DNA from: Streptomyces sp. NBC_01314
Lineage (GTDB): Bacteria > Actinomycetota > Actinomycetes > Streptomycetales > Streptomycetaceae
Assembly (NCBI RefSeq): GCF_041435215.1
Contig: NZ_CP108394.1
Span: 11,222,001 to 11,286,000, forward strand
DNA length: 64,000 nucleotides
Direction: 5' to 3'
A program made the position numbers and the translations under genes. The first letter of the stretch is position 1. Each line of letters begins with the position of its first letter. A model generated the notes under the pieces. It saw only the letters and a program-made list of their open reading frames with translations, made no database searches and was not told where the DNA came from. Below are positions 1 through 64,000 of the stretch, piece by piece.

Positions 1-1
1 G

Positions 2-379
2 CAGGTCAACGACGGCTGGTGGCGCATGGGCGACGTCGGCTACCGCACCAGGTTCGGCTGCCTGCACCTGCTGGACCGCGAGGTCGACGAGATCCCCGGC
101 GTGCAGTCCACCCTGGAGATCGAGGACAAGCTGTTCACCCGGCTGCCCGAACTCATCGAGGTCATCATCATCGCGGGCCCCGACGGACGCGCGGTGCCGG
201 TGGTGTGCACCCGCAACGACGTGCCGCTGGACGAACTGTCCTGGAAGAGCGCCGTGGTGGACCTGCCGGCCCTCGCCGACCCGGTCCAGTGGCGTCTCGA
301 GGACCTCCCGCAGACCGCCACCACCAAGATCAAGCGCCTGGAGCTGGCCCGCCTGCTGGCGGCAGGCACCGCCGGCTAG
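2..379 (+). CDS. Adenylate-forming ligase, C-terminal fragment (5' cut by window edge)
   Basis: The frame is open from base 2, so only the last 125 residues are present; the rest lies left of the window. The visible part is the end of an ANL-superfamily AMP-forming ligase: motif GDVGYRTR near the hinge and a C-terminal PQTATTKIKRLEL segment carrying the usual catalytic lysine. It aligns without gaps to the C-terminus of the ligase at 12050-13720 (shared GCLHLLDREVD, PVPVVCTR), so the two are paralogues. It ends 147 bp before the CreE-type gene on the same strand and probably shares its transcript. Inference: in ANS-pathway clusters a CreM-type ligase of this superfamily uses ATP and nitrite to diazotise an arylamine, which makes this a diazotase candidate. 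An ordinary aryl acid:CoA ligase is equally possible from sequence alone. Confidence 0.85.
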   Translation, partial: QVNDGWWRMGDVGYRTRFGCLHLLDREVDEIPGVQSTLEIEDKLFTRLPELIEVIIIAGPDGRAVPVVCTRNDVPLDELSWKSAVVDLPALADPVQWRLEDLPQTATTKIKRLELARLLAAGTAG

Positions 380-526
380 CACCCGCCCGAAAACGTCCCG
401 GCCCCCGGGGCCCCGACGGCCCGCACCCCTCATCAAGGCCCCCGGCATCCCGCTTCCCTGTCCGCGACCGGCGGCCGGTCCCCTTCCGGCCGCCGGCCGC
501 CCCTGCCCAGAAACGGAGTTGTCCCC

Positions 527-2503
527 ATGAGCAGCACCCTCGAGGTGTGTGTCATCGGTGCCGGTCCCCGAGGCCTGTCGGTCCTCGAACGCCTGCTGGC
601 CAACGAACGCAGCACCCCCTCGCACAGCGCGCTCACCGTCCATGTCGTCGACCCCTCGGCGCCCGGCGCCGGAGCGGTATGGCGCACCGGGCAGTCCCAG
701 CACCTGCTGATGAACACCGTGGCCTCGCAGATCACCGTCTTCACCGACGACAGCGCCCGCATAGGCGGCCCCATAGAACCCGGCCCCAGCCTGTACGAGT
801 GGGCCCAGAGCCTGGCACTGCTCGGCGACCCGGCCGACACCAGCCCCGCCGTCCAGGCCGAGGCCGAGCGGCTGGGCCCCGACTCCTACCCCACCCGCGC
901 CTTCTACGGCCGCTACCTGCGGGACTGCTTCGAACGCATCGTCGCGGGCGCCCCCGCCCACGTCGAGATCCGCGTACACCGCTCACGCGCCGTCGCCGCG
1001 GCCGACACCCACGGCGTGCCCGGCGGGCCGCAGGGCATCCGGCTGGAGAACGGCATCCGCCTCAACGAACTCGACGCCGTCGTGATGGCCCAGGGCCACC
1101 TCTCGGCCCGGCTGTCGGCACGCGAGGCACGCACCGCGAGCCTGGCACGCATCCACCACCTCACCTACATCACCCCGGCCAACCCGGCCGATCTGGATCT
1201 CAGCGGCATCCAGCCGGGACAGCACGTCCTGGTGCGCGGCCTGGGCCTGAACTTCTTCGACCACATGGCCCTGTTCACCCTGGGCCGCGGCGGGCGCTTC
1301 GTCCGCCAGGACGGCCGCCTGGTCTACCGCCGCTCGGGCAGCGAACCGAAACTGTTCGCCTTCTCCCGGCGCGGCGTGCCCTATCACGCACGCGGCGAGA
1401 ACGAGAAGGGCGCCACCGGCCGCTACTTCCCCACCCTGCTGACCCCCGCCTACATCACGATGCTGCGCGAGCGCTCCGCCGCCGGACAGCCGGTCAGCTT
1501 CGGCGAGGACCTGTGGCCGCTGATCTCCCGTGAGGTGGAGAGCGTCTACTACGCGACCTTGCTGAGCGCGCAGGGCCGCGGCGAGCACCGCGAGGAGTTC
1601 ACCGAACACTTCCTCCAACTGGACACCGAGGACGAGCGCGGCGCACTGCTGGACTCCTACCGCATCGCCCCACCGGAGCGCTGGAACTGGGAGCGGCTGT
1701 CCCGCCCCTACGGCGAGCGCGTCTTCACCGGCCGCGAGGACTTCACCGGCTGGCTGCTCGAGCACCTGCGGCACGACGTCGCCGAGTCCCGCCGGGGCAA
1801 CGTCAGCGGCCCGCTCAAGGCCGCCCTGGACGTGCTGCGCGACCTGCGCAACGAGATCCGCCTCGCGGTCGACCACGGCGGACTGGAGGGCGGCTCGCAC
1901 CGCGACGACCTGGAGGGCTGGTACACACCCCTGAACGCGTTCCTCTCGATCGGCCCGCCGGCCTCCCGCATCGAGGAGATGATCGCGCTGATCGAGGCCG
2001 GCGTGCTGAGCGTGACCGGCCCGGGCACGCAGGTCCGCATCGACACCACCGCCCACGTGTACTGCGCCCGCTCCACCAGCGTGCCCGGCGAGCCGGTGCG
2101 GGCCACCGCACTCATCGAGGCCCGCCTGCCCGAACCGGACCTGCGCCGCACCGAGGACCCCCTGCTCCAGCACCTCCTCGACACCGACCAGGCCACCGCG
2201 TACCGCATCGCCGCCACCGGCGGCCCGGCGTACGAGACCGGCGGGCTCGCGGTCACCGAACGCCCCTACCGGCTGCTCGACGGCCGCGGCCGCCCCCACC
2301 CCCGGCGCTTCGCCTACGGCGTTCCCACCGAGTCGGTGCACTGGGTGACCGCCGCCGGCATCCGGCCCGGCGTCGACTCCGTCACCCTCGGCGACTCCGA
2401 CGCGATCGCCCGCGCGGTACTCGCCCTGCCGCCCGCCGCCCATGTCCCCGACGGCGTACGGCCGGTCCAGGCCGACAGCGACCTGTCCGGGGTGATCGTG
2501 TGA
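527..2503 (+). CDS. creE: CreE-like FAD-dependent aspartate N-monooxygenase (nitrosuccinate-forming)
   Basis: This 658-residue FAD/NAD(P)-binding protein has an N-terminal dinucleotide motif (VIGAGPRG, residues 9-16) and the LLMNT segment typical of the FAD_NAD_binding_9 group. Length and architecture fit CreE of cremeomycin biosynthesis, which oxidises the amino group of L-aspartate to nitrosuccinate. The strongest support is the neighbour: the next gene is a CreD-type lyase overlapping by four bases (GTGA), the usual creE-creD arrangement. The ATG at 527 has a GGAG about 7 bases upstream. Expected to be cytosolic and NADPH-dependent. Family and context are clear; the substrate is inferred from the pairing. 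Confidence 0.88.
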   Translation: MSSTLEVCVIGAGPRGLSVLERLLANERSTPSHSALTVHVVDPSAPGAGAVWRTGQSQHLLMNTVASQITVFTDDSARIGGPIEPGPSLYEWAQSLALLGDPADTSPAVQAEAERLGPDSYPTRAFYGRYLRDCFERIVAGAPAHVEIRVHRSRAVAAADTHGVPGGPQGIRLENGIRLNELDAVVMAQGHLSARLSAREARTASLARIHHLTYITPANPADLDLSGIQPGQHVLVRGLGLNFFDHMALFTLGRGGRFVRQDGRLVYRRSGSEPKLFAFSRRGVPYHARGENEKGATGRYFPTLLTPAYITMLRERSAAGQPVSFGEDLWPLISREVESVYYATLLSAQGRGEHREEFTEHFLQLDTEDERGALLDSYRIAPPERWNWERLSRPYGERVFTGREDFTGWLLEHLRHDVAESRRGNVSGPLKAALDVLRDLRNEIRLAVDHGGLEGGSHRDDLEGWYTPLNAFLSIGPPASRIEEMIALIEAGVLSVTGPGTQVRIDTTAHVYCARSTSVPGEPVRATALIEARLPEPDLRRTEDPLLQHLLDTDQATAYRIAATGGPAYETGGLAVTERPYRLLDGRGRPHPRRFAYGVPTESVHWVTAAGIRPGVDSVTLGDSDAIARAVLALPPAAHVPDGVRPVQADSDLSGVIV

Positions 2504-3906
2504 CCCCCGGCCGGGAAGGAAGCACGGACGCCGACACCGGGCTGCTGTCCCCCGTCCGCGCCGGCACCCCCGTCGAGGAGGCCACCTGCGACCGGGCATG
2601 GCTGCAGGCCATGCTGGACGCCGAGGCCGCCCTGGCACGGGCGCAGGCGTCCCTGGGCACCCTGCCCGCGCACGCCGCCGAAACCATCACCCAGCTGGCC
2701 CAGGCGGACCGCCTCGACCTGCGCGCCCTGGCGCTCGCCGCCCGGGAGACGGCCAATCCGGTGGTCGCCCTGGTGCAGGCGTTCACCGCGGTGGTGGCCG
2801 ACAAGGACCCGGCGGCCGCCGAATACGTGCACCGGGGCTCCACCAGCCAGGACATCCTGGACACCGGCGCCATGCTGGTGGCCGACCGGGCCCTGAAAAT
2901 CATCCGCGCCGACCTGCGGCGCACCGCCCGGGCGCTGGCCCGGCTGGCCGCCCGGCACCGCGACACCCTCGCCGTCGGCCGCACCCTGGCCCTGCACGCG
3001 GTCCCGACCACGTTCGGCCTGCGGGCGGCCGGCTGGCGCCAACTCGTCCTTCACGCCGAGACACGGCTGGCCCGCGTCCACGAGGGCGGACTGCCCGTCT
3101 CCCTGGGCGGTGCGGCCGGCACCCTGGCCGGCTATCTGGAGCACGCGGCCGCCGGCCGCACCGGCCCGCCACCCGACCCGGACACCTACCCCGACCTCCT
3201 CATCGACGCCTACGCCGCCCAGACACACCTCGCCCGGCCGGTCCTGCCCTGGCACGCGCTGCGCACCCCCGTCGCCGACCTGGCGTCCGCGCTGGCCTTC
3301 ACCACCGGCGCGCTCGGCAAGATCGCCGTGGATGTGCAGGGCCTGGCCCGCACCGAGGTCGGTGAGGTCGGCGAACCCGGCCCGGCCGGCCGCGGCACCT
3401 CCTCGGCGATGCCGCACAAACGCAACCCGGTACTGGCCACCCTGCTGCGCAGCGCCGCCCTGCAGGTGCCCGCCCTCGCCACGGCCCTGACCCAGTGCCT
3501 GGTGTCCGAGGACGAGCGGTCCGCGGGCGCCTGGCACGCGGAATGGCAACTGCTGCGCGAGTGCCTGCGGCTGACCGGCGGAGCGGCCCACACGGCCGTC
3601 GAACTCACCGAAGGCCTGCGGGTCAGCCCCGAACGGATGCGGGCCAACCTGGACCTGACGGGCAGCCGGATCGTCTCCGAACGCGTCGCCGCACAACTCG
3701 CCCCGCTCCTCGGCAGGGACCGGGCCAGGACCGTGCTGAGCGAGGCCGCACAGCGGGCCTCGGCCGACGGCCGGCCGCTGGCGGAGGTCCTGGGCGCCCT
3801 GCCCGACCTGCCGGCGCACATCACCGACCAGCTCGCCGAACTGTGCGACCCGGCCCGCTACACCGGGGCCGCCGCCGCCCTGGTGGACCGCGCACTGCGG
3901 CACTGA
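2500..3906 (+). CDS. creD: CreD-like nitrosuccinate lyase (fumarase/aspartase superfamily)
   Basis: This 468-residue protein of the aspartase/fumarase/adenylosuccinate-lyase superfamily carries the signature loop GTSSAMPHKRNP at residues 299-310, with the catalytic serine in it. Superfamily relatives include 3-carboxymuconate cycloisomerase, a likely automatic annotation. Adjacent to a CreE homologue, the assigned role is elimination of nitrous acid from nitrosuccinate to give fumarate. The GTG start overlaps the creE stop (GTGA), so the two are translationally coupled. The stop codon runs directly into repeat copy A. With creE it forms the aspartate-nitrosuccinate route to nitrite. Confidence 0.88.
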   Translation: MTPGREGSTDADTGLLSPVRAGTPVEEATCDRAWLQAMLDAEAALARAQASLGTLPAHAAETITQLAQADRLDLRALALAARETANPVVALVQAFTAVVADKDPAAAEYVHRGSTSQDILDTGAMLVADRALKIIRADLRRTARALARLAARHRDTLAVGRTLALHAVPTTFGLRAAGWRQLVLHAETRLARVHEGGLPVSLGGAAGTLAGYLEHAAAGRTGPPPDPDTYPDLLIDAYAAQTHLARPVLPWHALRTPVADLASALAFTTGALGKIAVDVQGLARTEVGEVGEPGPAGRGTSSAMPHKRNPVLATLLRSAALQVPALATALTQCLVSEDERSAGAWHAEWQLLRECLRLTGGAAHTAVELTEGLRVSPERMRANLDLTGSRIVSERVAAQLAPLLGRDRARTVLSEAAQRASADGRPLAEVLGALPDLPAHITDQLAELCDPARYTGAAAALVDRALRH

Positions 3907-4085
3907 CCGTTCCTGTGGACTGAGCGGGAGTGAGTCCGTTCAGCCGCGCGCCCCGAACGGTCTTGGGCGAGCTGGTCCCCGGCTTACTCGACCCCGGGTG
4001 GCGACACGCATCCTGTGCGTGGTCCGGGCCCGGGAGGCCAGTTCCCTGCGCGACCTGGCCAGTTGGGTACAGCCAGAGGCGACGG
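3906..4085 (+). repeat. Intergenic repeat, copy A (structured 3' element)
   Basis: It starts at the last base of the creD stop codon and matches copy B at 10642-10850 over most of its length, including the openings ACCGTTCCTGTGGACT and the blocks CAGCCGCGCGCCCCGAACGG and ATCCTGTGCGTGGTCCGGGC. An outer arm pair ACCGTTC (3906-3912) / GAACGGT (3955-3961) and an inner GGACT/AGTCC pair can form a nested hairpin. Copy B keeps both although some bases differ. It may be a terminator, a structured RNA or the remnant of a small mobile element. Confidence 0.75.
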
Positions 4086-4487
4086 GGAGGCCCTGAACCA
4101 TCTCTCTGGTGGAGCAGGGGCCCCGCACGCTGACGCCGTACCCGGTGTCCCAGGTCGCACGATCACGTTAGCCCGATCAGCCCAGGACTCCGCAAGCCAG
4201 CAAGTAGGCGATCACACGATCGAGCTAATTCGACCTCGTGTGCACTCCTTGGCGAGCAGTTATCACCCCCCCCCGCACACCGACGCCGCACCCGGCATCC
4301 CGGCCCGCCCGCCCACACCCACCCCAACGGCCCCTGACACCCCGAGCCCGGCCAACCGGCCACCTTGCGACCGAGTCAATCCGACCGGCGTCGTACGTAC
4401 TCCTTGGCAAGCAGCCAACACCCCCCTTTCCGCCGCGGCCCGGTGCGAGCCGGCCGCGCCGGCCCCGACCCGTAGAGAGCCGAGGAA
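4086..4487. repeat. Noncoding spacer with degenerate repeat units
   Basis: No credible gene is seen. The stretch holds diverged short repeats. CCCGCACGCTGACGCCGTACC (near 4121) resembles CCCGCACACCGACGCCGCACC (near 4270). ACTCCTTGGCGAGCAG (near 4245) resembles ACTCCTTGGCAAGCAG (near 4398), each followed by a run of cytosines. A GAGCAG-plus-C-run block also follows repeat copy B near 10855. The promoter of the nitrate operon must lie in or near this spacer, but no convincing -10/-35 pair was found. Confidence 0.5.
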
Positions 4488-4490
4488 ATG

Positions 4491-5870
4491 ATGACCAGCG
4501 CACCATCCGTCCGAGGGCGGTGGATCGAGAACTGGGACCCCGAGGACGAGGAGCAGTGGGAGCGCGGCGGCCGGCGCACCGCCCGGCGCAACCTGCTGCT
4601 GTCGGTACTGTCCGAGCACATCGGCTTCTCCGTGTGGAGCATGTGGTCGGTGCTCGTGCTGTTCATGTCACCGAAAATCGGGCTGGACTTCGCCCCCGAC
4701 GAGAAATTCCTGATGGTGGTCGTACCCACCCTGGCGGGCGCACTGCTCAGACTCCCCTACAGCTACGCGGTGACCCGCTTCGGCGGCCGCAACTGGACCG
4801 TGTTCGCCTCAGCCCTGCTGCTCATACCCACCCTGCTGACCGTCTACTTCGTACAGCGGCCCGGCACCGAACTGTGGGTGTTCCTGCTCATCGGCGCGAG
4901 CGCCGGCGCGGGCGGCGGCAACTTCGCCTCCTCGATGACGAACATCACCGCCTTCTACCCCCAGCGCCACCAGGGCTGGGCACTGGGCGTGAACGCCGGC
5001 GGCGGCAACCTGGGCGTCGCCGCCGTCCAGCTGCTCGGCCTGCTGGTGATCTCCGTCGCCGGCGACACCCACCCCGCCTACGTCGCCGCCTGCTACCTCC
5101 CGCTGATCGCGCTGGTGTCCCTGCTGGCCGCGCTGCGCATGGACAACGTGGCGGTGGTGCGCACCCCGCCCGGCGCCCAGCGCGAGGCCGCCGCCAGCAG
5201 CCACACCTGGTGGATCTCCCTGCTGTACATCGGCACCTTCGGCTCCTTCATCGGCTTCGGGTTCGCCTTCGGCCTGGTCCTGCAGAGCCAGTTCGGCTCC
5301 ACCCCCCTGCAGGCCGCCTCGTTCACCTTCCTCGGGCCGCTGCTCGGCTCGCTGGCCCGCCCCGCCGGCGGACGGATGGCCGACCGGTGGGGCGGAGCCC
5401 AGGTGACGCTGTGGTCCTTCGCCGGCATGGCCGCCGGTATCGGCGTGCTGCTCACCGCCACCCGCAGCGGATCCTTCCCGCTGTTCGTGACCGGCTTCAC
5501 GGCACTGTTCGTGGTGAGCGGCATCGGCAACGGCTCCACCTACAAGATGATCCCGGTGGTCTTCGCCCGGCAGGCCGAGACCGCCGTCACCTCCGGCCAC
5601 GACGCCGCCGCGGCCTTCGCCCGCGCACGCCGCCTGTCCGGCGCGGTCATCGGCATCGCCGGAGCGGCGGGCGCCCTCGGCGGCGTCGCCATCAACCTGG
5701 CCTTCCGCACGGCCTACGGCCAACTGGGCAGCGGCGAGGCCGCCTTCTACACCTTCCTCCTCTACTACGGGCTGTGCGCGGCCCTGATCCGGGCGGTGTA
5801 CCTGCGCGGCGAACGCAGCAGCGGCGCACAGCCCCCGGCCCGGAAAGCGCAGGCCTCCCATGTCCGCTGA
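4491..5870 (+). CDS. narK: NarK-type nitrate/nitrite MFS transporter
   Basis: About 459 residues with roughly twelve hydrophobic segments. Both nitrate-signature loops of the NarK family are visible: VNAGGGNLG in the first half and GIGNGSTYKMIP in the second. It is expected in the cytoplasmic membrane, importing nitrate or exchanging it for nitrite. A GAGGA sequence at 4482-4486 gives good spacing to the second ATG (4491); the ATG at 4488 is an alternative. It overlaps the nitrate reductase gene by 11 bases, starting a four-gene operon of nitrate uptake and reduction inside a cluster that also makes nitrite from aspartate. Confidence 0.9.
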   Translation: MTSAPSVRGRWIENWDPEDEEQWERGGRRTARRNLLLSVLSEHIGFSVWSMWSVLVLFMSPKIGLDFAPDEKFLMVVVPTLAGALLRLPYSYAVTRFGGRNWTVFASALLLIPTLLTVYFVQRPGTELWVFLLIGASAGAGGGNFASSMTNITAFYPQRHQGWALGVNAGGGNLGVAAVQLLGLLVISVAGDTHPAYVAACYLPLIALVSLLAALRMDNVAVVRTPPGAQREAAASSHTWWISLLYIGTFGSFIGFGFAFGLVLQSQFGSTPLQAASFTFLGPLLGSLARPAGGRMADRWGGAQVTLWSFAGMAAGIGVLLTATRSGSFPLFVTGFTALFVVSGIGNGSTYKMIPVVFARQAETAVTSGHDAAAAFARARRLSGAVIGIAGAAGALGGVAINLAFRTAYGQLGSGEAAFYTFLLYYGLCAALIRAVYLRGERSSGAQPPARKAQASHVR

Positions 5871-7983
5871 GCACCCCGCACCCGGACCGGGCACAGTGCC
5901 GCCGACGGCACGGCAGAGCACGACGCACTGCCCGTACTGCGCCCTGCAGTGCGCAACGGTGCTGTCGGGCGAACGCGGCGGCGTCGCCGTACGGCCCTCG
6001 CCCGACTTCCCGGTCAACCAGGGCGGCCTGTGCCACAAGGGGTGGACGGCACCCGCCGTGCTCGGCGCCGCCGACCGGCTGCGCACCCCCCTGGTGCGCG
6101 GCACCGACGGCGAACTCGCCCCGGCGAGCTGGGACGACGCGCTCACCCTGGTGGCCGCGGAACTGACGGCGATCCGCGCACGCCACGGCGCCGACGCGGT
6201 CGCGGTGTTCGGCGGCGGCGGACTGACCAACGAAAAGGCCTACACCCTCGGCAAGTTCGCGCGCCTGGCCCTGGGCACCGCCCAGATCGACTACAACGGC
6301 CGCTTCTGCATGTCGTCGGCGGCCGCGGCCGCAGGCGAGGCGTTCGGCCTCGACCGCGGCCTGCCCTTCCCGGTGAGCGACCTCGCCGACGCCGATGTGG
6401 TGCTGCTGGCCGGCGCCAACCCGGCCGAGACGATGCCGCCCCTCATGCGCCACCTGGAGCGGGCCGACCTCATCGTCATCGACCCCCGCCGCACCCGCAC
6501 CGCCCAGCAGGCCGCACTGCACCTGCAGCCGGCCCCCGGCACCGACCTCGCCCTGGCCCTGGGCCTGCTGCACGCGGCCGTCACCGAGGGCCTCATCGAC
6601 AAGGAGTACATCGACACCCGCACCACCGGCTTCGAGGACGCCTGGGCCAGCTGTGTCGCCTGGTGGCCGGAGCGGGTCGAACAGGTCACCGGCGTCCCCG
6701 CGCACGACCAGCGCACCGCGATCCGGATGCTCGCCGCGGCCCGCCGGAGCTATCTGCTGACGGGACGCGGAGCGGAACAGCACAGCAAGGGAACCGACAC
6801 CGTCGCGGCGTTCATCAACCTGGCACTCGCACTGGGCCTGCCGGGCCGCACGGGCAGCGGCTTCGGGACCCTGACCGGGCAGGGCAACGGACAGGGCGGC
6901 CGCGAAATGGGCCAGAAAGCCGACCAGCTGCCCGGCTACCGCTCGCTCACCGACCCCGCGGACCGCGCCCACGTGGCCTCCGTCTGGGGCGTGGACGCCA
7001 ACACCCTGCCCCAGCCGGGCCGCAGCGCCTACGAACTCCTCGACGCCCTGGCCACCGAGAACGGGCCCCGGGCACTGCTGGTGTTCGGGTCCAACCCGGT
7101 CGTCTCCGCGCCCCGGGCCGCCCGGGTCACCGACCGGCTGAACGCCCTGGACCTGCTGGTCGTGGCCGACTTCGTGCCCTCCGAGACGGCCGCCCTCGCC
7201 GATGTGGTGCTGCCCGTCGCCCAGTGGGCCGAGGAAGAAGGCACCCTGACCAGCCTGGAAGGCAGGGTCCTGCGCCGGCGCGCCCACCTGAGCCCGCCGC
7301 CCGGCACCCGCACCGACCTCGAAGTCCTCCACCACCTCGCCGTCCGCCTCGGCCAGCCCGCCCACCGCTTCCCCACCCGGCCCCGGGAGGTCTTCGAGGA
7401 ACTGCGCCGCGCCACGGCCGGCAGCCGCGCGGACTACTCGGGCATCAGCTACGCACGCCTGGACGCCGGCGAAGCACTGCACTGGCCCTGCCCCGCCGCC
7501 GGCGGCGCGGGCCACCCCGGCACACCCAGACCGTTCCTGGACCGCTTCGCGCACCCCGACGGACGCGCCCGGTTCACCGCCGTGGACCACCGCCCGCCCG
7601 CACAGACACCCGGCAGCCGATTCCCCCTGTACGCCACGACCGGCAGGGTGCTGGCCCACTACCAGTCGGGTGCGCAGACCCGCCGGGTACCCGACCTGGT
7701 CGCGGCGGCGCCGGAGGCGGTCGTCGAGATGCACCCGGACACCGCCCGCCACCACCACCTGGCCGACGGACAGCTCGCCGACGTCACCTCGGCCTACGGC
7801 ACCGCCCGGCTGAGGGTCCGTCTGACCCCCACGGCACGCAGGGACACCGTGTTCGTGCCCTTCCACTATCCGGGCCGGGCCCGCGCCAACCTGCTCACCG
7901 GGGACGCGCTGGACCCCCGCAGCCGGATGCCCGAGTTCAAGGTGAGCGCCGTACGCGTCACACCGGCGGGGGAGGCGCCATGA
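5860..7983 (+). CDS. nasA: Assimilatory-type nitrate reductase, molybdopterin catalytic subunit
   Basis: This 707-residue protein of the molybdopterin oxidoreductase family reduces nitrate to nitrite. The N-terminus carries a [4Fe-4S] site with Cys24, Cys27, Cys31 and Cys58 (CPYCALQC ... GGLCHKGW). NGRFCMSSA places the likely Mo-ligand cysteine at residue 150. A C-terminal molydop-binding domain is visible near YQSGAQTRR. There is no twin-arginine signal, so it is cytosolic like NasA/NasC and unlike NapA. It lacks the C-terminal BFD domain some homologues carry; that domain sits on the next gene instead. The stop overlaps the next start (ATGA). Molybdenum-cofactor genes are not in the window. 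Confidence 0.92.
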   Translation: MSAEHPAPGPGTVPPTARQSTTHCPYCALQCATVLSGERGGVAVRPSPDFPVNQGGLCHKGWTAPAVLGAADRLRTPLVRGTDGELAPASWDDALTLVAAELTAIRARHGADAVAVFGGGGLTNEKAYTLGKFARLALGTAQIDYNGRFCMSSAAAAAGEAFGLDRGLPFPVSDLADADVVLLAGANPAETMPPLMRHLERADLIVIDPRRTRTAQQAALHLQPAPGTDLALALGLLHAAVTEGLIDKEYIDTRTTGFEDAWASCVAWWPERVEQVTGVPAHDQRTAIRMLAAARRSYLLTGRGAEQHSKGTDTVAAFINLALALGLPGRTGSGFGTLTGQGNGQGGREMGQKADQLPGYRSLTDPADRAHVASVWGVDANTLPQPGRSAYELLDALATENGPRALLVFGSNPVVSAPRAARVTDRLNALDLLVVADFVPSETAALADVVLPVAQWAEEEGTLTSLEGRVLRRRAHLSPPPGTRTDLEVLHHLAVRLGQPAHRFPTRPREVFEELRRATAGSRADYSGISYARLDAGEALHWPCPAAGGAGHPGTPRPFLDRFAHPDGRARFTAVDHRPPAQTPGSRFPLYATTGRVLAHYQSGAQTRRVPDLVAAAPEAVVEMHPDTARHHHLADGQLADVTSAYGTARLRVRLTPTARRDTVFVPFHYPGRARANLLTGDALDPRSRMPEFKVSAVRVTPAGEAP

Positions 7984-9422
7984 GCGGCGGCGACGTCGTC
8001 ATCGTCGGCGGCGGCCCCGCCGCCCACCGCCTGGCCGGCCGCCTGCACCCGCTCGGCCACCGGGGCACGGTGAGCGTCATCGGCGCCGAACCCCGCCCCG
8101 CCTACAACCGGGCCCTGCTCGGCTCGGTCCTGGACGGCACGCTGAGCGCGGACCGCCTCACCCTGCCCGCCCTGCCCGCCGCGGTACGCCAACTCACCGG
8201 CACACGCGCCAGGAGCATCGACCGCGCCCGGCGCACCGTACACCTGGACGACGGCCGCACACTGCCCTACGACATCCTCGTCCTGGCCACCGGCGCGCGG
8301 CCGCGGATACCGGACCTGCCCGGCCTGGTGACCGCGCGCGGACAGCTCGCCGAGGGAGCCCGCACCCTGCGCACCGCCACCGACTGCGCCCCCCTGCCCC
8401 CCGGACCCGTCGTCGTCCTGGGCGGGGGAGTCCTCGGTGTCGAGTCCGCCCTGGCACTGCGCCGCGCCGGAAAGGAGGTGACCCTCGTCCAGCGCTCCGC
8501 CCGGCTGATGCGACGCCAGCTGGACGGCCCGGCCTCCGGCGTGCTGGCGCAGTGGGCCCAGAGCCGGGGCGTCACCCTCCACCTGGGCCGCCAGGCCCAG
8601 GAGTACGCGCCCGGCAAGCTGGTCCTGGACGACGGACAGGTACTGGCGGCCGGCACCCTGCTGCTGTGCACGGGCACCCGGCCGGAGACCGCGCTGGCCC
8701 GCGCGAGCTCTCTCGCGGTGCGCGAGGGGATCGTCGTCGACGCACGGCTGCGCACCGGCGATCCGCTCATCCACGCGATGGGGGACTGCGCCCAGCACCC
8801 GGACGTGACCGGCACGACCCTGATCCAGGCATGGGACCAGGCCGACGCCCTCGCCGGCATCCTCACCGCCACCGGCACGGGGTACCGGCCCGCACGCCAC
8901 GTACTGCGCCCGCGGATACGGGGCATGGACATCGTCTCGCTCGCCCCGGGCGCCACGGAACAGGACACGGACACGGCGGTGTCCCTGCGGGACACAGCCC
9001 GCGGCCGCTACGCCCGCCTCGCTCTGCGCGAGGGCCGTATCCACACAGGAGTCGTCGTCGGCCCGGGCGCCGCCGTCGCCGCGGTCAGCGGCCTGTACAC
9101 CCGTGACGCACCGGTGCCCGCCGACCTGCTCGCCCTGCTGACCGGCACCGACGCGCCCTACGCGGGCGGTGACGCCCTGGCCGACGACGCGGTGGCCTGC
9201 CACTGCAACCACGTCACCTTCCGCAGGCTGAAGGCCGCCTGGGCCGAGGGGGCGCACGACAGCAAGGCACTGGCCCGGGCGACCCGGGCGACGACGGGAT
9301 GCGGCGGCTGCACCCCGGTCGTACGGCAGCTGTGCACCACACTCGCCGCCGCCGGCGCAGGGGCCGCAGGGCCCGCAGGCACCCACACAGCGGTGGACAC
9401 CGCAGGAGGAGGGACACCGTGA
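7980..9422 (+). CDS. FAD/NAD(P)H reductase with BFD [2Fe-2S] domain (nitrate reductase electron-transfer subunit)
   Basis: A 480-residue pyridine-nucleotide-disulfide-type flavoprotein. FAD motif VIVGGGPAAHRLAG is at the N-terminus and NAD motif VLGGGVLGVESALAL is central. A C-terminal BFD-like domain has the CxC/CxxC pattern at Cys407, Cys409, Cys441 and Cys444. This resembles the flavin/iron-sulfur parts of NasB and the N-terminal part of NirB, but the siroheme sulfite/nitrite reductase domains are absent. It should pass electrons from NAD(P)H to the nitrate reductase and is not itself a nitrite reductase. It is coupled to both neighbours by four-base overlaps. Confidence 0.85.
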   Translation: MSGGDVVIVGGGPAAHRLAGRLHPLGHRGTVSVIGAEPRPAYNRALLGSVLDGTLSADRLTLPALPAAVRQLTGTRARSIDRARRTVHLDDGRTLPYDILVLATGARPRIPDLPGLVTARGQLAEGARTLRTATDCAPLPPGPVVVLGGGVLGVESALALRRAGKEVTLVQRSARLMRRQLDGPASGVLAQWAQSRGVTLHLGRQAQEYAPGKLVLDDGQVLAAGTLLLCTGTRPETALARASSLAVREGIVVDARLRTGDPLIHAMGDCAQHPDVTGTTLIQAWDQADALAGILTATGTGYRPARHVLRPRIRGMDIVSLAPGATEQDTDTAVSLRDTARGRYARLALREGRIHTGVVVGPGAAVAAVSGLYTRDAPVPADLLALLTGTDAPYAGGDALADDAVACHCNHVTFRRLKAAWAEGAHDSKALARATRATTGCGGCTPVVRQLCTTLAAAGAGAAGPAGTHTAVDTAGGGTP

Positions 9423-10639
9423 CCACGCGCACGCTGGTCGTGGCCGGCCACGGAATGGCGGGCCACCGGCTGGTCGAGGAAATGCTGGCCGGCGACCGGC
9501 ACGGGCGGTGGCGCATCGTCGTACTGGCCGAGGAAGAGCGGCCCGCCTACGACCGGGTGGCGCTGTCCACCCTCCTGGGCGGCGCCCGCGCCGACGATCT
9601 CGCGCTGGCCGGCCCCGCCGTCCTGGCCGACCGCCGCCTGCGGCTGCGGCTGAACACGAAGGTGAGCGCCGTCGACCGCCGGGCCAGAAGGGTGATGTGC
9701 GCGGACGGAACCGAGTTCGGATACGACGCGCTGGTCCTGGCCACCGGCTCCAGGCCGTTCGTGCCCCCGGTCGCCGGACACGGGCTGCCGGGGTGCTTCG
9801 TCTACCGGACGGTGCAGGACGTCGAGGCGATCCGCGCGGCCGCGGTGCCCGGCCGCGCTGCCGTGGTGGTCGGCGGCGGCCTGCTGGGACTGGAGGCCGC
9901 GGGCGGCCTGCGGCTGCTGGGCATGCGGCCCCATGTGGTGGAGTTCGCCCCCTGGCTGATGGCCCAGCAGATCGACGAGGGCGGCGGCCGGGTACTGGCC
10001 GAGGCGATCACCCGGCTCGGCGTGCGCGTGCACTGCCCGAGCGCCGTCCACGCCGTCGGCGCGGGCCCGGACGGCCGCGCCGACCGCGTGGAACTGGACG
10101 ACGGCACCGTCCTTGACGCAGCCCTCGTCGTCTTCGCCGCCGGGGTACGCCCGCGCGACGAACTCCACGCCCCCGGGCTCGTGCGCGGCGAACGCGGCGG
10201 CTTCCTGGTGGACACGTGGTGCCGCACCGCGGACGAACACATCTTCGCGATCGGCGAGTGCGCGGCCGTCGAGGGCCGCTGCCACGGCCTGGCCGCCCCC
10301 GGCCTGCGGATGGCCGAGACCGTCGCCCGCCGGCTCCTCGGTGTGCCGGGCGAGGCGTTCACCGGGGCGGACACCTCCGCGAGCCTGAAGCTCCTGGGCG
10401 TGGAGGTGGCCGGTTTCGGCGACGCCCACGCGCGCTCGCACGGGGCCGTCGAGTACGTGCGCGAGGACCGGCGGGCCGGCACCTACGCCAAGGTGGTCCT
10501 GGACGCCGACGGCCGCACGGTCCTGGGCGGAGTCCTCGCCGGAGACACCCGGGCCTATCCGGTCCTGCGCGCCCTGCTCGGCCGGCCGCTGACGGCCTGC
10601 CCCGACGACCTGCTGGCCGCCCCGCCCGCCCGCTGCTGA
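9419..10639 (+). CDS. FAD-dependent NAD(P)H oxidoreductase (NirB N-terminal-like)
   Basis: 406 residues with a GTG start overlapping the previous stop (GTGA) and a strong AGGAGGAGGG ribosome site. An N-terminal VVAGHGMAGHRL nucleotide-binding motif, ERPAYDRVALS and a central VVVGGGLLGLEAAGG NAD motif match the flavin domain of NirB/NasB-type enzymes. It is a second reductase subunit of the nitrate operon, without a BFD domain. The operon ends here, 2 bp before repeat copy B. Which of the two flavoproteins feeds the reductase, or whether both do, cannot be told from sequence. Confidence 0.82.
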   Translation: MTTRTLVVAGHGMAGHRLVEEMLAGDRHGRWRIVVLAEEERPAYDRVALSTLLGGARADDLALAGPAVLADRRLRLRLNTKVSAVDRRARRVMCADGTEFGYDALVLATGSRPFVPPVAGHGLPGCFVYRTVQDVEAIRAAAVPGRAAVVVGGGLLGLEAAGGLRLLGMRPHVVEFAPWLMAQQIDEGGGRVLAEAITRLGVRVHCPSAVHAVGAGPDGRADRVELDDGTVLDAALVVFAAGVRPRDELHAPGLVRGERGGFLVDTWCRTADEHIFAIGECAAVEGRCHGLAAPGLRMAETVARRLLGVPGEAFTGADTSASLKLLGVEVAGFGDAHARSHGAVEYVREDRRAGTYAKVVLDADGRTVLGGVLAGDTRAYPVLRALLGRPLTACPDDLLAAPPARC

Positions 10640-10641
10640 AA

Positions 10642-10850
10642 ACCGTTCCTGTGGACTAAAGCGGGGGTTGGTCCGTTCAGCCGCGCGCCCCGAACGGTCC
10701 CGGGCGAGCCGGCCCCCGGCGTTCTCGGCCCCGGGGCGGCGACGCGCATCCTGTGCGTGGTCCGGGCCCGGCCAGGCCCCCGCGGCCGGAGGCCGCTGAC
10801 GGACACAGCCCTGCGCGACCCGGCCAAGTGGGTACGGCCAGAGGCGACGG
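10642..10850 (+). repeat. Intergenic repeat, copy B (structured 3' element)
   Basis: This is the partner of copy A (3906-4085), in the same orientation and also immediately after a stop codon. It is longer because of an insertion of about 26 bp near 10771-10800. The outer arms ACCGTTC/GAACGGT are conserved. The inner stem becomes GGACTAA/TTGGTCC, compatible with pairing despite changed bases, which hints at selection for structure. It lies upstream of a separate strong bidirectional hairpin. Confidence 0.75.
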
Positions 10851-10906
10851 TGTGAGCAGTTCCAACCCCCGCCCGCGCACCCGCCCGCCGTGCCCGCGGA
10901 CATGCC

Positions 10907-10960
10907 AAGACCCTGGCGGCCGTCCGGGCGCAGTGGTGCCGGACGGCCCGCCAGGGTCTT
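10907..10960. terminator. Bidirectional hairpin terminator
   Basis: Left arm AAGACCCTGGCGGCCGTCCGG pairs with right arm at 10939-10960 (one bulged base), with an 11-base loop. It sits between the convergent nitrate operon and FMN reductase gene, where it can stop transcription from both sides. Confidence 0.8.
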
Positions 10961-11097
10961 CGGCGAGCGGCGCAGGGGGTGGGCGCCGCTCGCGGCCCGG
11001 GGGCTTTCGGGCGGGGCCCCGGCCAAAGGGTGGGGCCGGGGCGGGGGCGTCACCCGGGGATGAGGGGTTCGGCCCGCGGCCGGGTGCGTGGGGAAGG

Positions 11098-11682
11098 TCA
11101 GCTGTCGTAGGGCAGGCGCGCCCTGGCCTCCTTGGTGGCCACCGCCCACCAGCTCAGCTTGTCCCACAGGACCTTGGCGGCCGCTTCCGCGCCGGCCGGA
11201 TCGATGAGGTTGCCGTCGGTGTCGAACTGCCCCCACGGCCCGTGGAAGCTGACGGCGTCGCGGACGGGGACCGCGTGCAGCTCGTTGACGATGTGGCGCA
11301 GCTGCTGGACGGCCCGCAGACCGCCGGCCAGGCCGCCGTAGCCGACGAAACCGACCGGCTTGGCGTGCCACTCGTGCTGGGTCCAGTCCAGGGCGGCCTT
11401 CAGGGCGGCGGGGAAACTGTGGTTGTACTCCGGCGTCACCACGACGAAGCCGTCCGCCGCCGACAGCCGGGCCGAGAACGCGGCGAGCAGTTCGGCGACC
11501 TCCGGTGCCGGCTCGTCGCTCAGAGCGGTGGGCAGCGGGAAGTCCGCCAGGTCGACCAGGTCCACCTCGATGTCGTCACGCTGGCCGGCGGTGCCGACGA
11601 ACCAGTTCGCGATCGTGGGGCCGAAACGGCCCTTGCGCACGCTCGACAGGATCACGGCCACGCGGATGCGGTCACTAGGCAT
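11098..11682 (-). CDS. NADPH-dependent FMN reductase (flavodoxin-like fold)
   Basis: 194 residues of the NADPH-dependent FMN reductase family. The phosphate-binding loop SSVRKGRFG is near residue 14 and TPEYNHSFP supplies the second FMN contact. It probably gives reduced FMN to a partner oxygenase; the acyl-CoA-dehydrogenase-fold oxygenase at 49397-50644 is the best partner in the cluster. The start chosen (ATG at 11682) has GAAAGGG upstream. The longer upstream frame runs into the palindromic operator and is not used. The gene has its own operator (11726-11743), so it is likely a direct target of the TetR regulator. Confidence 0.85.
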   Translation of the reverse strand: MPSDRIRVAVILSSVRKGRFGPTIANWFVGTAGQRDDIEVDLVDLADFPLPTALSDEPAPEVAELLAAFSARLSAADGFVVVTPEYNHSFPAALKAALDWTQHEWHAKPVGFVGYGGLAGGLRAVQQLRHIVNELHAVPVRDAVSFHGPWGQFDTDGNLIDPAGAEAAAKVLWDKLSWWAVATKEARARLPYDS

Positions 11683-11725
11683 GTCAGCCCTTTCACTACG
11701 GTCAGTCCTCTCCCCACAGAAGAAC

Positions 11726-11743
11726 AAACCCGCATGCGGGTTT
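11726..11743. promoter_or_regulatory. ARE-like palindromic operator 1
   Basis: A perfect 18-bp palindrome AAACCCGCATGCGGGTTT, 44 bp upstream of the FMN reductase start. The same core recurs at 36831, 47489 and 49206, each time upstream of a minus-strand gene. This is the form expected for gamma-butyrolactone receptor (ArpA-type) binding sites. Confidence 0.85.
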
Positions 11744-11776
11744 CCAAGTGGTATCGAAGAAACCGATGAGACACGC

Positions 11777-11830
11777 GTGAGCTGCCGGCTCCGCCCGGAA
11801 GAAAAATAGGGGGCGGGCCCGGCAGCTCAC
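11777..11830. terminator. Hairpin terminator after the small ORF/ligase operon
   Basis: GTGAGCTGCCGG (11777-11788) pairs perfectly with CCGGCAGCTCAC (11819-11830), with an extra inner GC-rich stem around an A-rich loop. It follows the stop of the 54-residue gene on the minus strand. Confidence 0.75.
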
Positions 11831-11842
11831 GGTCGGTCGGGG

Positions 11843-12007
11843 TCAGTCGATGCCCTGCAGTATGTGCGGTTCGGCCAGGTCGTCCTCGTACCCGGCCAGG
11901 CGGATCGGGGCGCATCTCGCCCACACCTCCAAGAAGCCCGGGTTCCCCGACGCCGGGCAGCCCCGGCTCTCCCGCGTCGCCTCCCGGTACACCTGATGCG
12001 CAATCAC
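11843..12007 (-). CDS. Small hypothetical protein (54 aa)
   Basis: A short reading frame with a GTG start at 12007 preceded by GGAAGGGAGAA and a stop just before a strong hairpin. It begins MIAHQVYREATRESRGC and contains two cysteines and an acidic C-terminus (AGYEDDLAEP). It starts 42 bp after the ligase gene ends, so it should be the second gene of that operon. I do not recognise a family. The good ribosome site, operon position and terminator argue for a real gene. Confidence 0.55.
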   Translation of the reverse strand: MIAHQVYREATRESRGCPASGNPGFLEVWARCAPIRLAGYEDDLAEPHILQGID

Positions 12008-12049
12008 CGGTGTTCTCCCTTCCCTTGGCCGGCTCGTCGGCCGGTTTGG

Positions 12050-13720
12050 TCAGCAGGCGGCGGTCTCGGAGCGGACCGCCGCCCTGCCCTGCCCGCCCGC
12101 CGTGGCCGCCTGCTCGGTCCTCGCGGAGCCTTCCCGGTCCGCGCCGGCGTCCTTGGCCGCCGTGAGGCTCTCGGCGAGCTGCCGGGCCAGCTCCAGCCGC
12201 CGGATCTTCGCGGTGGCGGTGCGCGGCAGGTCGGCGAGACGGCGCTGGACGGGCGCGCCCAGGGCGGGCTGGTCGGCGACGGCCGCCTGCCAGCGCTCCA
12301 GGTCCAGCGGTACATCGCCGCGGGTGCACACCACCGGCACGGGACGCTTGTCGGGGCCCGGCACGACGACGAGTTCGGTCAGCTCCTCCAGCCGGTGCAG
12401 CACCGCGTCCTCGACCTCCAGGGTGGAGTCGATCCCCTCGATGACGTCGACCTCGCGGTCGAGCAGGTGCAGACAGCCCCACCTGGTGCGGTAACCGACA
12501 TCGCCGCCGCGCCACCACTCGCCGATGACCTGCTGCTCGAAGCGCTCCTGCTCGCCGTAGTACGTCAGCGCCCGCCCCGCGGTGGCCACGTCGATGTAGC
12601 CGGGGGTCTCCTTGGAGGGAGTGCCGCCCCGGGACACCAGCCGGTACTTGGTCATGCCGGGCGTGGGGTAGCCCTGGCAGCGGCCGTCCGCCTTCAGCGC
12701 GTTGCGGCGCCGGTAGGTGCGGGCGGCCAGCGGACCGCACTCGCTCTGCCCGTACACCTGGAGGAACACCGGGCTGCGCCGGTCCGAGGCGTGCAGGAAC
12801 TTGTGCATCGTGCTCGGGTGGATCGCGTCGAAGGTGCTGTTGAAGTACTTGACGTTGGAGACGGGCCGGCGCGGGTCGTCCAGCATCTCCTCCCACTCCA
12901 GGAACGAGTTGGGGTGGGTCTCCAGGACACCCGGACGGTGCCTGACCAGGATGTCGGCCACGTGCGCCGGGCTGGCGTCGTTCATGAACACCATCGGCAT
13001 CCCGCGCATCTGCAGCACGGCCAGCCCCAGATACATCCGCGAATGCACGTACGACACGTGCATGGCCACCGTCTCCCGCTTGCGGATGAAGGAGACGACC
13101 TTGTCCTGCCAGTTGCCGCGGGCGCCCAGTGAACGCGCCGAGTGCACCACCAGCTTGGGAATGCCGGTCGTCCCCGACGTGTGGGTCATCAGCGCCGGCT
13201 GGTCGGGGCCGAGCAGCACCGGACGGCGCTCGGCAGCGCCCGCCAGGGAGGCGAAGGAGACGGCGCCGGGGTGGGAGCCCGTGGTGGTGATGACCCGCGC
13301 GGTCAGGTCGGCCAGCGGCAGGCCGGCCAGCTCACCGGTCAGCTTCGCCTCGTCGGTCAGCACCGTGGGCCGCTCCAGGCGCTGGAGGAGCTTGCCGATG
13401 CTCTCCCCGTCCAGGTGCGGGGAGAGCATGACCGGCACCGCGCCGATCCGGGCCGCGCCGCACGCCAGCACGGTGATGTCGAAGTTCGACGTCTTGTACA
13501 CGGCCACGTGCTCGCTGGGCCGCACACCGGCGGCCCACAGCCGGTTGGCCGTCTCGGCCACATGCCCGGCGAACTCCGCGACGGTCAGTTTCTGCCCCGC
13601 CGAGGGGAAGGCCGCGAGGTCGTGGTCGAGTGAGATCGGGGTGGTGCCGAACTTCTCGGCGGCGCGCTCGGAGACGACCCCGAGGTAGAGGAACTTCTTG
13701 CTCTTCGGAACCTTGAACAT
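12050..13720 (-). CDS. Adenylate-forming ligase (candidate ATP-dependent diazotase or aryl-CoA ligase)
   Basis: A 556-residue ANL-superfamily enzyme with intact motifs: P-loop TSGTTGIPK at 181-189, YGQSE at 323-327, hinge GDVGYRTR at 406-413 and catalytic Lys505 in PRTATAKIRR. It activates a carboxylate, or in CreM-type members activates nitrite, with ATP. The start at ATG 13720 has AGGAAGAG upstream. It is a full-length paralogue of the ligase fragment beside creE (bases 2-379). No acyl-carrier-protein gene is nearby. Given the nitrite-forming genes, a diazotase role is reasonable but is inference; CoA ligation of 3-hydroxyanthranilate or another aryl acid is the alternative. Confidence 0.85.
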   Translation of the reverse strand: MFKVPKSKKFLYLGVVSERAAEKFGTTPISLDHDLAAFPSAGQKLTVAEFAGHVAETANRLWAAGVRPSEHVAVYKTSNFDITVLACGAARIGAVPVMLSPHLDGESIGKLLQRLERPTVLTDEAKLTGELAGLPLADLTARVITTTGSHPGAVSFASLAGAAERRPVLLGPDQPALMTHTSGTTGIPKLVVHSARSLGARGNWQDKVVSFIRKRETVAMHVSYVHSRMYLGLAVLQMRGMPMVFMNDASPAHVADILVRHRPGVLETHPNSFLEWEEMLDDPRRPVSNVKYFNSTFDAIHPSTMHKFLHASDRRSPVFLQVYGQSECGPLAARTYRRRNALKADGRCQGYPTPGMTKYRLVSRGGTPSKETPGYIDVATAGRALTYYGEQERFEQQVIGEWWRGGDVGYRTRWGCLHLLDREVDVIEGIDSTLEVEDAVLHRLEELTELVVVPGPDKRPVPVVCTRGDVPLDLERWQAAVADQPALGAPVQRRLADLPRTATAKIRRLELARQLAESLTAAKDAGADREGSARTEQAATAGGQGRAAVRSETAAC

Positions 13721-13890
13721 AAGGACTCTTCCTCTGGTGAACCGAAACACGGAATAAGAACTCCCCCCGAAAACCTCGCACACGGCATTGCCGCGGAACA
13801 GAGAAATCCCGTGAATGCGTCATCTCGTGAATCCGCCCGGAAGCAATAACGGGAAGAAGGAAAGAGGGGGGGTGGGGAATGGGGAATGGG

Positions 13891-13929
13891 GAAGAGGCCG
13901 GACCGTGCGGTGCACGGTCCGGCCTCTTC
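13891..13929. terminator. Hairpin terminator after WrbA-like gene
   Basis: GAAGAGGCCGGACCGTG pairs perfectly over 17 bp with CACGGTCCGGCCTCTTC around a 5-base loop. It lies 39 bp downstream of the minus-strand gene ending at 13968. Confidence 0.85.
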
Positions 13930-13967
13930 GGCGTCTCTTCGGCAGTCTTCTTGCCGCGGCAGTCCTC

Positions 13968-14606
13968 CTACAGCGACTGCCTGAGTGCCTCGGCCACCTT
14001 CATGGTGCGTACGGTCTGGTAGCCGACGGCGGCGAGGTTGTCGTCGGTGACGTTCTGCGCGAGGTGGCCGGGAATGGCCTGCAGGCCCGAAGTGGCGCTG
14101 ACCCCGTAGGGGTTGCCGTTGCTCGGTGCGAGCAGGATGTCGTCGGTCACGCCGGGCGGCACGATCACGGCCCCCCAGTGGTAGAAGACGTTGCTCAGGG
14201 ACAGCAGGGTGGACTCCTGGCCGCCGTGCTGGGTGCCCGTCGAGGTGAAGGCGGACATCGCCTTGTTCATCAGCCCGCGCCGGGCGTGCAGTTCGAAGGT
14301 CTGGTCGATGAAGTGCTTGAGCGGGCCGGCGAGCAGGCCGTAGCGGCCCGGAGTGCCCCAGACGACGGCGTCGGCCCAGTCCAGGTCACCGATCTCGGCC
14401 ACCGCGACGTCCCGGCTGGCGGCGACGTGCTCGGTGTTCGCCTGGCTCCATTCCTTGTAGTTGGGTGCGAGCGGTTCACCGGTGATCTCCGCGACCCGGC
14501 GCAGCCGCACGTCGGCACCCGCCTTCTCCGCCGCCTCGGCAGCGGCGACAGCCAGCTTGTGGATGTTTCCGGTGGCCGAGTAATAAACGATGGCGACATT
14601 GGTCAT
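13968..14606 (-). CDS. WrbA-type flavodoxin / NAD(P)H:quinone oxidoreductase 1
   Basis: 212 residues. The N-terminal FMN loop VYYSATGNIHKLA, the GTPGRYGLLAG segment and the GNPYG motif are typical of WrbA. It is a tetrameric, soluble quinone reductase family that performs two-electron reduction of quinones. A paralogue sits at 15241-15855 with a SnoaL-like gene between, likely one operon. Family members could reduce quinone-like, diazo-quinone or azo intermediates; that role is inference. The gene is followed by a strong terminator. Confidence 0.85.
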   Translation of the reverse strand: MTNVAIVYYSATGNIHKLAVAAAEAAEKAGADVRLRRVAEITGEPLAPNYKEWSQANTEHVAASRDVAVAEIGDLDWADAVVWGTPGRYGLLAGPLKHFIDQTFELHARRGLMNKAMSAFTSTGTQHGGQESTLLSLSNVFYHWGAVIVPPGVTDDILLAPSNGNPYGVSATSGLQAIPGHLAQNVTDDNLAAVGYQTVRTMKVAEALRQSL

Positions 14607-14753
14607 GGACGTACTGCTCCCTCATCGGATTCGTGCCCGCGCCGTCCTTCCGGCTGCCGGTGCATGCCCCATCGTGTCGCGGGGCCCGGCCGGGCAGCGA
14701 TTTCTTTCCCATAGTCCGTCAGGTACCGTCCCCCTCCCGGCGCGGTTCTCTTC

Positions 14754-14809
14754 CCGCAGTCCGCAGTCCGCAGTCCGCAGTCCGCAGTCCGCAGTCCGCA
14801 GTCCGCAGG
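14754..14809. repeat. Tandem heptamer repeat (CCGCAGT)n
   Basis: Seven perfect copies of CCGCAGT plus one degenerate copy, in the noncoding gap between the WrbA-like gene and the SnoaL-like gene. It is a microsatellite-like slippage tract, and no protein is encoded across it. Confidence 0.95.
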
Positions 14810-14823
14810 CGGGGGGCGGGGGT

Positions 14824-15207
14824 TCAGCTGCCGCCCGTCTCCACGCCGGGCGGGTTGTCGATGATGTAGCGCCACAGTCCGTCCGGGCCGCGGCGGGCGA
14901 CGTCGGTGGCGGTGCCCTCGATGTGCACCCGCTCGCCGTCCGGGCCGGCGCCGTCGATGACGAAGTCGCCGATCAGCAGGGCCGTGTCGTCGTAGACGTA
15001 GGTGTGCCGCAGGCTGATCTCGATCGGGACGCCCAGGGCCAGAAAGCTGCTGGTCGCCTGCCGGCGGCCGTCACCGCTGACCACCACGCCCGGCCGCAGC
15101 ACACGGACCGCCCCGGGTTCGAAGAGCCGGTCGATGGCGGCGAGGTCCTTGGCGTTGAAGGCCTCGACAAAGGTCTGGGGCAGCGTGGCCGGGTCGCTGA
15201 CTGCCAT
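14824..15207 (-). CDS. SnoaL/NTF2-like small protein
   Basis: 127 residues with the pattern of the SnoaL-like/NTF2 fold: an N-terminal helix with FVEAFNAKDLAAIDRLF, then beta-strand-rich sequence ending GLWRYIIDNPPG. Members act as cyclases, isomerases or small hydroxylases, and many are unassigned. GAGGAGAG precedes the ATG. It lies between two WrbA paralogues in the same direction. Its resemblance to PhzA/B is only at fold level, and the phenazine condensation partner PhzF is missing, so I do not assign that role. Confidence 0.75.
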   Translation of the reverse strand: MAVSDPATLPQTFVEAFNAKDLAAIDRLFEPGAVRVLRPGVVVSGDGRRQATSSFLALGVPIEISLRHTYVYDDTALLIGDFVIDGAGPDGERVHIEGTATDVARRGPDGLWRYIIDNPPGVETGGS

Positions 15208-15240
15208 GTTCTCTCCTCAAGCGTTCTCATCAGGTGGTCG

Positions 15241-15855
15241 TCAGGCGGCGGCCCGGACAGGTGCGGCGGCCTTCAGGGCCGCCGCGACATGGATGGTGCG
15301 GCGGGTCTGGTAGGCGATGGCGCCGACGTTCTCGTCGTGGATGAAACCGATGCGGTTGCCGGCGACGGTGCTCGCGCCGTACGGGTTGCCGTTGTTCTTC
15401 TCGTACAGCACCGGATCGGCGGAGCCGGTGGCGACGATGACCGATCCCCAGTGGCAGACGGCGTTGTGCAGCGCGAGGATCGCGGTCACCTGGCCGCCGT
15501 GCTCGGCGGAGCCGGAGGCGAAGGCGGAGACGGCCTTGTGCAGCAGGCCGCCGTGGATCGACAGCGACGAGGTGGTGTTGATGAACTGCATCAGCTGCGG
15601 CGCGGCGAGGCCGAAGTGGACGGGTGTGCCGAGCAGCACGGCGTCGGCCCACTTCAGATCGTCCACGGACGCCTCGGGTATCTCCAGGGCGTCGGCCGCG
15701 TGCTCGTCGGAGCCGGGCCGTCCCGTGGCGGCGGTCTCCGGCACCCGGCGCAGCCGTACCTCGGCGCCCTGTTCGGCGGCGGCGTCGGCCGCGGCCCGGG
15801 CGAGCCGGTAGGTGGAACCGGTGGACGAGTAGTAGATGACGGCGACGTTGGTCAT
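15241..15855 (-). CDS. WrbA-type flavodoxin / NAD(P)H:quinone oxidoreductase 2
   Basis: 204 residues, beginning MTNVAVIYYSSTGSTYRLA, with GTPVHFGLA and NNGNPYGAS. It is clearly paralogous to the gene at 13968-14606 but diverged in the middle. AGGGAG lies upstream of the ATG at 15855. It is a soluble FMN-dependent quinone reductase, with the same possible role in reducing quinonoid or N-N intermediates. Two copies in one operon suggest different substrates or a mixed oligomer; neither can be shown from sequence. Confidence 0.85.
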   Translation of the reverse strand: MTNVAVIYYSSTGSTYRLARAAADAAAEQGAEVRLRRVPETAATGRPGSDEHAADALEIPEASVDDLKWADAVLLGTPVHFGLAAPQLMQFINTTSSLSIHGGLLHKAVSAFASGSAEHGGQVTAILALHNAVCHWGSVIVATGSADPVLYEKNNGNPYGASTVAGNRIGFIHDENVGAIAYQTRRTIHVAAALKAAAPVRAAA

Positions 15856-15959
15856 GTGGGTGGCTCCCTGGGCGTACCGGTGACTCGGGTGGCGTGCGGG
15901 GACGTTCGGCATCGTGGTCCGCCGCCCGGCACGGCGGCAACGAAGCGTCCGCGAGTGCG

Positions 15960-17174
15960 TCAGGTCGTGCGGGCGGCGCGCAGGACACCGGCGGTGGCGA
16001 CCGCCAGAGCCGCGGCCAGGAACAGTGCCAGCGAGGAGAAGTCCGAGAAGCCGACGGCGAGCTGGGCGCCGGCGCCGGCCCCGACGTTGAGGGTGAAGCC
16101 GTACACCGCGATCGCGGTGGTCTGAGCGGCCCCGGCCCGGGCGCCGACGCTCTGGATGAGTGCCGGACCGAGCGTGGAGAACCCCGCCATGAACGCGAAC
16201 AGGGCGGCCCCCAGGGCGAGGGCGCTGTCGGCGCCGCCCGCCGCGGCCAGCATCGCGGCGGTGGTGACCACCAGGGCCCCGCCCGCACGGCGCGGTGCGG
16301 AGAGCCGGCTCAGGGCGGGGGCGAGCAGCACGGCGATCAGCAGCGCCGGCAGGGCGCTGGCGCGCAGCGCCAGCAGGGCCGGGCCGTCGTCGGCCATGCC
16401 CGCGGGACCGTGCAGCTGGACACCGGTGTAGGCGGCGGTCAGGCTCGCCGCGCCGACCATGATGACCAGGTACAGCGTGATCATCCGGCCGCCGAGGACG
16501 CTCCGCAGACCCGACCCCGACCCCGTACTCGTGCCTGTGCCTGTGCCTGTGTCCGTGGTGCCCGCGTCCCCGCGCTCCCCGGGCAGCAGCACACGCCAGG
16601 ACACGGCGGCACCGGCCAGCAGCAGGGGCACGGTCCCCCAGAACACCCATTTCCAGCCGAGCAGCGACGCCACGAGCTGGGCCTCGGCCTGGCCGATCAC
16701 CACGGTGGCGCCCATACAGGCGGAGACCACGGTCAGGGCCAGGGAGACCCGGTGCGGGGCCATGCGGGCATGCAGATACGCGTACGACATGGGGATGAAC
16801 GAGCCCGCGAACAGCCCCTGCAGGGCGCGCAGGGCGACTCCGGTGCCCAGGGACGTCACCAGCGGCAGCAGGGCGGTGACGACGGTCATGGCCAGGACGC
16901 TCATGACCATGACGGTGCGCCGTCCCCAGCGGGTGGCCAGCGGGCCGCTGACGAGCGAGCCCGCCGCGTGGGCGAAGGCGAACGCCGTCGTCGACAGCGC
17001 CGCCGACTCCGTCCGCACGCCCCAGGCGGCGGCGAGTTCGGGCATGAGCGGAATGGTGACGTACATCTGGCCGACCACGAGCACGCCCATGAGGGACACG
17101 GTCGTCACGGTCGCGGCGAACGGTGCTGTCCGTGACGTCGCCGAAGGCGCTTCGGCAACCGATAATTTCGACAT
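15960..17174 (-). CDS. MFS transporter (arabinose-efflux-like, 12 TM)
   Basis: 404 residues with about twelve hydrophobic helices and the MFS loop-2/3 motif GPLATRWGRRTVM. This is the YnfM/AraJ-like drug:H+ antiporter group. An AGGA sequence precedes the ATG. It is probably an exporter for the cluster product or a toxic intermediate. It lies between a WrbA gene and a second MFS gene, all on the minus strand. Confidence 0.88.
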   Translation of the reverse strand: MSKLSVAEAPSATSRTAPFAATVTTVSLMGVLVVGQMYVTIPLMPELAAAWGVRTESAALSTTAFAFAHAAGSLVSGPLATRWGRRTVMVMSVLAMTVVTALLPLVTSLGTGVALRALQGLFAGSFIPMSYAYLHARMAPHRVSLALTVVSACMGATVVIGQAEAQLVASLLGWKWVFWGTVPLLLAGAAVSWRVLLPGERGDAGTTDTGTGTGTSTGSGSGLRSVLGGRMITLYLVIMVGAASLTAAYTGVQLHGPAGMADDGPALLALRASALPALLIAVLLAPALSRLSAPRRAGGALVVTTAAMLAAAGGADSALALGAALFAFMAGFSTLGPALIQSVGARAGAAQTTAIAVYGFTLNVGAGAGAQLAVGFSDFSSLALFLAAALAVATAGVLRAARTT

Positions 17175-17320
17175 ACACCGATCCTGCGGGGGGTGTCACC
17201 GGCCCGGCAATCGAACGGCCCGCTATGCGTCAAGTCCCCCGCGCCCGGCAGGAGACGGCCCTGCGGAAAACGCCGAACCCCCGCACCCGCGGGGGAACGA
17301 ACGGGGCGAGGGGACGGCGT

Positions 17321-17346
17321 CCGGCGCACCCGGTGGGGTGCGCCGG
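17321..17346. terminator. Hairpin terminator after DHA2 transporter gene
   Basis: CCGGCGCACCC pairs with GGGTGCGCCGG around a short loop, 11 bp beyond the stop of the minus-strand transporter at 17357. Confidence 0.75.
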
Positions 17347-17356
17347 GGCAGCGGGG

Positions 17357-18841
17357 TCACACCTGAGCGGTCTGCGGCTCCTCGCTCGCGGCGGTCGCGG
17401 CCGAACCTCCGGCCACGGCCCGCCCCTTGGCCGGCTTCTGCAGGCCCAGGGAGATCAGCGCGGTCAGCGCGATACCGACCGCGGCGATGAACACCGCGGT
17501 GCGCAGACCGTCGTTGGTGGCCGCGCGCAGCGCCTCGCCCTGCAGGCCTTCCAGACCGGAGTTGGCGACGGCGACCAGGACGGCGAGACCGACCGCACCG
17601 CCGATCTGCTGCGTGGTGGAGGCCATACCGGAGGCGATGCCCTGCTCCATCGGGTCCACACCGACCGTGGCGGCGCCGAACATCAGGGTGTAGCCGGCGC
17701 CCTGGCCCAGGCCCAGGACGACCATGCCGGGGATCAGGGAGACGTAGGAGCCGTCGGTCGCCAGGGTCAGGCCGACGATCACCGTGCCGACCAGACCCAC
17801 CAGCAGGCTGGCGATCATGATGGCGCGCAGACCGAACTTCGTGGCCAGACGGCCGGCGCTCTGCGCGCCGATGGAGATGGCGACCATGGGCACCAGGAAC
17901 GCCAGCCCCGTCTCCAGCGCGTTGTAGCCGTGCACGCCCTGGAAGTAGACGGTCAGGAAGTACAGCAGGGAGCCGAAGGTCGCCATGTAGAAGAAGGTGA
18001 CCGCCGCGCCGGTGCTCAGGTTCCGGTTGCCGAACAGCCGCAGCGGCATCAGCGGGTCCTTGCTGTTCTTCTCGATGACGAAGAACGCGGCCAGCAGCGC
18101 GGCGCCCAGCACGAGCGCGCCGACGATGACCGACGAGCCCCAGCCCGACTCCGGGCCCTGCACCAGGGCGAAGACGACGGAGGTGGTGCCGACGGTGGCG
18201 GTGAGCGCGCCGGCCAGGTCGAAGGAGCGGCCCGAGCTGCTCAGGGTGTCGCGGGAGATCAGCGGGAAGGCGAACAGGATGGCGATGACGGCGAGGGGAA
18301 CGTTGACGTAGAAGACGGACTCCCAGCCGAACGCCTCGGTCAGCACACCGCCCAGCAGCGAGCCCAGGATCATGCCGGAACCGCCGGCCGTGCCCCACAC
18401 GGCGAAGGCGCGGTTGCGCTCCTTGCCCTCGGCGAACTTGGTGGACACCAGCGTCAGCGTCGCGGGGAAGAGGAACGCGCCGCCGATGCCCTGCACCGCC
18501 CGGGCCGCCATCAGCACGGCAGGCTCGGTGGCCAGGCCGCCGGCCAGCGAGGACACCCCGTACAGGGCCAGCCCGAGGACGAAGATACGGCGCGGCCCCC
18601 ACAGGTCGCAGGCCCGGCCGCCGAGCAGCAGGAACCCGCCGAAGGCGACCGCGTAGGCGCTGATCACCCACTGCAGGGTCTGGGAGGTGAACCCGAGAGC
18701 GTCACCGATCTCGGGGAGCGCGACGTACACGATGTTGTAGTCGATGGAGATGATCAGCTGGGCGAACGCCAGCAGAGCCAGGAGGAGTCCGGTGCGCCGG
18801 CGTGGTGCCTCGAGGACGGCGCCTGTGGCCGAAGACGGCAT
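17357..18841 (-). CDS. MFS multidrug exporter, DHA2 (EmrB/QacA) family, 14 TM
   Basis: 494 residues from ATG 18841 (GAAAGG upstream). The longer upstream frame lacks a signal and is not used. The N-terminus has SIDYNIVYVALPEIG, followed by LGGRACDLWGPRRIF and GIGGAFLFPATL, the standard DHA2 motifs. It is a proton-driven efflux pump in the cytoplasmic membrane and likely gives self-resistance or export. An Rrf2 regulator gene starts 97 bp upstream in the same direction and may control it. Confidence 0.9.
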   Translation of the reverse strand: MPSSATGAVLEAPRRRTGLLLALLAFAQLIISIDYNIVYVALPEIGDALGFTSQTLQWVISAYAVAFGGFLLLGGRACDLWGPRRIFVLGLALYGVSSLAGGLATEPAVLMAARAVQGIGGAFLFPATLTLVSTKFAEGKERNRAFAVWGTAGGSGMILGSLLGGVLTEAFGWESVFYVNVPLAVIAILFAFPLISRDTLSSSGRSFDLAGALTATVGTTSVVFALVQGPESGWGSSVIVGALVLGAALLAAFFVIEKNSKDPLMPLRLFGNRNLSTGAAVTFFYMATFGSLLYFLTVYFQGVHGYNALETGLAFLVPMVAISIGAQSAGRLATKFGLRAIMIASLLVGLVGTVIVGLTLATDGSYVSLIPGMVVLGLGQGAGYTLMFGAATVGVDPMEQGIASGMASTTQQIGGAVGLAVLVAVANSGLEGLQGEALRAATNDGLRTAVFIAAVGIALTALISLGLQKPAKGRAVAGGSAATAASEEPQTAQV

Positions 18842-18937
18842 GACTGTGCCTTTCACTACGGGTCGGAAAAGAGAGGGGGGCGCGCGGGGGCGCCGCACCG
18901 GGAACGGACAGCCCGGCGCGTGGTGCGGGGGGTGCGC

Positions 18938-19423
18938 TCAGTCCTGGTCGAACCAGTTGCGTACGTGGTGTGGTGCTGCGGGGTCCATCCGGCGCACGGT
19001 GTCCGCCAGTTCGGCGATCGTCCGGCCCGCGAGCCGGTGCCGCCAGGCCAGTTCCGCGCCGGCGAAGGCCTGGGCCACGGTGCACGGGGTGCGGTGTCCG
19101 GCCGTGCCGGCAATCTGGCCGGCCGGGCCGTTGTGGCGTATTCCCGTGCACACGAAGGCCTGTGCCGCACCGTCGATGGCCGTGGCCACGTCCATCAGGC
19201 TGATGCCGTCCGGCTCCCGGCCGAGCCGGTATCCGCCGCGGGGGCCGGACCGGGACGAGACGATGCCGGCTCGTCCCAGCGCGTTCATCTGCTTGTTCAG
19301 GTAGGCCGGCGGCAGATCGTGGAACGCTGCGAGTCTGGCCGCCGGCACCACCTTGTCAGGAGAGAGCCAGGACAGGTTGATGCAGCAGTGCACCGCCCAT
19401 TCCACGCCCTCTCTCAGCTTCAT
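18938..19423 (-). CDS. Rrf2-family transcriptional regulator
   Basis: About 161 residues starting MKLREGVEWAVHC, with an Rrf2 winged-helix domain: LPPAYLNKQMNALGRAG recognition region and GPRGGYRL wing. An ATG 18 bp further upstream (19441) is also possible. Rrf2 proteins such as IscR, NsrR and RsrR use Fe-S clusters to sense redox or nitric oxide. Here two cysteines (FVCTG and RTPC) flank the region where three are usual, so cluster binding is uncertain. Located beside a multidrug exporter in a nitrite-producing cluster, it could sense nitrosative stress; that is inference. Confidence 0.85.
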   Translation of the reverse strand: MKLREGVEWAVHCCINLSWLSPDKVVPAARLAAFHDLPPAYLNKQMNALGRAGIVSSRSGPRGGYRLGREPDGISLMDVATAIDGAAQAFVCTGIRHNGPAGQIAGTAGHRTPCTVAQAFAGAELAWRHRLAGRTIAELADTVRRMDPAAPHHVRNWFDQD

Positions 19424-19479
19424 GTCCTGGACATTACGCATCGACGATGTCCGCGGTGAAGGCCACGCTTCTTTTAATG

Positions 19480-21078
19480 TCAGGTCGCCTCCGGCGTGGC
19501 CGCCCGGGCTGTCAGGGACGCTTTCAGCTCGGCCTCCAGACGGCCCAGGTCCGCCGTGTGGCCGTGCGCGGCGATGTGTCCGTCCGGCCGCACCAGCCAG
19601 TAGCCCGCACGGCGGCAGCCGGTGGCCGGGGCGCTCTCCGGGCGGCGCAGCACCACCGTGCGCAGCAGCTGTCCGTAGCGGGCGCTGATGTGCCCGGCCT
19701 CGGTGCGCCAGGTGTCCGAGGGCGGGGCGAGGACCAGGGTCCAGGCGTGGGGGTCGGTGCCGGGGCCGCTGATGCCGTGGGCGAGGGCGGCGCGGCGCGG
19801 GAAGACCGCGCCCTGTTTCGGTCCGCCCGGTATCCGGCCCAGGACCCGGCAGCCGGCCGGCCCGGAGGGCCGCTGGGTGTCACGCGCCGGCGGGTAGGCC
19901 AGACGCCGTCCGGCCATCACCGGCGTGTAGTACCGCGACACCACACCGCTGCGGTCGAACAGTTTGAAGACGGTGTCCCGGGCGAGGACCTTGGCCGGGC
20001 TGCGGGCCACCCAGGCGCGGGTCTGCAGGTCGGTGTCGCGCACGATCTGGCGGGTGGCCTCGGAACGCTCGGTGCCGTAACTGGCGAGCAGAGCGGCGGG
20101 TGAGGTGCCGCGGATGACGGCGGCCAGCTTCCAGCCGAGGTTCTGGGCGTCCTGCAGGCCGTTGTTCATGCCCTGGCCGCCGGCCGGGCTGTGCACGTGC
20201 GCGGCGTCGCCGGCCAGGAAGACGCGCCCCACGCTGAAGTCGGAGGCGTGACGGGCGTGCACGCGGAAGACGGCCTGCCACACCGCCTCGGTCAGCCGCA
20301 CCCCGCGGGGCCCCCGCTCGTCGAGGATCTCCTGCATCAGCTCCAGGGAGACCTCACGCCGGCCCTTGGGCATGACGGACAGGAAGCGGTGGACGCCGCC
20401 GGGCATCGGCACCACCACCAGGGCCCCGCCGGCCGCCTGGTAGAACAGGCACTCGTCGGGCGGAAGGTCCCCCTCGGTCCGCGCGTCGACGAGCGCGAAC
20501 GCCATCTCGTAGGTACTGCCCGAAAAGCCGACGCCGAGCTGGCCGCGGACCGCGCTGCCGGCCCCGTCGGCGCCGACCACGTAGGGCGCCCGGATGCGGC
20601 TGACGCTGCCGTCGGCCAGCTCCACGACGGCCGTGACGCCGTCGGTGGCGGCGAGGTCGCCGGAGAAGTCCACGCCTTCCAGGGCCAGCAGCCGCACCCC
20701 GCGCTCCACCTTGCCGCCGAGTTCGGCCAGCCGCTCGGCGAGCAGGCGCTCGGTCACGTGCTGCGGCAGCACCCGGCAGGCGGTGTCCTCGTCGAGGGGG
20801 AAGGAGGCGAGCGGTTCACGCTCGGAGAAGTAACTGAGCCGGTTGATGCGCAGGGACTCGCGGTGGACGGCGCCGGCGAGCCCGGCGTCCTGGAGGATGT
20901 CCAGGGCGCGGGGCCACACCGACAGTGCCTTCGGTGTCATCGATGCGGCCTCGGCACGGTCGATGACCCGCACCCGTATGCCGCGGCGCAGCAGTTCCAC
21001 GGCGGTCAGCAGGCCGGTGGGTCCGCCGCCGACGACGAGTACGTCGATGTCGGGCGGCCCGGTGGTGATCTCGCTCAT
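19480..21078 (-). CDS. FAD-dependent aromatic hydroxylase (PHBH/PheA class)
   Basis: 532 residues of the single-component group A flavin monooxygenases. Seen are the N-terminal VVGGGPTGLLTAVELL, the central VVGADGAGSAVR (DG motif) and AGDAAHVHSPAGGQGMNNG (GD motif), plus a thioredoxin-like C-terminal extension. It is predicted to hydroxylate an aromatic ring ortho or para to a hydroxyl or amino group using NAD(P)H and oxygen. It starts 6 bp after the acetyltransferase-family gene ends and so belongs to the aromatic-precursor operon. A substrate derived from 3-hydroxyanthranilate is inferred from context. Confidence 0.88.
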   Translation of the reverse strand: MSEITTGPPDIDVLVVGGGPTGLLTAVELLRRGIRVRVIDRAEAASMTPKALSVWPRALDILQDAGLAGAVHRESLRINRLSYFSEREPLASFPLDEDTACRVLPQHVTERLLAERLAELGGKVERGVRLLALEGVDFSGDLAATDGVTAVVELADGSVSRIRAPYVVGADGAGSAVRGQLGVGFSGSTYEMAFALVDARTEGDLPPDECLFYQAAGGALVVVPMPGGVHRFLSVMPKGRREVSLELMQEILDERGPRGVRLTEAVWQAVFRVHARHASDFSVGRVFLAGDAAHVHSPAGGQGMNNGLQDAQNLGWKLAAVIRGTSPAALLASYGTERSEATRQIVRDTDLQTRAWVARSPAKVLARDTVFKLFDRSGVVSRYYTPVMAGRRLAYPPARDTQRPSGPAGCRVLGRIPGGPKQGAVFPRRAALAHGISGPGTDPHAWTLVLAPPSDTWRTEAGHISARYGQLLRTVVLRRPESAPATGCRRAGYWLVRPDGHIAAHGHTADLGRLEAELKASLTARAATPEAT

Positions 21079-21084
21079 CGCTTT

Positions 21085-21885
21085 TCAGTCCGTCCGCACG
21101 CCGGCGGTGACGCCTCCGGCGGGCCGGTCGGGCAGCCGGTCCAGGTGGATGCCGAAGAACTTCTCGTAGGCCTCGAGCGCCTCGCTCTCGCCTTCGAGGG
21201 TGTGCTTGGAGCGCTCCGCGCCCGCGACCATGCTGATCTGGCTGTTGCCCTTGAGCGTGACCAGGCCGTCGGGGGTGCGGATGGAGCAGAACAGGCCCTG
21301 CAGGAACGAGGAGTCGGGCGAGGTGCGGTACCACCACAGGGTCGGGGCGAAGTCGGCGATCTGCACCGGCCGGTCCGCGACCCGGTACAGGGGCTTGCCG
21401 CCGAGGTACACGTCGACGGCGCCCTCGCCGGCGTCGTGCAGCTGGTAGTCGCCGTGCGGGTCGTGCTGCACCTCGCGGGAGGCCAGGTTCAGCGGGAAGC
21501 GGCTGTTGCGGCCGAAGCCGACGTCGACCAGCCAGTCCTGGCTGTCGGCCCTGACCCGGAGCGCCAGGTGCCCCAGGAAGGGGCCGAGCCCGTCGGGGCG
21601 GTGCACCCAGCCCGGCAGGATGTCGAGTTCGTAGCCCAGCGACGTCAGCAGGAACGCCAGGGCGGGGTTGACTTCGTAGCAGCCGCCGCCCCGCTTCCTG
21701 CGGACGATCTTCTCCAGGACGCGTTCGTCCATGAAGATGTCTTCCCCGAGGTGGTAGTCGAGGTTCTCGAAGGGGACCGACAGGATATGGCGCTCCATCA
21801 GGTGGCGGAGCCCTGCCAGGTCGGCGCGGTGCGGCCGGTCCGCTTCGATCCGGCGCAGATAGTCGTCCATGATGCCGTCCAACAT
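21085..21885 (-). CDS. Arylamine N-acetyltransferase / amide-synthase family protein
   Basis: 266 residues with the complete cysteine-histidine-aspartate triad of the NAT family: Cys69 (RRKRGGGCYEVN), His106 (GHLALR) and Asp121 (DVGFGRN). The ATG at 21885 is best spaced from AAGGAG; an in-frame GTG lies 3 bases upstream. NATs acylate arylamines, and in antibiotic clusters relatives such as RifF form amides between an arylamine and an acyl chain. Next to a KAS III gene and a 3-hydroxyanthranilate module, N-acylation of an aryl amine (assembly step, protection or resistance) is the likely role. Confidence 0.87.
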   Translation of the reverse strand: MLDGIMDDYLRRIEADRPHRADLAGLRHLMERHILSVPFENLDYHLGEDIFMDERVLEKIVRRKRGGGCYEVNPALAFLLTSLGYELDILPGWVHRPDGLGPFLGHLALRVRADSQDWLVDVGFGRNSRFPLNLASREVQHDPHGDYQLHDAGEGAVDVYLGGKPLYRVADRPVQIADFAPTLWWYRTSPDSSFLQGLFCSIRTPDGLVTLKGNSQISMVAGAERSKHTLEGESEALEAYEKFFGIHLDRLPDRPAGGVTAGVRTD

Positions 21886-21895
21886 CACCGTCTCC

Positions 21896-22951
21896 TTAGA
21901 CGTGCGGGGTGCTGTGTGAGGGGTGGTTGCGCTGCCAGCGCAGCAGCGACAGGCCCATGGCCATGCCGCCGCCGAAACCGGCCAGCAGGATGAGGTTTCC
22001 GTCGCTCAGCCGTCCCGAGCGGGCCGCGAGGTCGAGGGTGACCGGGATCGAGGCGGCTCCGGTGTTGCCGAAGTCCTCGTAGCTGAACCGTGTGCGGCCG
22101 GCCGGGACACCGAGCGAGGCCGAAAGGTCCTCGAGCATGCGCCCGTTGGCCTGGTGCGGCACGAAGTGGTCGAGGTCGCCGATGCGGAAGCCCGCGTCGC
22201 CGACGAAGGCTGCGATGGCCGGGGCGACCGTCGAGTCGACGAACTCGCGCACACCGCGCCCGTTCATGGTGAAGTAGTGCAGACCCTCGGCGAGGGTCTG
22301 GGGGGTCGCCGGCAGACGGCTGCCGCCGGCCGGCACCTCGATCAGGTCGCGTTCGGCGCCGAACCCCGCCAGCTGCCCGGCCAGCAGACCGCGGCCGGGC
22401 CGGGCCGGGCCCAGCACCACCGCTCCGGCTCCGTCCCCGAAGAGGATGGCGGTGCGCCGGTCGGCGGGATCCAGGATGCGGGAGTAGATGTCCGCGCCGA
22501 TGACCAGCGCGTACGGGGAGTCGGAGCCCGCGAGGATGTTCGCGGCCGCGTTCAGCGCGAAGACGAAGCCGCTGCAGACGGCGTTGACGTCGAAGGCGGC
22601 GGGCCCGTGGCCCGCGCCGAGGCCGTCGGCCACCACACAGGCGGTGGGCGGCTGCGGCGAGTCGGGCGTCGACGTCGCGACAATGATCAGCGAGAGGTCC
22701 GCGGCGGTGATGCCGGCGGCTTCCAGCGCGGCCCGGCCCGCGGCGACGGCCAGGTCGGACGTCGCCTCATCGGCTTTGGCCCGGCGCCTGTTGCGTATGC
22801 CGGTCTTGCGGTGGATCCATTCGTCGCTGACTCCGGCGGCGGCGGCGACCTCGTCGTTGCCGACCACATGGGAGGGCAGACAGGAACCCGTGCCCAGGAT
22901 CGCGATGCCGGCGGGCCTGCGGGTCGAGCGGGCCGTACCCGTGGTGATCAT
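21896..22951 (-). CDS. 3-oxoacyl-ACP synthase III (KAS III)-like enzyme
   Basis: 351 residues from ATG 22951 (GGAAGGA upstream). The KAS III triad is intact: Cys126 in NAVCSGF, His266 in PHQANGRML, Asn296 in FGNTGAAS. Primary KAS III enzymes condense acyl-CoA with malonyl-ACP; cluster homologues also transfer acyl groups to oxygen or nitrogen. There is no acyl carrier protein, KS or PKS gene in the window, so a CoA-dependent or acyltransferase role is more likely than chain extension. It is flanked by the NAT gene and, across a hairpin, by the PhzE gene. Confidence 0.88.
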   Translation of the reverse strand: MITTGTARSTRRPAGIAILGTGSCLPSHVVGNDEVAAAAGVSDEWIHRKTGIRNRRRAKADEATSDLAVAAGRAALEAAGITAADLSLIIVATSTPDSPQPPTACVVADGLGAGHGPAAFDVNAVCSGFVFALNAAANILAGSDSPYALVIGADIYSRILDPADRRTAILFGDGAGAVVLGPARPGRGLLAGQLAGFGAERDLIEVPAGGSRLPATPQTLAEGLHYFTMNGRGVREFVDSTVAPAIAAFVGDAGFRIGDLDHFVPHQANGRMLEDLSASLGVPAGRTRFSYEDFGNTGAASIPVTLDLAARSGRLSDGNLILLAGFGGGMAMGLSLLRWQRNHPSHSTPHV

Positions 22952-23066
22952 GTGTGATCCTTCCGTGAGAGTTCGGTCCTCCCGCAGCAGATGGTCCCCA
23001 GGGCGCCCGGCCGGGGGCAAAGCCCGGCCGCCGAACCCGTCAGGTCGCGGGGGGAGTACGTCAGAT

Positions 23067-23096
23067 GGCGGCCGGCCGGTGCGCCGGCCGGCCGCC
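23067..23096. terminator. Hairpin between the PhzE-like and KAS III genes
   Basis: GGCGGCCGGCC pairs perfectly with GGCCGGCCGCC around an 8-base loop. It lies in the 156-bp gap between the PhzE stop and the KAS III start. It may terminate or attenuate transcription between the aromatic-precursor genes and the tailoring genes. Confidence 0.6.
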
Positions 23097-23107
23097 GGGA
23101 ACCCGGG

Positions 23108-25024
23108 TCAGTCGGCCACTGCCAGGCGGGAGCCGGCCAGGAGATGGCGCACCAGGTCGCCGGTGATCCCGACCCCGTTCTGGGTCAGCACGGACTCCGG
23201 ATGGAACTGCATCGACGCGAACCGCGCGCCGCGCAGCGCGTGCACCTCGAGGCTGCCCGTGTCCCGGGCGATCTCCACGACCCCGGCCGCGTCCGTCTCC
23301 GTCTTGTCCTCGCCGCTCACGGCCGCGAACGTGTTGTAGAAGCCGACCCGTTCGCGCCGCCCGAACAGATCGATGTCACGCTGGACGCCCTGGTTGGGGA
23401 CGGCTCTGCGCCGCAGGTCCAGGCCCAGGCGGCGGCTGAGGACCTGGTGGCTGAGGCAGATCGCCAGGAACGGCCGCTGTTCCTCGAGCAGTCTGGTGAT
23501 CGTGCGGTCCAGGTGGGCGATCTTGGGGTGGGAGAGATCGCCCGGGTCGCCGGGGCCCGGGCCCATCACCACCAGATCGTGGCCGGCGAGCCGGTAGGGC
23601 TCGTCGAACCGTTTCACCGTCACCTGCAGCCCGAGGGAGTGCAGCTGGTGCCCGATCATCGAGGTGAAGGTGTCCTCCGCGTCGACCACGAGAACCCGCA
23701 GCCCGGGCGGCAGCGGCTGCTCGGCGGCGGGCGGGCCGCCCGCGAGCCAGAACCCGGCGATGCTCTCGTTGCGCTGCTCCAGCGCCCTGCGCACCTCGGG
23801 GTGGGCGGCGAACCGGGCCGGGCCCTGACCCTCCAGCGCGGCGAGCAGCCCGGCGGCCTTGGCCCGGGTCTCGGCCACCTCCGACAGCGGATCGGAGTGG
23901 CGCACCAGCGTCGCTCCGACACCGACGCGCACCCGCCCGGCGGCGTCGATGTCGGCGGTGCGGATACAGATCGCGGAGTCCAGGGCGTAGCCGCCCGCCG
24001 CGTCGCGGCCCATCAGGGCGACCACGCCGCTGTAGTAGCCGCGCCCGCTGGGCTCGTAGCGGCCGATGACCCGGCAGGCGCTCTCCAGCGGCGAACCGGT
24101 GACCGTCGGCGCGAACATCGTCTCGCGCAGGACCTCCCGCGGGTCGATGGCGGTGCGTCCTTCGATGAAGTACTCGGTATGGGCCAGGCGGGCCATCTCC
24201 TTGAGGAAGGGACCGCTCACCCGGCCGCCGTCCGGGCAGATCCGGGCCATCATCTTCAGTTCCTCGTCCACCACCATGTACAGCTCGTCGGTCTCCTTGC
24301 GGTCGGCGAGGAAGTCCATCACCTCGGGCAGGGTGGGGCCGGAGGCCGGGTAGCGGTAGGTGCCGGAGATCGGGTTCATCACGGCCGTGCCGTCCTGCAC
24401 GCTGATGTGCCGCTCGGGTGTGGCACCGACCAGGGTGCGGGTGCCGGTGTGCACGACGAACGTCCAGTACGCGCCCTTCTCGCGCTCCAGGAGCCGCTTG
24501 AACAGGGTCAGGGCGCTGCGCGGGGAGTAGTCGCCGATGTCGAGGGTGAAGGTCCGCTTGATGACGAAGTTCGCGCCCTCGCCGGTGCCGATCTCGTCGG
24601 CGATGACGCGGCGGACGGTCTCGGCGTAGGCGTCGTCGTCCACGTCGAAGTGGCCGCCCGAGGTGCGCATGCTCTCCTCGGGCAGCTGTGCGAGCACGGT
24701 GCCCAGGCCGGCGCTCTCCTGCCGGGTGACGCTGAGGGCCACCAGGGGAGTGCCGTCGTCGTGGGCGGCGAAACCCCGCTCGGTGATCTGCCGGTAGGGC
24801 ACGAGGGCGAGCACGTCGTGGCGGGGGCCGTCCGCGCCGCCGGGCTCGGGCAGCGGGATGTCGGAGAGGGTTTTGGGGTGCGACACCTCGCCGACGAGGA
24901 TGTCGACCAGTCCGGGACCGTTCGCCTCGGGCCGGTGCAGCAGAGCGAACGGCCCGGGCTCGGGGCCGAGGATCTTCTCCAGCAGAGCGCCTTTCGGCGG
25001 CCCCTCGGGGCGGGCGCCGGTCAT
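23108..25024 (-). CDS. phzE: PhzE-like 2-amino-2-deoxyisochorismate synthase
   Basis: A 638-residue fusion of a chorismate-binding (TrpE-like) domain and a class I glutamine amidotransferase (TrpG-like). The first half has NPISGTYRY and the catalytic-domain stretch ending [13 protein letters not shown]. The second half has the nucleophile in AICLSHQ and the FHPES His/Glu pair. Single-chain TrpE-TrpG of this size next to PhzD points to PhzE: chorismate plus glutamine to 2-amino-2-deoxyisochorismate without pyruvate loss. Its ATG overlaps the PhzD stop by four bases (ATGA). An anthranilate synthase reading is possible but less likely given PhzD. Confidence 0.9.
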
Positions 25025-25644
25025 GACAGGGCCTCCTTGGCGGTGGTGAGGACCGCGCAGCGCGCGGCCGCGTACTCCAGGGCCATCCGGTGGTGGCTCT
25101 CGGAGAAGTCGGCGACGGCGTCGGCGACCACGAACGTCTCGATGTCGTGGCTGAACGCCTCCACGGCCGTGATGAGCACGCCGACGTGGGCGTAGACCCC
25201 GCAGACCAGAAGCTGGTCACGCCCGTGGAAACGCATCCGGGTGAGCAGGTCGGTGCGGTGGAAGGCGCTGTAGCGCCACTTGGTCACCAGCCAGTCCCCC
25301 TCTGCGGGGGCGAGGGCGTCGACCACGGCACGGTCGGCCGGGGCGGGACGCATGCCCGGCCCCCAGAAGTCCTTGAGCAGGCCCCGCTGCTGGGCGCTCA
25401 TGCCGCCGGGCTGGGCGGTGTAGGCGACGGGGATGCCGAGTCGGGCGCACTGCTCACGCACATGGGCCGCGTTCTCCACGACCTGGCTGCGCAGCGGCTC
25501 GGGAAACGGCTCGAGGAAGTAGCGCTGCATGTCGTGGACGAGGAGCACCGCGCGCGCCGGGTCCACGCTCCACGGTGCGGTGTTCGCCGGCAGCTGTGAC
25601 GAGGAAGGCAGGGGGTACGACTCGATGGTCGGAAGTCCGGCCAT
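25021..25644 (-). CDS. phzD: PhzD-like isochorismatase
   Basis: This protein is 207 residues, the length I recall for Pseudomonas PhzD. The positions I know as functionally important in PhzD are occupied by the expected residues at the same numbers: Asp38, Gln78, Arg87, Trp94, Lys122 and Tyr151. Motifs [22 protein letters not shown] and [10 protein letters not shown] are diagnostic. It hydrolyses the vinyl ether of aminodeoxyisochorismate to 2,3-dihydro-3-hydroxyanthranilate plus pyruvate. It is translationally coupled to phzE downstream and preceded by the dehydrogenase gene. Confidence 0.95.
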
Positions 25645-25735
25645 GGTGGTCTCGGTTCCTTTCTCCGCACGGTGTGCCGCCCGCCGCGCCGCATGACGCG
25701 GCCGCGGCGGGGCGGTTCCGTGCTCCGGTACAGGG

Positions 25736-26506
25736 CTAGGCGCCGAGCGCCGCGCCGCCGTCGACGGTCAGGGTGTGCAGGGTGATGTGGGACGCCTGGT
25801 CGGACAGGAGGAAGGCGACGGCCCGCGCGACGTCGCCCGGCTGGGCGAGCTTGCCCAGCGGGATGCCGACACGGAAGGCGTCGAGGTTCCCGGCGACGGT
25901 GGCCCGCGGACCGGAGTCGTCCTGCCACATGGAGCTGAGCATCGGGGTGTCGGTGGAGCCGGGGGCGACGATGTTGCAGCGGATACCGTGCCGGGCCACC
26001 TCCAGGCCCAGGCTCTTGGTGAACATCTCCGCCGCCGCCTTGGACGCCGCGTACGCCGCCATGCCGGTCCGGGGGGTGGCGGCGGCGTTGGAGGCCACGG
26101 TGACCACGGCCCCGCGGCCGCGCGGCACCATCCGGGCCACGACGGCGCGCGAGAGATGGAAGACACCCGTGGTGTTGACGGCGAAGGTGCTGTTCCAGTC
26201 GTCGTCGCTGAAGGTGCTCACCTCGCCCAGGCGCAGGACCCCCGCCGCGTTGACGAGATAGTCGATGGGACCCAGGCGCGCCTCGATGTCGGCGACGACC
26301 TCCTCCACCGCCCGGCTGTCGGTCACGTCCGCCGGGAACGGCGCCACCGGCAGCCCGTCCGCGCCCAGTTTCTCGATCATCTCGCCCAGCAGGGCGGCAT
26401 CGCGGTCGACCGCGGCCACCGCGGTGCCCTGTTCACCCAGGACACGGGCGACGGCCGCGCCGATGCCGCCGGCGGCTCCGGTGACCAGCGCCAGTCTGTT
26501 CTCCAT
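25736..26506 (-). CDS. SDR dehydrogenase, EntA-like (2,3-dihydro-3-hydroxyanthranilate to 3-hydroxyanthranilate)
   Basis: A 256-residue short-chain dehydrogenase with cofactor motif TGAAGGIG at 9-16, Asn111, Ser139 and the catalytic pair Tyr152/Lys156. The closest functional parallel is 2,3-dihydro-2,3-dihydroxybenzoate dehydrogenase (EntA/DhbA). After PhzE and PhzD, the substrate should be the amino analogue, giving aromatic 3-hydroxyanthranilate and NADH. A good GGAGAGG precedes the ATG. It sits between the DAHP synthase gene and phzD in one operon. Confidence 0.88.
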
Positions 26507-26559
26507 GTCGTGCCTCTCCTTCACATGCCGTGCGGGCAGGGGCTGTTCGGTGCGGCGGC

Positions 26560-27729
26560 TCACGACTGCCAGGCGGACACCACGGAGATGCCCTGGCTGA
26601 CGTTGAGCCGCGGGTCGCACAGGCTCTGGTAGGCGTCACCGACGAGGCCGGCCGCCCCCGCGTCGCTGACGCACTCCATGACCGCGTCCGGTGTCGTCTC
26701 CAGGTGCAGGCCGCCGGCGACGCCGCCGCCCGCGGTCACCGCGTGGTGGAAGGCGACGACCTCGCGCTCGGCCGCCTCCACGTAGCGGGTCTTGAACCCT
26801 CCCGGGGTGGTGACGGTGTTGCCGTGCAGCGGGTCGGTCAGCCAGATCACCGGGTGGCCCGCCCTGCGTACGGCCTCGACCAGCGGAGGCAGGGCGTCGG
26901 CCACCGCGTCGGCGCCCATGCGGGCGATGAGGGTGAGCCGTCCCGGCTCGCGCCGCGGGTCCAGACGCCGGCACAGATCCAGCAGTTCCTCCGGGGTGAT
27001 GCCCGGGCCGACCTTGCAGGCCACCGGGTTGACCACGCCGGTGAGCAGGGCGACATGCGCGCCCTCGGGCTGCCGGGTGCGCTCTCCGATCCACGGCCAG
27101 TGCGTCGAGGACAGCACCAGCCCGTCGGCCTCGTGCCGCAGCAGGGGGACCTCGTAGTCGAGCAGCAGCGCCTCATGGCTGGTCCAGACAGCGGGGTCGA
27201 TGAGGTCCGTGCCGCGGGCGCGGTGCCAGTTCAGGTGGTGCATGATCTCGTCGGCCGCCATGTACCCGGTCAGCAGCCGCAACGGGTCGGGGCGGCGTCC
27301 CTCGGGGGTGGGCTCGGGGTTGTTGACCATGTGACCGCGGTAGACGGGCAGTTCGACGCCGCCGATCAGCTCGGTCGGCTTCGAGCGCGGCTTGCCGAAC
27401 TGTCCCGCGATGCGGCCCACCCGGATCACGGGCTTGCCGGTGACCAGCCGCAGCGCCCCGGCCAGCAGGTCGAGCACGGCCGCCTTGCGCGCGACATGCT
27501 CGGCGGTGCATTCGTCGGGGTCCTCGGCGCAGTCCCCGGCCTGCACCACCAGGGCCTCGCCGGCCGCCACCCGGGCCAGATGGCCGCGCAGGGCACGGAC
27601 GTCGTCCGCGCGTACCAGCGCGGGCCGGCTCGCCAGATCCGAGCGGACCCGGCTCACCTGCGCCGGGTCGTCCCAGACCGGCTGCTGAGGGGCGATCTTC
27701 CATTCGAGGTCGAGCAGGGGAAAGTCCAC
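26560..27729 (-). CDS. phzC: Class II DAHP synthase (PhzC-type)
   Basis: 389 residues of the plant-type (class II) DAHP synthase family. Visible are [31 protein letters not shown] and [13 protein letters not shown], with the C-terminal part containing LTDPLHGNT and GGLHLE. It condenses phosphoenolpyruvate and erythrose 4-phosphate, feeding the shikimate pathway. The GTG at 27729 has GGAG about 7 bases upstream. It is shorter than primary actinobacterial enzymes and, like PhzC, probably less feedback-inhibited (inference). It is the first gene of the aromatic-precursor operon, directly after an intrinsic terminator. Confidence 0.92.
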
Positions 27730-27762
27730 GGATGTCTCCAGACAAGGAATACGGACGGTGGG

Positions 27763-27788
27763 AAAAAAAACGCGGCATGGCTGCCGCG
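27763..27788 (-). terminator. Rho-independent terminator (minus strand)
   Basis: On the minus strand CGCGGCA-GCCA-TGCCGCG is followed by eight thymidines, a textbook intrinsic terminator and unusual in such GC-rich DNA. It ends the esterase transcript and separates it from the DAHP synthase operon, which must have its own promoter in 27730-27847. Confidence 0.85.
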
Positions 27789-27847
27789 GCGTACGGAATC
27801 GGGGAGAAGGCCCAAGGGCCCGGCCAGGACGGCACGGACGGGCCGGG

Positions 27848-29488
27848 TCAGAGACCGGGCGTCCAGCCCACCGCGTCCCAGAACCCGAGCTGGGCGAGCT
27901 TGGGGGTGTGCCTGACCTCGGCGATGCCAGGGCCGCCCAGGACCAGGGTGCTGGGCGCGTCGGGAGTGAACGGCGGCCAGCCGGGAGTGTTCGGGGTGCT
28001 GGGCACAGAGGTACGGGCGAAGGCCGCCACGGCGTCCATGAAAATGTCGGACAGCAGCCTCTCCACGGGGCCCGCACCGAGAACGGGCGCGAACTGCGGG
28101 AGTCGGTGGGTGCCGAACATGAACGGTGAGGTCGCCTCGTGCGGGGTGCCGAAGTGCGGCGCCAGCGCCGGATGCGCGAACTCCATGGCGTACAGCGGGC
28201 CGGCACCCGCACGGGCATGGCGCTCGGCGAACCGGACGATCTGGTGCCTGAACAGCGCGTCACCCCAGATCTCCGTCCACAGCGACAGCGGATCGCCGGG
28301 CAGCGCGGCGTCCCGCGCGGCATCCCGGTAGGCGAGGATGCACGCGTCGGCGAGATCGTCGCCCGCCTCCGGCCGCACCAGCCGCACCACATCGCGCACC
28401 GCCCCTCGCAGAGCGGCGGCGTCCCGCGGCGCGGGCAGGGGCTGCGGGGAGGCGGGCCCGGTGTAGAAGGAGCCCTCGGTGCTGGTGTGGATCGACAGCA
28501 CGGGCACGCCGGGAGCCGGCAGCGCGTGGTCGGGCCCGGGCATGGTGCGACCGTCGACGACCGGCCCCCTGTACCAGCGTCCGCTGGCGACGATCCGGTC
28601 CTCGGGAGGCGGCGCGAAGATCTCCTCCCAGGCCGCGGCGAGCGCGGCGGCCGGCACCTCGCGCAGGCCGGCGACGGTGGTGCCCAGCCGGCGGGCGACG
28701 GCCCGGTAGGCGCTGCGGGAGTCCTCGGGTGTGAGCGAGGTCGCCGGCGGCGTGACATGGCTGGGACTGATCGACACGATGCGCCGGATCAGGCCGCGCA
28801 GGCCGGGCAGCAGGGCGAGCTGCCAGGCGCTGGCACCGCCCGCGGAGGTACCGCACACGGTGATGTTGTCCGGGTCCCCGCCGAAGGCGGCCGCGTTGGC
28901 GCGCACCCAGCGCAGCAGCGCCTGCTGGTCCTGCAGGCCCCAGTTGGCGAAGTCACCGCTCAGCGGATCGGTGAGGTCCTCGTGCAGGCCGAACCCCAGG
29001 ACGCCGAGCCGGTAGTTGAAGGTGACCACGACCATGTCCGCGCGGGCGGCCAGCCGGGCCCCGTCGTAGGCGGGCATGCTGCCCGCACCGGCCTGCCAGC
29101 CGCCGCCGTGGATGTACACCATCACGGGCCTGCTGCCGCCGGTGTTGGGCGTCCACACGTTGGCGTACAGCGAGTCCTCACTGTGGGGCGGCACCGGCCG
29201 GCTGGGTATGCGGCTCTGGAAGGAGACGTCGGCGAAGCGCACGGCCTCGCGCACTTCGCGCCAGGGCACGGGCGGTCGGGGGGAGGCGAAGCGCAGTTCG
29301 CCCAGCGGCGGCCTGGCGTAGGGGATGCCGCGGAAGGCGGCGATCCGGCCGGCGCGTTCACCGGCCACCGGCCCGGCCGACGTGCGCACGACGACCCGGG
29401 AGCCGGTCGCGGCGCGGGCCGGGGGGCCGTCGGCGGTGACGGCGTGCGCCTTTCTCCGCCCGTCGGCGGCCTGCGGCTGGACGGTCAT
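27848..29488 (-). CDS. Type-B carboxylesterase
   Basis: A 546-residue carboxylesterase of the acetylcholinesterase/type-B family. Seen are the oxyanion loop IHGGGWQAG, the nucleophile elbow CGTSAGG (Thr replaces the usual Glu of GESAGG), STEGSFY for the acidic residue, and a histidine near [14 protein letters not shown] precedes the ATG. No clear signal peptide. It may cleave or transfer an ester of the cluster product; in this context it could remove a protecting acyl group put on by the KAS III or NAT enzyme, which is inference. Confidence 0.88.
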
Positions 29489-29592
29489 GTGAACTCCTCG
29501 GCACGGGGACGGGCTGTCCGCAGATCGTGTGCCGGGGGTTCAGAACTCGCCAAAGGACGTTCGGACAATCCGTCAGCTGCCCTGCGCAGTCC

Positions 29593-29627
29593 GTCAGCTC
29601 GGTGGGCCGGGTGGCCGCCGAGCTGAC
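29593..29627. terminator. Hairpin between the IS701-like gene and the esterase gene
   Basis: GTCAGCTCGG (29593-29602) pairs with CCGAGCTGAC (29618-29627). It is positioned downstream of the minus-strand gene ending at 29740. Confidence 0.6.
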
Positions 29628-29739
29628 ACAGGGGGCGGGCGGACGGCTGACAGACCAGGTCCTCGTCCGTACACTGCGCCGTTCTCCATGCTCACGCACA
29701 GGCCCGCGTGCATGGCCGCGCGCATGCCTGTGCGCATGG

Positions 29740-30975
29740 CTACGCGGATGCCTGCGTCACCTCCGCGGCCTCGGTCACCGGCTCGGCCGTGCCGGACAGC
29801 ACCGCGACGGCGTGGGCGGCCGAGGCGAGGGTGGCGTGCCGGTGCCAGCCGCTGAAGGAACGGCCGGAATAGTCTCTTATGCCCACCCGTTCGGCGATCT
29901 GGGCGAAGTCCTGGTTCACCCGCTGGGGCAGCTTGCTCAGCCGCAGCAGCTGGGAGGGGTGCAGGTCGGTGATGTTGGTCAGCCACAGTTCGGCCGGCCA
30001 GCGCCCGCCGTTGTCGCCGACGCCGAACAGCACCAGGTCACGGCACCAGGACGGGCGGCGGGCGGTGCGGCGCGGAAGCCGCACACGGACCGTCGCGGTC
30101 AGGCCCGCGTGCACGGTGCGACCGCCCGGGCCGGGCCGGCGCTGGATGACCGGCTGGCGCAGCGGCCGGGCCATCAGCATGAGCTGATGCGCCGTCATCT
30201 CCGCGTCGGCGGCGGCACGGGGCAGTCCCGCGTCGGCGGCGGCCAGCCGCAGGTTGGCACTGACCCGTAACAGCATCGGCGCACCCGCGCTCTGCAGCCC
30301 GCGCACCGTGCCCGCCACGTCGGACTGGCGGGCGTCCATCAGCGCGGGGCGCACCGGCAGGCCCCAGTCCCGGGTGATGCCGAGGTAGGCCTCCACACAG
30401 CACTGGTCCATCGACTCGGGCAGCACCGTCTCCGGGATCGCCGCCTGCCGGCGCCGGGTCTTGTCGTCCAGCCAGGTGTCGGGCAGGTGCAGGCGCCAGT
30501 TGATCGGGCTGCTGTGCTCCTCGGAGACCGCCCACACCCCCACGGCCTGCTGGGCGTTCATGATCTGGCCGCGGTGCGGGCAGAAGCGCCGGTCCACCCC
30601 CACCGAACTGTCGCCGGCCTTGGGTATCACCATCGGCTGCAGCAGATAGGCGCGGGCGGGGGAGACCTCCTCCAGATGCCGGGCCAGGGCACGGCGGACC
30701 GGGCCCCAGTCCCAGGTGGAGCCGCTGATGAAGTGGTGCAGGCTCTGCTCGGCCGCCTCCCCGCCGAACAGCGAGGAGATGTTCCGGATCGACTTGCGTC
30801 CCTCGACACCGAGCAGGCCCTGCACGTACTCCATGCCCCTGCGCCGCTGGTCGCTGCGCGGCAGGGACCCGAAGAGCACCGTGCTCAGCTCCCGCAGCAC
30901 GCTGTCCCGGGTCGCTTCCCGCACCGGGTAGGACAGCTCCCCGTCCGTGGTGCTCCTGTGCAGCCTGGTCTGCAT
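29740..30975 (-). CDS. IS701-transposase-like protein 1, probably domesticated
   Basis: 411 residues. The N-terminus (RRGMEYVQGLL ... RKSIRNIS) and the central DSSVGVDRRFC / INWRLHLPDTWLDD blocks match IS701-family transposases. The DDTG segment that normally precedes the FPK(K)G motif is replaced (QPMVIPKAG), so the first catalytic aspartate pair is missing. A later Asp in LMDARQSD remains. No terminal inverted repeats are obvious around it. A paralogue with the same loss sits at 38305-39669. Codon 236 is TTA (30268-30270), suggesting bldA-dependent translation. It is probably a DNA-binding protein retained for regulation or cluster maintenance, not an active transposase. Confidence 0.8.
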   Translation of the reverse strand: MQTRLHRSTTDGELSYPVREATRDSVLRELSTVLFGSLPRSDQRRRGMEYVQGLLGVEGRKSIRNISSLFGGEAAEQSLHHFISGSTWDWGPVRRALARHLEEVSPARAYLLQPMVIPKAGDSSVGVDRRFCPHRGQIMNAQQAVGVWAVSEEHSSPINWRLHLPDTWLDDKTRRRQAAIPETVLPESMDQCCVEAYLGITRDWGLPVRPALMDARQSDVAGTVRGLQSAGAPMLLRVSANLRLAAADAGLPRAAADAEMTAHQLMLMARPLRQPVIQRRPGPGGRTVHAGLTATVRVRLPRRTARRPSWCRDLVLFGVGDNGGRWPAELWLTNITDLHPSQLLRLSKLPQRVNQDFAQIAERVGIRDYSGRSFSGWHRHATLASAAHAVAVLSGTAEPVTEAAEVTQASA

Positions 30976-31698
30976 CCCATCCCACCTCGCCACTCGGTCG
31001 ACCGGGCCCCGTTGGTCCGGCCGCGACCCGCGTCTGTGCGGTTGCGCCTGCGGCAGCCGTACTCGTGTGGTCCCGACTGCCTGCTGAGGCAGCCTGTGAT
31101 CAGGCGTCCAAGGGGGGACCAAGGCCGGGGAAACGCGCAGGCCGAAGACGTTTCGACGGGCTCTGCGAGGACCCGGCCGCGGGCGGGCAGGACGCGGGGA
31201 ACGGCACGGGGCGGGCAGTGACCGCCCGGCCGGACGGTGCGGGGGAGGTGCGGGGGAACAGGGCCACAGCGAGGCCGGGCGGACCGGGCGGGCCGGGCAC
31301 AGGGAGCACCGGCAGGGCCCCGCGAGCGGTACGCGCCCGCCGTGCCGCCCGTGCCGCCGGACCGCCGTGCCGCCCGTGCCGCCGGACCGCCGTGCCGCCG
31401 CCGGACCGCCCGCCCGCCGGCGGGCCGGCTGCCCGGCCGAGGATCCGGCCGCCCGTCTCCGCCCCGCCCCGGCATCCCTGCGCAGGCCGTCGCGCCGCCC
31501 GGGCATCGTCCGTCCCGGCTGTCCTGGCCGTCCCGACCATCCCGTCCGTCCCGGCTGTCCGGGGGGACGGTGCTCTCCCCGTGACCGTCCCCGTGACCGG
31601 TCCCCGTGACCGCGGGCGGGGCCCCGGGAAACGAGGGCCGGCGCTGTGCGGCGCCGCCGGGAGCCCGCCGGGCACAGCCGGTTCCTCCCTCGCCCCGG
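30976..31698. repeat. Low-complexity noncoding region with 25-bp tandem repeat
   Basis: No gene with a ribosome site is seen. At 31339-31407 a 25-bp unit beginning GCCGTGCCGCCCGTGCCG occurs twice perfectly and a third time shortened. Around 31577-31612 CCCCGTGACCG recurs about three times. The promoter of the IS701-like gene should lie near 31000-31100. Confidence 0.6.
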
Positions 31699-31917
31699 TT
31701 ACGCGGCCGGCCGGGGAGCACCGCAGTGGCAGCAGGATTCGCGGTGCCGTCCGGGGGGCTCCTCGCCCGGCTGCCGGGGCGACGGCGAGGAGCGCCCCGG
31801 CGGGGACGGATCGCCGCACCGGATGCGCCGGCCGGGTTCTGCCGGGGTGAGCTCGACCTCCAGCCCCGCGGGCACCATCAGCCAGCGGGGCGGGAGAACC
31901 TCGTCCTCGAAACGCAT
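31699..31917 (-). CDS. Small hypothetical protein (72 aa)
   Basis: A short frame starting MRFEDEVLPPRWLMVPAG with an excellent AGGAGG five bases upstream of the ATG. The second half is rich in proline and arginine and ends with a cysteine cluster (ESCCHCG). It lies downstream of the SARP gene in the same direction but beyond a terminator hairpin, so it may be separately transcribed. A hairpin at 31935-31954 sits just upstream of the start. No family recognised. The Cys-rich tail could bind metal; nothing supports a more specific role. Confidence 0.5.
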   Translation of the reverse strand: MRFEDEVLPPRWLMVPAGLEVELTPAEPGRRIRCGDPSPPGRSSPSPRQPGEEPPGRHRESCCHCGAPRPAA

Positions 31918-31959
31918 ACCGCCTCCTCACTCGGGTCCCGCCGTGAGGCGGGACCACGC

Positions 31960-31989
31960 CCGTGACGGCCTGTCAGGTGGCCGTCACGG
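31960..31989. terminator. Hairpin terminator after SARP gene
   Basis: CCGTGACGGCC pairs perfectly with GGCCGTCACGG around TGTCAGGT, 86 bp beyond the SARP stop on the minus strand. Confidence 0.8.
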
Positions 31990-32074
31990 CCAGCGTCCGC
32001 CCGGCCGATCCAGGCCGGGTGAAGCCGTGTCCAAGGTGCTGGCCGGCGCGGGCCGGGCCCGGAACCGGAATTCG

Positions 32075-34066
32075 TCAGCCTGCCGCGGTCAGCACCCCGG
32101 AGACGGAACGGCTGCCGAGGCCGCCGCGGTCGCCGCCGGGCAGAACGCGCAGTTCGGCGTTGTCGAAGGACGGCAGGGACAGCCGGATCAGATCCGGCAC
32201 CCGGAACATGAGAGCCGGGGAACCGGACTGGTCCGCCCTGACCACCACGTGATGGTCGAGCAGCTGGCCCACCAGGGAGTCGCCGTCCCAGGAACTGCCG
32301 CCCAGGAGCCGGCGGGCCCGTGTCATGTCGAAGGGAGCCGCTCCGGCGCCCGCCAGCAGTGTGAGCGCCCGGCGCAGGGCGCCGGGCAGCCGGGCGATCG
32401 CTCCGGCCGCCCGGGCCAGCACGTCGCAGGCCTCGTCGTGCAGTTCCGCCGCCAGGCGGCCCTCGTCCCTCAGCCCGAGGGCGAGGTCGTCGAGCGTCCA
32501 CATCGGGCGCGCCGCGAACTTCTCACCCACGGCACGCAGGGAGAGCGGGAAGTTGCCCATCAGGCGCGTGACGTCCCCGAGGACGTCACCGGCGCTGACG
32601 CGCTCCGCCCCGGCCACCCGGGTGAAGAACGCGGCGGCGTCGTCGGCCGACAGCGCCCCCAGGGCCATCGCCCGGGCGCCGGGCAGACCGGGCAGGCGGA
32701 CCCGGGAGGTCACCAGTGCCAGGCTGCGGCCGTCCGCCGGCAGCAGCGGGAGCACCTGGTCGGTGCCGGCCGCGTCGTCCAGCAGGACCAGCAGCGACCG
32801 GCCGGCACTGAAGGACCGGAACATGCCCGCCAGGTCGTCGGCGTTCTTGGGCAGCGTGGCCGGATCCATGCCGCAGTCCCGCAGCAGGGTGTGCAGGACG
32901 TCGTCCGCCCGTCTGGGGCGGTCCGCGCCGTCGTGCAGCCGGGCGTGGAGCGCGCCGTCGGGGAACCGGTCGGCCATACGGTGCGCGGCGTGCACGGCCA
33001 GGGCGCTCTTGCCCACACCGGCCGCTCCCAGGACCACCACCACCCGGGGTCCTGCGGACCACACGGCGCGGGCCGTGTCCCCCGCGTCCGCGTCCGTGTC
33101 CGCGCCGGTGAGGCAGGAGAGCTGCGTCAGTTCCGCGACGCGTCCGGTGAAGTCCGGGGTGTCCAGCGGCAGCCGGCCGCCGACCGGCACCGCCACAGGG
33201 ACCGGCGCCGGCGCGGCGGCACCGGCGGGGGAGGGGGCACCGGCCGGTGCCGTGCCCGCCACGACGACGGCGGCCGGCTGCGGCAGCGCTTCGTTGAGAA
33301 CGTCCTGCTGCAGTCTCTGCAGCCGCTCGGACGGCTCGATGCCGAGTTCGTCGACGAGCCGGCGGCGCAGCCGGGTGAACGCGTCCAGTGCCGTGGCGCG
33401 CTGCCCGGAGCGGTGCGCGGCGAGCATGAGCTGGGCGGCGAACTCCTCGTGGAAGGGATGGTCCGCGGTGAGCTGGTGCAGTTCCCCCACCAGCGCGCGG
33501 TGGCGGCCCAGTTGCAGGTCGGCCGTGATGCGCAGCTCCAGCGCGCCGAGCCGTGAGTCGGCGATCTGCGCGATCTGCGCCGCCAGGAGCGGTCCGGCGT
33601 CCAGTCCGGCGAACGGTTCGCCCCGCCACAGCCCGAGCGCCTGGCGCAGCAGGTGCGCCGAGGCACGGGGATCACCCTCGCTCAGCGCGGTGCGCGCGCG
33701 CACGACCCCGTGCTCGAACTCCCACAGGTCCAGCTCCCCCGGCCGCAGGTCGATGCGGTAGCCGCCGGGACCGGTGCGCACCCGGTCGCCGGCATCCCCG
33801 GGGCACTTGAGGGCCTTGCGTATCTGGTACACGTACGTCTGGACGGTCTTGCGGGCCAGGCGGGGCGGGTCGAACTCCCACAGTTCCCCGATCAGGGCCG
33901 AGGTCGACACCAGACGGTTGGCGCTCAGCAGCAGCACGGCCAGCGCGCGCCGGGCCATGGGCGCGGTGGGTGTGCGGTCCTCGCCCTGGGCGCGGACCTC
34001 CAGCGGGCCGAGCACCCGTGTGCGCAGCGCACCGCCGCCGGTGCCGGCCGGTACGGAGTCGTTCAT
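32075..34066 (-). CDS. AfsR/SARP-family pathway activator with NB-ARC domain
   Basis: A 663-residue regulator. OmpR-like winged helix (about residues 15-110, with TVQTYVYQIRKAL), bacterial transcriptional activation domain (about 115-260), then an NTPase domain with Walker A GAAGVGKSALA and LLVLLDDA as Walker B. The C-terminal TPR region of AfsR is absent. SARPs bind heptamer direct repeats near -35 and activate antibiotic genes. The ATG overlaps the upstream ligase stop (ATGA), so it is the third gene of an AraC-ligase-SARP operon. That operon starts at an ARE-like operator and its first gene has a TTA codon, so SARP supply is probably under both controls. Confidence 0.92.
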   Translation of the reverse strand: MNDSVPAGTGGGALRTRVLGPLEVRAQGEDRTPTAPMARRALAVLLLSANRLVSTSALIGELWEFDPPRLARKTVQTYVYQIRKALKCPGDAGDRVRTGPGGYRIDLRPGELDLWEFEHGVVRARTALSEGDPRASAHLLRQALGLWRGEPFAGLDAGPLLAAQIAQIADSRLGALELRITADLQLGRHRALVGELHQLTADHPFHEEFAAQLMLAAHRSGQRATALDAFTRLRRRLVDELGIEPSERLQRLQQDVLNEALPQPAAVVVAGTAPAGAPSPAGAAAPAPVPVAVPVGGRLPLDTPDFTGRVAELTQLSCLTGADTDADAGDTARAVWSAGPRVVVVLGAAGVGKSALAVHAAHRMADRFPDGALHARLHDGADRPRRADDVLHTLLRDCGMDPATLPKNADDLAGMFRSFSAGRSLLVLLDDAAGTDQVLPLLPADGRSLALVTSRVRLPGLPGARAMALGALSADDAAAFFTRVAGAERVSAGDVLGDVTRLMGNFPLSLRAVGEKFAARPMWTLDDLALGLRDEGRLAAELHDEACDVLARAAGAIARLPGALRRALTLLAGAGAAPFDMTRARRLLGGSSWDGDSLVGQLLDHHVVVRADQSGSPALMFRVPDLIRLSLPSFDNAELRVLPGGDRGGLGSRSVSGVLTAAG

Positions 34067-35811
34067 GGCGTCCTCTTCCTGGCGGGCTGCGCCGGGCGGG
34101 CCTCATGAGGGCCGGCCGGGGTGCGCGGATCGAAGTGGTTCCTGTCCGGCCGCGGCCCGGGTGCGCCGCCGGGGCCCGCGTCGCGTGTCTCGTACCAGTG
34201 CCGCATGCGGGAGCGGCGGAGCTTTCCGATACCGGTCCTGGGGACGTCCTGGGCGCGCACCGGCACGACCTGGTCGATGTGCAGGCCGAGGCGGTCGGTG
34301 ACCTGCGCGCGGATCAGGGCCGCGGCCCTGGTCCGCGGGGTGCCGGGCCGCGGGTGGTAGAAGACGGCGAGTTCCTCCTTCTCGGGGCCGGTGACCGGGC
34401 AGGCCACCGTGTGGGTGGGTGCGACGAAGTCCAGTTCCTCCACCGCGGCCTCGATCTCGTGGCTGTGGCAGCGCACACCGGCGCGCTCGATGAGGTCGTC
34501 GGCCCGGCCGGTGACGGTGAGGACGCCGTCCTCGACGAAGGCCAGGTCCCCGGTGCGGAACCAGCCGTCGGCGGTGAAGGCGCGGCGCGTGTGGTCGAGG
34601 TCGTCGAGGTAGCCGCGGGTGACCGAGGCCCCGTGGACCTGGAGGTGGCCCAAGGTGCCCGCCGGGACGGGCTCGTCCCGCTCGTCGACGCAGCGCACCG
34701 CGGTGCCGGGCTGGGGCCGGCCGGCCGGGACGTACCGTGTGTGGCCGCCGTCCAGGTCGGACAGCCGGCAGTCGACGACGCCCGACGCCGTCTCGGACAT
34801 GCCCCAGCCGGGGAACATCGCGTCCGGCGGCAGGCGGAAGGGGGCGAGCAGCTCCATGAAACGCCGCACCACCGGGGCGTGCACGGCCTGTCCGCCGTTC
34901 ATGATGCGGCGCAGCCCGCTCAGGTCCCAGTCCTGGCCGGGCAGCCGGTGCGCCTGGTCGTTGACGAGGGACAGGGCGAAGTTGGGGGCCCAGGTGGTGC
35001 AGGCCCGGTGACGGCCGGCGAGGGTGAGCCAGCGCAGCGGGTCGGCGAGGACAAGTTCCGGGCGGGCGTGCACCTGGTGCGCCCCGAGGAACACGTCGCG
35101 CAGATGGAACAGCAGCAGCCCGCCGGCGTGGTCGAGCGGCATCCAGTTGAGGGTGCGGGTCGTGGCGCCGAGGCCGCCCGCGCGGGCCGTCGCGGCGCTG
35201 CGGCTGAGGATGTTGTGGTGGGTGAGCATCACGGCCTTGGGCGTGCTGGTGGAGCCCGAGGTGAGCAGCAGGACGGCGAGGTCGTCCGGGCGGGAGGGGT
35301 GGCGGCGGTGCTCGGGGTGCTCGGCGCGCAACTGGTGCGGGTGGCCCAGCCAGGAGGTGGCCCAGCCGGGGTGGGTGCGGGTGCGCGCGGCGAGGGGCTG
35401 GTCCGGCCCGGTGACGGTGTAGGGCCTGCCGTAGCGGTGCCAGACCGCGTCCAGCAGGCCGGGGGCGGCGGCCCGGGCCGCGGGTGTGGCGCCGGTGCCG
35501 ACGGGCAGGGGGACGAAGCCGCCCAGCACGCAGGCCCAGAAGGTGGCCAGCAGGTCCGGCTGGTGGGCGACGTGCACGATGACCCGGTCCCCGGGTCTCA
35601 CTCCCGCCGCCCGCATCCCGGCCGTCAGCCGGCCTGCCTCCCGCAGCAGCCGTCCGTAGCTCCAGCGTGTTTCGCCGCCGTCGGTGCCGATGAAGCACAG
35701 GCCCCGGGCGCCGGAGGCGGCCGCGGCCCGCAGGAGCGCCGTGCCGAGCGTGGCGCACTTCGGGCGGGGGGCGGGTCCGCCGTCCAGCAGTGAGATCGCG
35801 CGGGAGGTCAT
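34063..35811 (-). CDS. Acyl/aryl-AMP ligase (ANL superfamily)
   Basis: 582 residues with P-loop LLTSGSTSTPKAVMLTH, GWGMSET, WFRTGDLAF and the catalytic lysine in PRTGIGKLRRSRM, all intact. It resembles fatty-acyl-AMP ligases and long-chain acyl-CoA synthetases, the group in which CreM diazotase is also found. It is clearly distinct from the ligase at 12050-13720. It overlaps both neighbours by ATGA (AraC upstream, SARP downstream). Possible roles are activation of an aryl or fatty acid, or nitrite-dependent diazotisation; sequence alone cannot separate these. Confidence 0.85.
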   Translation of the reverse strand: MTSRAISLLDGGPAPRPKCATLGTALLRAAAASGARGLCFIGTDGGETRWSYGRLLREAGRLTAGMRAAGVRPGDRVIVHVAHQPDLLATFWACVLGGFVPLPVGTGATPAARAAAPGLLDAVWHRYGRPYTVTGPDQPLAARTRTHPGWATSWLGHPHQLRAEHPEHRRHPSRPDDLAVLLLTSGSTSTPKAVMLTHHNILSRSAATARAGGLGATTRTLNWMPLDHAGGLLLFHLRDVFLGAHQVHARPELVLADPLRWLTLAGRHRACTTWAPNFALSLVNDQAHRLPGQDWDLSGLRRIMNGGQAVHAPVVRRFMELLAPFRLPPDAMFPGWGMSETASGVVDCRLSDLDGGHTRYVPAGRPQPGTAVRCVDERDEPVPAGTLGHLQVHGASVTRGYLDDLDHTRRAFTADGWFRTGDLAFVEDGVLTVTGRADDLIERAGVRCHSHEIEAAVEELDFVAPTHTVACPVTGPEKEELAVFYHPRPGTPRTRAAALIRAQVTDRLGLHIDQVVPVRAQDVPRTGIGKLRRSRMRHWYETRDAGPGGAPGPRPDRNHFDPRTPAGPHEARPAQPARKRTP

Positions 35812-36824
35812 CGGGTGCCACGCTCCCTGCGGTAGTCCCGGGGCGTGGTGCCGTAGCGGTCGCGGAAGAGCCGGCTGAAGTGGGACGCCCCGTACAGTCC
35901 GGCCCGTTCCCCGATCAGCGCGACGGGCAGGTGGTCCAGGGCGGGGTCGGCGAGTTCGGCCCGGCAGCGGGCCAGCCGCTCGTCGCGTATCCAGCGGGCG
36001 GGGCTGAGGCCGTACTCCTGGAAGACCTTCTGCAGGTAGCGCAGGGAGACGTTGTGCTCGCGGGCGATGCTCACCGGGCTGAGGCCGGGCTCCGCCAGCT
36101 GCCGGCGGACGTAGGCCTGGATGTGCAGCATCAGTGTCTGCCGGGCGATCTGCGGGTCGTCGGCGACCTCGCGCATGCGTTCGGCGAAGAGCGCCGCGGT
36201 CAGCCCGACGACGCTGCCGCCGAGCAGGTCGACGGCGGTCTGCACCTGACTGCCGTGCCGGCCGAGCCCTTCCAGCAGTGAGGACAGCAGGGCGGCCAGC
36301 CCCTCGGCGCCCGACCAGGCACGGGCCGTGACCCGTTCGGCCTCCGGCGCGGTCAGTCCCACCAGCCGGTGGGTGACCATCACGTCCACCAGCCGGTAGT
36401 TCTCGGGCATGACGACCTTGTACGGGCGGGTGCTGTCGTAGCAGAGGAGCTGGGGGGCGCGCACGGCCGCGTGCCGGCCGTCCTGGACCACCCAGAGGGA
36501 GCCGGTCAGCGGCCGGCACACCCGCAGGAAGCCCGCGGCCCGCGGGTCGATCTGCCGGGCCGGGCGCACCAGTTCCCCGGGGCCGCCTTTCACCAGGGAC
36601 ACCCGCACCTCGCCGAACTGGTGGGTGCGCGTCGTGCCGTCGAGCGGTTCGTCGTGTTCCCTGACGATCTGCACGCCCCCGCGTCCGGCGGTCGAGGGGC
36701 CGTTGCCGGACGCCGGGAGGGCGGCGCGCACCGGCTTGGGTTCGTCGAGGCGTAACACCGCGTCAACCTCCATCCATGCGTCGGGACGGAGTCGGCCGCC
36801 GGGCGGCCGGTCCGTCGCCCCCAT
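35808..36824 (-). CDS. AraC-family transcriptional regulator (AraC-binding-like domain), TTA-containing
   Basis: 338 residues from ATG 36824, or 321 from ATG 36773. The C-terminal AraC/XylS HTH includes LSPVSIAREHNVSLRYLQKVFQ and SHFSRLFRDRYGTTPRDYRR. The N-terminal part matches AraC-binding-like domains of actinobacterial activators. Codon 24 (36753-36755; codon 7 from the shorter start) is TTA, the bldA-dependent codon. The ARE-like palindrome lies only 6 bp before ATG 36824, which favours the inner start. Its stop overlaps the ligase start. Predicted activator of nearby promoters; its ligand is unknown. Confidence 0.88.
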   Translation of the reverse strand: MGATDRPPGGRLRPDAWMEVDAVLRLDEPKPVRAALPASGNGPSTAGRGGVQIVREHDEPLDGTTRTHQFGEVRVSLVKGGPGELVRPARQIDPRAAGFLRVCRPLTGSLWVVQDGRHAAVRAPQLLCYDSTRPYKVVMPENYRLVDVMVTHRLVGLTAPEAERVTARAWSGAEGLAALLSSLLEGLGRHGSQVQTAVDLLGGSVVGLTAALFAERMREVADDPQIARQTLMLHIQAYVRRQLAEPGLSPVSIAREHNVSLRYLQKVFQEYGLSPARWIRDERLARCRAELADPALDHLPVALIGERAGLYGASHFSRLFRDRYGTTPRDYRRERGTR

Positions 36825-36830
36825 GTAAAC

Positions 36831-36848
36831 ATACCCGCATGCCGGTAT
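36831..36848. promoter_or_regulatory. ARE-like palindromic operator 2
   Basis: ATACCCGCATGCCGGTAT, an 18-bp palindrome with one mismatch, shares the core CCCGCATGC with the three other sites. The flank after it (TAGTTGCATCGGA) resembles the flanks of sites 1 and 3 (AAGTGGTATCGAA, AAGCGGCATCGGA). It controls the AraC-ligase-SARP operon. Confidence 0.82.
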
Positions 36849-36959
36849 CCTAGTTGCATCGGAGGATTCGATGCGACGCGGTGTCCTGCGGGTGCGCCAC
36901 GCAAAGGGCTGCGACGGAGGCCGGGGGCCGGAGCGGTCTGCCGGGGGCCGGCGGGGCGT

Positions 36960-38066
36960 TCACCCCGGGGCGGCCGCGGTGCTCCCCCCGTCCGCTGCCG
37001 GCGGGGTGAGGGCGCGCAGGGCGGCCCCGACGAGCCGCGCCGTGTGCCGCTGCTGCCGGGCGGCGCCGGCCAGGGCCGCCGCCTCCGCCTGCGCGGTCAG
37101 CCGCCGGTGGCAGACGCCCTGGTCCGCCAGTGCGCCCAGGACGCGCCAGAGCCGGGTGCCGTCGCCGGCGGGCCCCCGGCCGCCCGGTTCGGGGACGCCG
37201 TCCCACCGCAGCGCATGCGGCCGGGCCCCCTGCCGGGCCAGCGCACGCCAGCGCCTCCCCTCGTGGACCTCCTCACGGATGTGCAGGGCCATGTCCACGG
37301 TGGCGGCCGCCAGGGCGAGCGCCGGGATCGGCGCGGGCGCCGGCACCGACGATGCCGTCGATGGTGCCCGCAGGCGGCGGCCGGCGTCCCCCGCCGCGCC
37401 CGCACGCGCCCCGCCCGGCACCGGCGGGCCCGGCGGGGCGCCGCCCGGCGCGTAGGCGAGAGCGCCGGCCGCCGTCTCCAGCCCGGCGACCGCCAGCGAG
37501 AGCGCCGTCGGCACCGCGCCGAGATCGAGCCCGGCCCGCGCCGCCCGTTCGAGCCCGGTCAGGAAGGCGTCGACGACCCGGGCGTAGCGCTCGACGGAGA
37601 CGACGCAGACGGCGTGCACCCCGATGCCCTCGGCAAGACACCCGGTGATCGCCTCCAGCCCCCGCGCGGTGGCCGGGACGGTGATCATCAGATTCGGCCT
37701 GTCCACCGCGCGGTGCAGGGCGCGCGCCCCCGCCAGCACGGCGAGCGGATCGTGGGCCGGCGATACGGGGACGGCGGCGCACACCTGACCGCCCGGACCC
37801 CCCGCGGCCTGGTGCTCGCGCAGCTGGTCGGCGGCCGAGCGCGCGCCGCGGACGACCAGTTCGCCCAGCGCCGCACCGGCCCCGCGGCGGCGCCGGGCCA
37901 GGTCCTCCAGATGCGGACGGTAGGCCGGATACGGCACGGGCGTGCCCTCCGTCTCCGGCCCGCCCGCAGGGTGCGCGTGCACAAACGGACCGAGCGGCCC
38001 GTTCTCCGCGCCGTCCCCGCAGACGGCCGGAGCGGCCCCGGGCGCGCACAGCTGCGCGGCGCTCAC
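36960..38066 (-). CDS. Transaldolase-like protein lacking the Schiff-base lysine
   Basis: 368 residues with the transaldolase pattern: SAADQLREH, RALHRAVDRPNLMITVPATARGL and CLAEGIGVHAVCVVSVERY. In active transaldolases the middle block reads NLxIKIPAT with the Schiff-base lysine; here that position is threonine (NLMITVPAT). The protein is unlikely to do normal transaldolase chemistry. The GTG at 38066 has GGAGGG upstream and overlaps the preceding small gene (GTGA). It is the last gene of the chorismate synthase operon. It could be a repurposed C-C lyase or binding protein, or a dead enzyme. Confidence 0.75.
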   Translation of the reverse strand: MSAAQLCAPGAAPAVCGDGAENGPLGPFVHAHPAGGPETEGTPVPYPAYRPHLEDLARRRRGAGAALGELVVRGARSAADQLREHQAAGGPGGQVCAAVPVSPAHDPLAVLAGARALHRAVDRPNLMITVPATARGLEAITGCLAEGIGVHAVCVVSVERYARVVDAFLTGLERAARAGLDLGAVPTALSLAVAGLETAAGALAYAPGGAPPGPPVPGGARAGAAGDAGRRLRAPSTASSVPAPAPIPALALAAATVDMALHIREEVHEGRRWRALARQGARPHALRWDGVPEPGGRGPAGDGTRLWRVLGALADQGVCHRRLTAQAEAAALAGAARQQRHTARLVGAALRALTPPAADGGSTAAAPG

Positions 38067-38308
38067 CGCGGCCCTCCGCGCCCCGCGCGCCCCAGGCCGC
38101 ACGGCGCGCCCGCGGCGGCCGGCTCCGGGGGCGGGCCCGCCTGCCCGTGCGCCCGCAGCCGGCCGGCGCCGAACCCTGCGCTGCTCACGGCGCCGCCCGC
38201 CGGCACCCCTGTCCCGTCCCTGCGCCGGCGGCCGGCACCGCGCCGATCCGGCCCGGGCGCGAGCCCCAAGAACCGCAGGAAGTCGTCGTAGGCGGGCGCC
38301 GCGCTCAC
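38063..38308 (-). CDS. Small hypothetical protein (81 aa) in coupled operon
   Basis: An 81-residue frame that exactly bridges the IS701-like gene and the transaldolase-like gene, overlapping each by four bases (GTGA at both ends). It begins MSAAPAYDDFLRFLG; the remainder is arginine-, glycine- and proline-rich. The two-sided coupling supports translation. I do not recognise it. The low-complexity tail may mean it is degenerate, kept to maintain coupling. Confidence 0.55.
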   Translation of the reverse strand: MSAAPAYDDFLRFLGLAPGPDRRGAGRRRRDGTGVPAGGAVSSAGFGAGRLRAHGQAGPPPEPAAAGAPCGLGRAGRGGPR

Positions 38309-39669
38309 GGCTGCCTCCCCGGACGGGTGCCGGCACCCTCGGGCGCCGGCGGCCACAGCTCGCTGCGCCCCCGAAGCTCGCTCCGCCCCCGGGCCCGCAG
38401 CAGGACAACGGCGGCGTGGGCCACCGAGGCGAGCGTCATGTGGCGGTGCCAGCCGGCGAAGGTGCGGCCCTCGAAGTCGTACAGACCGACCCGGCCGCCC
38501 GTCACGCTCACGTCCTGGGCCAGCCGCGCGGGTGCCGCGGCCAGACGCAGCAGCGCGGCGTCGGACAGATGGCCGAGATCGGTGAGCCAGTACCCGCCGT
38601 GCGCCGGGCCGCGGGCATCCCTGTCCACCAGCAGGATCTGCCGCTGCCGCTGCCGGGGCCGGCCCGGCACGTCGGCGGCCCGGCACGTCACCCGGGCGAT
38701 CTCACGGGGCCCCGTCCCCGGCCCGGCCGCGCACACGCGGTTCCAGCGGCCCCAGGGCACCGCGCCCGCCAGCTGCCGCGCGGTGAGCGCGGGGCCGCGT
38801 GCCGGACCGTCGGCGGCGACGGGCGTCAGGAGCTGCGAGGCACTGATGCGCAGCAGATAGGGCAGGCCGCCCGCGCCGAGCCGGGCGGCGAGCGGGCCCG
38901 CCGCGGTGGGCCGGGCGTCCAGGACGACCGGACGGCGAGGCGGGCCCGCCGTACGGGCGGTGGTCATCGCCAGGTCGACACCGGCGGCGGCCGCGTCCAG
39001 CACGCGGGCGTCCTGGGGGATACCGGCCCGCTCGCGCAGCACGGCGTCCTCGGCCCAGCGGGCGGTGAGCTCCAGGTGCCAGTCGACCGGGTAGCCGCCC
39101 CACTCGGTGGCCGCCCACAGCCCCACGGACCGCCGCGCATTGACCCACCGTCCGGTGCGCGGGTCCGCGCAGTGGGCGTCGACACCCACGCCGCCCGGCC
39201 CCGCACGCGGCGTGGTCGCGGTGTGCAGCACCCAGGCGACGGGGTCCAGCAGTTCGCCCATGTGACGGGCGAGAGCACCGCGCACCGGACTCCACCGCCA
39301 CGTCGAGGCGGTGACCAGGTGGTGCAGCCGCTGGATGTCGGCCGGCACCCCGGTGTGGGAGGCGATGTTGCGGATGGTCTTGCGGCCCGTGGCGCGCAGC
39401 AGCCCCCGGACATACAGCTCGCCGCTGCGCCGCTGGTCGCGGCGCGGCATGGACCACAGCACCCGCTGGGACAGGTCGGCGACCCGGTCGGGGGCCGCCA
39501 GGGCGGCGGGCCCGGGCCCGGCCGGCCGCCGGGATGCGGCGGCCGGATCCGGTGCGCAGGGCACCGGGAACCGGGCGGCCCGGTCCCTGACGGCGGCCGG
39601 GGCGCCGGTGCGGCCTGCCGCCGGGAGCGGGGGAGCCGCCACGGCGGTCCGCGCGGCGGGCGCGCTCAT
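38305..39669 (-). CDS. IS701-transposase-like protein 2, probably domesticated
   Basis: 454 residues, paralogous to 29740-30975: RRSGELYVRGLL / RKTIRNIAS at the N-terminus, VGVDAHCADPRTG, YPVDWHLELTARW and a C-terminal FAGWHRHMTLASVAHA. It has an extra alanine/proline-rich N-terminal stretch of about 60 residues. The catalytic DDTG is replaced by ATTPRAG, so the first acidic residues are lost as in the other copy. It is embedded in a metabolic operon with ATGA and GTGA overlaps to its neighbours, which is not how an insertion sequence normally sits. A regulatory or structural role is inferred. Confidence 0.8.
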   Translation of the reverse strand: MSAPAARTAVAAPPLPAAGRTGAPAAVRDRAARFPVPCAPDPAAASRRPAGPGPAALAAPDRVADLSQRVLWSMPRRDQRRSGELYVRGLLRATGRKTIRNIASHTGVPADIQRLHHLVTASTWRWSPVRGALARHMGELLDPVAWVLHTATTPRAGPGGVGVDAHCADPRTGRWVNARRSVGLWAATEWGGYPVDWHLELTARWAEDAVLRERAGIPQDARVLDAAAAGVDLAMTTARTAGPPRRPVVLDARPTAAGPLAARLGAGGLPYLLRISASQLLTPVAADGPARGPALTARQLAGAVPWGRWNRVCAAGPGTGPREIARVTCRAADVPGRPRQRQRQILLVDRDARGPAHGGYWLTDLGHLSDAALLRLAAAPARLAQDVSVTGGRVGLYDFEGRTFAGWHRHMTLASVAHAAVVLLRARGRSELRGRSELWPPAPEGAGTRPGRQP

Positions 39670-40778
39670 CCTCCCACCCGGGCCCACGCCGCCTGCAGCA
39701 GTTCGGGACCGGGGCCCTGCAGCAGTCCGGGACGGCCCGGCGCGTCCAGGACGACGAAGGCGAGCCGTCCGCCGCGGGCGTGGTCGTCCAGGCCGAGCGA
39801 GGCACGCAGCCGCTCCCAGGCATGCCGCGGGTAGGAGGTGGGCAGTCCCAGCGACTCCAGGATGCTGCGGTGGCGCAGCACGTGCGGTGCGCTCAGCCGT
39901 CCCGCCGCGTGCGCGAGTTCGGCGGCGTACACCATGCCGATGGACACCGCGTGACCGTGCCGGATGCGGTAGCCCTCCGCGTGCTCGATGGCGTGGCCCA
40001 GGGTGTGGCCGTAGTCGAGGAACTCCCGCGGGCCGCCGGCGGGCGGGTCGGTGCCCAGCAGGGCGCTCTTGGCCCGCACGGCGCCTTCGACCAGCTCCGC
40101 GGTGCGCCCGCCCGCGGGATCGGCGGCCGCCCGCGGGTCCGCCTCGATCAGGTCCAGGAGCGCGGGGTCGGCGATCAGCCCCGCCTTGACCACCTCGGCG
40201 AGGCCGCTGACGTACTCGGCGAGCGGCAGCGTCGTGAGCAGGTCCAGGTCGCACACGACGCCGGCCGGCTGGTGCAGGGCGCCGACCAGGTTCTTGCCCT
40301 GGGGGACGTTGAGGGAGCTCTGGCCTCCGAGCGCGGCACCGGCCATGCCCAGCAGGGTGGAGGGCACCAGCACCAGGCGCAGGCCCCGCTGCCAGGTGGC
40401 GGCGAGGAAACCGGCGAGGTCGGTGGTGGCGCCGCCGCCGACGGCCACGACGGCATCGCAGGAGGTGAAACCCACTTCGGCGAGCCGGGACCACAGATAC
40501 ACCAGGACACCGGCGTCCTTGGCGGACTCGCCGGGCGGCACCACCAGCTCCAGCACCTGACGGCCGTGCCGTTCGAGGTCGCCGGCGATCCGCCGGGCGG
40601 CGGCGGCCAGCGCCGGCGGATGTATGAGCGCCACCCGCGTCGCGCTGTCGCCGAGCAGCGGCTCGACGTGCTCGTGCAGGCCGGTGCCGACGACGACGGG
40701 GTACGGTGCCCCGCCGGTCGCCCGCAGGGTCGTCGGGGCGGTGTCCGGATGCATGGAAAAGGTCACGGTCTGCCTCAC
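39666..40778 (-). CDS. aroB: 3-dehydroquinate synthase-like protein with altered active site
   Basis: 370 residues of the DHQ synthase (sugar phosphate cyclase) family. The NAD motif [20 protein letters not shown] is intact, as are the zinc-ligand regions [21 protein letters not shown] and HGHAVSIGM. The block that usually reads VDAxVGGKTGxN is here [12 protein letters not shown], so the aspartate and lysine that contact cofactor and substrate in known DHQ synthases are Gly and Gln. It may make a different product, be inactive, or act on a modified sugar phosphate. The GTG start overlaps the chorismate synthase stop; the ATG at 40754 is an alternative. Confidence 0.85.
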
Positions 40779-41959
40779 TTGATCGCCAGGTGGCTCAGGT
40801 AGGTGCGGTGGTTGCGGGAGGTCTCCGCCACGCTGTCGCCGCCGAACTTCTCCAGCGCGGCGTCCGCGACGACCAGAGCGGTCACCGCCTGCGCGACGAC
40901 GGCGGCGGCCGGTACCGCACAGACGTCGGAACGCTGGTGGTGGGCCACGGCGGTGTCACCGGTGGCCACGTCCACGGTGGCCAGCGCCCTGGGCACGGTG
41001 GCGATGGGTTTCATGGCGGCGCGCACCCGCAGCGGCTCGCCCGTCGAGATACCGCCCTCGACGCCGCCCGAACGGGCGCTGGCCCGGCGCAGGCCGCCGT
41101 CGCCGGGCACGATCTCGTCGTGCGCGCGCGAGCCCGGGACACCGGCGAGCGCGAAGCCCTCACCGAGTTCGACGCCCTTGATGGCCGGGATGCCCATGAG
41201 GGCACCGGCCAGACGCGCGTCCAGCCGCCGGTCCCAGTGCACATGCGACCCCAGACCCGGCGGAAGCCCGAACACCAGGACCTCGACGATGCCGCCGAGC
41301 GTGTCCCCGGCCCGGTGCGCCCGGTCCACCTCGGCGACCATGGCGGCCGACGCCCCGGAGTCGAAGCAGCGCACGGGATCGGCGTCGAGCCGGTCGGTGT
41401 CCTGCGGGCCGGGCAGCGCCGGGCAGAGCGAGTGCCGGCCGCCGAGCGCCACGACGTGGCTGACGAGTTCGATCCCGTACGCCTGCTGCAGGAAGGCCTG
41501 GGCGAGGGAGCCCAGCGCCACGCGGGCGGCCGTCTCGCGGGCGCTGGCCCGCTCCAGCACCGGCCGGGCGTCGTCGAACCCGTACTTCTGCATACCGGCC
41601 AGATCGGCGTGGCCGGGGCGGGGACGGGTGAGGGGGGCGCCGCGGGCCTGGCGGGAGAGGGCGTCGGCGCTCACGGGGTCGGCGGCCATCACCGTCTGCC
41701 ACTTGGGCCATTCGGTGTTGCCCACGCGGACCGCGACCGGGCTGCCGAGGGTGCGGCCGTGGCGAACCCCGCCGACGAAGTCGACCTCGTCGCGTTCGAA
41801 CTTCATGCGGGCGCCGCGCCCGTGTCCCAGGCGTCGGCGGGCGAGTGCGTCGGCGACCTCCTCGGTGGAGGTCCGCACACCCGCGGGCAGACCCTCGAGC
41901 ACGGCGGTCAGGGCCGGCCCGTGCGACTCGCCGGCGGTGAGCCATCGCAGAGTTGGCAA
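40775..41959 (-). CDS. aroC: Chorismate synthase
   Basis: 394 residues with all standard signatures: [47 protein letters not shown] and the C-terminal [16 protein letters not shown]. It converts EPSP to chorismate using reduced FMN. The start is TTG at 41959, fixed by the conserved N-terminus and an AAGGA six bases upstream. It heads a five-gene coupled operon and is a cluster-dedicated copy that supplies chorismate to the PhzE-like enzyme. Confidence 0.95.
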
Positions 41960-42340
41960 GGCACTTCCTTCGTTCTGGTGGGCGGGCGGAGGCAAGCGGC
42001 CGGGACGCGGGCCGCGACGCGGACGCACGCGCGCCGCGCGGACGTACGGGCTGCGCGTGTCGTGCGGCTGGGAAGGGGAGGGCCGAGGGGGTGGTCGGGG
42101 GCCGGGGGTGGTCGGCGGGCCCGTGCGGGCGTCGTACGACGGTGCAGGCGCCGTCCTCCAGCCGGCCCGCCATGCCATGCCCGGCGCGGCGGCGGGCACG
42201 GCGGCCGTCGGTTCGGCACACCCGCCCGGCCTGCCCGGCGGGTGGCCGGCGGACAGGCCCCGGGCGCCGATGCCGAAGGCGGCAGGTGGTGCCCGGCTGC
42301 CGGGCCGGCCCGGCTGGGAACAGCTCGGCGCGGGCGGCCG
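41960..42340. other. Intergenic region, 381 bp
   Basis: It separates the class II aldolase gene from chorismate synthase. No gene with a start and ribosome site is seen. Frames in this stretch are arginine/proline-rich, as in noncoding GC-rich DNA. It presumably contains the chorismate synthase operon promoter, which I cannot place. Confidence 0.5.
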
Positions 42341-43186
42341 TCAGGCCGGGGCGGGCGCGCCGGCGCCGCCCGGCTCTTCCTGGAGCAGGTCGGGCTGCTC
42401 CGCGACGATCTCGTCCCACAGCAGCTGGAAGCTGAAGCGGCCCAGTTCCTCGTCCCCGAAGCCTTCGCGGGCGGCCAGCGCCTGTTCGTGGGTGAGGGTG
42501 TGCGGGGTGCCCGCGGCGAGGGCGAGGAGCTGCACCCGGGCGCAGCTGTCGTAGGTCAGGAACCAGTGCACGGCCTCGTCCAGGGAGCCGCCCACCGTGA
42601 TCAGTCCGTGGTGGCGCAGCAGGACGGCCCGGTTGTCGCCGATCGTCTCGGCGATGGCACGGCCCTGGGCCGGTGTCACGGAAGGCCCGTCGTAGGCGTC
42701 GTGGAGCACCTGGCGGCCGTAGAACGCCGCCGATTCCTGGTCGATCGGTTCGAGCAGCCTGCCCAGGGCGCCCAGCGCCCGGGAGTGCGGGGTGTGGCCG
42801 TGCGCGGCGGCGGTGGCGCCGGGGTGCAGCTCGTGGATCTGTGAGTGGATCACGAACGCGCTGGGGTTGACCCGGTGGTGGCCGGCCACCACGGCACCGG
42901 CCGCATCGACGCAGATCAGGTCGGCGACGCGGACCTGTCTGAAGGAGACGCCGAAGGGATTGACCCAGAAGCGGTCCTGGTGCTCGGGGTCGCGTACGGA
43001 GATGTGGCCGGATATCCCTTCCGCGAAGCCGTACTTCCCGAACAGCCTGATGGCGGCGGCCAGCCGCTGCTTGCGATGGCGGCGTGCCTCTTCGTACGTG
43101 GCGAAGCGCGGTTCGCCGGGAAGCGGCAGCCGGGTGGCGGTGGCGGCCAGGTAGGCGGGGCGGGGCTCGGTCGCGGTCGGGCTCAT
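42341..43186 (-). CDS. Class II aldolase/adducin-family protein
   Basis: 281 residues of the AraD/fuculose-aldolase fold. The metal-binding histidines are visible in AAHGHTPHS and LLRHHGLITVGG, and GISGHISVRDP is the conserved N-terminal loop. AAGGA precedes the ATG. Members do retro-aldol cleavage, decarboxylation or epimerisation with a divalent metal. Substrate not recognisable. Its neighbours suggest a step on a shikimate-derived acid or decarboxylation of an aryl intermediate (inference). Confidence 0.85.
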   Translation of the reverse strand: MSPTATEPRPAYLAATATRLPLPGEPRFATYEEARRHRKQRLAAAIRLFGKYGFAEGISGHISVRDPEHQDRFWVNPFGVSFRQVRVADLICVDAAGAVVAGHHRVNPSAFVIHSQIHELHPGATAAAHGHTPHSRALGALGRLLEPIDQESAAFYGRQVLHDAYDGPSVTPAQGRAIAETIGDNRAVLLRHHGLITVGGSLDEAVHWFLTYDSCARVQLLALAAGTPHTLTHEQALAAREGFGDEELGRFSFQLLWDEIVAEQPDLLQEEPGGAGAPAPA

Positions 43187-43244
43187 TGGGCGGGCGGTCC
43201 TTCCTGGTGGGGTGGCTGGGTGCGGGCGGTGTGCCGGCGCGTCG

Positions 43245-44783
43245 TCAGGCGGCGGCCGGTTCGGCCTCGCTGCGGGCGGCGTCGACGGTGGCGCGGTGCT
43301 CGAGGATCGCGGCGACGATGTCCTGGCTGCGGTCGACCAGGGAGGGGATGCCGAAGGTGAAGAACAGGGCTCCGGCGGCGATGTTGCCGAGCCCGTACAG
43401 ACGCGGGTCGGGCCGCCCGTTGCTGGTGAGCCGGCTGGTGGCGCGGGCCAGCTGCAGTCCGCCGTGCGGGTGGCGGCTGACCGCGCGGGCCTTGACCAGG
43501 GAGGTCACCAGGGGCAGGGCGCCGGAGGGGATGCGCCCCTCGGAGGCGTTGACGGCGCTGATGACCTTGTCGGCGCGGAACGCGGTGCCGTCGGCGGCCA
43601 GGATGTCGAAGCCGCTCCCGTGGGCGGCCGTGATGTCGAGCAGGCCCGAGAACATCTCCAGCCGGCCCGCCTGCACCAGGTCGAGCACAACGGTGGCGCT
43701 GGAGGGCGGCATGGGGCAGCACAGGCTCATGAGGGTGCGGTAGTGGGCGCGCAGGACCTGGACCTTGTCCTCCTCGCGCAGCAGGGGCCATACGTCGGGT
43801 CCGGTCTCCGGCACGGCGCGCTGCAGGATGCGCATGCCCACCTGCGGCGAGTCGACCTCGCCGAGCTGGCGGCGCAGCCGGTCGACCGGGTCCTCCAGGT
43901 CGACGCGGATGATCTCCTCGATGACGCCGTCGAGATCCGCGCCGGCGTCCCTGAACTCCGCCCGCAGGACCGCGGCCACGTCCTCGATGGTCAGCCGGGG
44001 CCGCCCCTGGGCGGCGGTCCTGACCCGCACCGGCGTCATGTGGCGCAGTTCGAGGGGGGTGGGCCGCTGCCGTACGCCCGGCAGCACGCCGCGCCGCGAC
44101 ATCAGGCTGATGGGGCCCCGGTGGCCCCGGGAGGCGAGCGACAGGACGATGTCGATGGCGGTCAGTCCGCTGCCGATGACGGCCACGTGGTCGTCCTCAC
44201 CGACCTCTGCCAGCGTGGCGGAGAGCGGGTAGGGGTCCGCGATGAAGCCGGGTGTGCCGCCCAGTTCGTAGACGTCCTTGGGGCTGTCGCCGCCGACGCA
44301 CAGCACCGCGTAGTCGAAGGCCCGCGTCCGCCCCGGGCCGGTGCCCAGGAGCACCTGGCCCGGCATCCGGCCGGCGGCCTTCACCGCCTCTCCGACGATG
44401 TCGACGCGCCAGCCGTCGCGCCGCAGCCGGCCCAGGGCCGCGTACGCGGAGTCCTCCAGGTAGTCGCCGTAGACCGCGCGCGGCGCGAAGCGGGCTCCCG
44501 ACAGCCGGTCGGTGTCCCGGGCCACGCCGGTGACGCGGTCGTGGGCCCGCAGCCAGCGCTCGAAGTGCCCGGGGTCGCCGGCCCGTACGGACATGTCGTC
44601 GGCCGTGGCGTTCACGCGCAGGATCTCGGTGTCGATCTGGTAGGCGCGGCCGCGCCACAGATGGGGCGAGGGTTCGAACACGGTGAGGCTGCCGGGCTCG
44701 CCCTCGCTCCGGGCCAGGGCGTCGATCAGGCAGACGGCCGCCGCGCCGCCGCCGACGACGCCGATCGAGATTCCAGAGGGCAT
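43245..44783 (-). CDS. FAD/NAD(P)-binding oxygenase, distant relative of CreE
   Basis: 512 residues of the FAD_NAD_binding_9 group. N-terminal VVGGGAAAVCLIDAL, then the RVNATADDMSV segment equivalent to the LLMNT block of CreE, and a central second nucleotide motif AVIGSGLTAIDIVLSL. The same fold is used for N-hydroxylation of amino groups and for some ring hydroxylations. AGGTGA precedes the ATG at 44783. It ends 58 bp before the class II aldolase gene, so the two are probably cotranscribed. N-oxygenation of an arylamine or amino acid is a reasonable guess, not proven. Confidence 0.8.
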   Translation of the reverse strand: MPSGISIGVVGGGAAAVCLIDALARSEGEPGSLTVFEPSPHLWRGRAYQIDTEILRVNATADDMSVRAGDPGHFERWLRAHDRVTGVARDTDRLSGARFAPRAVYGDYLEDSAYAALGRLRRDGWRVDIVGEAVKAAGRMPGQVLLGTGPGRTRAFDYAVLCVGGDSPKDVYELGGTPGFIADPYPLSATLAEVGEDDHVAVIGSGLTAIDIVLSLASRGHRGPISLMSRRGVLPGVRQRPTPLELRHMTPVRVRTAAQGRPRLTIEDVAAVLRAEFRDAGADLDGVIEEIIRVDLEDPVDRLRRQLGEVDSPQVGMRILQRAVPETGPDVWPLLREEDKVQVLRAHYRTLMSLCCPMPPSSATVVLDLVQAGRLEMFSGLLDITAAHGSGFDILAADGTAFRADKVISAVNASEGRIPSGALPLVTSLVKARAVSRHPHGGLQLARATSRLTSNGRPDPRLYGLGNIAAGALFFTFGIPSLVDRSQDIVAAILEHRATVDAARSEAEPAAA

Positions 44784-44960
44784 GTGTCTGTCACCTATCG
44801 GTTGGCGGACGACGCACTTGCGGGGGCGGGGGACGAGAACACCGATGCCGGGACGTGCCCGGCGCCGGCTCGACGCACAGCGACTGTAGGAACGGATCGG
44901 GCCGTCCACTTGCCGTGCCGCGCACCGGGACTTGCGAAATCACGCCGGGGCGTGGCGTGC

Positions 44961-44987
44961 GGCGGTGCGGGCGGTGCCCGCACCGCC
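44961..44987. terminator. Hairpin terminator after LysR fragment gene
   Basis: GGCGGTGCGGGC pairs perfectly with GCCCGCACCGCC around GGT. It begins 5 bp past the LysR stop on the minus strand. Confidence 0.82.
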
Positions 44988-44992
44988 GCAGA

Positions 44993-45301
44993 TCACAGCA
45001 GCGCGCGCGGCCCCGCGGGACGCCGCGGGCCGTGGCCGTGCCGGGTGACCATGGCGATCTCGCGCCGGGCCGCCGCGGCTATGTCGATGATGCGCTCGGC
45101 GTGCGGCAGCAGCCGTAACCCCGCGTCCGTGAGGGAGAGCCGGCGCCTGCTGCGGTCGAACAGTTCGGCTCCCACGGCTTCTTCGAGGTTCTTGATCTGT
45201 GTGGTCACGGTCGACTGCGCGTAGTGGAGGTTCCTGGCGGCCCGCGTGATGCTCAACTCGGTCGCCACCTCACAGAACGCGCGCAGCTGCTGCAACTGCA
45301 T
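44993..45301 (-). CDS. Truncated LysR-type regulator (DNA-binding domain only), TTA-containing
   Basis: 102 residues. The first 60 are a typical LysR winged HTH (LRAFCEVATELSITRAARNLHYAQS, quoted here as its two ends LRAFCEVA and NLHYAQS, then FDRSRRRLSLTDAG). The effector-binding domain of about 200 residues is absent, and the stop is followed directly by a terminator, so this is not a simple frameshift. AGGGGG precedes the ATG. Codon 62 is TTA (45116-45118). It may act as a standalone DNA-binding protein or interfere with full-length LysR proteins. Confidence 0.82.
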   Translation of the reverse strand: MQLQQLRAFCEVATELSITRAARNLHYAQSTVTTQIKNLEEAVGAELFDRSRRRLSLTDAGLRLLPHAERIIDIAAAARREIAMVTRHGHGPRRPAGPRALL

Positions 45302-45407
45302 GAACCAGCCCCCTTTTTCTTCACACCCGCACGGCGTGCCGCCACCCCAATAATATACCAACCAACCCGTTTTTTTGGGGGTCGTCGGCCGGGCAGATCC
45401 GGGCACG

Positions 45408-45815
45408 TCAGTCGGACATCGCGGCCGGCGACATCAGATCCCGGGCGATCTGGGGCAGCACCCGGTCCAGGAGAGCGTGGCCGTGGACGGCGCCCTCGGC
45501 GGTGCGCGGCACCTCGTCCACGGCCACGGCGTGCGCGTACAGCTCCGGCAGATTGCGCTGGCAGGCGGCGAGCACGGCCCGGCGCCCGGAGATCTCCTGG
45601 CGGGGCGCCGGCGCCACGAACACCGCGACGACCGATCTGCCCAGCTCGGGCAGATCGGTCAGGACCACGGCGCACTCCCGCACACAGGACAGCTCCAGCA
45701 GCTCCCCTTCCAGGGCGAAGAATCCCCTCTCGAGGTCCACCTCCGGGGCGTCCTCGAACAGGTCGGGAAGATCGGGAAGGTCGGGCGGGCCGGGCGTGTG
45801 CGCGGTGGCGGTCAT
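45408..45815 (-). CDS. Standalone ANL C-terminal-domain-like protein (135 aa)
   Basis: 135 residues resembling only the C-terminal lid domain of an adenylate-forming enzyme: LERGFFALEGELLELSCVRECAVV, quoted here as the LELSCVRECAV core, then PRTAEGAVHGHALL at the position of the catalytic PRTxxGK loop, without lysine. It is similar in order to the C-terminus of the preceding gene (LNLPCLRDSAVV ... PTGRIRT), indicating duplication. The ATG overlaps that gene's stop (ATGA). It cannot be a complete ligase; a regulatory or scaffold role is possible. Confidence 0.7.
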   Translation of the reverse strand: MTATAHTPGPPDLPDLPDLFEDAPEVDLERGFFALEGELLELSCVRECAVVLTDLPELGRSVVAVFVAPAPRQEISGRRAVLAACQRNLPELYAHAVAVDEVPRTAEGAVHGHALLDRVLPQIARDLMSPAAMSD

Positions 45816-47422
45816 GCGGAGATCTCCTGGTGCACGCTCTGCTCCAGCTGGAGGTTGAGGGTGATGATGGGGACCACCGCCTCCAGCAGTTCGGCGGTCC
45901 TGATCCGGCCGGTCGGGCTGTAGGGGATGGCGTCGACGGCGATCACGTGGGCCGGGATCGACGGCACCCGGCGGGCGCAGGCCGTTTTCAGGGCCGTATG
46001 ACCGCTGACCTCGCGCCCGACGGCGACGGCGATGAACGGGACGACAAGGGCGTCGCCCCCCAGCGCGGGCAGATCGACCCGCACCACGGCGCTGTCGCGC
46101 AGGCAGGGCAGGTTCAGCAGGTCCGACTCCAGACGGAACAGCGCGGCGTCCATGGCGCCGTCCCGGGCCGCCGCCGGCACGCCCGAGCCGCGGCCGGTCA
46201 GGACGAGCCGGCCCTGCTCGTCGAGCAGGCCGAGGTCGTCGGTCACCAGGAAGCGCTGCCGGCCCGCGCCCGCGTCGAGGGTGACGAAGGCGTCCTCGCC
46301 GTCGAGGTAACCGTCCATCACCTGGTGGCCGCGCACGGCGATACGGCCCGGGCGCCCGGCGGGCAGCACGGCGCCCGCGTGGTCGAGCACCACGACGGTG
46401 GTACCGAGCCCCGCCCGCCCGCTGCGCGCCCGGGTGACCTGCGACTCCTCCGGCGTGAGAACCGAGACGAGGCCGGCCTCGGGTGTGCTGTGGACCAGGT
46501 GCAGTACCGGGCCGAGCCGCTCCCAGGCCGCGTCGACCGCCCAGCGGCCCAGGTGGGTGCCGGGCGTCACCACGCAGCGCAGCCCCAAGGCGTGCACCGA
46601 CGCGTCCGGGGCCGGGTGGGCGAGCAGCGCGAGGAGCACCCCGGGGTCCAGCACCGCGGTGGTGACCCGTTCGGAAGCGAGCTGCGCGGCCAGGGCCGCG
46701 GGATCGCGCATGGCCCCCAGCACCACGGTGGCGCCGACCGCGAGCAGAGTACGCGTCAGCTGCAGGGCCAGAGGCTGCCACAGGGACGCGGCCACGAGAT
46801 GGACGTCGTGCGCGTCGAACCCGAACTCCTCGACCAGGTCGATCAGCGCGCGGGCCTCGGCCGCGGCGGCGCGCACCGCGACGCGCGGCCGGGACCCGCC
46901 GGGCACGACGGTGAGCCACTCGCGGTGCAGGGGAGCGGGAAGCCGCAGCGGCTCGCTCTCCAGCAGCGCCAGGAAATCCGGCCGCGTCCGCGGCGCCCCG
47001 GCCGTCCGCCCCGCCCCGTGACCGCTCCCGCCGTCCAGGACGACCCGCAGCGCCCTGTCCGCGCCCGGCCACGCGCAGCGCTCCAGCCGCGGCTCGAGCT
47101 CGGGGGAGACGAACACCGCGCAGGGGCCGAGCAGTTCGAGTGCGGCCAGGAGCCGGTCCGGCTCCTGCGCCGGGTCCAGCCCCGTGCAGGGGATACCGAG
47201 CGTGGCGCAGGCCGCCATGGCGACCGTGAGCTCCCAGCGCGGGCCGCAGAGGAAGACCGCGCGGAGCGGGCGGGCGTCGGGCAGCGCGCTCACCAGACCC
47301 GCGGCGAACCGGTCCACCGCGTCGGCGAACCGGGCCCAGGACAGGCGCGTCGCACCGTCCACGACGGCGTCGGCGTCCGGGCGGACGGCCGCGTGCCGGC
47401 GGATGTCCTCAAGCTTGATCAT
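45812..47422 (-). CDS. Degenerate adenylate-forming ligase (ANL pseudoenzyme)
   Basis: 536 residues with the overall plan of an AMP-binding ligase: N-terminal FADAVDRFAAGL, middle HLVAASLWQPLALQLTRTLL, GRIAVRGHQVMDGYL and DDLGLLDEQGRLVLTGRG. The phosphate loop that should read SGTTGxPK is replaced by VVPGGSRPRVAV, and the catalytic lysine near the C-terminus is arginine (SPTGRIRTAEL). Normal ATP-dependent activation is unlikely. GGAG precedes the ATG at 47422 and an ARE-like operator lies 67 bp upstream. Its controlled, coupled expression argues against a simple pseudogene. Confidence 0.78.
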   Translation of the reverse strand: MIKLEDIRRHAAVRPDADAVVDGATRLSWARFADAVDRFAAGLVSALPDARPLRAVFLCGPRWELTVAMAACATLGIPCTGLDPAQEPDRLLAALELLGPCAVFVSPELEPRLERCAWPGADRALRVVLDGGSGHGAGRTAGAPRTRPDFLALLESEPLRLPAPLHREWLTVVPGGSRPRVAVRAAAAEARALIDLVEEFGFDAHDVHLVAASLWQPLALQLTRTLLAVGATVVLGAMRDPAALAAQLASERVTTAVLDPGVLLALLAHPAPDASVHALGLRCVVTPGTHLGRWAVDAAWERLGPVLHLVHSTPEAGLVSVLTPEESQVTRARSGRAGLGTTVVVLDHAGAVLPAGRPGRIAVRGHQVMDGYLDGEDAFVTLDAGAGRQRFLVTDDLGLLDEQGRLVLTGRGSGVPAAARDGAMDAALFRLESDLLNLPCLRDSAVVRVDLPALGGDALVVPFIAVAVGREVSGHTALKTACARRVPSIPAHVIAVDAIPYSPTGRIRTAELLEAVVPIITLNLQLEQSVHQEISA

Positions 47423-47488
47423 GGCTTCTCCGTGGGTGAGCCCCGGCTTCAGCGCAGGCCCCCGCGGAGCCCGACCCCAGAGAAACAA

Positions 47489-47506
47489 ACCCGCATGCGG
47501 GTTTTC
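47489..47506. promoter_or_regulatory. ARE-like palindromic operator 3
   Basis: A perfect AAACCCGCATGCGGGTTT palindrome, identical in 18 bp to site 1, 67 bp upstream of the degenerate ligase. The divergent shikimate kinase gene begins 320 bp away and could share it. Confidence 0.85.
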
Positions 47507-47826
47507 AAGCGGCATCGGAAAGTGTGATGAAAGGCCACCGCTGTGTCAGGTGCCCCTGCCGTCACGCACCCGCGGCCCCGCACAATCCCCGCACCGGCAC
47601 ACCCATCCCACCCGGAGGCCCCCTTGCCGAACGACCGGCCCGCCCCCCACCCGCACGCCACCGGCCCCACCCCGCCGGGCCCCCCTCCGCCGTTTCGCCC
47701 CCGCGACGAACAGGGCGGCCCGCACACTCCACACACCGCCCCCCACCCGCCCCCCACCGCCCAACGCGAGGCCGCCGCCGTTCCTGCCGTTCCTGCCGTT
47801 CCCGGCGGGCACGGGGGTGGACCGGC
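47507..47826. other. Intergenic region, proline-codon-like low complexity
   Basis: The gap between operator 3 and shikimate kinase. Frames here are poly-proline/histidine and lack ribosome sites; no gene is supported. Confidence 0.5.
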
Positions 47827-48342
47827 ATGAGGCCCGTCGCGGTACTGGTAGGACTGCCCGGAGCGGGCAAATCAACCGTGGGACGCCTCATGGCCGACCG
47901 GCTCGGGGTCGGATTCCGCGACACCGACGCCGACATCGAGGACCGCACCGGACGATCCGTCGCGGCACTCTTCGCCTCCGGCGGCGAACAGCGGTTCCGC
48001 GCACTGGAGCGGGCCGCGGTCCGCGCCGCACTCGCCGAGCACGACGGTGTCCTGGCGCTGGGCGGGGGCGCCGTCGTCGACCCGGCCACGCGCACACTGC
48101 TCCGGGGCGGCCCGGTGATCCATGTCGACGCCGACGTCCAGGAAGTGCTGGACCGCGGGGATGCCGCCGCGGGACGCCCGCTGCTCCACGGCGACGCCGC
48201 CGCCCGGCTCCGGGAACTGGCCGTCAGGCGTGCGCCGCTCTACCGCGAGGTCGCCCGCGTCAGGGTGGGCGTCCAGGGCAGGAGCCCCGCACAGGTCACC
48301 CTCGCGGCCCTCGCGGCACTCGGGCTCCATCCGGCCGCCTGA
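47827..48342 (+). CDS. aroK: Shikimate kinase
   Basis: 171 residues with Walker A GLPGAGKST, DTDADIE, the FRALE segment with the shikimate-binding arginine, LALGGGAV, and the lid arginines in GRPLL and RAPLYREVA. It phosphorylates shikimate at O3 with ATP. GGGGGTGGA precedes the ATG. It is the only plus-strand biosynthetic gene in the right arm and a dedicated copy for the cluster alongside DAHP synthase and chorismate synthase. DHQ dehydratase, shikimate dehydrogenase and EPSP synthase are not in the window. Confidence 0.92.
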   Translation: MRPVAVLVGLPGAGKSTVGRLMADRLGVGFRDTDADIEDRTGRSVAALFASGGEQRFRALERAAVRAALAEHDGVLALGGGAVVDPATRTLLRGGPVIHVDADVQEVLDRGDAAAGRPLLHGDAAARLRELAVRRAPLYREVARVRVGVQGRSPAQVTLAALAALGLHPAA

Positions 48343-48453
48343 CCCCCGCCGGAGCGCACCCGCGTCCGGACGCAGGCTCCGCCGCCCGCTCCGCTACCCG
48401 CGGCGAACGGCGTTCACCCGGCCGCCGCCTGCGCCTCCAGCTTCACCACGCTT

Positions 48454-49113
48454 TTAAGAGGGGGAGGATGTCAAGCGCTCCATCAGCCGCTTGCCGCGGC
48501 CGGAGGAGGTGTCGAGCCGCGCCAAAGTCTCAGGTGTCGCGATCGAGCGCGCGACGGCGCTGTAGAGCACCGCGATCCGTTCCTCCAGATCACCGCGGTC
48601 GTTCATCACCTCCGACATGAGCTGGACCCCGCCGAACGCTCCGACGATCATCTGCGCGGCGTCGTTCACCTCGACGTCCGGCAGCAGTTCGCCCAGCCGC
48701 TCCGCCTCGGTGAGAATCCTCAGGTGCTCCTCGATCCACGCCTGGTACGGGACCCGGCGGTTGATCTCGTGCACCTGGTCCACCGCGAGCCGGATGCTGC
48801 CCTGCAGCAGCCGGTCGAAGGTCAGCCGGTGAGCCACCAGCAGCCCGATGTCCATGGCCTCCTGCAACTGCACCGTGGGCTCGCGGGGCGGCACCTCCAG
48901 ATACTGGATCTGGCCGCTCACCTGCTCGTCCAGCACGGCCTGGGCGAGTTCCACCTTGGACGTGAAGTGGAAGTAGAAGGCCCCCTTCGTCACCCCGCAC
49001 CGGTTGTAGACGTCCTGGATCGTGGCCCCCGCGTAACCGTGTTCCGCGAAGACCTCCCCGGCCGCATCCAAGATCGCCCGTCGTGTCCTGAGCGCTCGCT
49101 CCTGCCGTGCCAC
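48454..49113 (-). CDS. Gamma-butyrolactone receptor-like TetR repressor (ArpA family)
   Basis: 219 residues from a GTG at 49113 with AGGGGAGGT upstream. The N-terminal TetR HTH (RRAILDAAGEVFAEHGYAG ... CGVTKGAFYFHF) and the C-terminal region match autoregulator receptors such as ArpA, ScbR and their pseudo-receptors. These repress by binding palindromic ARE elements and release on gamma-butyrolactone or antibiotic ligands. An ARE-like site lies 93 bp upstream of its own start and three more precede other genes. No AfsA-type butyrolactone synthase is in the window. It is probably the master repressor of the cluster. Confidence 0.92.
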   Translation of the reverse strand: MARQERALRTRRAILDAAGEVFAEHGYAGATIQDVYNRCGVTKGAFYFHFTSKVELAQAVLDEQVSGQIQYLEVPPREPTVQLQEAMDIGLLVAHRLTFDRLLQGSIRLAVDQVHEINRRVPYQAWIEEHLRILTEAERLGELLPDVEVNDAAQMIVGAFGGVQLMSEVMNDRGDLEERIAVLYSAVARSIATPETLARLDTSSGRGKRLMERLTSSPS

Positions 49114-49205
49114 GCGACCTCCCCTCTGTACTCGGGCCGCCCAGGGCGGAACGGCTTCCTGTGACCTACGGCGAGCCCGCTCCCGATCTCGACATTCACA
49201 AAAAC

Positions 49206-49223
49206 AAACCCGCATGCCTGTAC
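49206..49223. promoter_or_regulatory. ARE-like palindromic operator 4 (autoregulatory)
   Basis: AAACCCGCATGCCTGTAC shares the left half and core with sites 1 and 3; the right half is diverged. It lies 93 bp upstream of the TetR start, consistent with autoregulation. Confidence 0.78.
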
Positions 49224-49396
49224 CTTATCGGCCGCAATGGGGATCATCCAGAGCCCCTGGACCATGCGTCCCCCACCCGCCGGGAAATCACCCGCGCCGC
49301 CACCCCGCCACCCCGGTCCGCCGGACCCGGCAACCGCCGGACCCGGCCCGGGCGACCGGCGGCCCGACGCGGCAGAAGAAACACCCGGGAAGCCCC

Positions 49397-50644
49397 TCAC
49401 CCTCCTCCATGGAGGAGGCCGGCACCACCATGAACGACGCCCACGCTGAAGGCATTGTGCAAAGTGCCGCCCAGCAGCAGAGCACCGGCGGACTGCAGAA
49501 CCTGGTCCTGGGCGATGACGTGCTGGCACATCGTGTTCAGATCCCGCAGCCAGCGGTCCAGCACGGAAGGCCGGTACACAGCGGCCGTAGCCGCCAGGTC
49601 GAACAGCTCCGACACCACCGACCGGGCAGTACGAAAGGCGTTCAACCGCGCCAGCACCGTAGCCGCCTGCTCCTCACGGGTCGGCACATCCCCGGCCTCA
49701 AGGATCTCCCACTGCTCACGCAGACTGCCGTAGACGGCATACCGGGCCGCCGACAGATCCATCTCGGCCCGCGCGACGACCGTCTGGACACGGTAGGTCT
49801 CCGACCACGGCATCCCGGTGGCACTGTCGACCCTGGTGGCAGCCATCTGCCGGATGTGGTCGATCGCCGCGCGAGCCACGCCCAGCGGCACACCAGGCAT
49901 GTTCCGCAGCACCGCGTCCGCGGTGGCCGCGGCCCCGGTGATCCGGGGCGCCGCGAAACTGAACGTGTACTCCTCCGGCACAAACAGGTCGTCCGCGCGG
50001 TAGTCCCTGCTGCCGGAGGCGGCCAGACCCGTGCTGTACCAGGTGTCCTGGACCAGAAAGTCCCCCACGGGCGCCACGACGATCCGCCAGTTGCCCGGCG
50101 CACCGGCCGGACCGGCCTCCAACTCGCCGTCCCGCGTGACCAGAACACCGCCCACGACCCAGGTGCTGTGGGTGATGCCACTGCCGAAACGCCACTGCCC
50201 GGTCACCCGGTAGCCGCCCGGCACCCGCTCGGCCCGGCCCATCGGCATGATCGCACCGGCGGTGACGGCATCAGGATCGGCCAGCAGTCGGCGCGCCACA
50301 TCCTCACCGAGAAAACCCGCGTAGATCGGAGTGTCCATACCGATCATCGCGCACCAGGCGGCGGACGCGTCCCCCGTGGCAAGAGCCTCGATGACCTCCG
50401 TCTGCTCGACCGCGTCAAGCTCGGGACCACCCCACGCCCTGGGCACGGCCATCCGGAACACCCCGGTCCCACGCAGCAGATCGACCACGTCGGGCGGCAG
50501 TCGCCGGCCGTTCTCCATCTCCTGCGAGCGTTCCCGCAGCCTCGGCGCGAGGGCCCGCGCCCGCGCCAGAACGTCCTCCGCCGTGACAGGGACCCCCTGC
50601 GCCGCGGAGGCGGAGGCGGAGTCCAGCAGATCCATCAGGCTCAT
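49397..50644 (-). CDS. Acyl-CoA-dehydrogenase-fold flavin monooxygenase (HsaA/nitrososynthase-like group D)
   Basis: 415 residues with the acyl-CoA dehydrogenase fold: GTGVFRMAVPRAWGGPELD, GYRVTGQWRFGSG in the middle barrel and LLLGGTLHNAFSVGVVHGG at the C-terminus. The typical dehydrogenase glutamate region is not evident; the pattern is that of two-component FMN-dependent oxygenases (HsaA, ActVA-ORF5, DszC, KijD3 nitrososynthase). It would use reduced FMN from a separate reductase, for which the gene at 11098-11682 is a candidate. The reaction could be ring C-hydroxylation or N-oxidation. GGGAGAG precedes the ATG. Confidence 0.83.
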   Translation of the reverse strand: MSLMDLLDSASASAAQGVPVTAEDVLARARALAPRLRERSQEMENGRRLPPDVVDLLRGTGVFRMAVPRAWGGPELDAVEQTEVIEALATGDASAAWCAMIGMDTPIYAGFLGEDVARRLLADPDAVTAGAIMPMGRAERVPGGYRVTGQWRFGSGITHSTWVVGGVLVTRDGELEAGPAGAPGNWRIVVAPVGDFLVQDTWYSTGLAASGSRDYRADDLFVPEEYTFSFAAPRITGAAATADAVLRNMPGVPLGVARAAIDHIRQMAATRVDSATGMPWSETYRVQTVVARAEMDLSAARYAVYGSLREQWEILEAGDVPTREEQAATVLARLNAFRTARSVVSELFDLAATAAVYRPSVLDRWLRDLNTMCQHVIAQDQVLQSAGALLLGGTLHNAFSVGVVHGGAGLLHGGG

Positions 50645-50691
50645 GTGCCGCTCTCCCAGCGTCCGTTGTCTCTCATACGGCTCGGATGTGT

Positions 50692-50725
50692 GCCATGCCG
50701 TCCGGCCCGGCCCGGACGGCATGGC
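50692..50725. terminator. Hairpin terminator after FAD-linked oxidase gene
   Basis: GCCATGCCGTCCGG pairs perfectly over 14 bp with CCGGACGGCATGGC around a 6-base loop, between the oxidase stop and the next minus-strand gene. Confidence 0.85.
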
Positions 50726-50748
50726 GGCCCGCACGGTGCGGGCGGTGC

Positions 50749-52260
50749 TCACGCGTACCGCCCGGCGGCGATGACATGGTGGGGGTCGACGGCGTCCTTC
50801 AGCCGCCGGGCGAACGCCCGCGCCCCCACCCCCGGGGTCAGCCGGCCGGCCCAGCCGCTGTGCTCGATGTCGAGGCGGTAGGGAACGAACCCCTCGGCCG
50901 TGAAGAGCTCATAGAGCCGCTCCAGAGCCCCATGAGCGCGCGCGGCCTGCTCGGCGTCACGGGCGAACCCCATCGTCACGACACAGTCGACGACATCGGC
51001 GTTGAGAGCGTTGAACGTGACACCGCAGCGGATCCCGCTCTCCCCGCGCACCTGCCCGACCAGCTCATGAGCCCGTTCCAGCGCCGGCCCGGTGAAGGGA
51101 ACCAACGGCAGAAAGAGCAGAAAGCCGCCCTCCTCGTCGAACCGGCCGGCGGGCAGGCCCGTCTTCGCCTCGAACAGGGTGTCCGTCGTGTCGGGGTCAC
51201 CGGCATAGGCCCGCTCCACCCGTACGGCGCCGTCGTGGTTGCCGGCGGCCGGATCGGTGGCGTCGGTGTCCGACACCGCGCTGAACAGACCGGACCGCAC
51301 CGCTTCGGCGACGATGATCCCGGACAGCGCGTCCACCGCCTCAGCGGTCCCGTCGACACACACATGCACCAGATACTGCCCGGCCGGGCCGGCATAGGCC
51401 CTGGCCGCGGTCTCGTCGTACATCTTCACCACGCCACGGGTCAGGCCCTGGCTCACCCAGCGGCGCACCTCCGCGGTCGCGCACCGCACCTTGTCGGGAG
51501 TGAAGTTGAGCCGGACCACCCGCAGCGCCTCGGGCCTCGGCAGCAGCCGCACCGTGGCCGCGGTGACCACCCCGAGACTGGACTGGACGAACAGCTGCAC
51601 CAGCGAAGGACCGAGACCGTGGACGTGGACCGGGGTCGCCCAGCCGGGCTCGGGCCACCAGCCGACCCGGATCAGCTCACCGCTCGGCAGAACGACCTCA
51701 ACGCCCGTCAGATCCTCCGTGCGCTGGTGGCGCAGCCCCACACCACGGTCCAGGGCGTTACCCACCACACTGGTGTGCGCGGAGGAAGCGGTCACGTTCA
51801 CCATGCGTTCGGTGCCCTGCAGGAGCTTCGCGAGCCGGGCCTGGCTCACACCGGGCTCCACCACAGCCCAGCCCCGGGCCACGTCGATGCCGCGGATCCG
51901 GTCGAGACCGGACAGATCGAGCACGACCGCCCCGTCCCCGGCAGGCTCACGCGAACCCAGTCCCCAGTTGCCCCCGGTACTGAAAACATGCAGAGGAACG
52001 CGGGCCCCGCCGTCCGCGAACAGCCCGACGACCCGCTGCACCTCCTCGGCGGTACGCGGACGCACCACACCATGGACATCCCGCGCCCGGTACAACCCGG
52101 CGTTCGGCCCCAGCACGGAGGCCGGCCCCCCACCGCTCCCATCCCAAGAACGTGTGACCCGGTCGGCGCCCACGACGCGTGCGGCCCTGTCCAGCACAAC
52201 CTCCACGCCCGCACCGGCGGACGCCTCGGGCTGCAGATCGGTCACAGAACGAACGGTCAT
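50749..52260 (-). CDS. FAD-linked oxidase of the VAO/PCMH family
   Basis: 503 residues. The FAD-binding PCMH domain starts near residue 55 (VVRPRTAEEVQRVV, FSTGGNWGLG), and SSAHTSVVGNALDRGVG follows. The C-terminus ends ARRLKDAVDPHHVIAAGRY, the typical 4-cresol dehydrogenase/vanillyl-alcohol-oxidase tail. These enzymes oxidise para-alkyl phenols or amines by hydride transfer to a usually covalent FAD. The ATG at 52260 is better spaced from GAGG than the GTG at 52266. It is the rightmost gene that looks biosynthetic, so the cluster edge is probably just beyond it. Confidence 0.87.
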   Translation of the reverse strand: MTVRSVTDLQPEASAGAGVEVVLDRAARVVGADRVTRSWDGSGGGPASVLGPNAGLYRARDVHGVVRPRTAEEVQRVVGLFADGGARVPLHVFSTGGNWGLGSREPAGDGAVVLDLSGLDRIRGIDVARGWAVVEPGVSQARLAKLLQGTERMVNVTASSAHTSVVGNALDRGVGLRHQRTEDLTGVEVVLPSGELIRVGWWPEPGWATPVHVHGLGPSLVQLFVQSSLGVVTAATVRLLPRPEALRVVRLNFTPDKVRCATAEVRRWVSQGLTRGVVKMYDETAARAYAGPAGQYLVHVCVDGTAEAVDALSGIIVAEAVRSGLFSAVSDTDATDPAAGNHDGAVRVERAYAGDPDTTDTLFEAKTGLPAGRFDEEGGFLLFLPLVPFTGPALERAHELVGQVRGESGIRCGVTFNALNADVVDCVVTMGFARDAEQAARAHGALERLYELFTAEGFVPYRLDIEHSGWAGRLTPGVGARAFARRLKDAVDPHHVIAAGRYA

Positions 52261-52633
52261 GGACACACCTCGGTTCCATCGCGCGTGAAGCGGTGAGGTC
52301 TACAGCGCCTGGGCAGACACGGCAGGCACCTACCGCCACGCTAGAAACCACGCCCCCGCACCTTCCCGGCGATCGCGCACGGACTCTGACGATTTCGCGC
52401 ACGCGTTCGGGACCACGCCGTTCCGGCCTGCCGGAACGCGACGCGGATGGCTGTGCGGTTCGCGCTGCCGTGAGCGGTTCGCGGTGAAGCGCGGGCCGTC
52501 GGGCCCGTCGACGACAGCCACATCCCGCTCAGAACACGCCCCGAGCGCGGCGCCTTCCGAGGCCGGCATCGCAGGAAATCCGGTCCACCGTTTCGTCCCG
52601 CCCCCCGCCCCCGCCGCCCTCCCGGCTGCCGCT
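52261..52633. other. Probable right boundary of the gene cluster
   Basis: 373 bp without a convincing gene. It separates the biosynthetic genes from a four-gene operon of envelope-type proteins. It presumably holds the oxidase promoter; no strong hairpin or known operator was found. Confidence 0.5.
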
Positions 52634-52885
52634 CTACTTGTTGCCGCGCAGTCTTCGGGCGCTGTCCCGGTCGAGGGTCGTCCCCGTCGTGGGGCGGCGG
52701 GACTTCGTCGTGAGCCGCTTGATGTCCTGGCCGAGCTGTTCGTTACGGGTCCTGCTGTGTTCGGCGTACTGCTGTTGCAGGTAGGCGGGCATGCCGGGTG
52801 GTGGCGGGGCCTGGCCCGCGGCGGTGACGGTCGCGATGATCTCGCCGACGTTCCAGGCCCTTTTGGCCTTGCTCCACAGGCTCAT
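52634..52885 (-). CDS. Small hypothetical protein (83 aa)
   Basis: An 83-residue hydrophilic protein starting MSLWSKAKRAWNVGEI, basic at the C-terminus (RDSARRLRGNK). The ATG overlaps the stop of the upstream membrane-protein gene (ATGA), so it is the last of four coupled genes. No family recognised. Confidence 0.7.
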   Translation of the reverse strand: MSLWSKAKRAWNVGEIIATVTAAGQAPPPPGMPAYLQQQYAEHSRTRNEQLGQDIKRLTTKSRRPTTGTTLDRDSARRLRGNK

Positions 52886-54246
52886 GCGACCACCGCCAGG
52901 CCTTCGTCGCCCTGCACGCCCGTGTCCCGGGCCGTGGCCCGTCCAGGCTCGGTGCCGGTCCAGGACGCCGCCTGAGCCAGTGCCAGGTCCAGGCCGTCGA
53001 GGGACAGGCGTGGGGCGGCAAGCGGGCTGCCGTAGCCGCAGTGCTGGTGGACTGAGCGGGCGTAGCGGATGGCCTGGTCCTGGGTGCTTTCGGTGACTCT
53101 TCGGTTCGCCTCGGCCCGCAGCCGTGCGCTGTCACGGAGCAACTGGCCCACGAGCCGGGCGGCCTGGCGCAGCAGGATCTCCCGCTTGGCACTCAACGCC
53201 TCCTCGGTTCGGTGGGTGCCGTGCAGTTGCGGGGCCAGGACGTCGATCGCCTCGGTCGTCGTCGAGCCGTCCGCGAACTCCGACTGGTAGGACAGATAGG
53301 CCACCGCGCCGATCACGAGGGCGAACAGCGTAGCCATGACGGCGGTCAGGAACCGATCGTCGGAGGGACCGTCGAGGACGAGCCGCCAGGCCATGGCGAC
53401 ACCGAGGGTCAGTGCCAGCACACCGCACAGGAGGAGTTCGGCGGCGAGGGTCTTCACGCCACCCTTGGGCGAGCCGCCCTTGGGAGAGCCGGCCCCGGAG
53501 GCGCCGCCCCTGGCGAAGTCCCATCCTCCGTGCGCGGCGCGGTACGCGCGGTGGCGCCTGCCGAACAGTTTCATCGTCAATGCGACCCCGACCGTGCCCA
53601 GGATCCCGAACAGCAGCGCGGTGACGGCTCTGAGGACGCTGTCGGCGGACTGCCAGGCCCTGCGCAGGTCGACGTTGAGGAACTTGGCCATCAGGAAGGT
53701 CAGGACGATGACATCGAGCGCGAGGAGCCCCAGCAGGAGCTTCCTGACCCGGGGCGGGATCCGCCGGTGTGCCCGGGAGCCCGCCTGTTCCTGTTCCTCG
53801 ACGAGCGCCGACCACTCGGCGTGGCGGCCGTGTGCCTCGGCCGCGCTGTAGGACTCGCCGTGCGGGCCGACGTAGCGGCGCGCGCGCAGGGCGGTGAGCT
53901 GGTGATCGATGAACCGGGCCTCGGCATGCAGGCCCTGGATCGTCGCGACCGTGGGTTCGATGGTGCCGGCGATCTCCGCCTTGGCCCAGGTGTCGGCGCG
54001 GTGCTCGGCGGCCCTGCGCAGACTGTCCTCGGCGTGGGTCCATTCCTCGGCCGGGCGGTCCCGCCCGATCCGCCGGGCCTCGCCGACGAGTTCATGGCAG
54101 CGGACGATCTTCGTGAACGGCATGGGGCCCATCCCCAGCGCGGAGGTGAGCGTCTGGCGGGGCGGGATCCGCAGGCGCCCCCGGAACCCCTGGGCGCTTC
54201 CGGCATTCTTGCTGCTTCTGGTGCTTTCAGGGCTGGTCGGTGTCAT
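52882..54246 (-). CDS. Hypothetical integral membrane protein (454 aa)
   Basis: The N-terminal ~190 residues are soluble and helical (possible coiled coil around AEDSLRRAAEHRADTWAKAE). Four hydrophobic segments follow (LLLGLLALDVIVLTFLMAKF region near 190, AVTALLFGILGTVGVALTM, LLLCGVLALTLGVAMAW, MATLFALVIGAVAYLSY), and the C-terminus is soluble. It is coupled by ATGA overlaps to the OmpA-type lipoprotein gene upstream and the small gene downstream. Likely a membrane partner of the lipoprotein; function unknown. Confidence 0.75.
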   Translation of the reverse strand: MTPTSPESTRSSKNAGSAQGFRGRLRIPPRQTLTSALGMGPMPFTKIVRCHELVGEARRIGRDRPAEEWTHAEDSLRRAAEHRADTWAKAEIAGTIEPTVATIQGLHAEARFIDHQLTALRARRYVGPHGESYSAAEAHGRHAEWSALVEEQEQAGSRAHRRIPPRVRKLLLGLLALDVIVLTFLMAKFLNVDLRRAWQSADSVLRAVTALLFGILGTVGVALTMKLFGRRHRAYRAAHGGWDFARGGASGAGSPKGGSPKGGVKTLAAELLLCGVLALTLGVAMAWRLVLDGPSDDRFLTAVMATLFALVIGAVAYLSYQSEFADGSTTTEAIDVLAPQLHGTHRTEEALSAKREILLRQAARLVGQLLRDSARLRAEANRRVTESTQDQAIRYARSVHQHCGYGSPLAAPRLSLDGLDLALAQAASWTGTEPGRATARDTGVQGDEGLAVVA

Positions 54247-55409
54247 GACGGGTCGGGTCCTTCTTTCGGGGTGACGGTGATCTCCACCCGCCGGTTCTGG
54301 CGGGCGAGTTGCTCGGCGAAGACACCGCCGGGCATGTTGTCGACGCGGGGACGGGTGGAACCGGCCCCCTCGACCGAGCCGATGAGGGCGGGGGAGACAC
54401 CGAGCCGGACGAGGCGGTCGCCGACGGCCCGCGCCCGCTGGGTGGACAGGGCGAAGCCGCTCGCCGCCGTGCCCACTTGGGCGGTGTGGCCGGTGATCCG
54501 TACGACGACGTCGGCGCCGCAGTGTTCGAGGCTGTCCGCGATCGGTCTCAGGTAACGGTCGGCGTCGGCTTTGAGGTGCGCGTCGTCCGCGGCGAACGTC
54601 ACCGACGTCGGCACCACGTAGGTGCCTTTGCAGGAGGTGGGGGTCGCACCGACCGGCACCACCGGGACGGGCCGCTGCGACGACGACATCAGCCGTGGCA
54701 CGTCGTCGTCGCGCACCGTGCACGAGGCCGCCCCCGAGGCCTGGCACACCGCCCGCCACAGCGCGGTGATCCGCTGCGCCGCCGGCAGCGGCAGCTCGGG
54801 CTGGGTGCCGTAGGCGATGCCCAGGCCGACGAACTCGACGTGCCGGCCGGACGCGTCGGGCACCAGTGCGCGGCTCTTCAGGTCCCGCAGGACGGTGTCG
54901 GGGTCGAAGTTCCAGCCGAGCGTGCGCAGATCCAGTGGATCGGCGGTCTGGACGCCCGACGACACGAGGACGACCGTGCCGCCGTCGGGGGTGGCGCGCA
55001 GGGCCCGGCGGTAGGTGCCCAGGAGGTCCAGGCCGTCCGCCGCCGGCCGGCCCCCGGTCAGTGCCGAGCGCAGCTTCGCCGCCTTGGCCAGGACTCTCTC
55101 CCGGGCGGTGGCCTGGTCCTGTTCGACCTCCCGCGCGTCGCGCAGGGGGGTCAGATCGACCTCGGTCACCTGCGGGTTGGTCGACACGACCACGGAGACC
55201 TTCCCGTCGCCGGGGTCGAGTGCGCGCAGGCCGTGGCGTACGGCGAGGTCTTCCAGTACCGGGGCCCAGGGCGCCGGTTCGGCCATGCTGCCGGTGACGG
55301 CGATGGTCAACGGCGTCGGGGCGGGCCCGGATCCGCAGGCGGTGAGGGTGCAGGCGGCGAGGGCCGCAAGCAGGAGCAGGACACGCAGTACCGGCCGGCG
55401 CCCCCTCAT
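54243..55409 (-). CDS. OmpA-family peptidoglycan-associated lipoprotein
   Basis: 388 residues. The signal peptide ends in a lipobox (LTAC) so the mature protein begins at a lipidated cysteine near residue 25. The C-terminal ~130 residues are an OmpA-like domain: VTFAADDAHLKADADRYL, VRITGHTAQVGT, LSTQRARAVGDRLVRLGV, QNRRVEITVTP. This domain binds peptidoglycan. It has an AGGT ribosome site and is coupled to the upstream small gene (ATGA). It is an envelope protein unrelated to the biosynthetic cluster. Confidence 0.85.
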   Translation of the reverse strand: MRGRRPVLRVLLLLAALAACTLTACGSGPAPTPLTIAVTGSMAEPAPWAPVLEDLAVRHGLRALDPGDGKVSVVVSTNPQVTEVDLTPLRDAREVEQDQATARERVLAKAAKLRSALTGGRPAADGLDLLGTYRRALRATPDGGTVVLVSSGVQTADPLDLRTLGWNFDPDTVLRDLKSRALVPDASGRHVEFVGLGIAYGTQPELPLPAAQRITALWRAVCQASGAASCTVRDDDVPRLMSSSQRPVPVVPVGATPTSCKGTYVVPTSVTFAADDAHLKADADRYLRPIADSLEHCGADVVVRITGHTAQVGTAASGFALSTQRARAVGDRLVRLGVSPALIGSVEGAGSTRPRVDNMPGGVFAEQLARQNRRVEITVTPKEGPDPS

Positions 55410-55651
55410 GCCGCACCTGCCCAACGCACCACGGACGTCAGGTGCCAGCCGCCCGAACAGTGGGAGCAGCGGTAGGCCCGGACCACCGTCCATTGGGGGC
55501 GCATGCCGTTGAGTTCGGCCCGGGCCCTGGACTCCCGGGCCGCTGCCAGGAGGAGCTTGGCGTCCTTGCGTTCGCCGAGACGTCGCTTGCCGGTGGTGGC
55601 GCAGACCGGCCAGCTCCGCCGGGGCCTGCGCGGTCGTCGTGTGATGGCCAT
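55406..55651 (-). CDS. Small CxxC protein (81 aa)
   Basis: 81 residues. Basic N-terminus (TRRPRRPRRSW) and a CSHC pair in YRCSHCSGGWHLTS near the end, a possible zinc knuckle completed by the histidine. GGAGGAAT precedes the ATG. First gene of the four-gene envelope operon, coupled by ATGA to the lipoprotein gene. Function unknown. Confidence 0.7.
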   Translation of the reverse strand: MAITRRPRRPRRSWPVCATTGKRRLGERKDAKLLLAAARESRARAELNGMRPQWTVVRAYRCSHCSGGWHLTSVVRWAGAA

Positions 55652-55986
55652 GGATTCCTCCGTCGCCGATCGCGGCGTGGGGACGGCCGTGCAACCGCCC
55701 CACCGTTGGCGAGAAGGAATAGCGCGCGGCCTTGCGACGGACTCGTGGAAATCGTGAACAGCCCAGCTCACCGGGGCAGTTCGGCACGAAGGCGCGAAAA
55801 CCACCGCCACGGCGACGCCGAGGCAACCGGCCTCCGGCAAGCAACCGGCATGCACACCGAAGCCACCGAGACGCGCATACCGGCTCCGCCGAGGACCCGG
55901 TGCGTGCTCACGCCGCCGGGCCGGTAAAGTCGTGATCTTCGGATGGCGAAGCCGGCCGGAGTCCCCCTGAGGCTGTGCTCACAACG
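55652..55986. other. Divergent intergenic region
   Basis: About 330 bp between two divergent transcription units. No gene, strong hairpin or recognised operator was seen. Both promoters should lie here. Confidence 0.45.
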
Positions 55987-56745
55987 ATGAACGCCCACGA
56001 CACTCCCGTACGACGCCGACTCGACGGTGCGCTGGACGGTTTGGCTGTCACCTTCCGCGGGATGACGGCCCGCGCCGGGGAGACGCAGTGCGACTGCCAC
56101 TGGGGCAGCGAAGAAGACCTTGCGCAGTTGAAGGTCCCCGAGGTGGAGCTGGACCCGGACCTTCTGGGGCGCACCTGGCGGGCATACGACTGGGAGGACC
56201 ACGGCGCGGTGCTGCGCCGCATCCTTCCTCAGTTCGCCAGGGCTCTGGTCAGCGGCCTCGTGGAGCCCTTCTTCGGCATGGGAGAGGCCGGACGTTCCTT
56301 CGCTCGCGGTCGCTGGCAGCAGTGGCCCGCGCAGCAGAGCGCGGCGGTATGGGAGTTCCTGCACGCCTGGTGGGCATACAGCCTCACCGAACCGGAGCCT
56401 GCCGTGCCCGCGCACGAGGTCCTCGGGCTGTGCGCCGAGGCATCCGCCACGCTCGGTCCGTGGCTCACCGCCTGGGAGACACTGGAGCACCGCGTGGCCG
56501 ACCAGCGTCTGGCCGAAGCGGCCGCCCACTGGGAGTACGACCTGCTGGGCGACCAGCTTCCCTGGGATGCGTGGGACAACGCCGACGCCCTGCGCACCGA
56601 ACTCGCGAACTGGCTGGTCCGCCACGCACCTGCCCGCCTGCGGGCCCAGAACGTCCCCGAGGAGCTGCTCCACCGGATCCGTCTGATCGGTCTTCGCGGT
56701 CCCGCCCGCTGGGAGGACCCGCACTGGCCCGGTCACCGGTACTGA
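55987..56745 (+). CDS. Hypothetical protein (252-256 aa)
   Basis: A soluble, tryptophan-rich protein with no recognised family. It has a CDCHWGSEEDLAQL segment near residue 35 that could bind metal, and helical sequence thereafter. The start is uncertain: ATG 55987 lacks a close ribosome site, and GTG 55975 has GAGG only 2 bases upstream. It precedes a signalling operon on the same strand but is 190 bp away from it. Confidence 0.7.
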   Translation: MNAHDTPVRRRLDGALDGLAVTFRGMTARAGETQCDCHWGSEEDLAQLKVPEVELDPDLLGRTWRAYDWEDHGAVLRRILPQFARALVSGLVEPFFGMGEAGRSFARGRWQQWPAQQSAAVWEFLHAWWAYSLTEPEPAVPAHEVLGLCAEASATLGPWLTAWETLEHRVADQRLAEAAAHWEYDLLGDQLPWDAWDNADALRTELANWLVRHAPARLRAQNVPEELLHRIRLIGLRGPARWEDPHWPGHRY

Positions 56746-56935
56746 GCCGCCCCTCGCCCTCCAATGCTGCCTGCCGGGTACCGAGAGGCGCTCGAACGGG
56801 GCCGCGTCACCGCATCTAACAGAGCCCCCAACACCCCCACCCCCGCGGAGTCGTGAAAACCGCGACCCCCCGCGCGATGGCTGTCCCACACTGTGCGCAG
56901 CGCCCAGCCCGACGAACGTCACGGGGGTACGAAGA

Positions 56936-58336
56936 ATGTCGTTGTCCCAGCAAGACCGGTTGTCGCTCGTCGACTTCCTGCCCGCGCAGGACCGGCCAAC
57001 CGGTCCGTGGGGCCAGATCCTGTGGGACCTGACCGCGCCCGCCCCGATGAGCCTGTGGTCGACGCGGGTGACCGCGGCCCGTATCCACCGCTACGACCGT
57101 GTCCGGCCGTTCGCGACCCGCGGGTTCCTGCTCGCCGTGCTCGCCGTGCTGCTCGGCCTCGCCGACGGCACCCGGCCGGTCGTGTGGGCTTTGCTGTCGG
57201 TCGGCGTGGTGCAGACACTGCTGGAGATCCACCTCCACGGCCAGGCGCACGGCGGCGCCCGCTCACAATTCGCCCTGGTCCGGCTGCTGCTCGACTGGCA
57301 GGACAACTGGCAGTGGGAGCGCACGCTGCTCAACGCCACCGGGGTGCTCGGCGGGATCGCCGTGCCCGCGAACGTGATCGCCGTGCTGTTCTTCACGGGC
57401 CCCGGCGACCCGGGCTGGGTCAAGGTCGCCGCCCTGGCGGTCGCGCTCGCCTACGCCAACTCCGGCATCTTCCATGTGCTCACCGACGGCACCTACTACT
57501 CGGCCAACCAGAGCCTGCCCCGGTTCCTGGTCAGCCTGCGGGCATACGGCTGGCTGCTGGTGACGGGGGTGCTCGTGGCCGTGGTGGGACTGTCGGTGCA
57601 TCTCGGGCGGTGGAGCCCGCAGATGGAGCCGCTGGCGTGGGCGGCGTGCGTACTGCCCTACCTCGTGGGCATGAAGGCGCGCGACTGCGACCGGCTCCTG
57701 CGGGCGAGCGGCGAGGAGGTGGCCGTGGCGATGAACGAGGCCCGCAGCCGGCTGGCGCAGGACTTCCACGACATGCACACCGGGGCCCGCTCGCTGTTCC
57801 GGTCCCTGGCCGACGACGAAGCGGTCAGCGCCCAGGTCAGGGTCGATGCCGCCGACTTCGCACCCATGATCACCCTGGTCAAGGAGATGGCCGACGAGAG
57901 TGCCTGGGACGCCGGGGACAAGGAGATCGCCCTGGAGGCGGTCATCGAACAACTCGCACGCGACCACACCCTGCGCATCACCACCGAGTTGCGGCTCGGC
58001 GAGCTGCGCGCCGCCAACCGGGAGCTCGTGCGACAGCTGATCACCACGGTCGTCAGCAACGCCGCCCAGGCCATGGCGCGCCACGAGATCCACGACCGGC
58101 CGGTCACGGTGTCGGGCCAGGTGTCGGACGGCATGATCCACCTCAGCATCCGCGATCCGCTCCCGCTGATTCAGGACACCTCGTGGTGCGTGGACGGCAG
58201 CACACTGGCGTTCATGCGGGACAGGCTGCGACGCCTCGGTGGCGACATCACGCAGTCCGCGGTGGCCGGCGGCAAGGAGATCCGCAGCGTATGGAGTGTC
58301 CGCCCCCCGAGGCTCAAGAGGGAGTCCACCCGATGA
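56936..58336 (+). CDS. Atypical membrane histidine kinase
   Basis: 466 residues. Several hydrophobic helices in the first 240 residues form a membrane sensor domain. QDFHDMHTGARSLF at about 280 resembles the HisKA_3 phosphoacceptor helix. LITTVVSNAAQAM is an N-box-like segment and FMRDRLRRLGGDITQSAVAGG fits the NarL-type G2 region. The G1 box is weak (SIRDPLPL). The stop overlaps the next start (ATGA), which encodes a receiver-like protein. Input signal unknown. Confidence 0.78.
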   Translation: MSLSQQDRLSLVDFLPAQDRPTGPWGQILWDLTAPAPMSLWSTRVTAARIHRYDRVRPFATRGFLLAVLAVLLGLADGTRPVVWALLSVGVVQTLLEIHLHGQAHGGARSQFALVRLLLDWQDNWQWERTLLNATGVLGGIAVPANVIAVLFFTGPGDPGWVKVAALAVALAYANSGIFHVLTDGTYYSANQSLPRFLVSLRAYGWLLVTGVLVAVVGLSVHLGRWSPQMEPLAWAACVLPYLVGMKARDCDRLLRASGEEVAVAMNEARSRLAQDFHDMHTGARSLFRSLADDEAVSAQVRVDAADFAPMITLVKEMADESAWDAGDKEIALEAVIEQLARDHTLRITTELRLGELRAANRELVRQLITTVVSNAAQAMARHEIHDRPVTVSGQVSDGMIHLSIRDPLPLIQDTSWCVDGSTLAFMRDRLRRLGGDITQSAVAGGKEIRSVWSVRPPRLKRESTR

Positions 58337-59235
58337 CGATGAAATATCTCCTGATCGACGACCAGGGCAAACGCAGCCGGGTGTTCGACCAGCAGGTGTC
58401 CGTACCCGGCCGGCTCGAGTTCGAGATCATGGACGACCCCGAGCTCCTGTTGGACTGGAGCACGCAGGAACTGCGGGGGTTCAGCGGCGCGATCGTCGAC
58501 TTCCATCTGAACACCCCCTCCGGCCCCGGCTACCGCCCGTTGACCATCGTCGACCCCGCCCTCTGCGACGGACCGGTCGAGGTGCGCACCGGCCTGGGCG
58601 CCATGCTGTACCTGAGGCAGCACGTCCCGGACATGACCCTGTACGGCATGACCGAGCTGACCCACGGCCACGCGCAACTGTTCCTGGCCGCGGCTGCGGT
58701 GTGGCTGGCCGCGGATCCACTGAACGTGAACGAGCCACCGGAGATCCTGCGCCGGGTGCTCCTGGCCCCCGACGGTGAACAGGCGCACCTGCAGGCCTCG
58801 CACCGCCAGATGCGCGACTCCACCGGGCCCTTCCGCCGGCTGATGGACAGCTGTCTGAACCGCAAGCACCTCGACGAGACCTACGACTGGCTGCGCTGCT
58901 ACCGCCTGTGCAACGGACCACGGGCGCACCGCCAGGTCGCGGGTACCGTGAACCGTCTGATGGGTCGGCGGATCTCGGCCGACCCGGAGAAGACGTTCTT
59001 CCCGATGATGACGCAGTGGCAGACCGACCTCGAGGCGTTCGTGCGGGCCTGGGGCCAGGACACGTCGGGCTGGCCGGACGTGTCGGCGGGCGTCTCCGCG
59101 AAGACCTGGGCGCAGCACAATCCGGTGCTGGACTACGTGAAGTCGGGCGCGTACGACACGTTCTTCAACTCCCCGGACGTGCGAGCGGCGTTGACACGCC
59201 ACCGCATCAACGAGAAGAAGGAGGCCCAGCCGTGA
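58333..59235 (+). CDS. Atypical response-regulator-like protein
   Basis: 300 residues. The N-terminus MTMKYLLIDDQGKRSRVF has the acidic pair of a receiver domain and GAIVDFHLN offers a phosphoacceptor aspartate near residue 57. The conserved receiver lysine is not evident after LYGMTELTHG, so it may be a pseudo-receiver. The C-terminal half is not a recognised DNA-binding domain. Coupled to the kinase gene by ATGA and to the hydrolase gene by GTGA, so it is likely the kinase's partner. Confidence 0.72.
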   Translation: MTMKYLLIDDQGKRSRVFDQQVSVPGRLEFEIMDDPELLLDWSTQELRGFSGAIVDFHLNTPSGPGYRPLTIVDPALCDGPVEVRTGLGAMLYLRQHVPDMTLYGMTELTHGHAQLFLAAAAVWLAADPLNVNEPPEILRRVLLAPDGEQAHLQASHRQMRDSTGPFRRLMDSCLNRKHLDETYDWLRCYRLCNGPRAHRQVAGTVNRLMGRRISADPEKTFFPMMTQWQTDLEAFVRAWGQDTSGWPDVSAGVSAKTWAQHNPVLDYVKSGAYDTFFNSPDVRAALTRHRINEKKEAQP

Positions 59236-60158
59236 CACCCACCCCCACAACGGCCCCTGCATGGGAGCCGGTCCGTGTGGCCACCGCCGACGGCCCCGGC
59301 GGCGAGACGCTGCTCGGTGTCGTGGACGGCCGGCGCGGCGCCGACGACCCGACGTTCGTGGTCGCGCAGGGCTTCCTGGCGTTCGTGGAACCCTTCGAGA
59401 TGCAGCGGTTCCAGCTGATCGCCTCGATGCTGCGGGCACGGCTCGTGGTCGTGGAGACCCCGGGCGCCGGTTTCGCCGCCTCCCGGCTGCTGCCCGGCGA
59501 GCGACGCGCGCTGCTGCGAGGCGACTTCACGGTCCCCGCACGGCGGATGCTGCGGGCGGCCACCGAAGTCATCGGCGCAGACGGCCCCGCCGCCGCGACC
59601 GGCGTGCTGGGCTACTCACTGGGGGCGTCCTTCGCCGCCGCGATGGCCGCCGTCTCCGGTACGGCTCGGACGGGCCCGCCGCTGAGGACGGTCGTCCTGG
59701 TGGAGCCGGTCGCGATACGGCGATGGAGTGCCGTGGGCCTCATGGCGGCCGTGCGCCGCGAGAACCGTCTCGTCCAGCCGTACCTGGACCAGACGGCCAC
59801 GGTGCCCGGCGCCGTCCGGCCCCTGGAGGCCCGCTCGGGTGACAGGCCGCTGACCCGGCGCCGCAGTGACCTGCTCCTCCTCGCGAACGCCCTGCGTGCT
59901 GCGCGCCTCGGCGAGGATCTCGCGGCCGCCGCGCAGGAGCCGGGCCCAAAGACGCGCCGGCTGGTCGTGGTGCGCGGCGAGCAGAGCGTGCTGTCGCCGC
60001 GGCAGGCGGTGCACAGCCTGATGACGGCCGCCGAGCGGCACGGGTTCAGGGCGCGGCTGCTGAGCGTTCCGGGCCCGCACGCCTTCTGGCACTCGCTGCC
60101 GGCCGTTGGCTTGGCGACGCCCCGACTGGGGACCGCTCTCGGGATGTCCCCCTCATGA
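59232..60158 (+). CDS. Alpha/beta hydrolase-fold protein
   Basis: 308 residues with a nucleophile elbow GYSLGAS near residue 132, an oxyanion region FVVAQGFLAFVEP and a late histidine in VPGPHAFWH, giving a plausible Ser-His catalytic pair. No signal peptide. GTG start coupled to the upstream receiver-like gene and ATGA to the downstream membrane protein. Substrate unknown. Confidence 0.78.
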   Translation: MTPTPTTAPAWEPVRVATADGPGGETLLGVVDGRRGADDPTFVVAQGFLAFVEPFEMQRFQLIASMLRARLVVVETPGAGFAASRLLPGERRALLRGDFTVPARRMLRAATEVIGADGPAAATGVLGYSLGASFAAAMAAVSGTARTGPPLRTVVLVEPVAIRRWSAVGLMAAVRRENRLVQPYLDQTATVPGAVRPLEARSGDRPLTRRRSDLLLLANALRAARLGEDLAAAAQEPGPKTRRLVVVRGEQSVLSPRQAVHSLMTAAERHGFRARLLSVPGPHAFWHSLPAVGLATPRLGTALGMSPS

Positions 60159-60808
60159 CCCTCCTCGCTCCCCTCCCGCCCCGGGCGGGCCGGACCGCCT
60201 GGCTCAGAGGTCTTGCCGCCGCCGCCCTCACGGCCGGCGTGGTCTGCCAGGTCGTGCAGCGAACGGACCCGACACCACCGCTGCTGTACTTCACTGTCGA
60301 CTCGGCGGTACTGGCCGCGGCCGTCCAGGCCCGGCGGCTGGTGCGCGGGCCCGCAGGCGGTGTGTGGGGCGAACGGATCCGGGGCGCCGCGGTGGTCGGG
60401 GTGGTGCTCTCCTCGCTCGTCTACTTCACGGTGATCGCGCCGAGCAGCCCGTCGGGCACCTGGTTCGGCGCTCACGACGACGCGTGGGCCCGCACCGCCA
60501 CGGTTCTCCTGCATGCCGTCGCACCGGTGGCGGTGGTCGCGGAGTTCCTGGCAAGCCCCTGCACCCTGGCCACGAGCCGGCACGAGGCCTTCCTGCTCAC
60601 CTGCTGGCCGGCCGCTTATCTGGCCGTCGTGGGCAGCCTCGCCTGGTCCGGCACGGCAACGATGCCGTATCTCTTCCTGCGCCCTTCACAGTTCGGCGCC
60701 ACGGCCGTCGCGACGGCCGTCGTCGTGCTCTACGGCATCACCCTCACTCTCGCCCTGGCCCTCCTCGCGGCGCGCTCCCACACCACGAAGTCCCGCACCA
60801 GAGCGTGA
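60155..60808 (+). CDS. Pr6Pr-like integral membrane protein
   Basis: 217 residues with about six hydrophobic helices (for example LRGLAAAALTAGVVCQVV and LLHAVAPVAVVAEFLAS) in the spacing typical of the Pr6Pr / FAR-17a-AIG1-like family of six-helix proteins. It is the last gene of the kinase operon, coupled by ATGA. Role unknown. Confidence 0.7.
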   Translation: MTLLAPLPPRAGRTAWLRGLAAAALTAGVVCQVVQRTDPTPPLLYFTVDSAVLAAAVQARRLVRGPAGGVWGERIRGAAVVGVVLSSLVYFTVIAPSSPSGTWFGAHDDAWARTATVLLHAVAPVAVVAEFLASPCTLATSRHEAFLLTCWPAAYLAVVGSLAWSGTATMPYLFLRPSQFGATAVATAVVVLYGITLTLALALLAARSHTTKSRTRA

Positions 60809-60968
60809 CAAGCGCCATCCGCCCCTCCATGCCTTGAGTTCCGAGGCCCGTACGGCGGGCGGCCCGTGGTGCGCACACCAGCGGCGCGGCCCTGGTCGGT
60901 CGGCATCGAGCAGGATCAGAGACCCGAGAAAGCGCCTGCACTCCTCACAACCTCCCGAGACAGAACAC

Positions 60969-62360
60969 CTAGCGGAGTGTGCGGAGCGTGTTGATGACGT
61001 CGTCGGCGCGGGTGTCCGGGTTGACGAAGGCCATGCGCAGAACCGTCGCGCCGTTCCAGAGGGTCGGCACGCACAGGACGGCGCCCGTTTCGGCAGCCCG
61101 GGCGGACCATGACGCGTAGTCCTGCGGGTCCCACCCCGGCCGTTCGAAGAGCACGACGGACAACTCGGGATCGATTGTCAGGCGTAGATGGTCACTGGCG
61201 CGTATGGCGTCGCTGACCAGTCGGCTGGTGGCCAGCGTCCGTTCCACGGCGTGCGCGTACAGGTCGGTTCCGTGGACGGCCAGGCTGAACCAGAACGGCA
61301 GACCGCGGGCACGGCGGCTGAGGTGCAGGGCCAGGTCCGCCGGATTGTGGACATCGCGGTCGATGGCGTCGAGATAGTGCGCCGACTGACGGTGCGCGGC
61401 GCGCGCCGGGGCCGGATCCCGGTAGAGCAGTGCACAGCAGTCGTAGGGTGCGAAGAGCCATTTGTGAGGATCGACGATGAAGCTGTCGGCGCGTTCGATG
61501 CCGGTGTAGAGATGCCGCACGCTGGGCGCCGCCAGGCCCGCTCCGCCGTAGGCGCCGTCGACGTGCAGCCACACGTGGTGGCGTTCGCACGCGTCGGCGA
61601 TGTTGTCGAGATCGTCGATCAGGCCGGCATTCGTGGTCCCGGCCGTTGCGACCACGGCGAAGACGCCGGTGGTGGACTCCAGGACCGCGTTCACGGCGGA
61701 TCCGGTGAGGTGCCCCCGCCGGTCCACCGGCGCGGTGACGATCTCCGCATCCATCGCGCGGGCGGCGGATGCGATCGAGGAGTGGGCGCTGTCGGCGCAC
61801 ACGATCTTCCAGCCGTCCGCCGGCCGGCCCCGCGAGGCGCCGGCGGCGGCGCGGGCCGTGATGAGAGCGGAGAGGTTGCCCAGGGTGCCGCCGCTGACGA
61901 AGCATCCTGCCGCGGCGGGGGGCCATCCGAGGAGCTGGGTGAGCCAGGTCAACGCCTCGTTCTCGGCGTGGATGGCGCCGGCTCCCGCTTCCCAGGTTCC
62001 CGCGAAGATGTTCGCCGCTGCGGTGACCGCCTCGAAGGCGAGTGCGGCACGAGTAGGCGCTGCCGGGATGTACGCGAGGTTCGTCGGCCCGTTCTGGGCG
62101 CGCGTGGCGGGCGCCAGGACCTGGTCGAACAGTTCGAGGACCGCGGCTCCGCCGATTCCCCGGGGGGTGATGGCCGCACCGGCCGCGACAGTGAGGTCCC
62201 TGGCGGGGCGGGCGCCTGTCACCGGATCCGGAGCCTGCATGATGCGCCGCCACGCGTAGTCCATGGCGCTCGCCACGACCTCGTCCTCGTCCCCCCATAC
62301 CCGGCGGCCGACACGGGGAGCCTTATTCACTGAGGTGCTTTCACACTGAGCATTTTGCAT
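60969..62360 (-). CDS. PLP-dependent group II decarboxylase (aromatic/diamine type)
   Basis: 463 residues of the glutamate/aromatic amino acid decarboxylase family. The PLP lysine is in VDPHKWLF, with DGAYGGA upstream and SGGTLGNLSAL for phosphate binding. It decarboxylates an L-amino acid to an amine; the specific substrate is not evident. No strong ribosome site precedes ATG 62360. A divergent Lrp/AsnC regulator with an inverted repeat between them suggests amino-acid-responsive control. Beyond the predicted cluster boundary and probably independent of it. Confidence 0.88.
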   Translation of the reverse strand: MQNAQCESTSVNKAPRVGRRVWGDEDEVVASAMDYAWRRIMQAPDPVTGARPARDLTVAAGAAITPRGIGGAAVLELFDQVLAPATRAQNGPTNLAYIPAAPTRAALAFEAVTAAANIFAGTWEAGAGAIHAENEALTWLTQLLGWPPAAAGCFVSGGTLGNLSALITARAAAGASRGRPADGWKIVCADSAHSSIASAARAMDAEIVTAPVDRRGHLTGSAVNAVLESTTGVFAVVATAGTTNAGLIDDLDNIADACERHHVWLHVDGAYGGAGLAAPSVRHLYTGIERADSFIVDPHKWLFAPYDCCALLYRDPAPARAAHRQSAHYLDAIDRDVHNPADLALHLSRRARGLPFWFSLAVHGTDLYAHAVERTLATSRLVSDAIRASDHLRLTIDPELSVVLFERPGWDPQDYASWSARAAETGAVLCVPTLWNGATVLRMAFVNPDTRADDVINTLRTLR

Positions 62361-62409
62361 GGTGAGAACGTAGAAAGGCCTACCGAACTGCGCAATATGT
62401 GGAAAAAAT

Positions 62410-62428
62410 ATTGAGCAGAATGCTCAAT
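62410..62428. promoter_or_regulatory. Inverted-repeat operator for the Lrp-type regulator
   Basis: ATTGAGCA-GAA-TGCTCAAT, a perfect 8-bp inverted repeat in an AT-rich patch between the divergent decarboxylase and Lrp genes. Half-sites (TGAGCA) recur nearer the decarboxylase start. This is the form expected of an Lrp/AsnC site. Confidence 0.75.
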
Positions 62429-62461
62429 GCTGCCCGCGTGTGATGTGAGATGCTGGGCAGC

Positions 62462-62932
62462 ATGCGAAACGTCGACGCCCTCGACGCCCGAATCCTCCTG
62501 GCGCTCGACGCGGATCCACGGGCCACAACGATCGCTCTGGCCGACCGGCTCGGTCTGGCCCGCAACACCGTGCAGGCCCGTCTGAAGCGACTTGAGGAAG
62601 ACGGCCGACTGAAGGAGCCCAGCCGGCGCGTGGACCCCGCAGCTCTCGGCTACCCCCTGCTGGCCCTGATCACGATGTCGATCAGCCAGCGCGTGGGGCA
62701 GCCCACCCAGGAGGCGATCCTGCGCATCCCCGAGGTGGTCGAACTGCTCGTCACCACGGGCGACGGCGATCTCCTCGCCCGTGTGGTCGCCCGGGACACC
62801 GAGGACCTGCACCGCATTACGAACCTGCTGCTCGAAGCGCCTGGCGTGGTCCGTTCCAACACCACCATCGTCCTGCTGGAGGTACAGCCCTTCAGTGTCC
62901 AATCCTTGCTGCAACGACACGCCGGCCCCTGA
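62462..62932 (+). CDS. Lrp/AsnC-family transcriptional regulator
   Basis: 156 residues. N-terminal HTH (LDARILLALDADPRATTIALADRLG, given here by its ends LDARILL and LADRLG, then ARNTVQARLKRLE) and a C-terminal RAM domain (VVELLVTTGDGDLLARV). It probably controls the divergent decarboxylase in response to its amino-acid substrate. ATG 62450 is an alternative start. Confidence 0.9.
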   Translation: MRNVDALDARILLALDADPRATTIALADRLGLARNTVQARLKRLEEDGRLKEPSRRVDPAALGYPLLALITMSISQRVGQPTQEAILRIPEVVELLVTTGDGDLLARVVARDTEDLHRITNLLLEAPGVVRSNTTIVLLEVQPFSVQSLLQRHAGP

Positions 62933-63197
62933 CCTCACACACGGTGGCCCGCAACTCCGCACAGCGGCTGAGACGCGACCTGCCGACGGCGTCACATCCT
63001 GTCAGCGCACTGCGCTACATCGACTCCAGCGGCAGGCTCACGTATTTCCTTAGGTATCCGTAGCGATTCGTCATCCGCCTGTGTCATGCCGTGTGCTCGG
63101 TGTCGGTGTCGTATGTGAGTGCGTGGATCGAATGCGTGACCTTCCGCGGGGGGTGTCGTTGACCGGATGACAGCATCGCGGACGGGAAGGGGTATCG

Positions 63198-64000
63198 GTG
63201 AGCCGGAAACTGCCGCTCGCCGGGGGCGAGATCGCCCGTACCGCGTGCGCCCGTGGTCTGCTGCGTACCGGTGTGGAGGAGAAGACGGGTGAGCTCCTGT
63301 CCGCTGCGGTGCTGGCAGAGCGGGTGGGCTGGGCTGCTGATCTGGTGTCGGGCATGGTCGCCGCGCTGCTGGCCGAGCACTGGAACGCCGCCGATGTGGA
63401 CGTGCTGGCCGCCGGTGAGGACGCCGCGGGCCGCCCGCTGCCGTCGAACGCCTGGATGGCCCTGCGCCGCCTGGGCTGGACGGCTGGCCCGGCCGGGGGC
63501 ATCCGGGTCAATGACCGCATCGTGCGCATCGCCCAGGAGGCGGCCGGGCGCACGCTGCGTGCGGCGAAGTGGCGCGCCGACCTGACCGCCGGAGTGCTCG
63601 CGACCTGGCCCGCCGACCCCGCCAGGCGCACCCCCAAGGAGTGGGACCGGGTGCGTGCGGCGGTGCCCGGCGGGGAGTACCTGCCGTCCAGCGTCATCAA
63701 GGGCCGGACCCGGCAGATCACCGCGTTCGTCAAGCAGCACGGCCGGATGCCGGTGAACGTGTTCGAGGTGGAGGCCGCGCCCCGCATCGCACGGATGCTG
63801 CTGCTGTCCGCCTGCGACCAGCAGCAGGCCACCCTCGAACGCGCCGACGAGCCGGGCCGGGCGCTGCTGCGGCTGCAACTGCCCACCCGCCCGGACCCGC
63901 GGTCCTACAAGGACTGGACGTGGATCTCCTGCCCGCTCAGCCTGCCGCCGACGGTCCCCGCGGGTGCGGTGCTGCACCTGCCCACCCTGCGCATCCACCG
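63198..64000 (+). CDS. TnpB-like protein (IS200/IS605 type), 5' part
   Basis: The GTG at 63198 (GGAAGGGG upstream) opens a frame that runs off the window after 267 residues. The segments RMPVNVFEVEAAPRIARMLLL, quoted in part as FEVEAAPRIARM, then SYKDWTWISCPLSLPPTVPAGAVLHLPTLRIH resemble the N-terminal and wedge region of Streptomyces TnpB-like proteins, which continue into a RuvC domain. The RuvC motifs are outside the window, so this is a tentative call from recalled pattern. Codon use is typical of the host. Confidence 0.45.
   Translation, partial: MSRKLPLAGGEIARTACARGLLRTGVEEKTGELLSAAVLAERVGWAADLVSGMVAALLAEHWNAADVDVLAAGEDAAGRPLPSNAWMALRRLGWTAGPAGGIRVNDRIVRIAQEAAGRTLRAAKWRADLTAGVLATWPADPARRTPKEWDRVRAAVPGGEYLPSSVIKGRTRQITAFVKQHGRMPVNVFEVEAAPRIARMLLLSACDQQQATLERADEPGRALLRLQLPTRPDPRSYKDWTWISCPLSLPPTVPAGAVLHLPTLRIH

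Follow-up and report, generated by a model that had tools for sequence, protein, structure and literature searches.

The window analysed here, a 64,000-nucleotide stretch of the Streptomyces sp. NBC_01314 genome, opens within a candidate diazo biosynthetic cluster whose first genes in the window all lie on the forward strand. At its left edge (1–379) is the 3′ end of ANL1, a Pzm18/CreM-like AMP-forming ligase and putative ATP-dependent, nitrite-consuming diazotase; gene calling across the window edge places the whole gene at −1189 to 379 (L012:12811–14378), encoding 522 amino acids. There follow a CreE homologue, the proposed L-aspartate N-monooxygenase (527–2503), a CreD homologue, a nitrosuccinate lyase predicted to yield nitrite and fumarate (2500–3906), a NarK-family nitrate/nitrite transporter (4488–5870), a NasC-type molybdopterin assimilatory nitrate reductase of a subtype that we call “clade 1” (5860–7983), a FAD/NAD(P)H flavoprotein with a C-terminal BFD [2Fe-2S] domain that resembles the NasB electron-transfer subunit (PF07992 and PF04324; 7980–9422), and a 406-residue NirB-like flavoprotein consisting of FAD and Rubredoxin_C parts only (9419–10639). 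The coordinates and order of these six genes agree with the initial annotation, which had also placed narK directly after creD; the order holds, but in the window a gap of 581 bases separates the two. By our own simple gene caller, from which all gene starts are taken, creE and creD overlap by 4 bases and narK and nasC by 11. No sigma-70-like promoter or terminator was found in 3800–4600, and an Rfam search of window positions 1–30000 gave nothing at gathering scores. Repeat copies of about 190–210 bases flank the nitrate genes (3907–4090 and 10641–10852) and have no blastn match in the compared loci of other genomes; we considered them as excision footprints and rejected this, as the family is genome-wide, with 21 matching places including these two and left-arm copies.

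CreD reaches 779 bits on the nitrosuccinate lyase model NF052556 (cut-off 650), and in the PDB it matches CreD entry 5xny best (E 6.8e-181). CreE, which has no NCBIfam match, matches Pfam PF13454 and, at E ≤ 1e-10, a single PDB entry, the “FAD-binding protein” 8cp2 (E 4.4e-198). With a lyase above its curated cut-off and an adjoining CreE-type monooxygenase, the window is predicted to encode the ANS pathway. NarK, an MFS_1 protein, lies below both model cut-offs (NF011608, 287.4 bits against 836; TIGR00886, 278.9 bits against 311.7). The top NCBIfam match of the molybdoenzyme is NF047855 (NasC), at 739.6 bits; because this is under the equivalog cut-off of 1100, we name it NasC-type and not a NasC equivalog. 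Its Fe4S4 (PF04879), molybdopterin (PF00384) and dinucleotide-binding (PF01568) domains are all present, as are the motifs CPYCALQC and NGRFCMSS, the latter of which we take to hold the Mo-ligand cysteine in a nitrate-reductase-like context, and the NasB-like flavoprotein keeps four BFD cysteines.

Further into the window, the genes described here lie on the reverse strand: an NADPH-dependent FMN reductase-like protein (PF03358; 11098–11682); ANL2, a second AMP-forming ligase (12050–13783); a WrbA-like quinone reductase, a SnoaL-like protein and a second WrbA-like quinone reductase (13968–15912); an Rrf2-family regulator (TIGR00738/PF02082; 18938–19441); FAD aromatic hydroxylase-like, arylamine acetyltransferase-like and FabH-type ketosynthase III proteins (19480–22951); and a 3-hydroxyanthranilate block (23108–27729) comprising a PhzE/anthranilate-synthase-like protein, an isochorismatase-like hydrolase, a 2,3-dihydro-2,3-dihydroxybenzoate dehydrogenase and a class II DAHP synthase-like protein. 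Judged by sequence, the locus carries the gene types of the penzonemycin (pzm) cluster of Streptomyces sp. SCSIO 40020, namely the 3-hydroxyanthranilate genes (pzm6–9, four functions alike), CreD/CreE (pzm11/12), a quinone-reductase-like dehydrogenase (pzm13), an Rrf2 regulator (pzm14) and a CreM-like ligase (pzm18); however, as far as Table 3 of that report goes, the pzm cluster has no nitrate transporter or reductase, which the window has (PMC9323291). A counterpart of the pzm SRPBCC protein (pzm19; PMC9323291) may lie upstream of ANL1, where the gene is 77–78% identical to L018:4142–4681, encoding a Polyketide_cyc2 (SRPBCC) protein, and was itself called as 137 residues with no Pfam match. 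A pzm-like locus in S. halstedii (L129) has a ligase 68% identical to ANL1 and repeats several pzm gene sizes. The AMP-binding domain PF00501 is found in both ANL1 and ANL2, which are about 53% identical (measured on the left-arm copy of ANL2), and neither reaches the AvaA6 diazotase equivalog NF058622 (83.5 and 55.1 bits, respectively, with a cut-off of 975). An assignment of the Rrf2 protein to the NsrR-type sensors of nitrite and NO was also considered and rejected, since it scores 22 bits where the cut-off is 182 and by eye is one cysteine short of the three that we take to be usual in that motif.

The nitrate operon follows the gene order of assimilatory Streptomyces narK-nasC-nasB-nirB operons, three of which (L043–L045) encode a NasC 66–68% identical to that of the window, but it differs from them in its last gene. 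In those operons NirB is 865–938 residues long and has a NIR_SIR domain (found in L043 and L044, and recognized in L045 by motif only), whereas the shorter protein of the window aligns to positions 1–384 of the 794 in the NirB model TIGR02374, and Pfam and NCBIfam scans of the window operon found no NIR_SIR domain. The same truncation runs through the subtype. Leaving the window aside, the gene was called in 26 subtype loci, in which the NirB-like protein is 370–467 residues long and lacks a siroheme motif; in uncut loci from named genomes it has 374–467 residues (26 of 26). As the subtype lacks this siroheme half, the operon would end at nitrite. The proposal that no siroheme nitrite reductase lies beside the cluster is borne out at the scale of the genome, in which the three NIR_SIR matches are megabases away (two at 2.80 Mb and one at 7.62 Mb, with the cluster at 11.22 Mb). 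These distant siroheme-domain genes could, for their part, drain nitrite.

The pairing of CreE/CreD with nitrate genes was sought across genomes and recurs. The NasC subtype is present in at least 28 genomes of a set of 392 from Streptomyces, a minimum in that the E 1e-268 limit can miss fragmented copies (as it did in G249, where NasC is split by an apparent frameshift), and 13 of the 392 have CreE/CreD beside it; the linkage in G384 was found only on reading the locus itself. The CreD cut-off was passed by 106 genomes, of which 101 were searched, the genome of the window included. Among these, 19 carry the subtype NasC, and in 12 of the 19 it adjoins CreD. Other NasC proteins (62–66% identity, counted by eye) lie within 250 kb of CreD in 0 of 80 rows, counting same-contig distances only; the association of the subtype with CreD thus exceeds chance. 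A 4-base overlap of creD and narK occurs in 3 of 12 loci and in 4 of 18 named loci, one genome being common to both, and S. lateritius JCM 4389 (L122) is one strain that has it; the 392-genome and named sets overlap in membership, and their counts are not summed. Operons without the siroheme part also occur outside diazo clusters, as 10 of the 28 subtype copies lie in other contexts, for example beside an MMPL protein (L027) or a PKS (L041).

A second view of the same modules, in a cluster family found mostly among Streptomyces, comes from ANL1, whose relatives at 66–92% identity are linked to creE/creD and/or nitrate genes in most, though not all, loci. Among 69 loci in named genomes (from the best 80 of 87, less eleven below a 58% identity limit), both routes are present in 18, CreE/CreD only in 15, nitrate only in 14, partial CreE/CreD in 3 and neither route nearby in 19 (4 cut by contig ends, 15 uncut), so that these ligases need not have a nitrite source beside them. 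Streptomyces albogriseolus JCM 4616 (L099) is one nitrate-only strain. The 15 with CreE/CreD only include Streptantibioticus ferralitis (L096) and three loci (L120, L127, L129) that end inside CreD or within about 1.3 kb after it, where later nitrate genes could be missed. The window and L050 represent one cluster type with and without the nitrate module. In the four nitrate-only genomes of the 392-genome set, no protein at any position passes the CreD cut-off. Sub-cut-off CreD matches in nitrate-only genomes, three of them full-length (G238, G069 and G009; 523–585 bits), were read as PcaB and set aside: each adjoins protocatechuate-pathway (pca) genes and, scoring more bits on the CreD model than on PcaB models, is yet over the PcaB cut-off. 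Two of these genomes (G009 and G238) have a CreE-like protein (57%) elsewhere. Such distributions bear on whether the nitrate genes are simply an ordinary operon for nitrogen assimilation or dissimilation that lies beside the cluster by accident, as the assimilatory type of NasC, NarK and FAD/BFD subunit and the copies outside diazo clusters might suggest. Repeated linkage with CreD or ANL1, the subtype-wide loss of the siroheme half, the two further NasC-like copies in the window genome (63–64% identical) and the occurrence of the operon in ANL1 clusters that lack creE/creD all argue against this explanation, which we regard as very unlikely.

The histories of the two modules are likewise informative. 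In a NasC tree of 33 rows built by a quick method, the subtype forms a single clade of 28 rows (SH-aLRT 97) that sits next to the three long-NirB operons. In the ANL1 tree of the named genomes (also quick, with SH-aLRT only), the states of both, ANS, nitrate and neither are interleaved, with 12 changes for the nitrate module and 12 for ANS, and the starred branches force at least four changes for the nitrate-only state. In another ANL1 tree, G330 was scored as having both routes from two contigs (L025 and L058). Loss of each route leaves remnants, and decay is seen on both sides. In G069, full-length nitrate genes accompany what is left of creD, 268 residues in which the signature loop is spoiled, and the locus lacks creE; S. 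ferralitis has full-length creE/creD with a 118-residue narK stump and no nasC. In seven pairs of clusters with both routes, dN/dS from our own Nei–Gojobori script is well below 1 for each (CreE 0.10–0.44, CreD 0.18–0.28, NarK 0.16–0.29, NasC 0.15–0.30; the FAD/Rubredoxin_C gene of the window–L082 pair was dropped as a false match at contig ends). The central proposal of the initial annotation, that the cluster could draw nitrite from nitrate as well as from aspartate, survives these comparisons, with the recurrent pairing, the dN/dS values, the missing siroheme half, the single-route relatives and the remnants of either lost route all consistent with it.

We consider it quite probable that this is a pzm/cre-type diazo cluster in which two nitrite supplies, exchangeable over evolution, serve an AMP-ligase diazotase. 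In the first supply, the ANS pathway, CreE would oxidize L-aspartate to nitrosuccinate at the expense of O2 and NADPH, and CreD would free nitrite from this intermediate. In the second, nitrate would be imported by NarK and reduced by the NasC molybdoenzyme to nitrite, where the operon would stop; the electrons would be drawn from NAD(P)H and relayed by the FAD/[2Fe-2S] protein together with the shortened NirB-like flavoprotein. Nitrite from either source would then be handed over to ANL1, and perhaps ANL2, for activation with ATP, and the activated nitrite would diazotize an aromatic amine derived from 3-hydroxyanthranilate. The dependence on oxygen, the isotope flow and the product are likewise predictions of this scheme.

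It is worth considering how this arrangement compares with characterized systems. The cremeomycin (CreE/CreD/CreM) and ava/cma pathways are alike in combining CreE/CreD nitrite with an ATP-dependent AMP-ligase diazotase, and differ in that the cma/ava gene table holds no nitrate genes (PMC10777205). In L-alanosine biosynthesis, the nitrate/nitrite reductase homologues alnP/Q/R replace the ANS genes in some strains, by a route described as yielding NO via nitrate and nitrite reductases, and pyrrolomycin offers a further precedent for reductase genes in a biosynthetic cluster (PMC10831120 and PMC11705231). In contrast to the alanosine system, the window operon lacks the nitrite reductase half, an AMP ligase is the expected user, and both routes lie in one cluster. 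The locus had been put forward as a new metabolic arrangement; the layout is not confined to the window but recurs in named genomes, and nitrate/nitrite reductase genes in biosynthetic clusters are already precedented, making the dual-supply cluster a variation on that theme. Exchange of nitrate for nitrite is within the capacity of NarK relatives. One can imagine that the operon instead disposes of surplus nitrite or makes NO, with NarK exporting the nitrite from CreE/CreD and the molybdoenzyme converting nitrite to NO, much as alnP/Q/R are tied to NO supply in alanosine (PMC10831120). However, the window operon has no NIR_SIR domain to represent the nitrite reductase of an alanosine-type route. 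Furthermore, 14 of the 69 ANL1 loci (from the best 80 of 87) have the operon and no CreE/CreD, so that the ANS pathway would leave nothing there for export or reduction, and characterized diazotases such as CmaA6 take nitrite as substrate (PMC10777205); we find this explanation very unlikely. That each route serves its own ligase or product, with CreE/CreD supplying ANL1 and the nitrate genes ANL2, for instance, is prompted by the two ligases in the cluster and is highly improbable, since ANL2 does not track the nitrate genes and occurs in the ANS-only L050 and L071 and the nitrate-only G009 (ANL1 is in every state by construction, the loci having been collected with it).

Returning to two nitrite supplies for one diazotase, it seems likely that a single operon ties N–N bond formation both to O2-dependent aspartate chemistry and, through a truncated assimilation operon, to soil nitrate, that lineages swap, add and drop both supplies as modules, and that nitrate is used as a direct building block. 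Among ava-type clusters, 72 of 134 are without avaE/D, and it has been proposed that these rely on genes at other loci, on another route or on nitrite from outside (PMC10777205); the nitrate operon may offer one concrete nitrite source for diazotase clusters without CreE/CreD. The siroheme-less narK-nasC operon may also serve as a genome-mining mark for N–N bond chemistry. Clusters with both routes, with aspartate only and with nitrate only would provide natural controls for studying how secondary metabolism draws on primary nitrogen metabolism, and the tuning of that recruitment by oxygen and nitrate. If this reading is true, environmental nitrate would be built straight into a specialized metabolite.

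Near the right end of the 11.33-Mb contig of Streptomyces sp. NBC_01314, two predicted nitrite-forming gene sets lie side by side. The genes for CreE (527–2503; PDB match 8cp2) and CreD (2500–3906; PDB match CreD 5xny), the latter protein passing the nitrosuccinate lyase cut-off, overlap by 4 bases. After a gap of 581 bases come narK (4488–5870) and a NasC-type gene (5860–7983), best matched by NarK and nitrate-reductase models, respectively, though under the cut-offs of these models, and then genes for an FAD+BFD flavoprotein (7980–9422) and an FAD+Rubredoxin_C flavoprotein (9419–10639), each of these four also overlapping its neighbor. The NirB match of the last protein is limited to positions 1–384 of 794, no NIR_SIR domain was found in it by domain search, and the genome's siroheme-type reductase domains map to 2.80 and 7.62 Mb. 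Gene calls and family matches bear out all six genes as placed by the initial annotation, and confirm its claim that CreE/CreD stand beside nitrate genes without a siroheme nitrite reductase. A repeat of ~190–210 bases occurs after the stop codon of creD (3907–4090) and again after that of the last flavoprotein gene (10641–10852); 21 places across the genome match it.

Two AMP-forming ligases belong to the same cluster, neither of which reaches the AvaA6 diazotase model cut-off. The fragment at 1–379 is the 3′ end of ANL1, a 522-residue protein whose gene starts upstream of the window (12811–14378 of L012, the window start with its upstream flank), and ANL2 occupies 12050–13783. Downstream, the minus strand encodes FMN and quinone reductases and a regulator of the Rrf2 family, then an FAD hydroxylase, a protein resembling acetyltransferases, a FabH-type ketosynthase and a 3-hydroxyanthranilate block made up of four genes. 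The cluster start is part of a terminal inverted repeat: positions 1–13783 correspond to about 92119–107007 of the contig on the left chromosome arm (L072), where the copy is 100% identical from ANL1 through ANL2, so that deleting a gene in this segment would need both copies removed. A putative resolvase-like and transposase-like pair, noted by eye, lies at −4349 to −2323, between a dehydrogenase and the ANL1 side, and a DDE_5 endonuclease lies near the cluster at 29740–30993.

Close relatives of the window's NasC are of two kinds, at 69–83% identity (clade 1) versus 62–66%. On the NasC tree, clade 1 (28 of 33 rows; SH-aLRT 97) adjoins three operons of the same gene order whose NirB has 865–938 residues; all three carry the siroheme cysteine motif, and both of the two scanned have NIR_SIR. 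The clade 1 NirB-like protein measures 370–467 residues in the 26 loci besides the window where it was called, and BFD and siroheme motifs are absent from all 26; in named genomes it measures 374–467 residues in 26 of 26 uncut copies, none with the siroheme motif. Because all of these copies are short and lack that motif, the short form is a fixed trait of clade 1, shared by those members that lie outside diazo clusters. All 33 NasC rows retain the molybdenum-ligand cysteine. Siroheme-less clade 1 operons in other settings include those with FMN reductase, thioesterase and AMP ligase genes (L039), a modular PKS (L041), an MMPL protein (L027) or an ANL2-type ligase cluster (L033), and four whose settings were judged by gene-call similarity alone (L040, L032, L029, L031).

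The search proposed in the initial annotation, for creE/creD near a nitrate reductase gene, reveals that the pairing recurs. CreD exceeds its cut-off in 106 of 392 Streptomyces genomes, and the window's NasC was searched against 101 of these; clade 1 NasC occurs in 19 of the 101 and adjoins CreD in 12, while the 62–66% kind lies within 250 kb of CreD on the same contig in none of 80 rows, counted by eye. A thirteenth genome, G384, has a CreD that at 64% identity fell below the cut-off. Across the 392 genomes, clade 1 NasC is present in at least 28 (27 by search plus G249): 13 have it beside CreE/CreD, 4 within ANL1 clusters that lack working CreE/CreD, 1 (G214) next to a ligase of the ANL2 type and 10 elsewhere. 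Of 12 loci, 3 have a 4-base overlap between creD and narK, as do 4 of 18 named loci, one genome being common to both sets. Across seven dual-cluster pairs, dN/dS is 0.10–0.44 for CreE, 0.18–0.28 for CreD, 0.16–0.29 for NarK and 0.15–0.30 for NasC, and by this measure neither route looks abandoned in dual clusters, though nasC is frameshifted in one of them, G249.

ANL1 loci can carry both routes, either one alone or neither. Among the best 80 of 87 loci matched by ANL1 in named genomes, 69 reach the 58% identity threshold: 18 have both routes, 15 CreE/CreD only (3 ending at or just after CreD), 14 nitrate genes only, 3 partial CreE/CreD and 19 neither (4 ending right after ANL1). On an ANL1 tree built by a quick method these states interleave, with 12 changes each for nitrate genes and CreE/CreD, counts that cannot separate gain from loss; starred branches require no fewer than 4 changes in the nitrate-only label. 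Similar interleaving, with 7 and 8 changes under the same limit, appears on the 392-genome tree. Micromonospora, Longimycelium and Kibdelosporangium have nitrate-only clusters too. In 12 of the 14 nitrate-only loci narK comes after ANL1 in the same orientation (gaps of 2–185), genes being rearranged nearby in the other two (L118, L138). G271 has the window's layout without nitrate genes, creD being followed directly by FMN reductase, ANL2 and the rest. Neither route was seen within about 10 kb in ANL1-type clusters L051, L055, L063, L069 and L070 and in 15 named loci without contig-end cuts.

Remains of genes indicate that either route was lost while the other persisted. In the G069 locus, creD is a 268-residue remnant with a spoiled signature loop and creE was not found, while ANL1 is full-length, as are all four nitrate genes and the 3-hydroxyanthranilate genes. 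Streptantibioticus ferralitis has full-length creE and creD, a 118-residue narK stump and no nasC found in the locus; in matching surroundings, the full set is present in its tree sister, Streptomyces sp. RPT161. No CreD over the cut-off occurs anywhere in the four nitrate-only genomes of the 392-genome set; weaker full-length matches in G238, G069 and G009 pass a PcaB cut-off, adjoin protocatechuate-pathway genes and were read as PcaB. Two of these four genomes encode a CreE-like protein at 57% away from the cluster. CreE-like proteins at 54–62% identity (G009:C1:2973563–2975392, G238:C263:31169–33073 and, matching in two pieces, 7969486–7971720 of the window's own contig) may form a separate N-oxygenase group; no CreD-family match lies near those of G009 and G238.

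The closest published cluster found, that of penzonemycin, shares with this one the 3-hydroxyanthranilate block, CreD/CreE and a CreM-like ligase, as well as a quinone reductase and a regulator of the Rrf2 type, but nitrate genes are absent from its Table 3 (PMC9323291). It also has an SRPBCC protein, whose candidate counterpart here is encoded just upstream of ANL1: that gene is 77–78% identical to one for a Polyketide_cyc2 (SRPBCC) protein in another locus (L018:4142–4681), though a 137-residue call of the local copy gave no Pfam match. Several of its gene sizes recur in a Streptomyces halstedii locus, whose ligase is 68% identical to ANL1. Nitrate/nitrite reductase genes were noted earlier in pyrrolomycin and alanosine clusters, those of alanosine being linked to NO (PMC10831120, PMC11705231). 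For the 72 of 134 ava-type clusters lacking avaE/D, it has been suggested that nitrite comes from genes elsewhere, from an alternative route or from an exogenous source (PMC10777205). In the open-licence literature we found no paper pairing a nitrate reductase or transporter with nitrosuccinate, diazotase or diazo clusters, although one may be published elsewhere. The window's own genome has a second nitrate-linked aromatic cluster (L046, 412001–432000 of the contig). Its gene calls include a NasC at about 62%, a pair of FAD proteins lacking NIR_SIR, a fusion protein of the anthranilate-synthase type, a class II DAHP synthase, and AMP-binding, aldehyde-dehydrogenase-like and NarK-like MFS proteins; neither CreE nor CreD is among them.

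In the working that we propose, NarK would import nitrate and NasC would reduce it, with electrons passing from NAD(P)H through the two flavoproteins and nitrite as the end point, while CreE/CreD would form nitrite from aspartate. ANL1 would then use nitrite and ATP to diazotize a 3-hydroxyanthranilate-derived amine; nitrite use by ligases of this kind is published for CmaA6 (PMC10777205). Aspartate hydroxylases of the CreE kind use NADPH and O2 (PMC10404684), and we infer that a dual supply could respond to oxygen or nitrate. That the cluster would draw nitrite from both aspartate and nitrate, as first suggested from the sequence, is well supported by genome comparison. It builds on known kinds of system, the ANS pathway and nitrate assimilation, rather than being a new kind.
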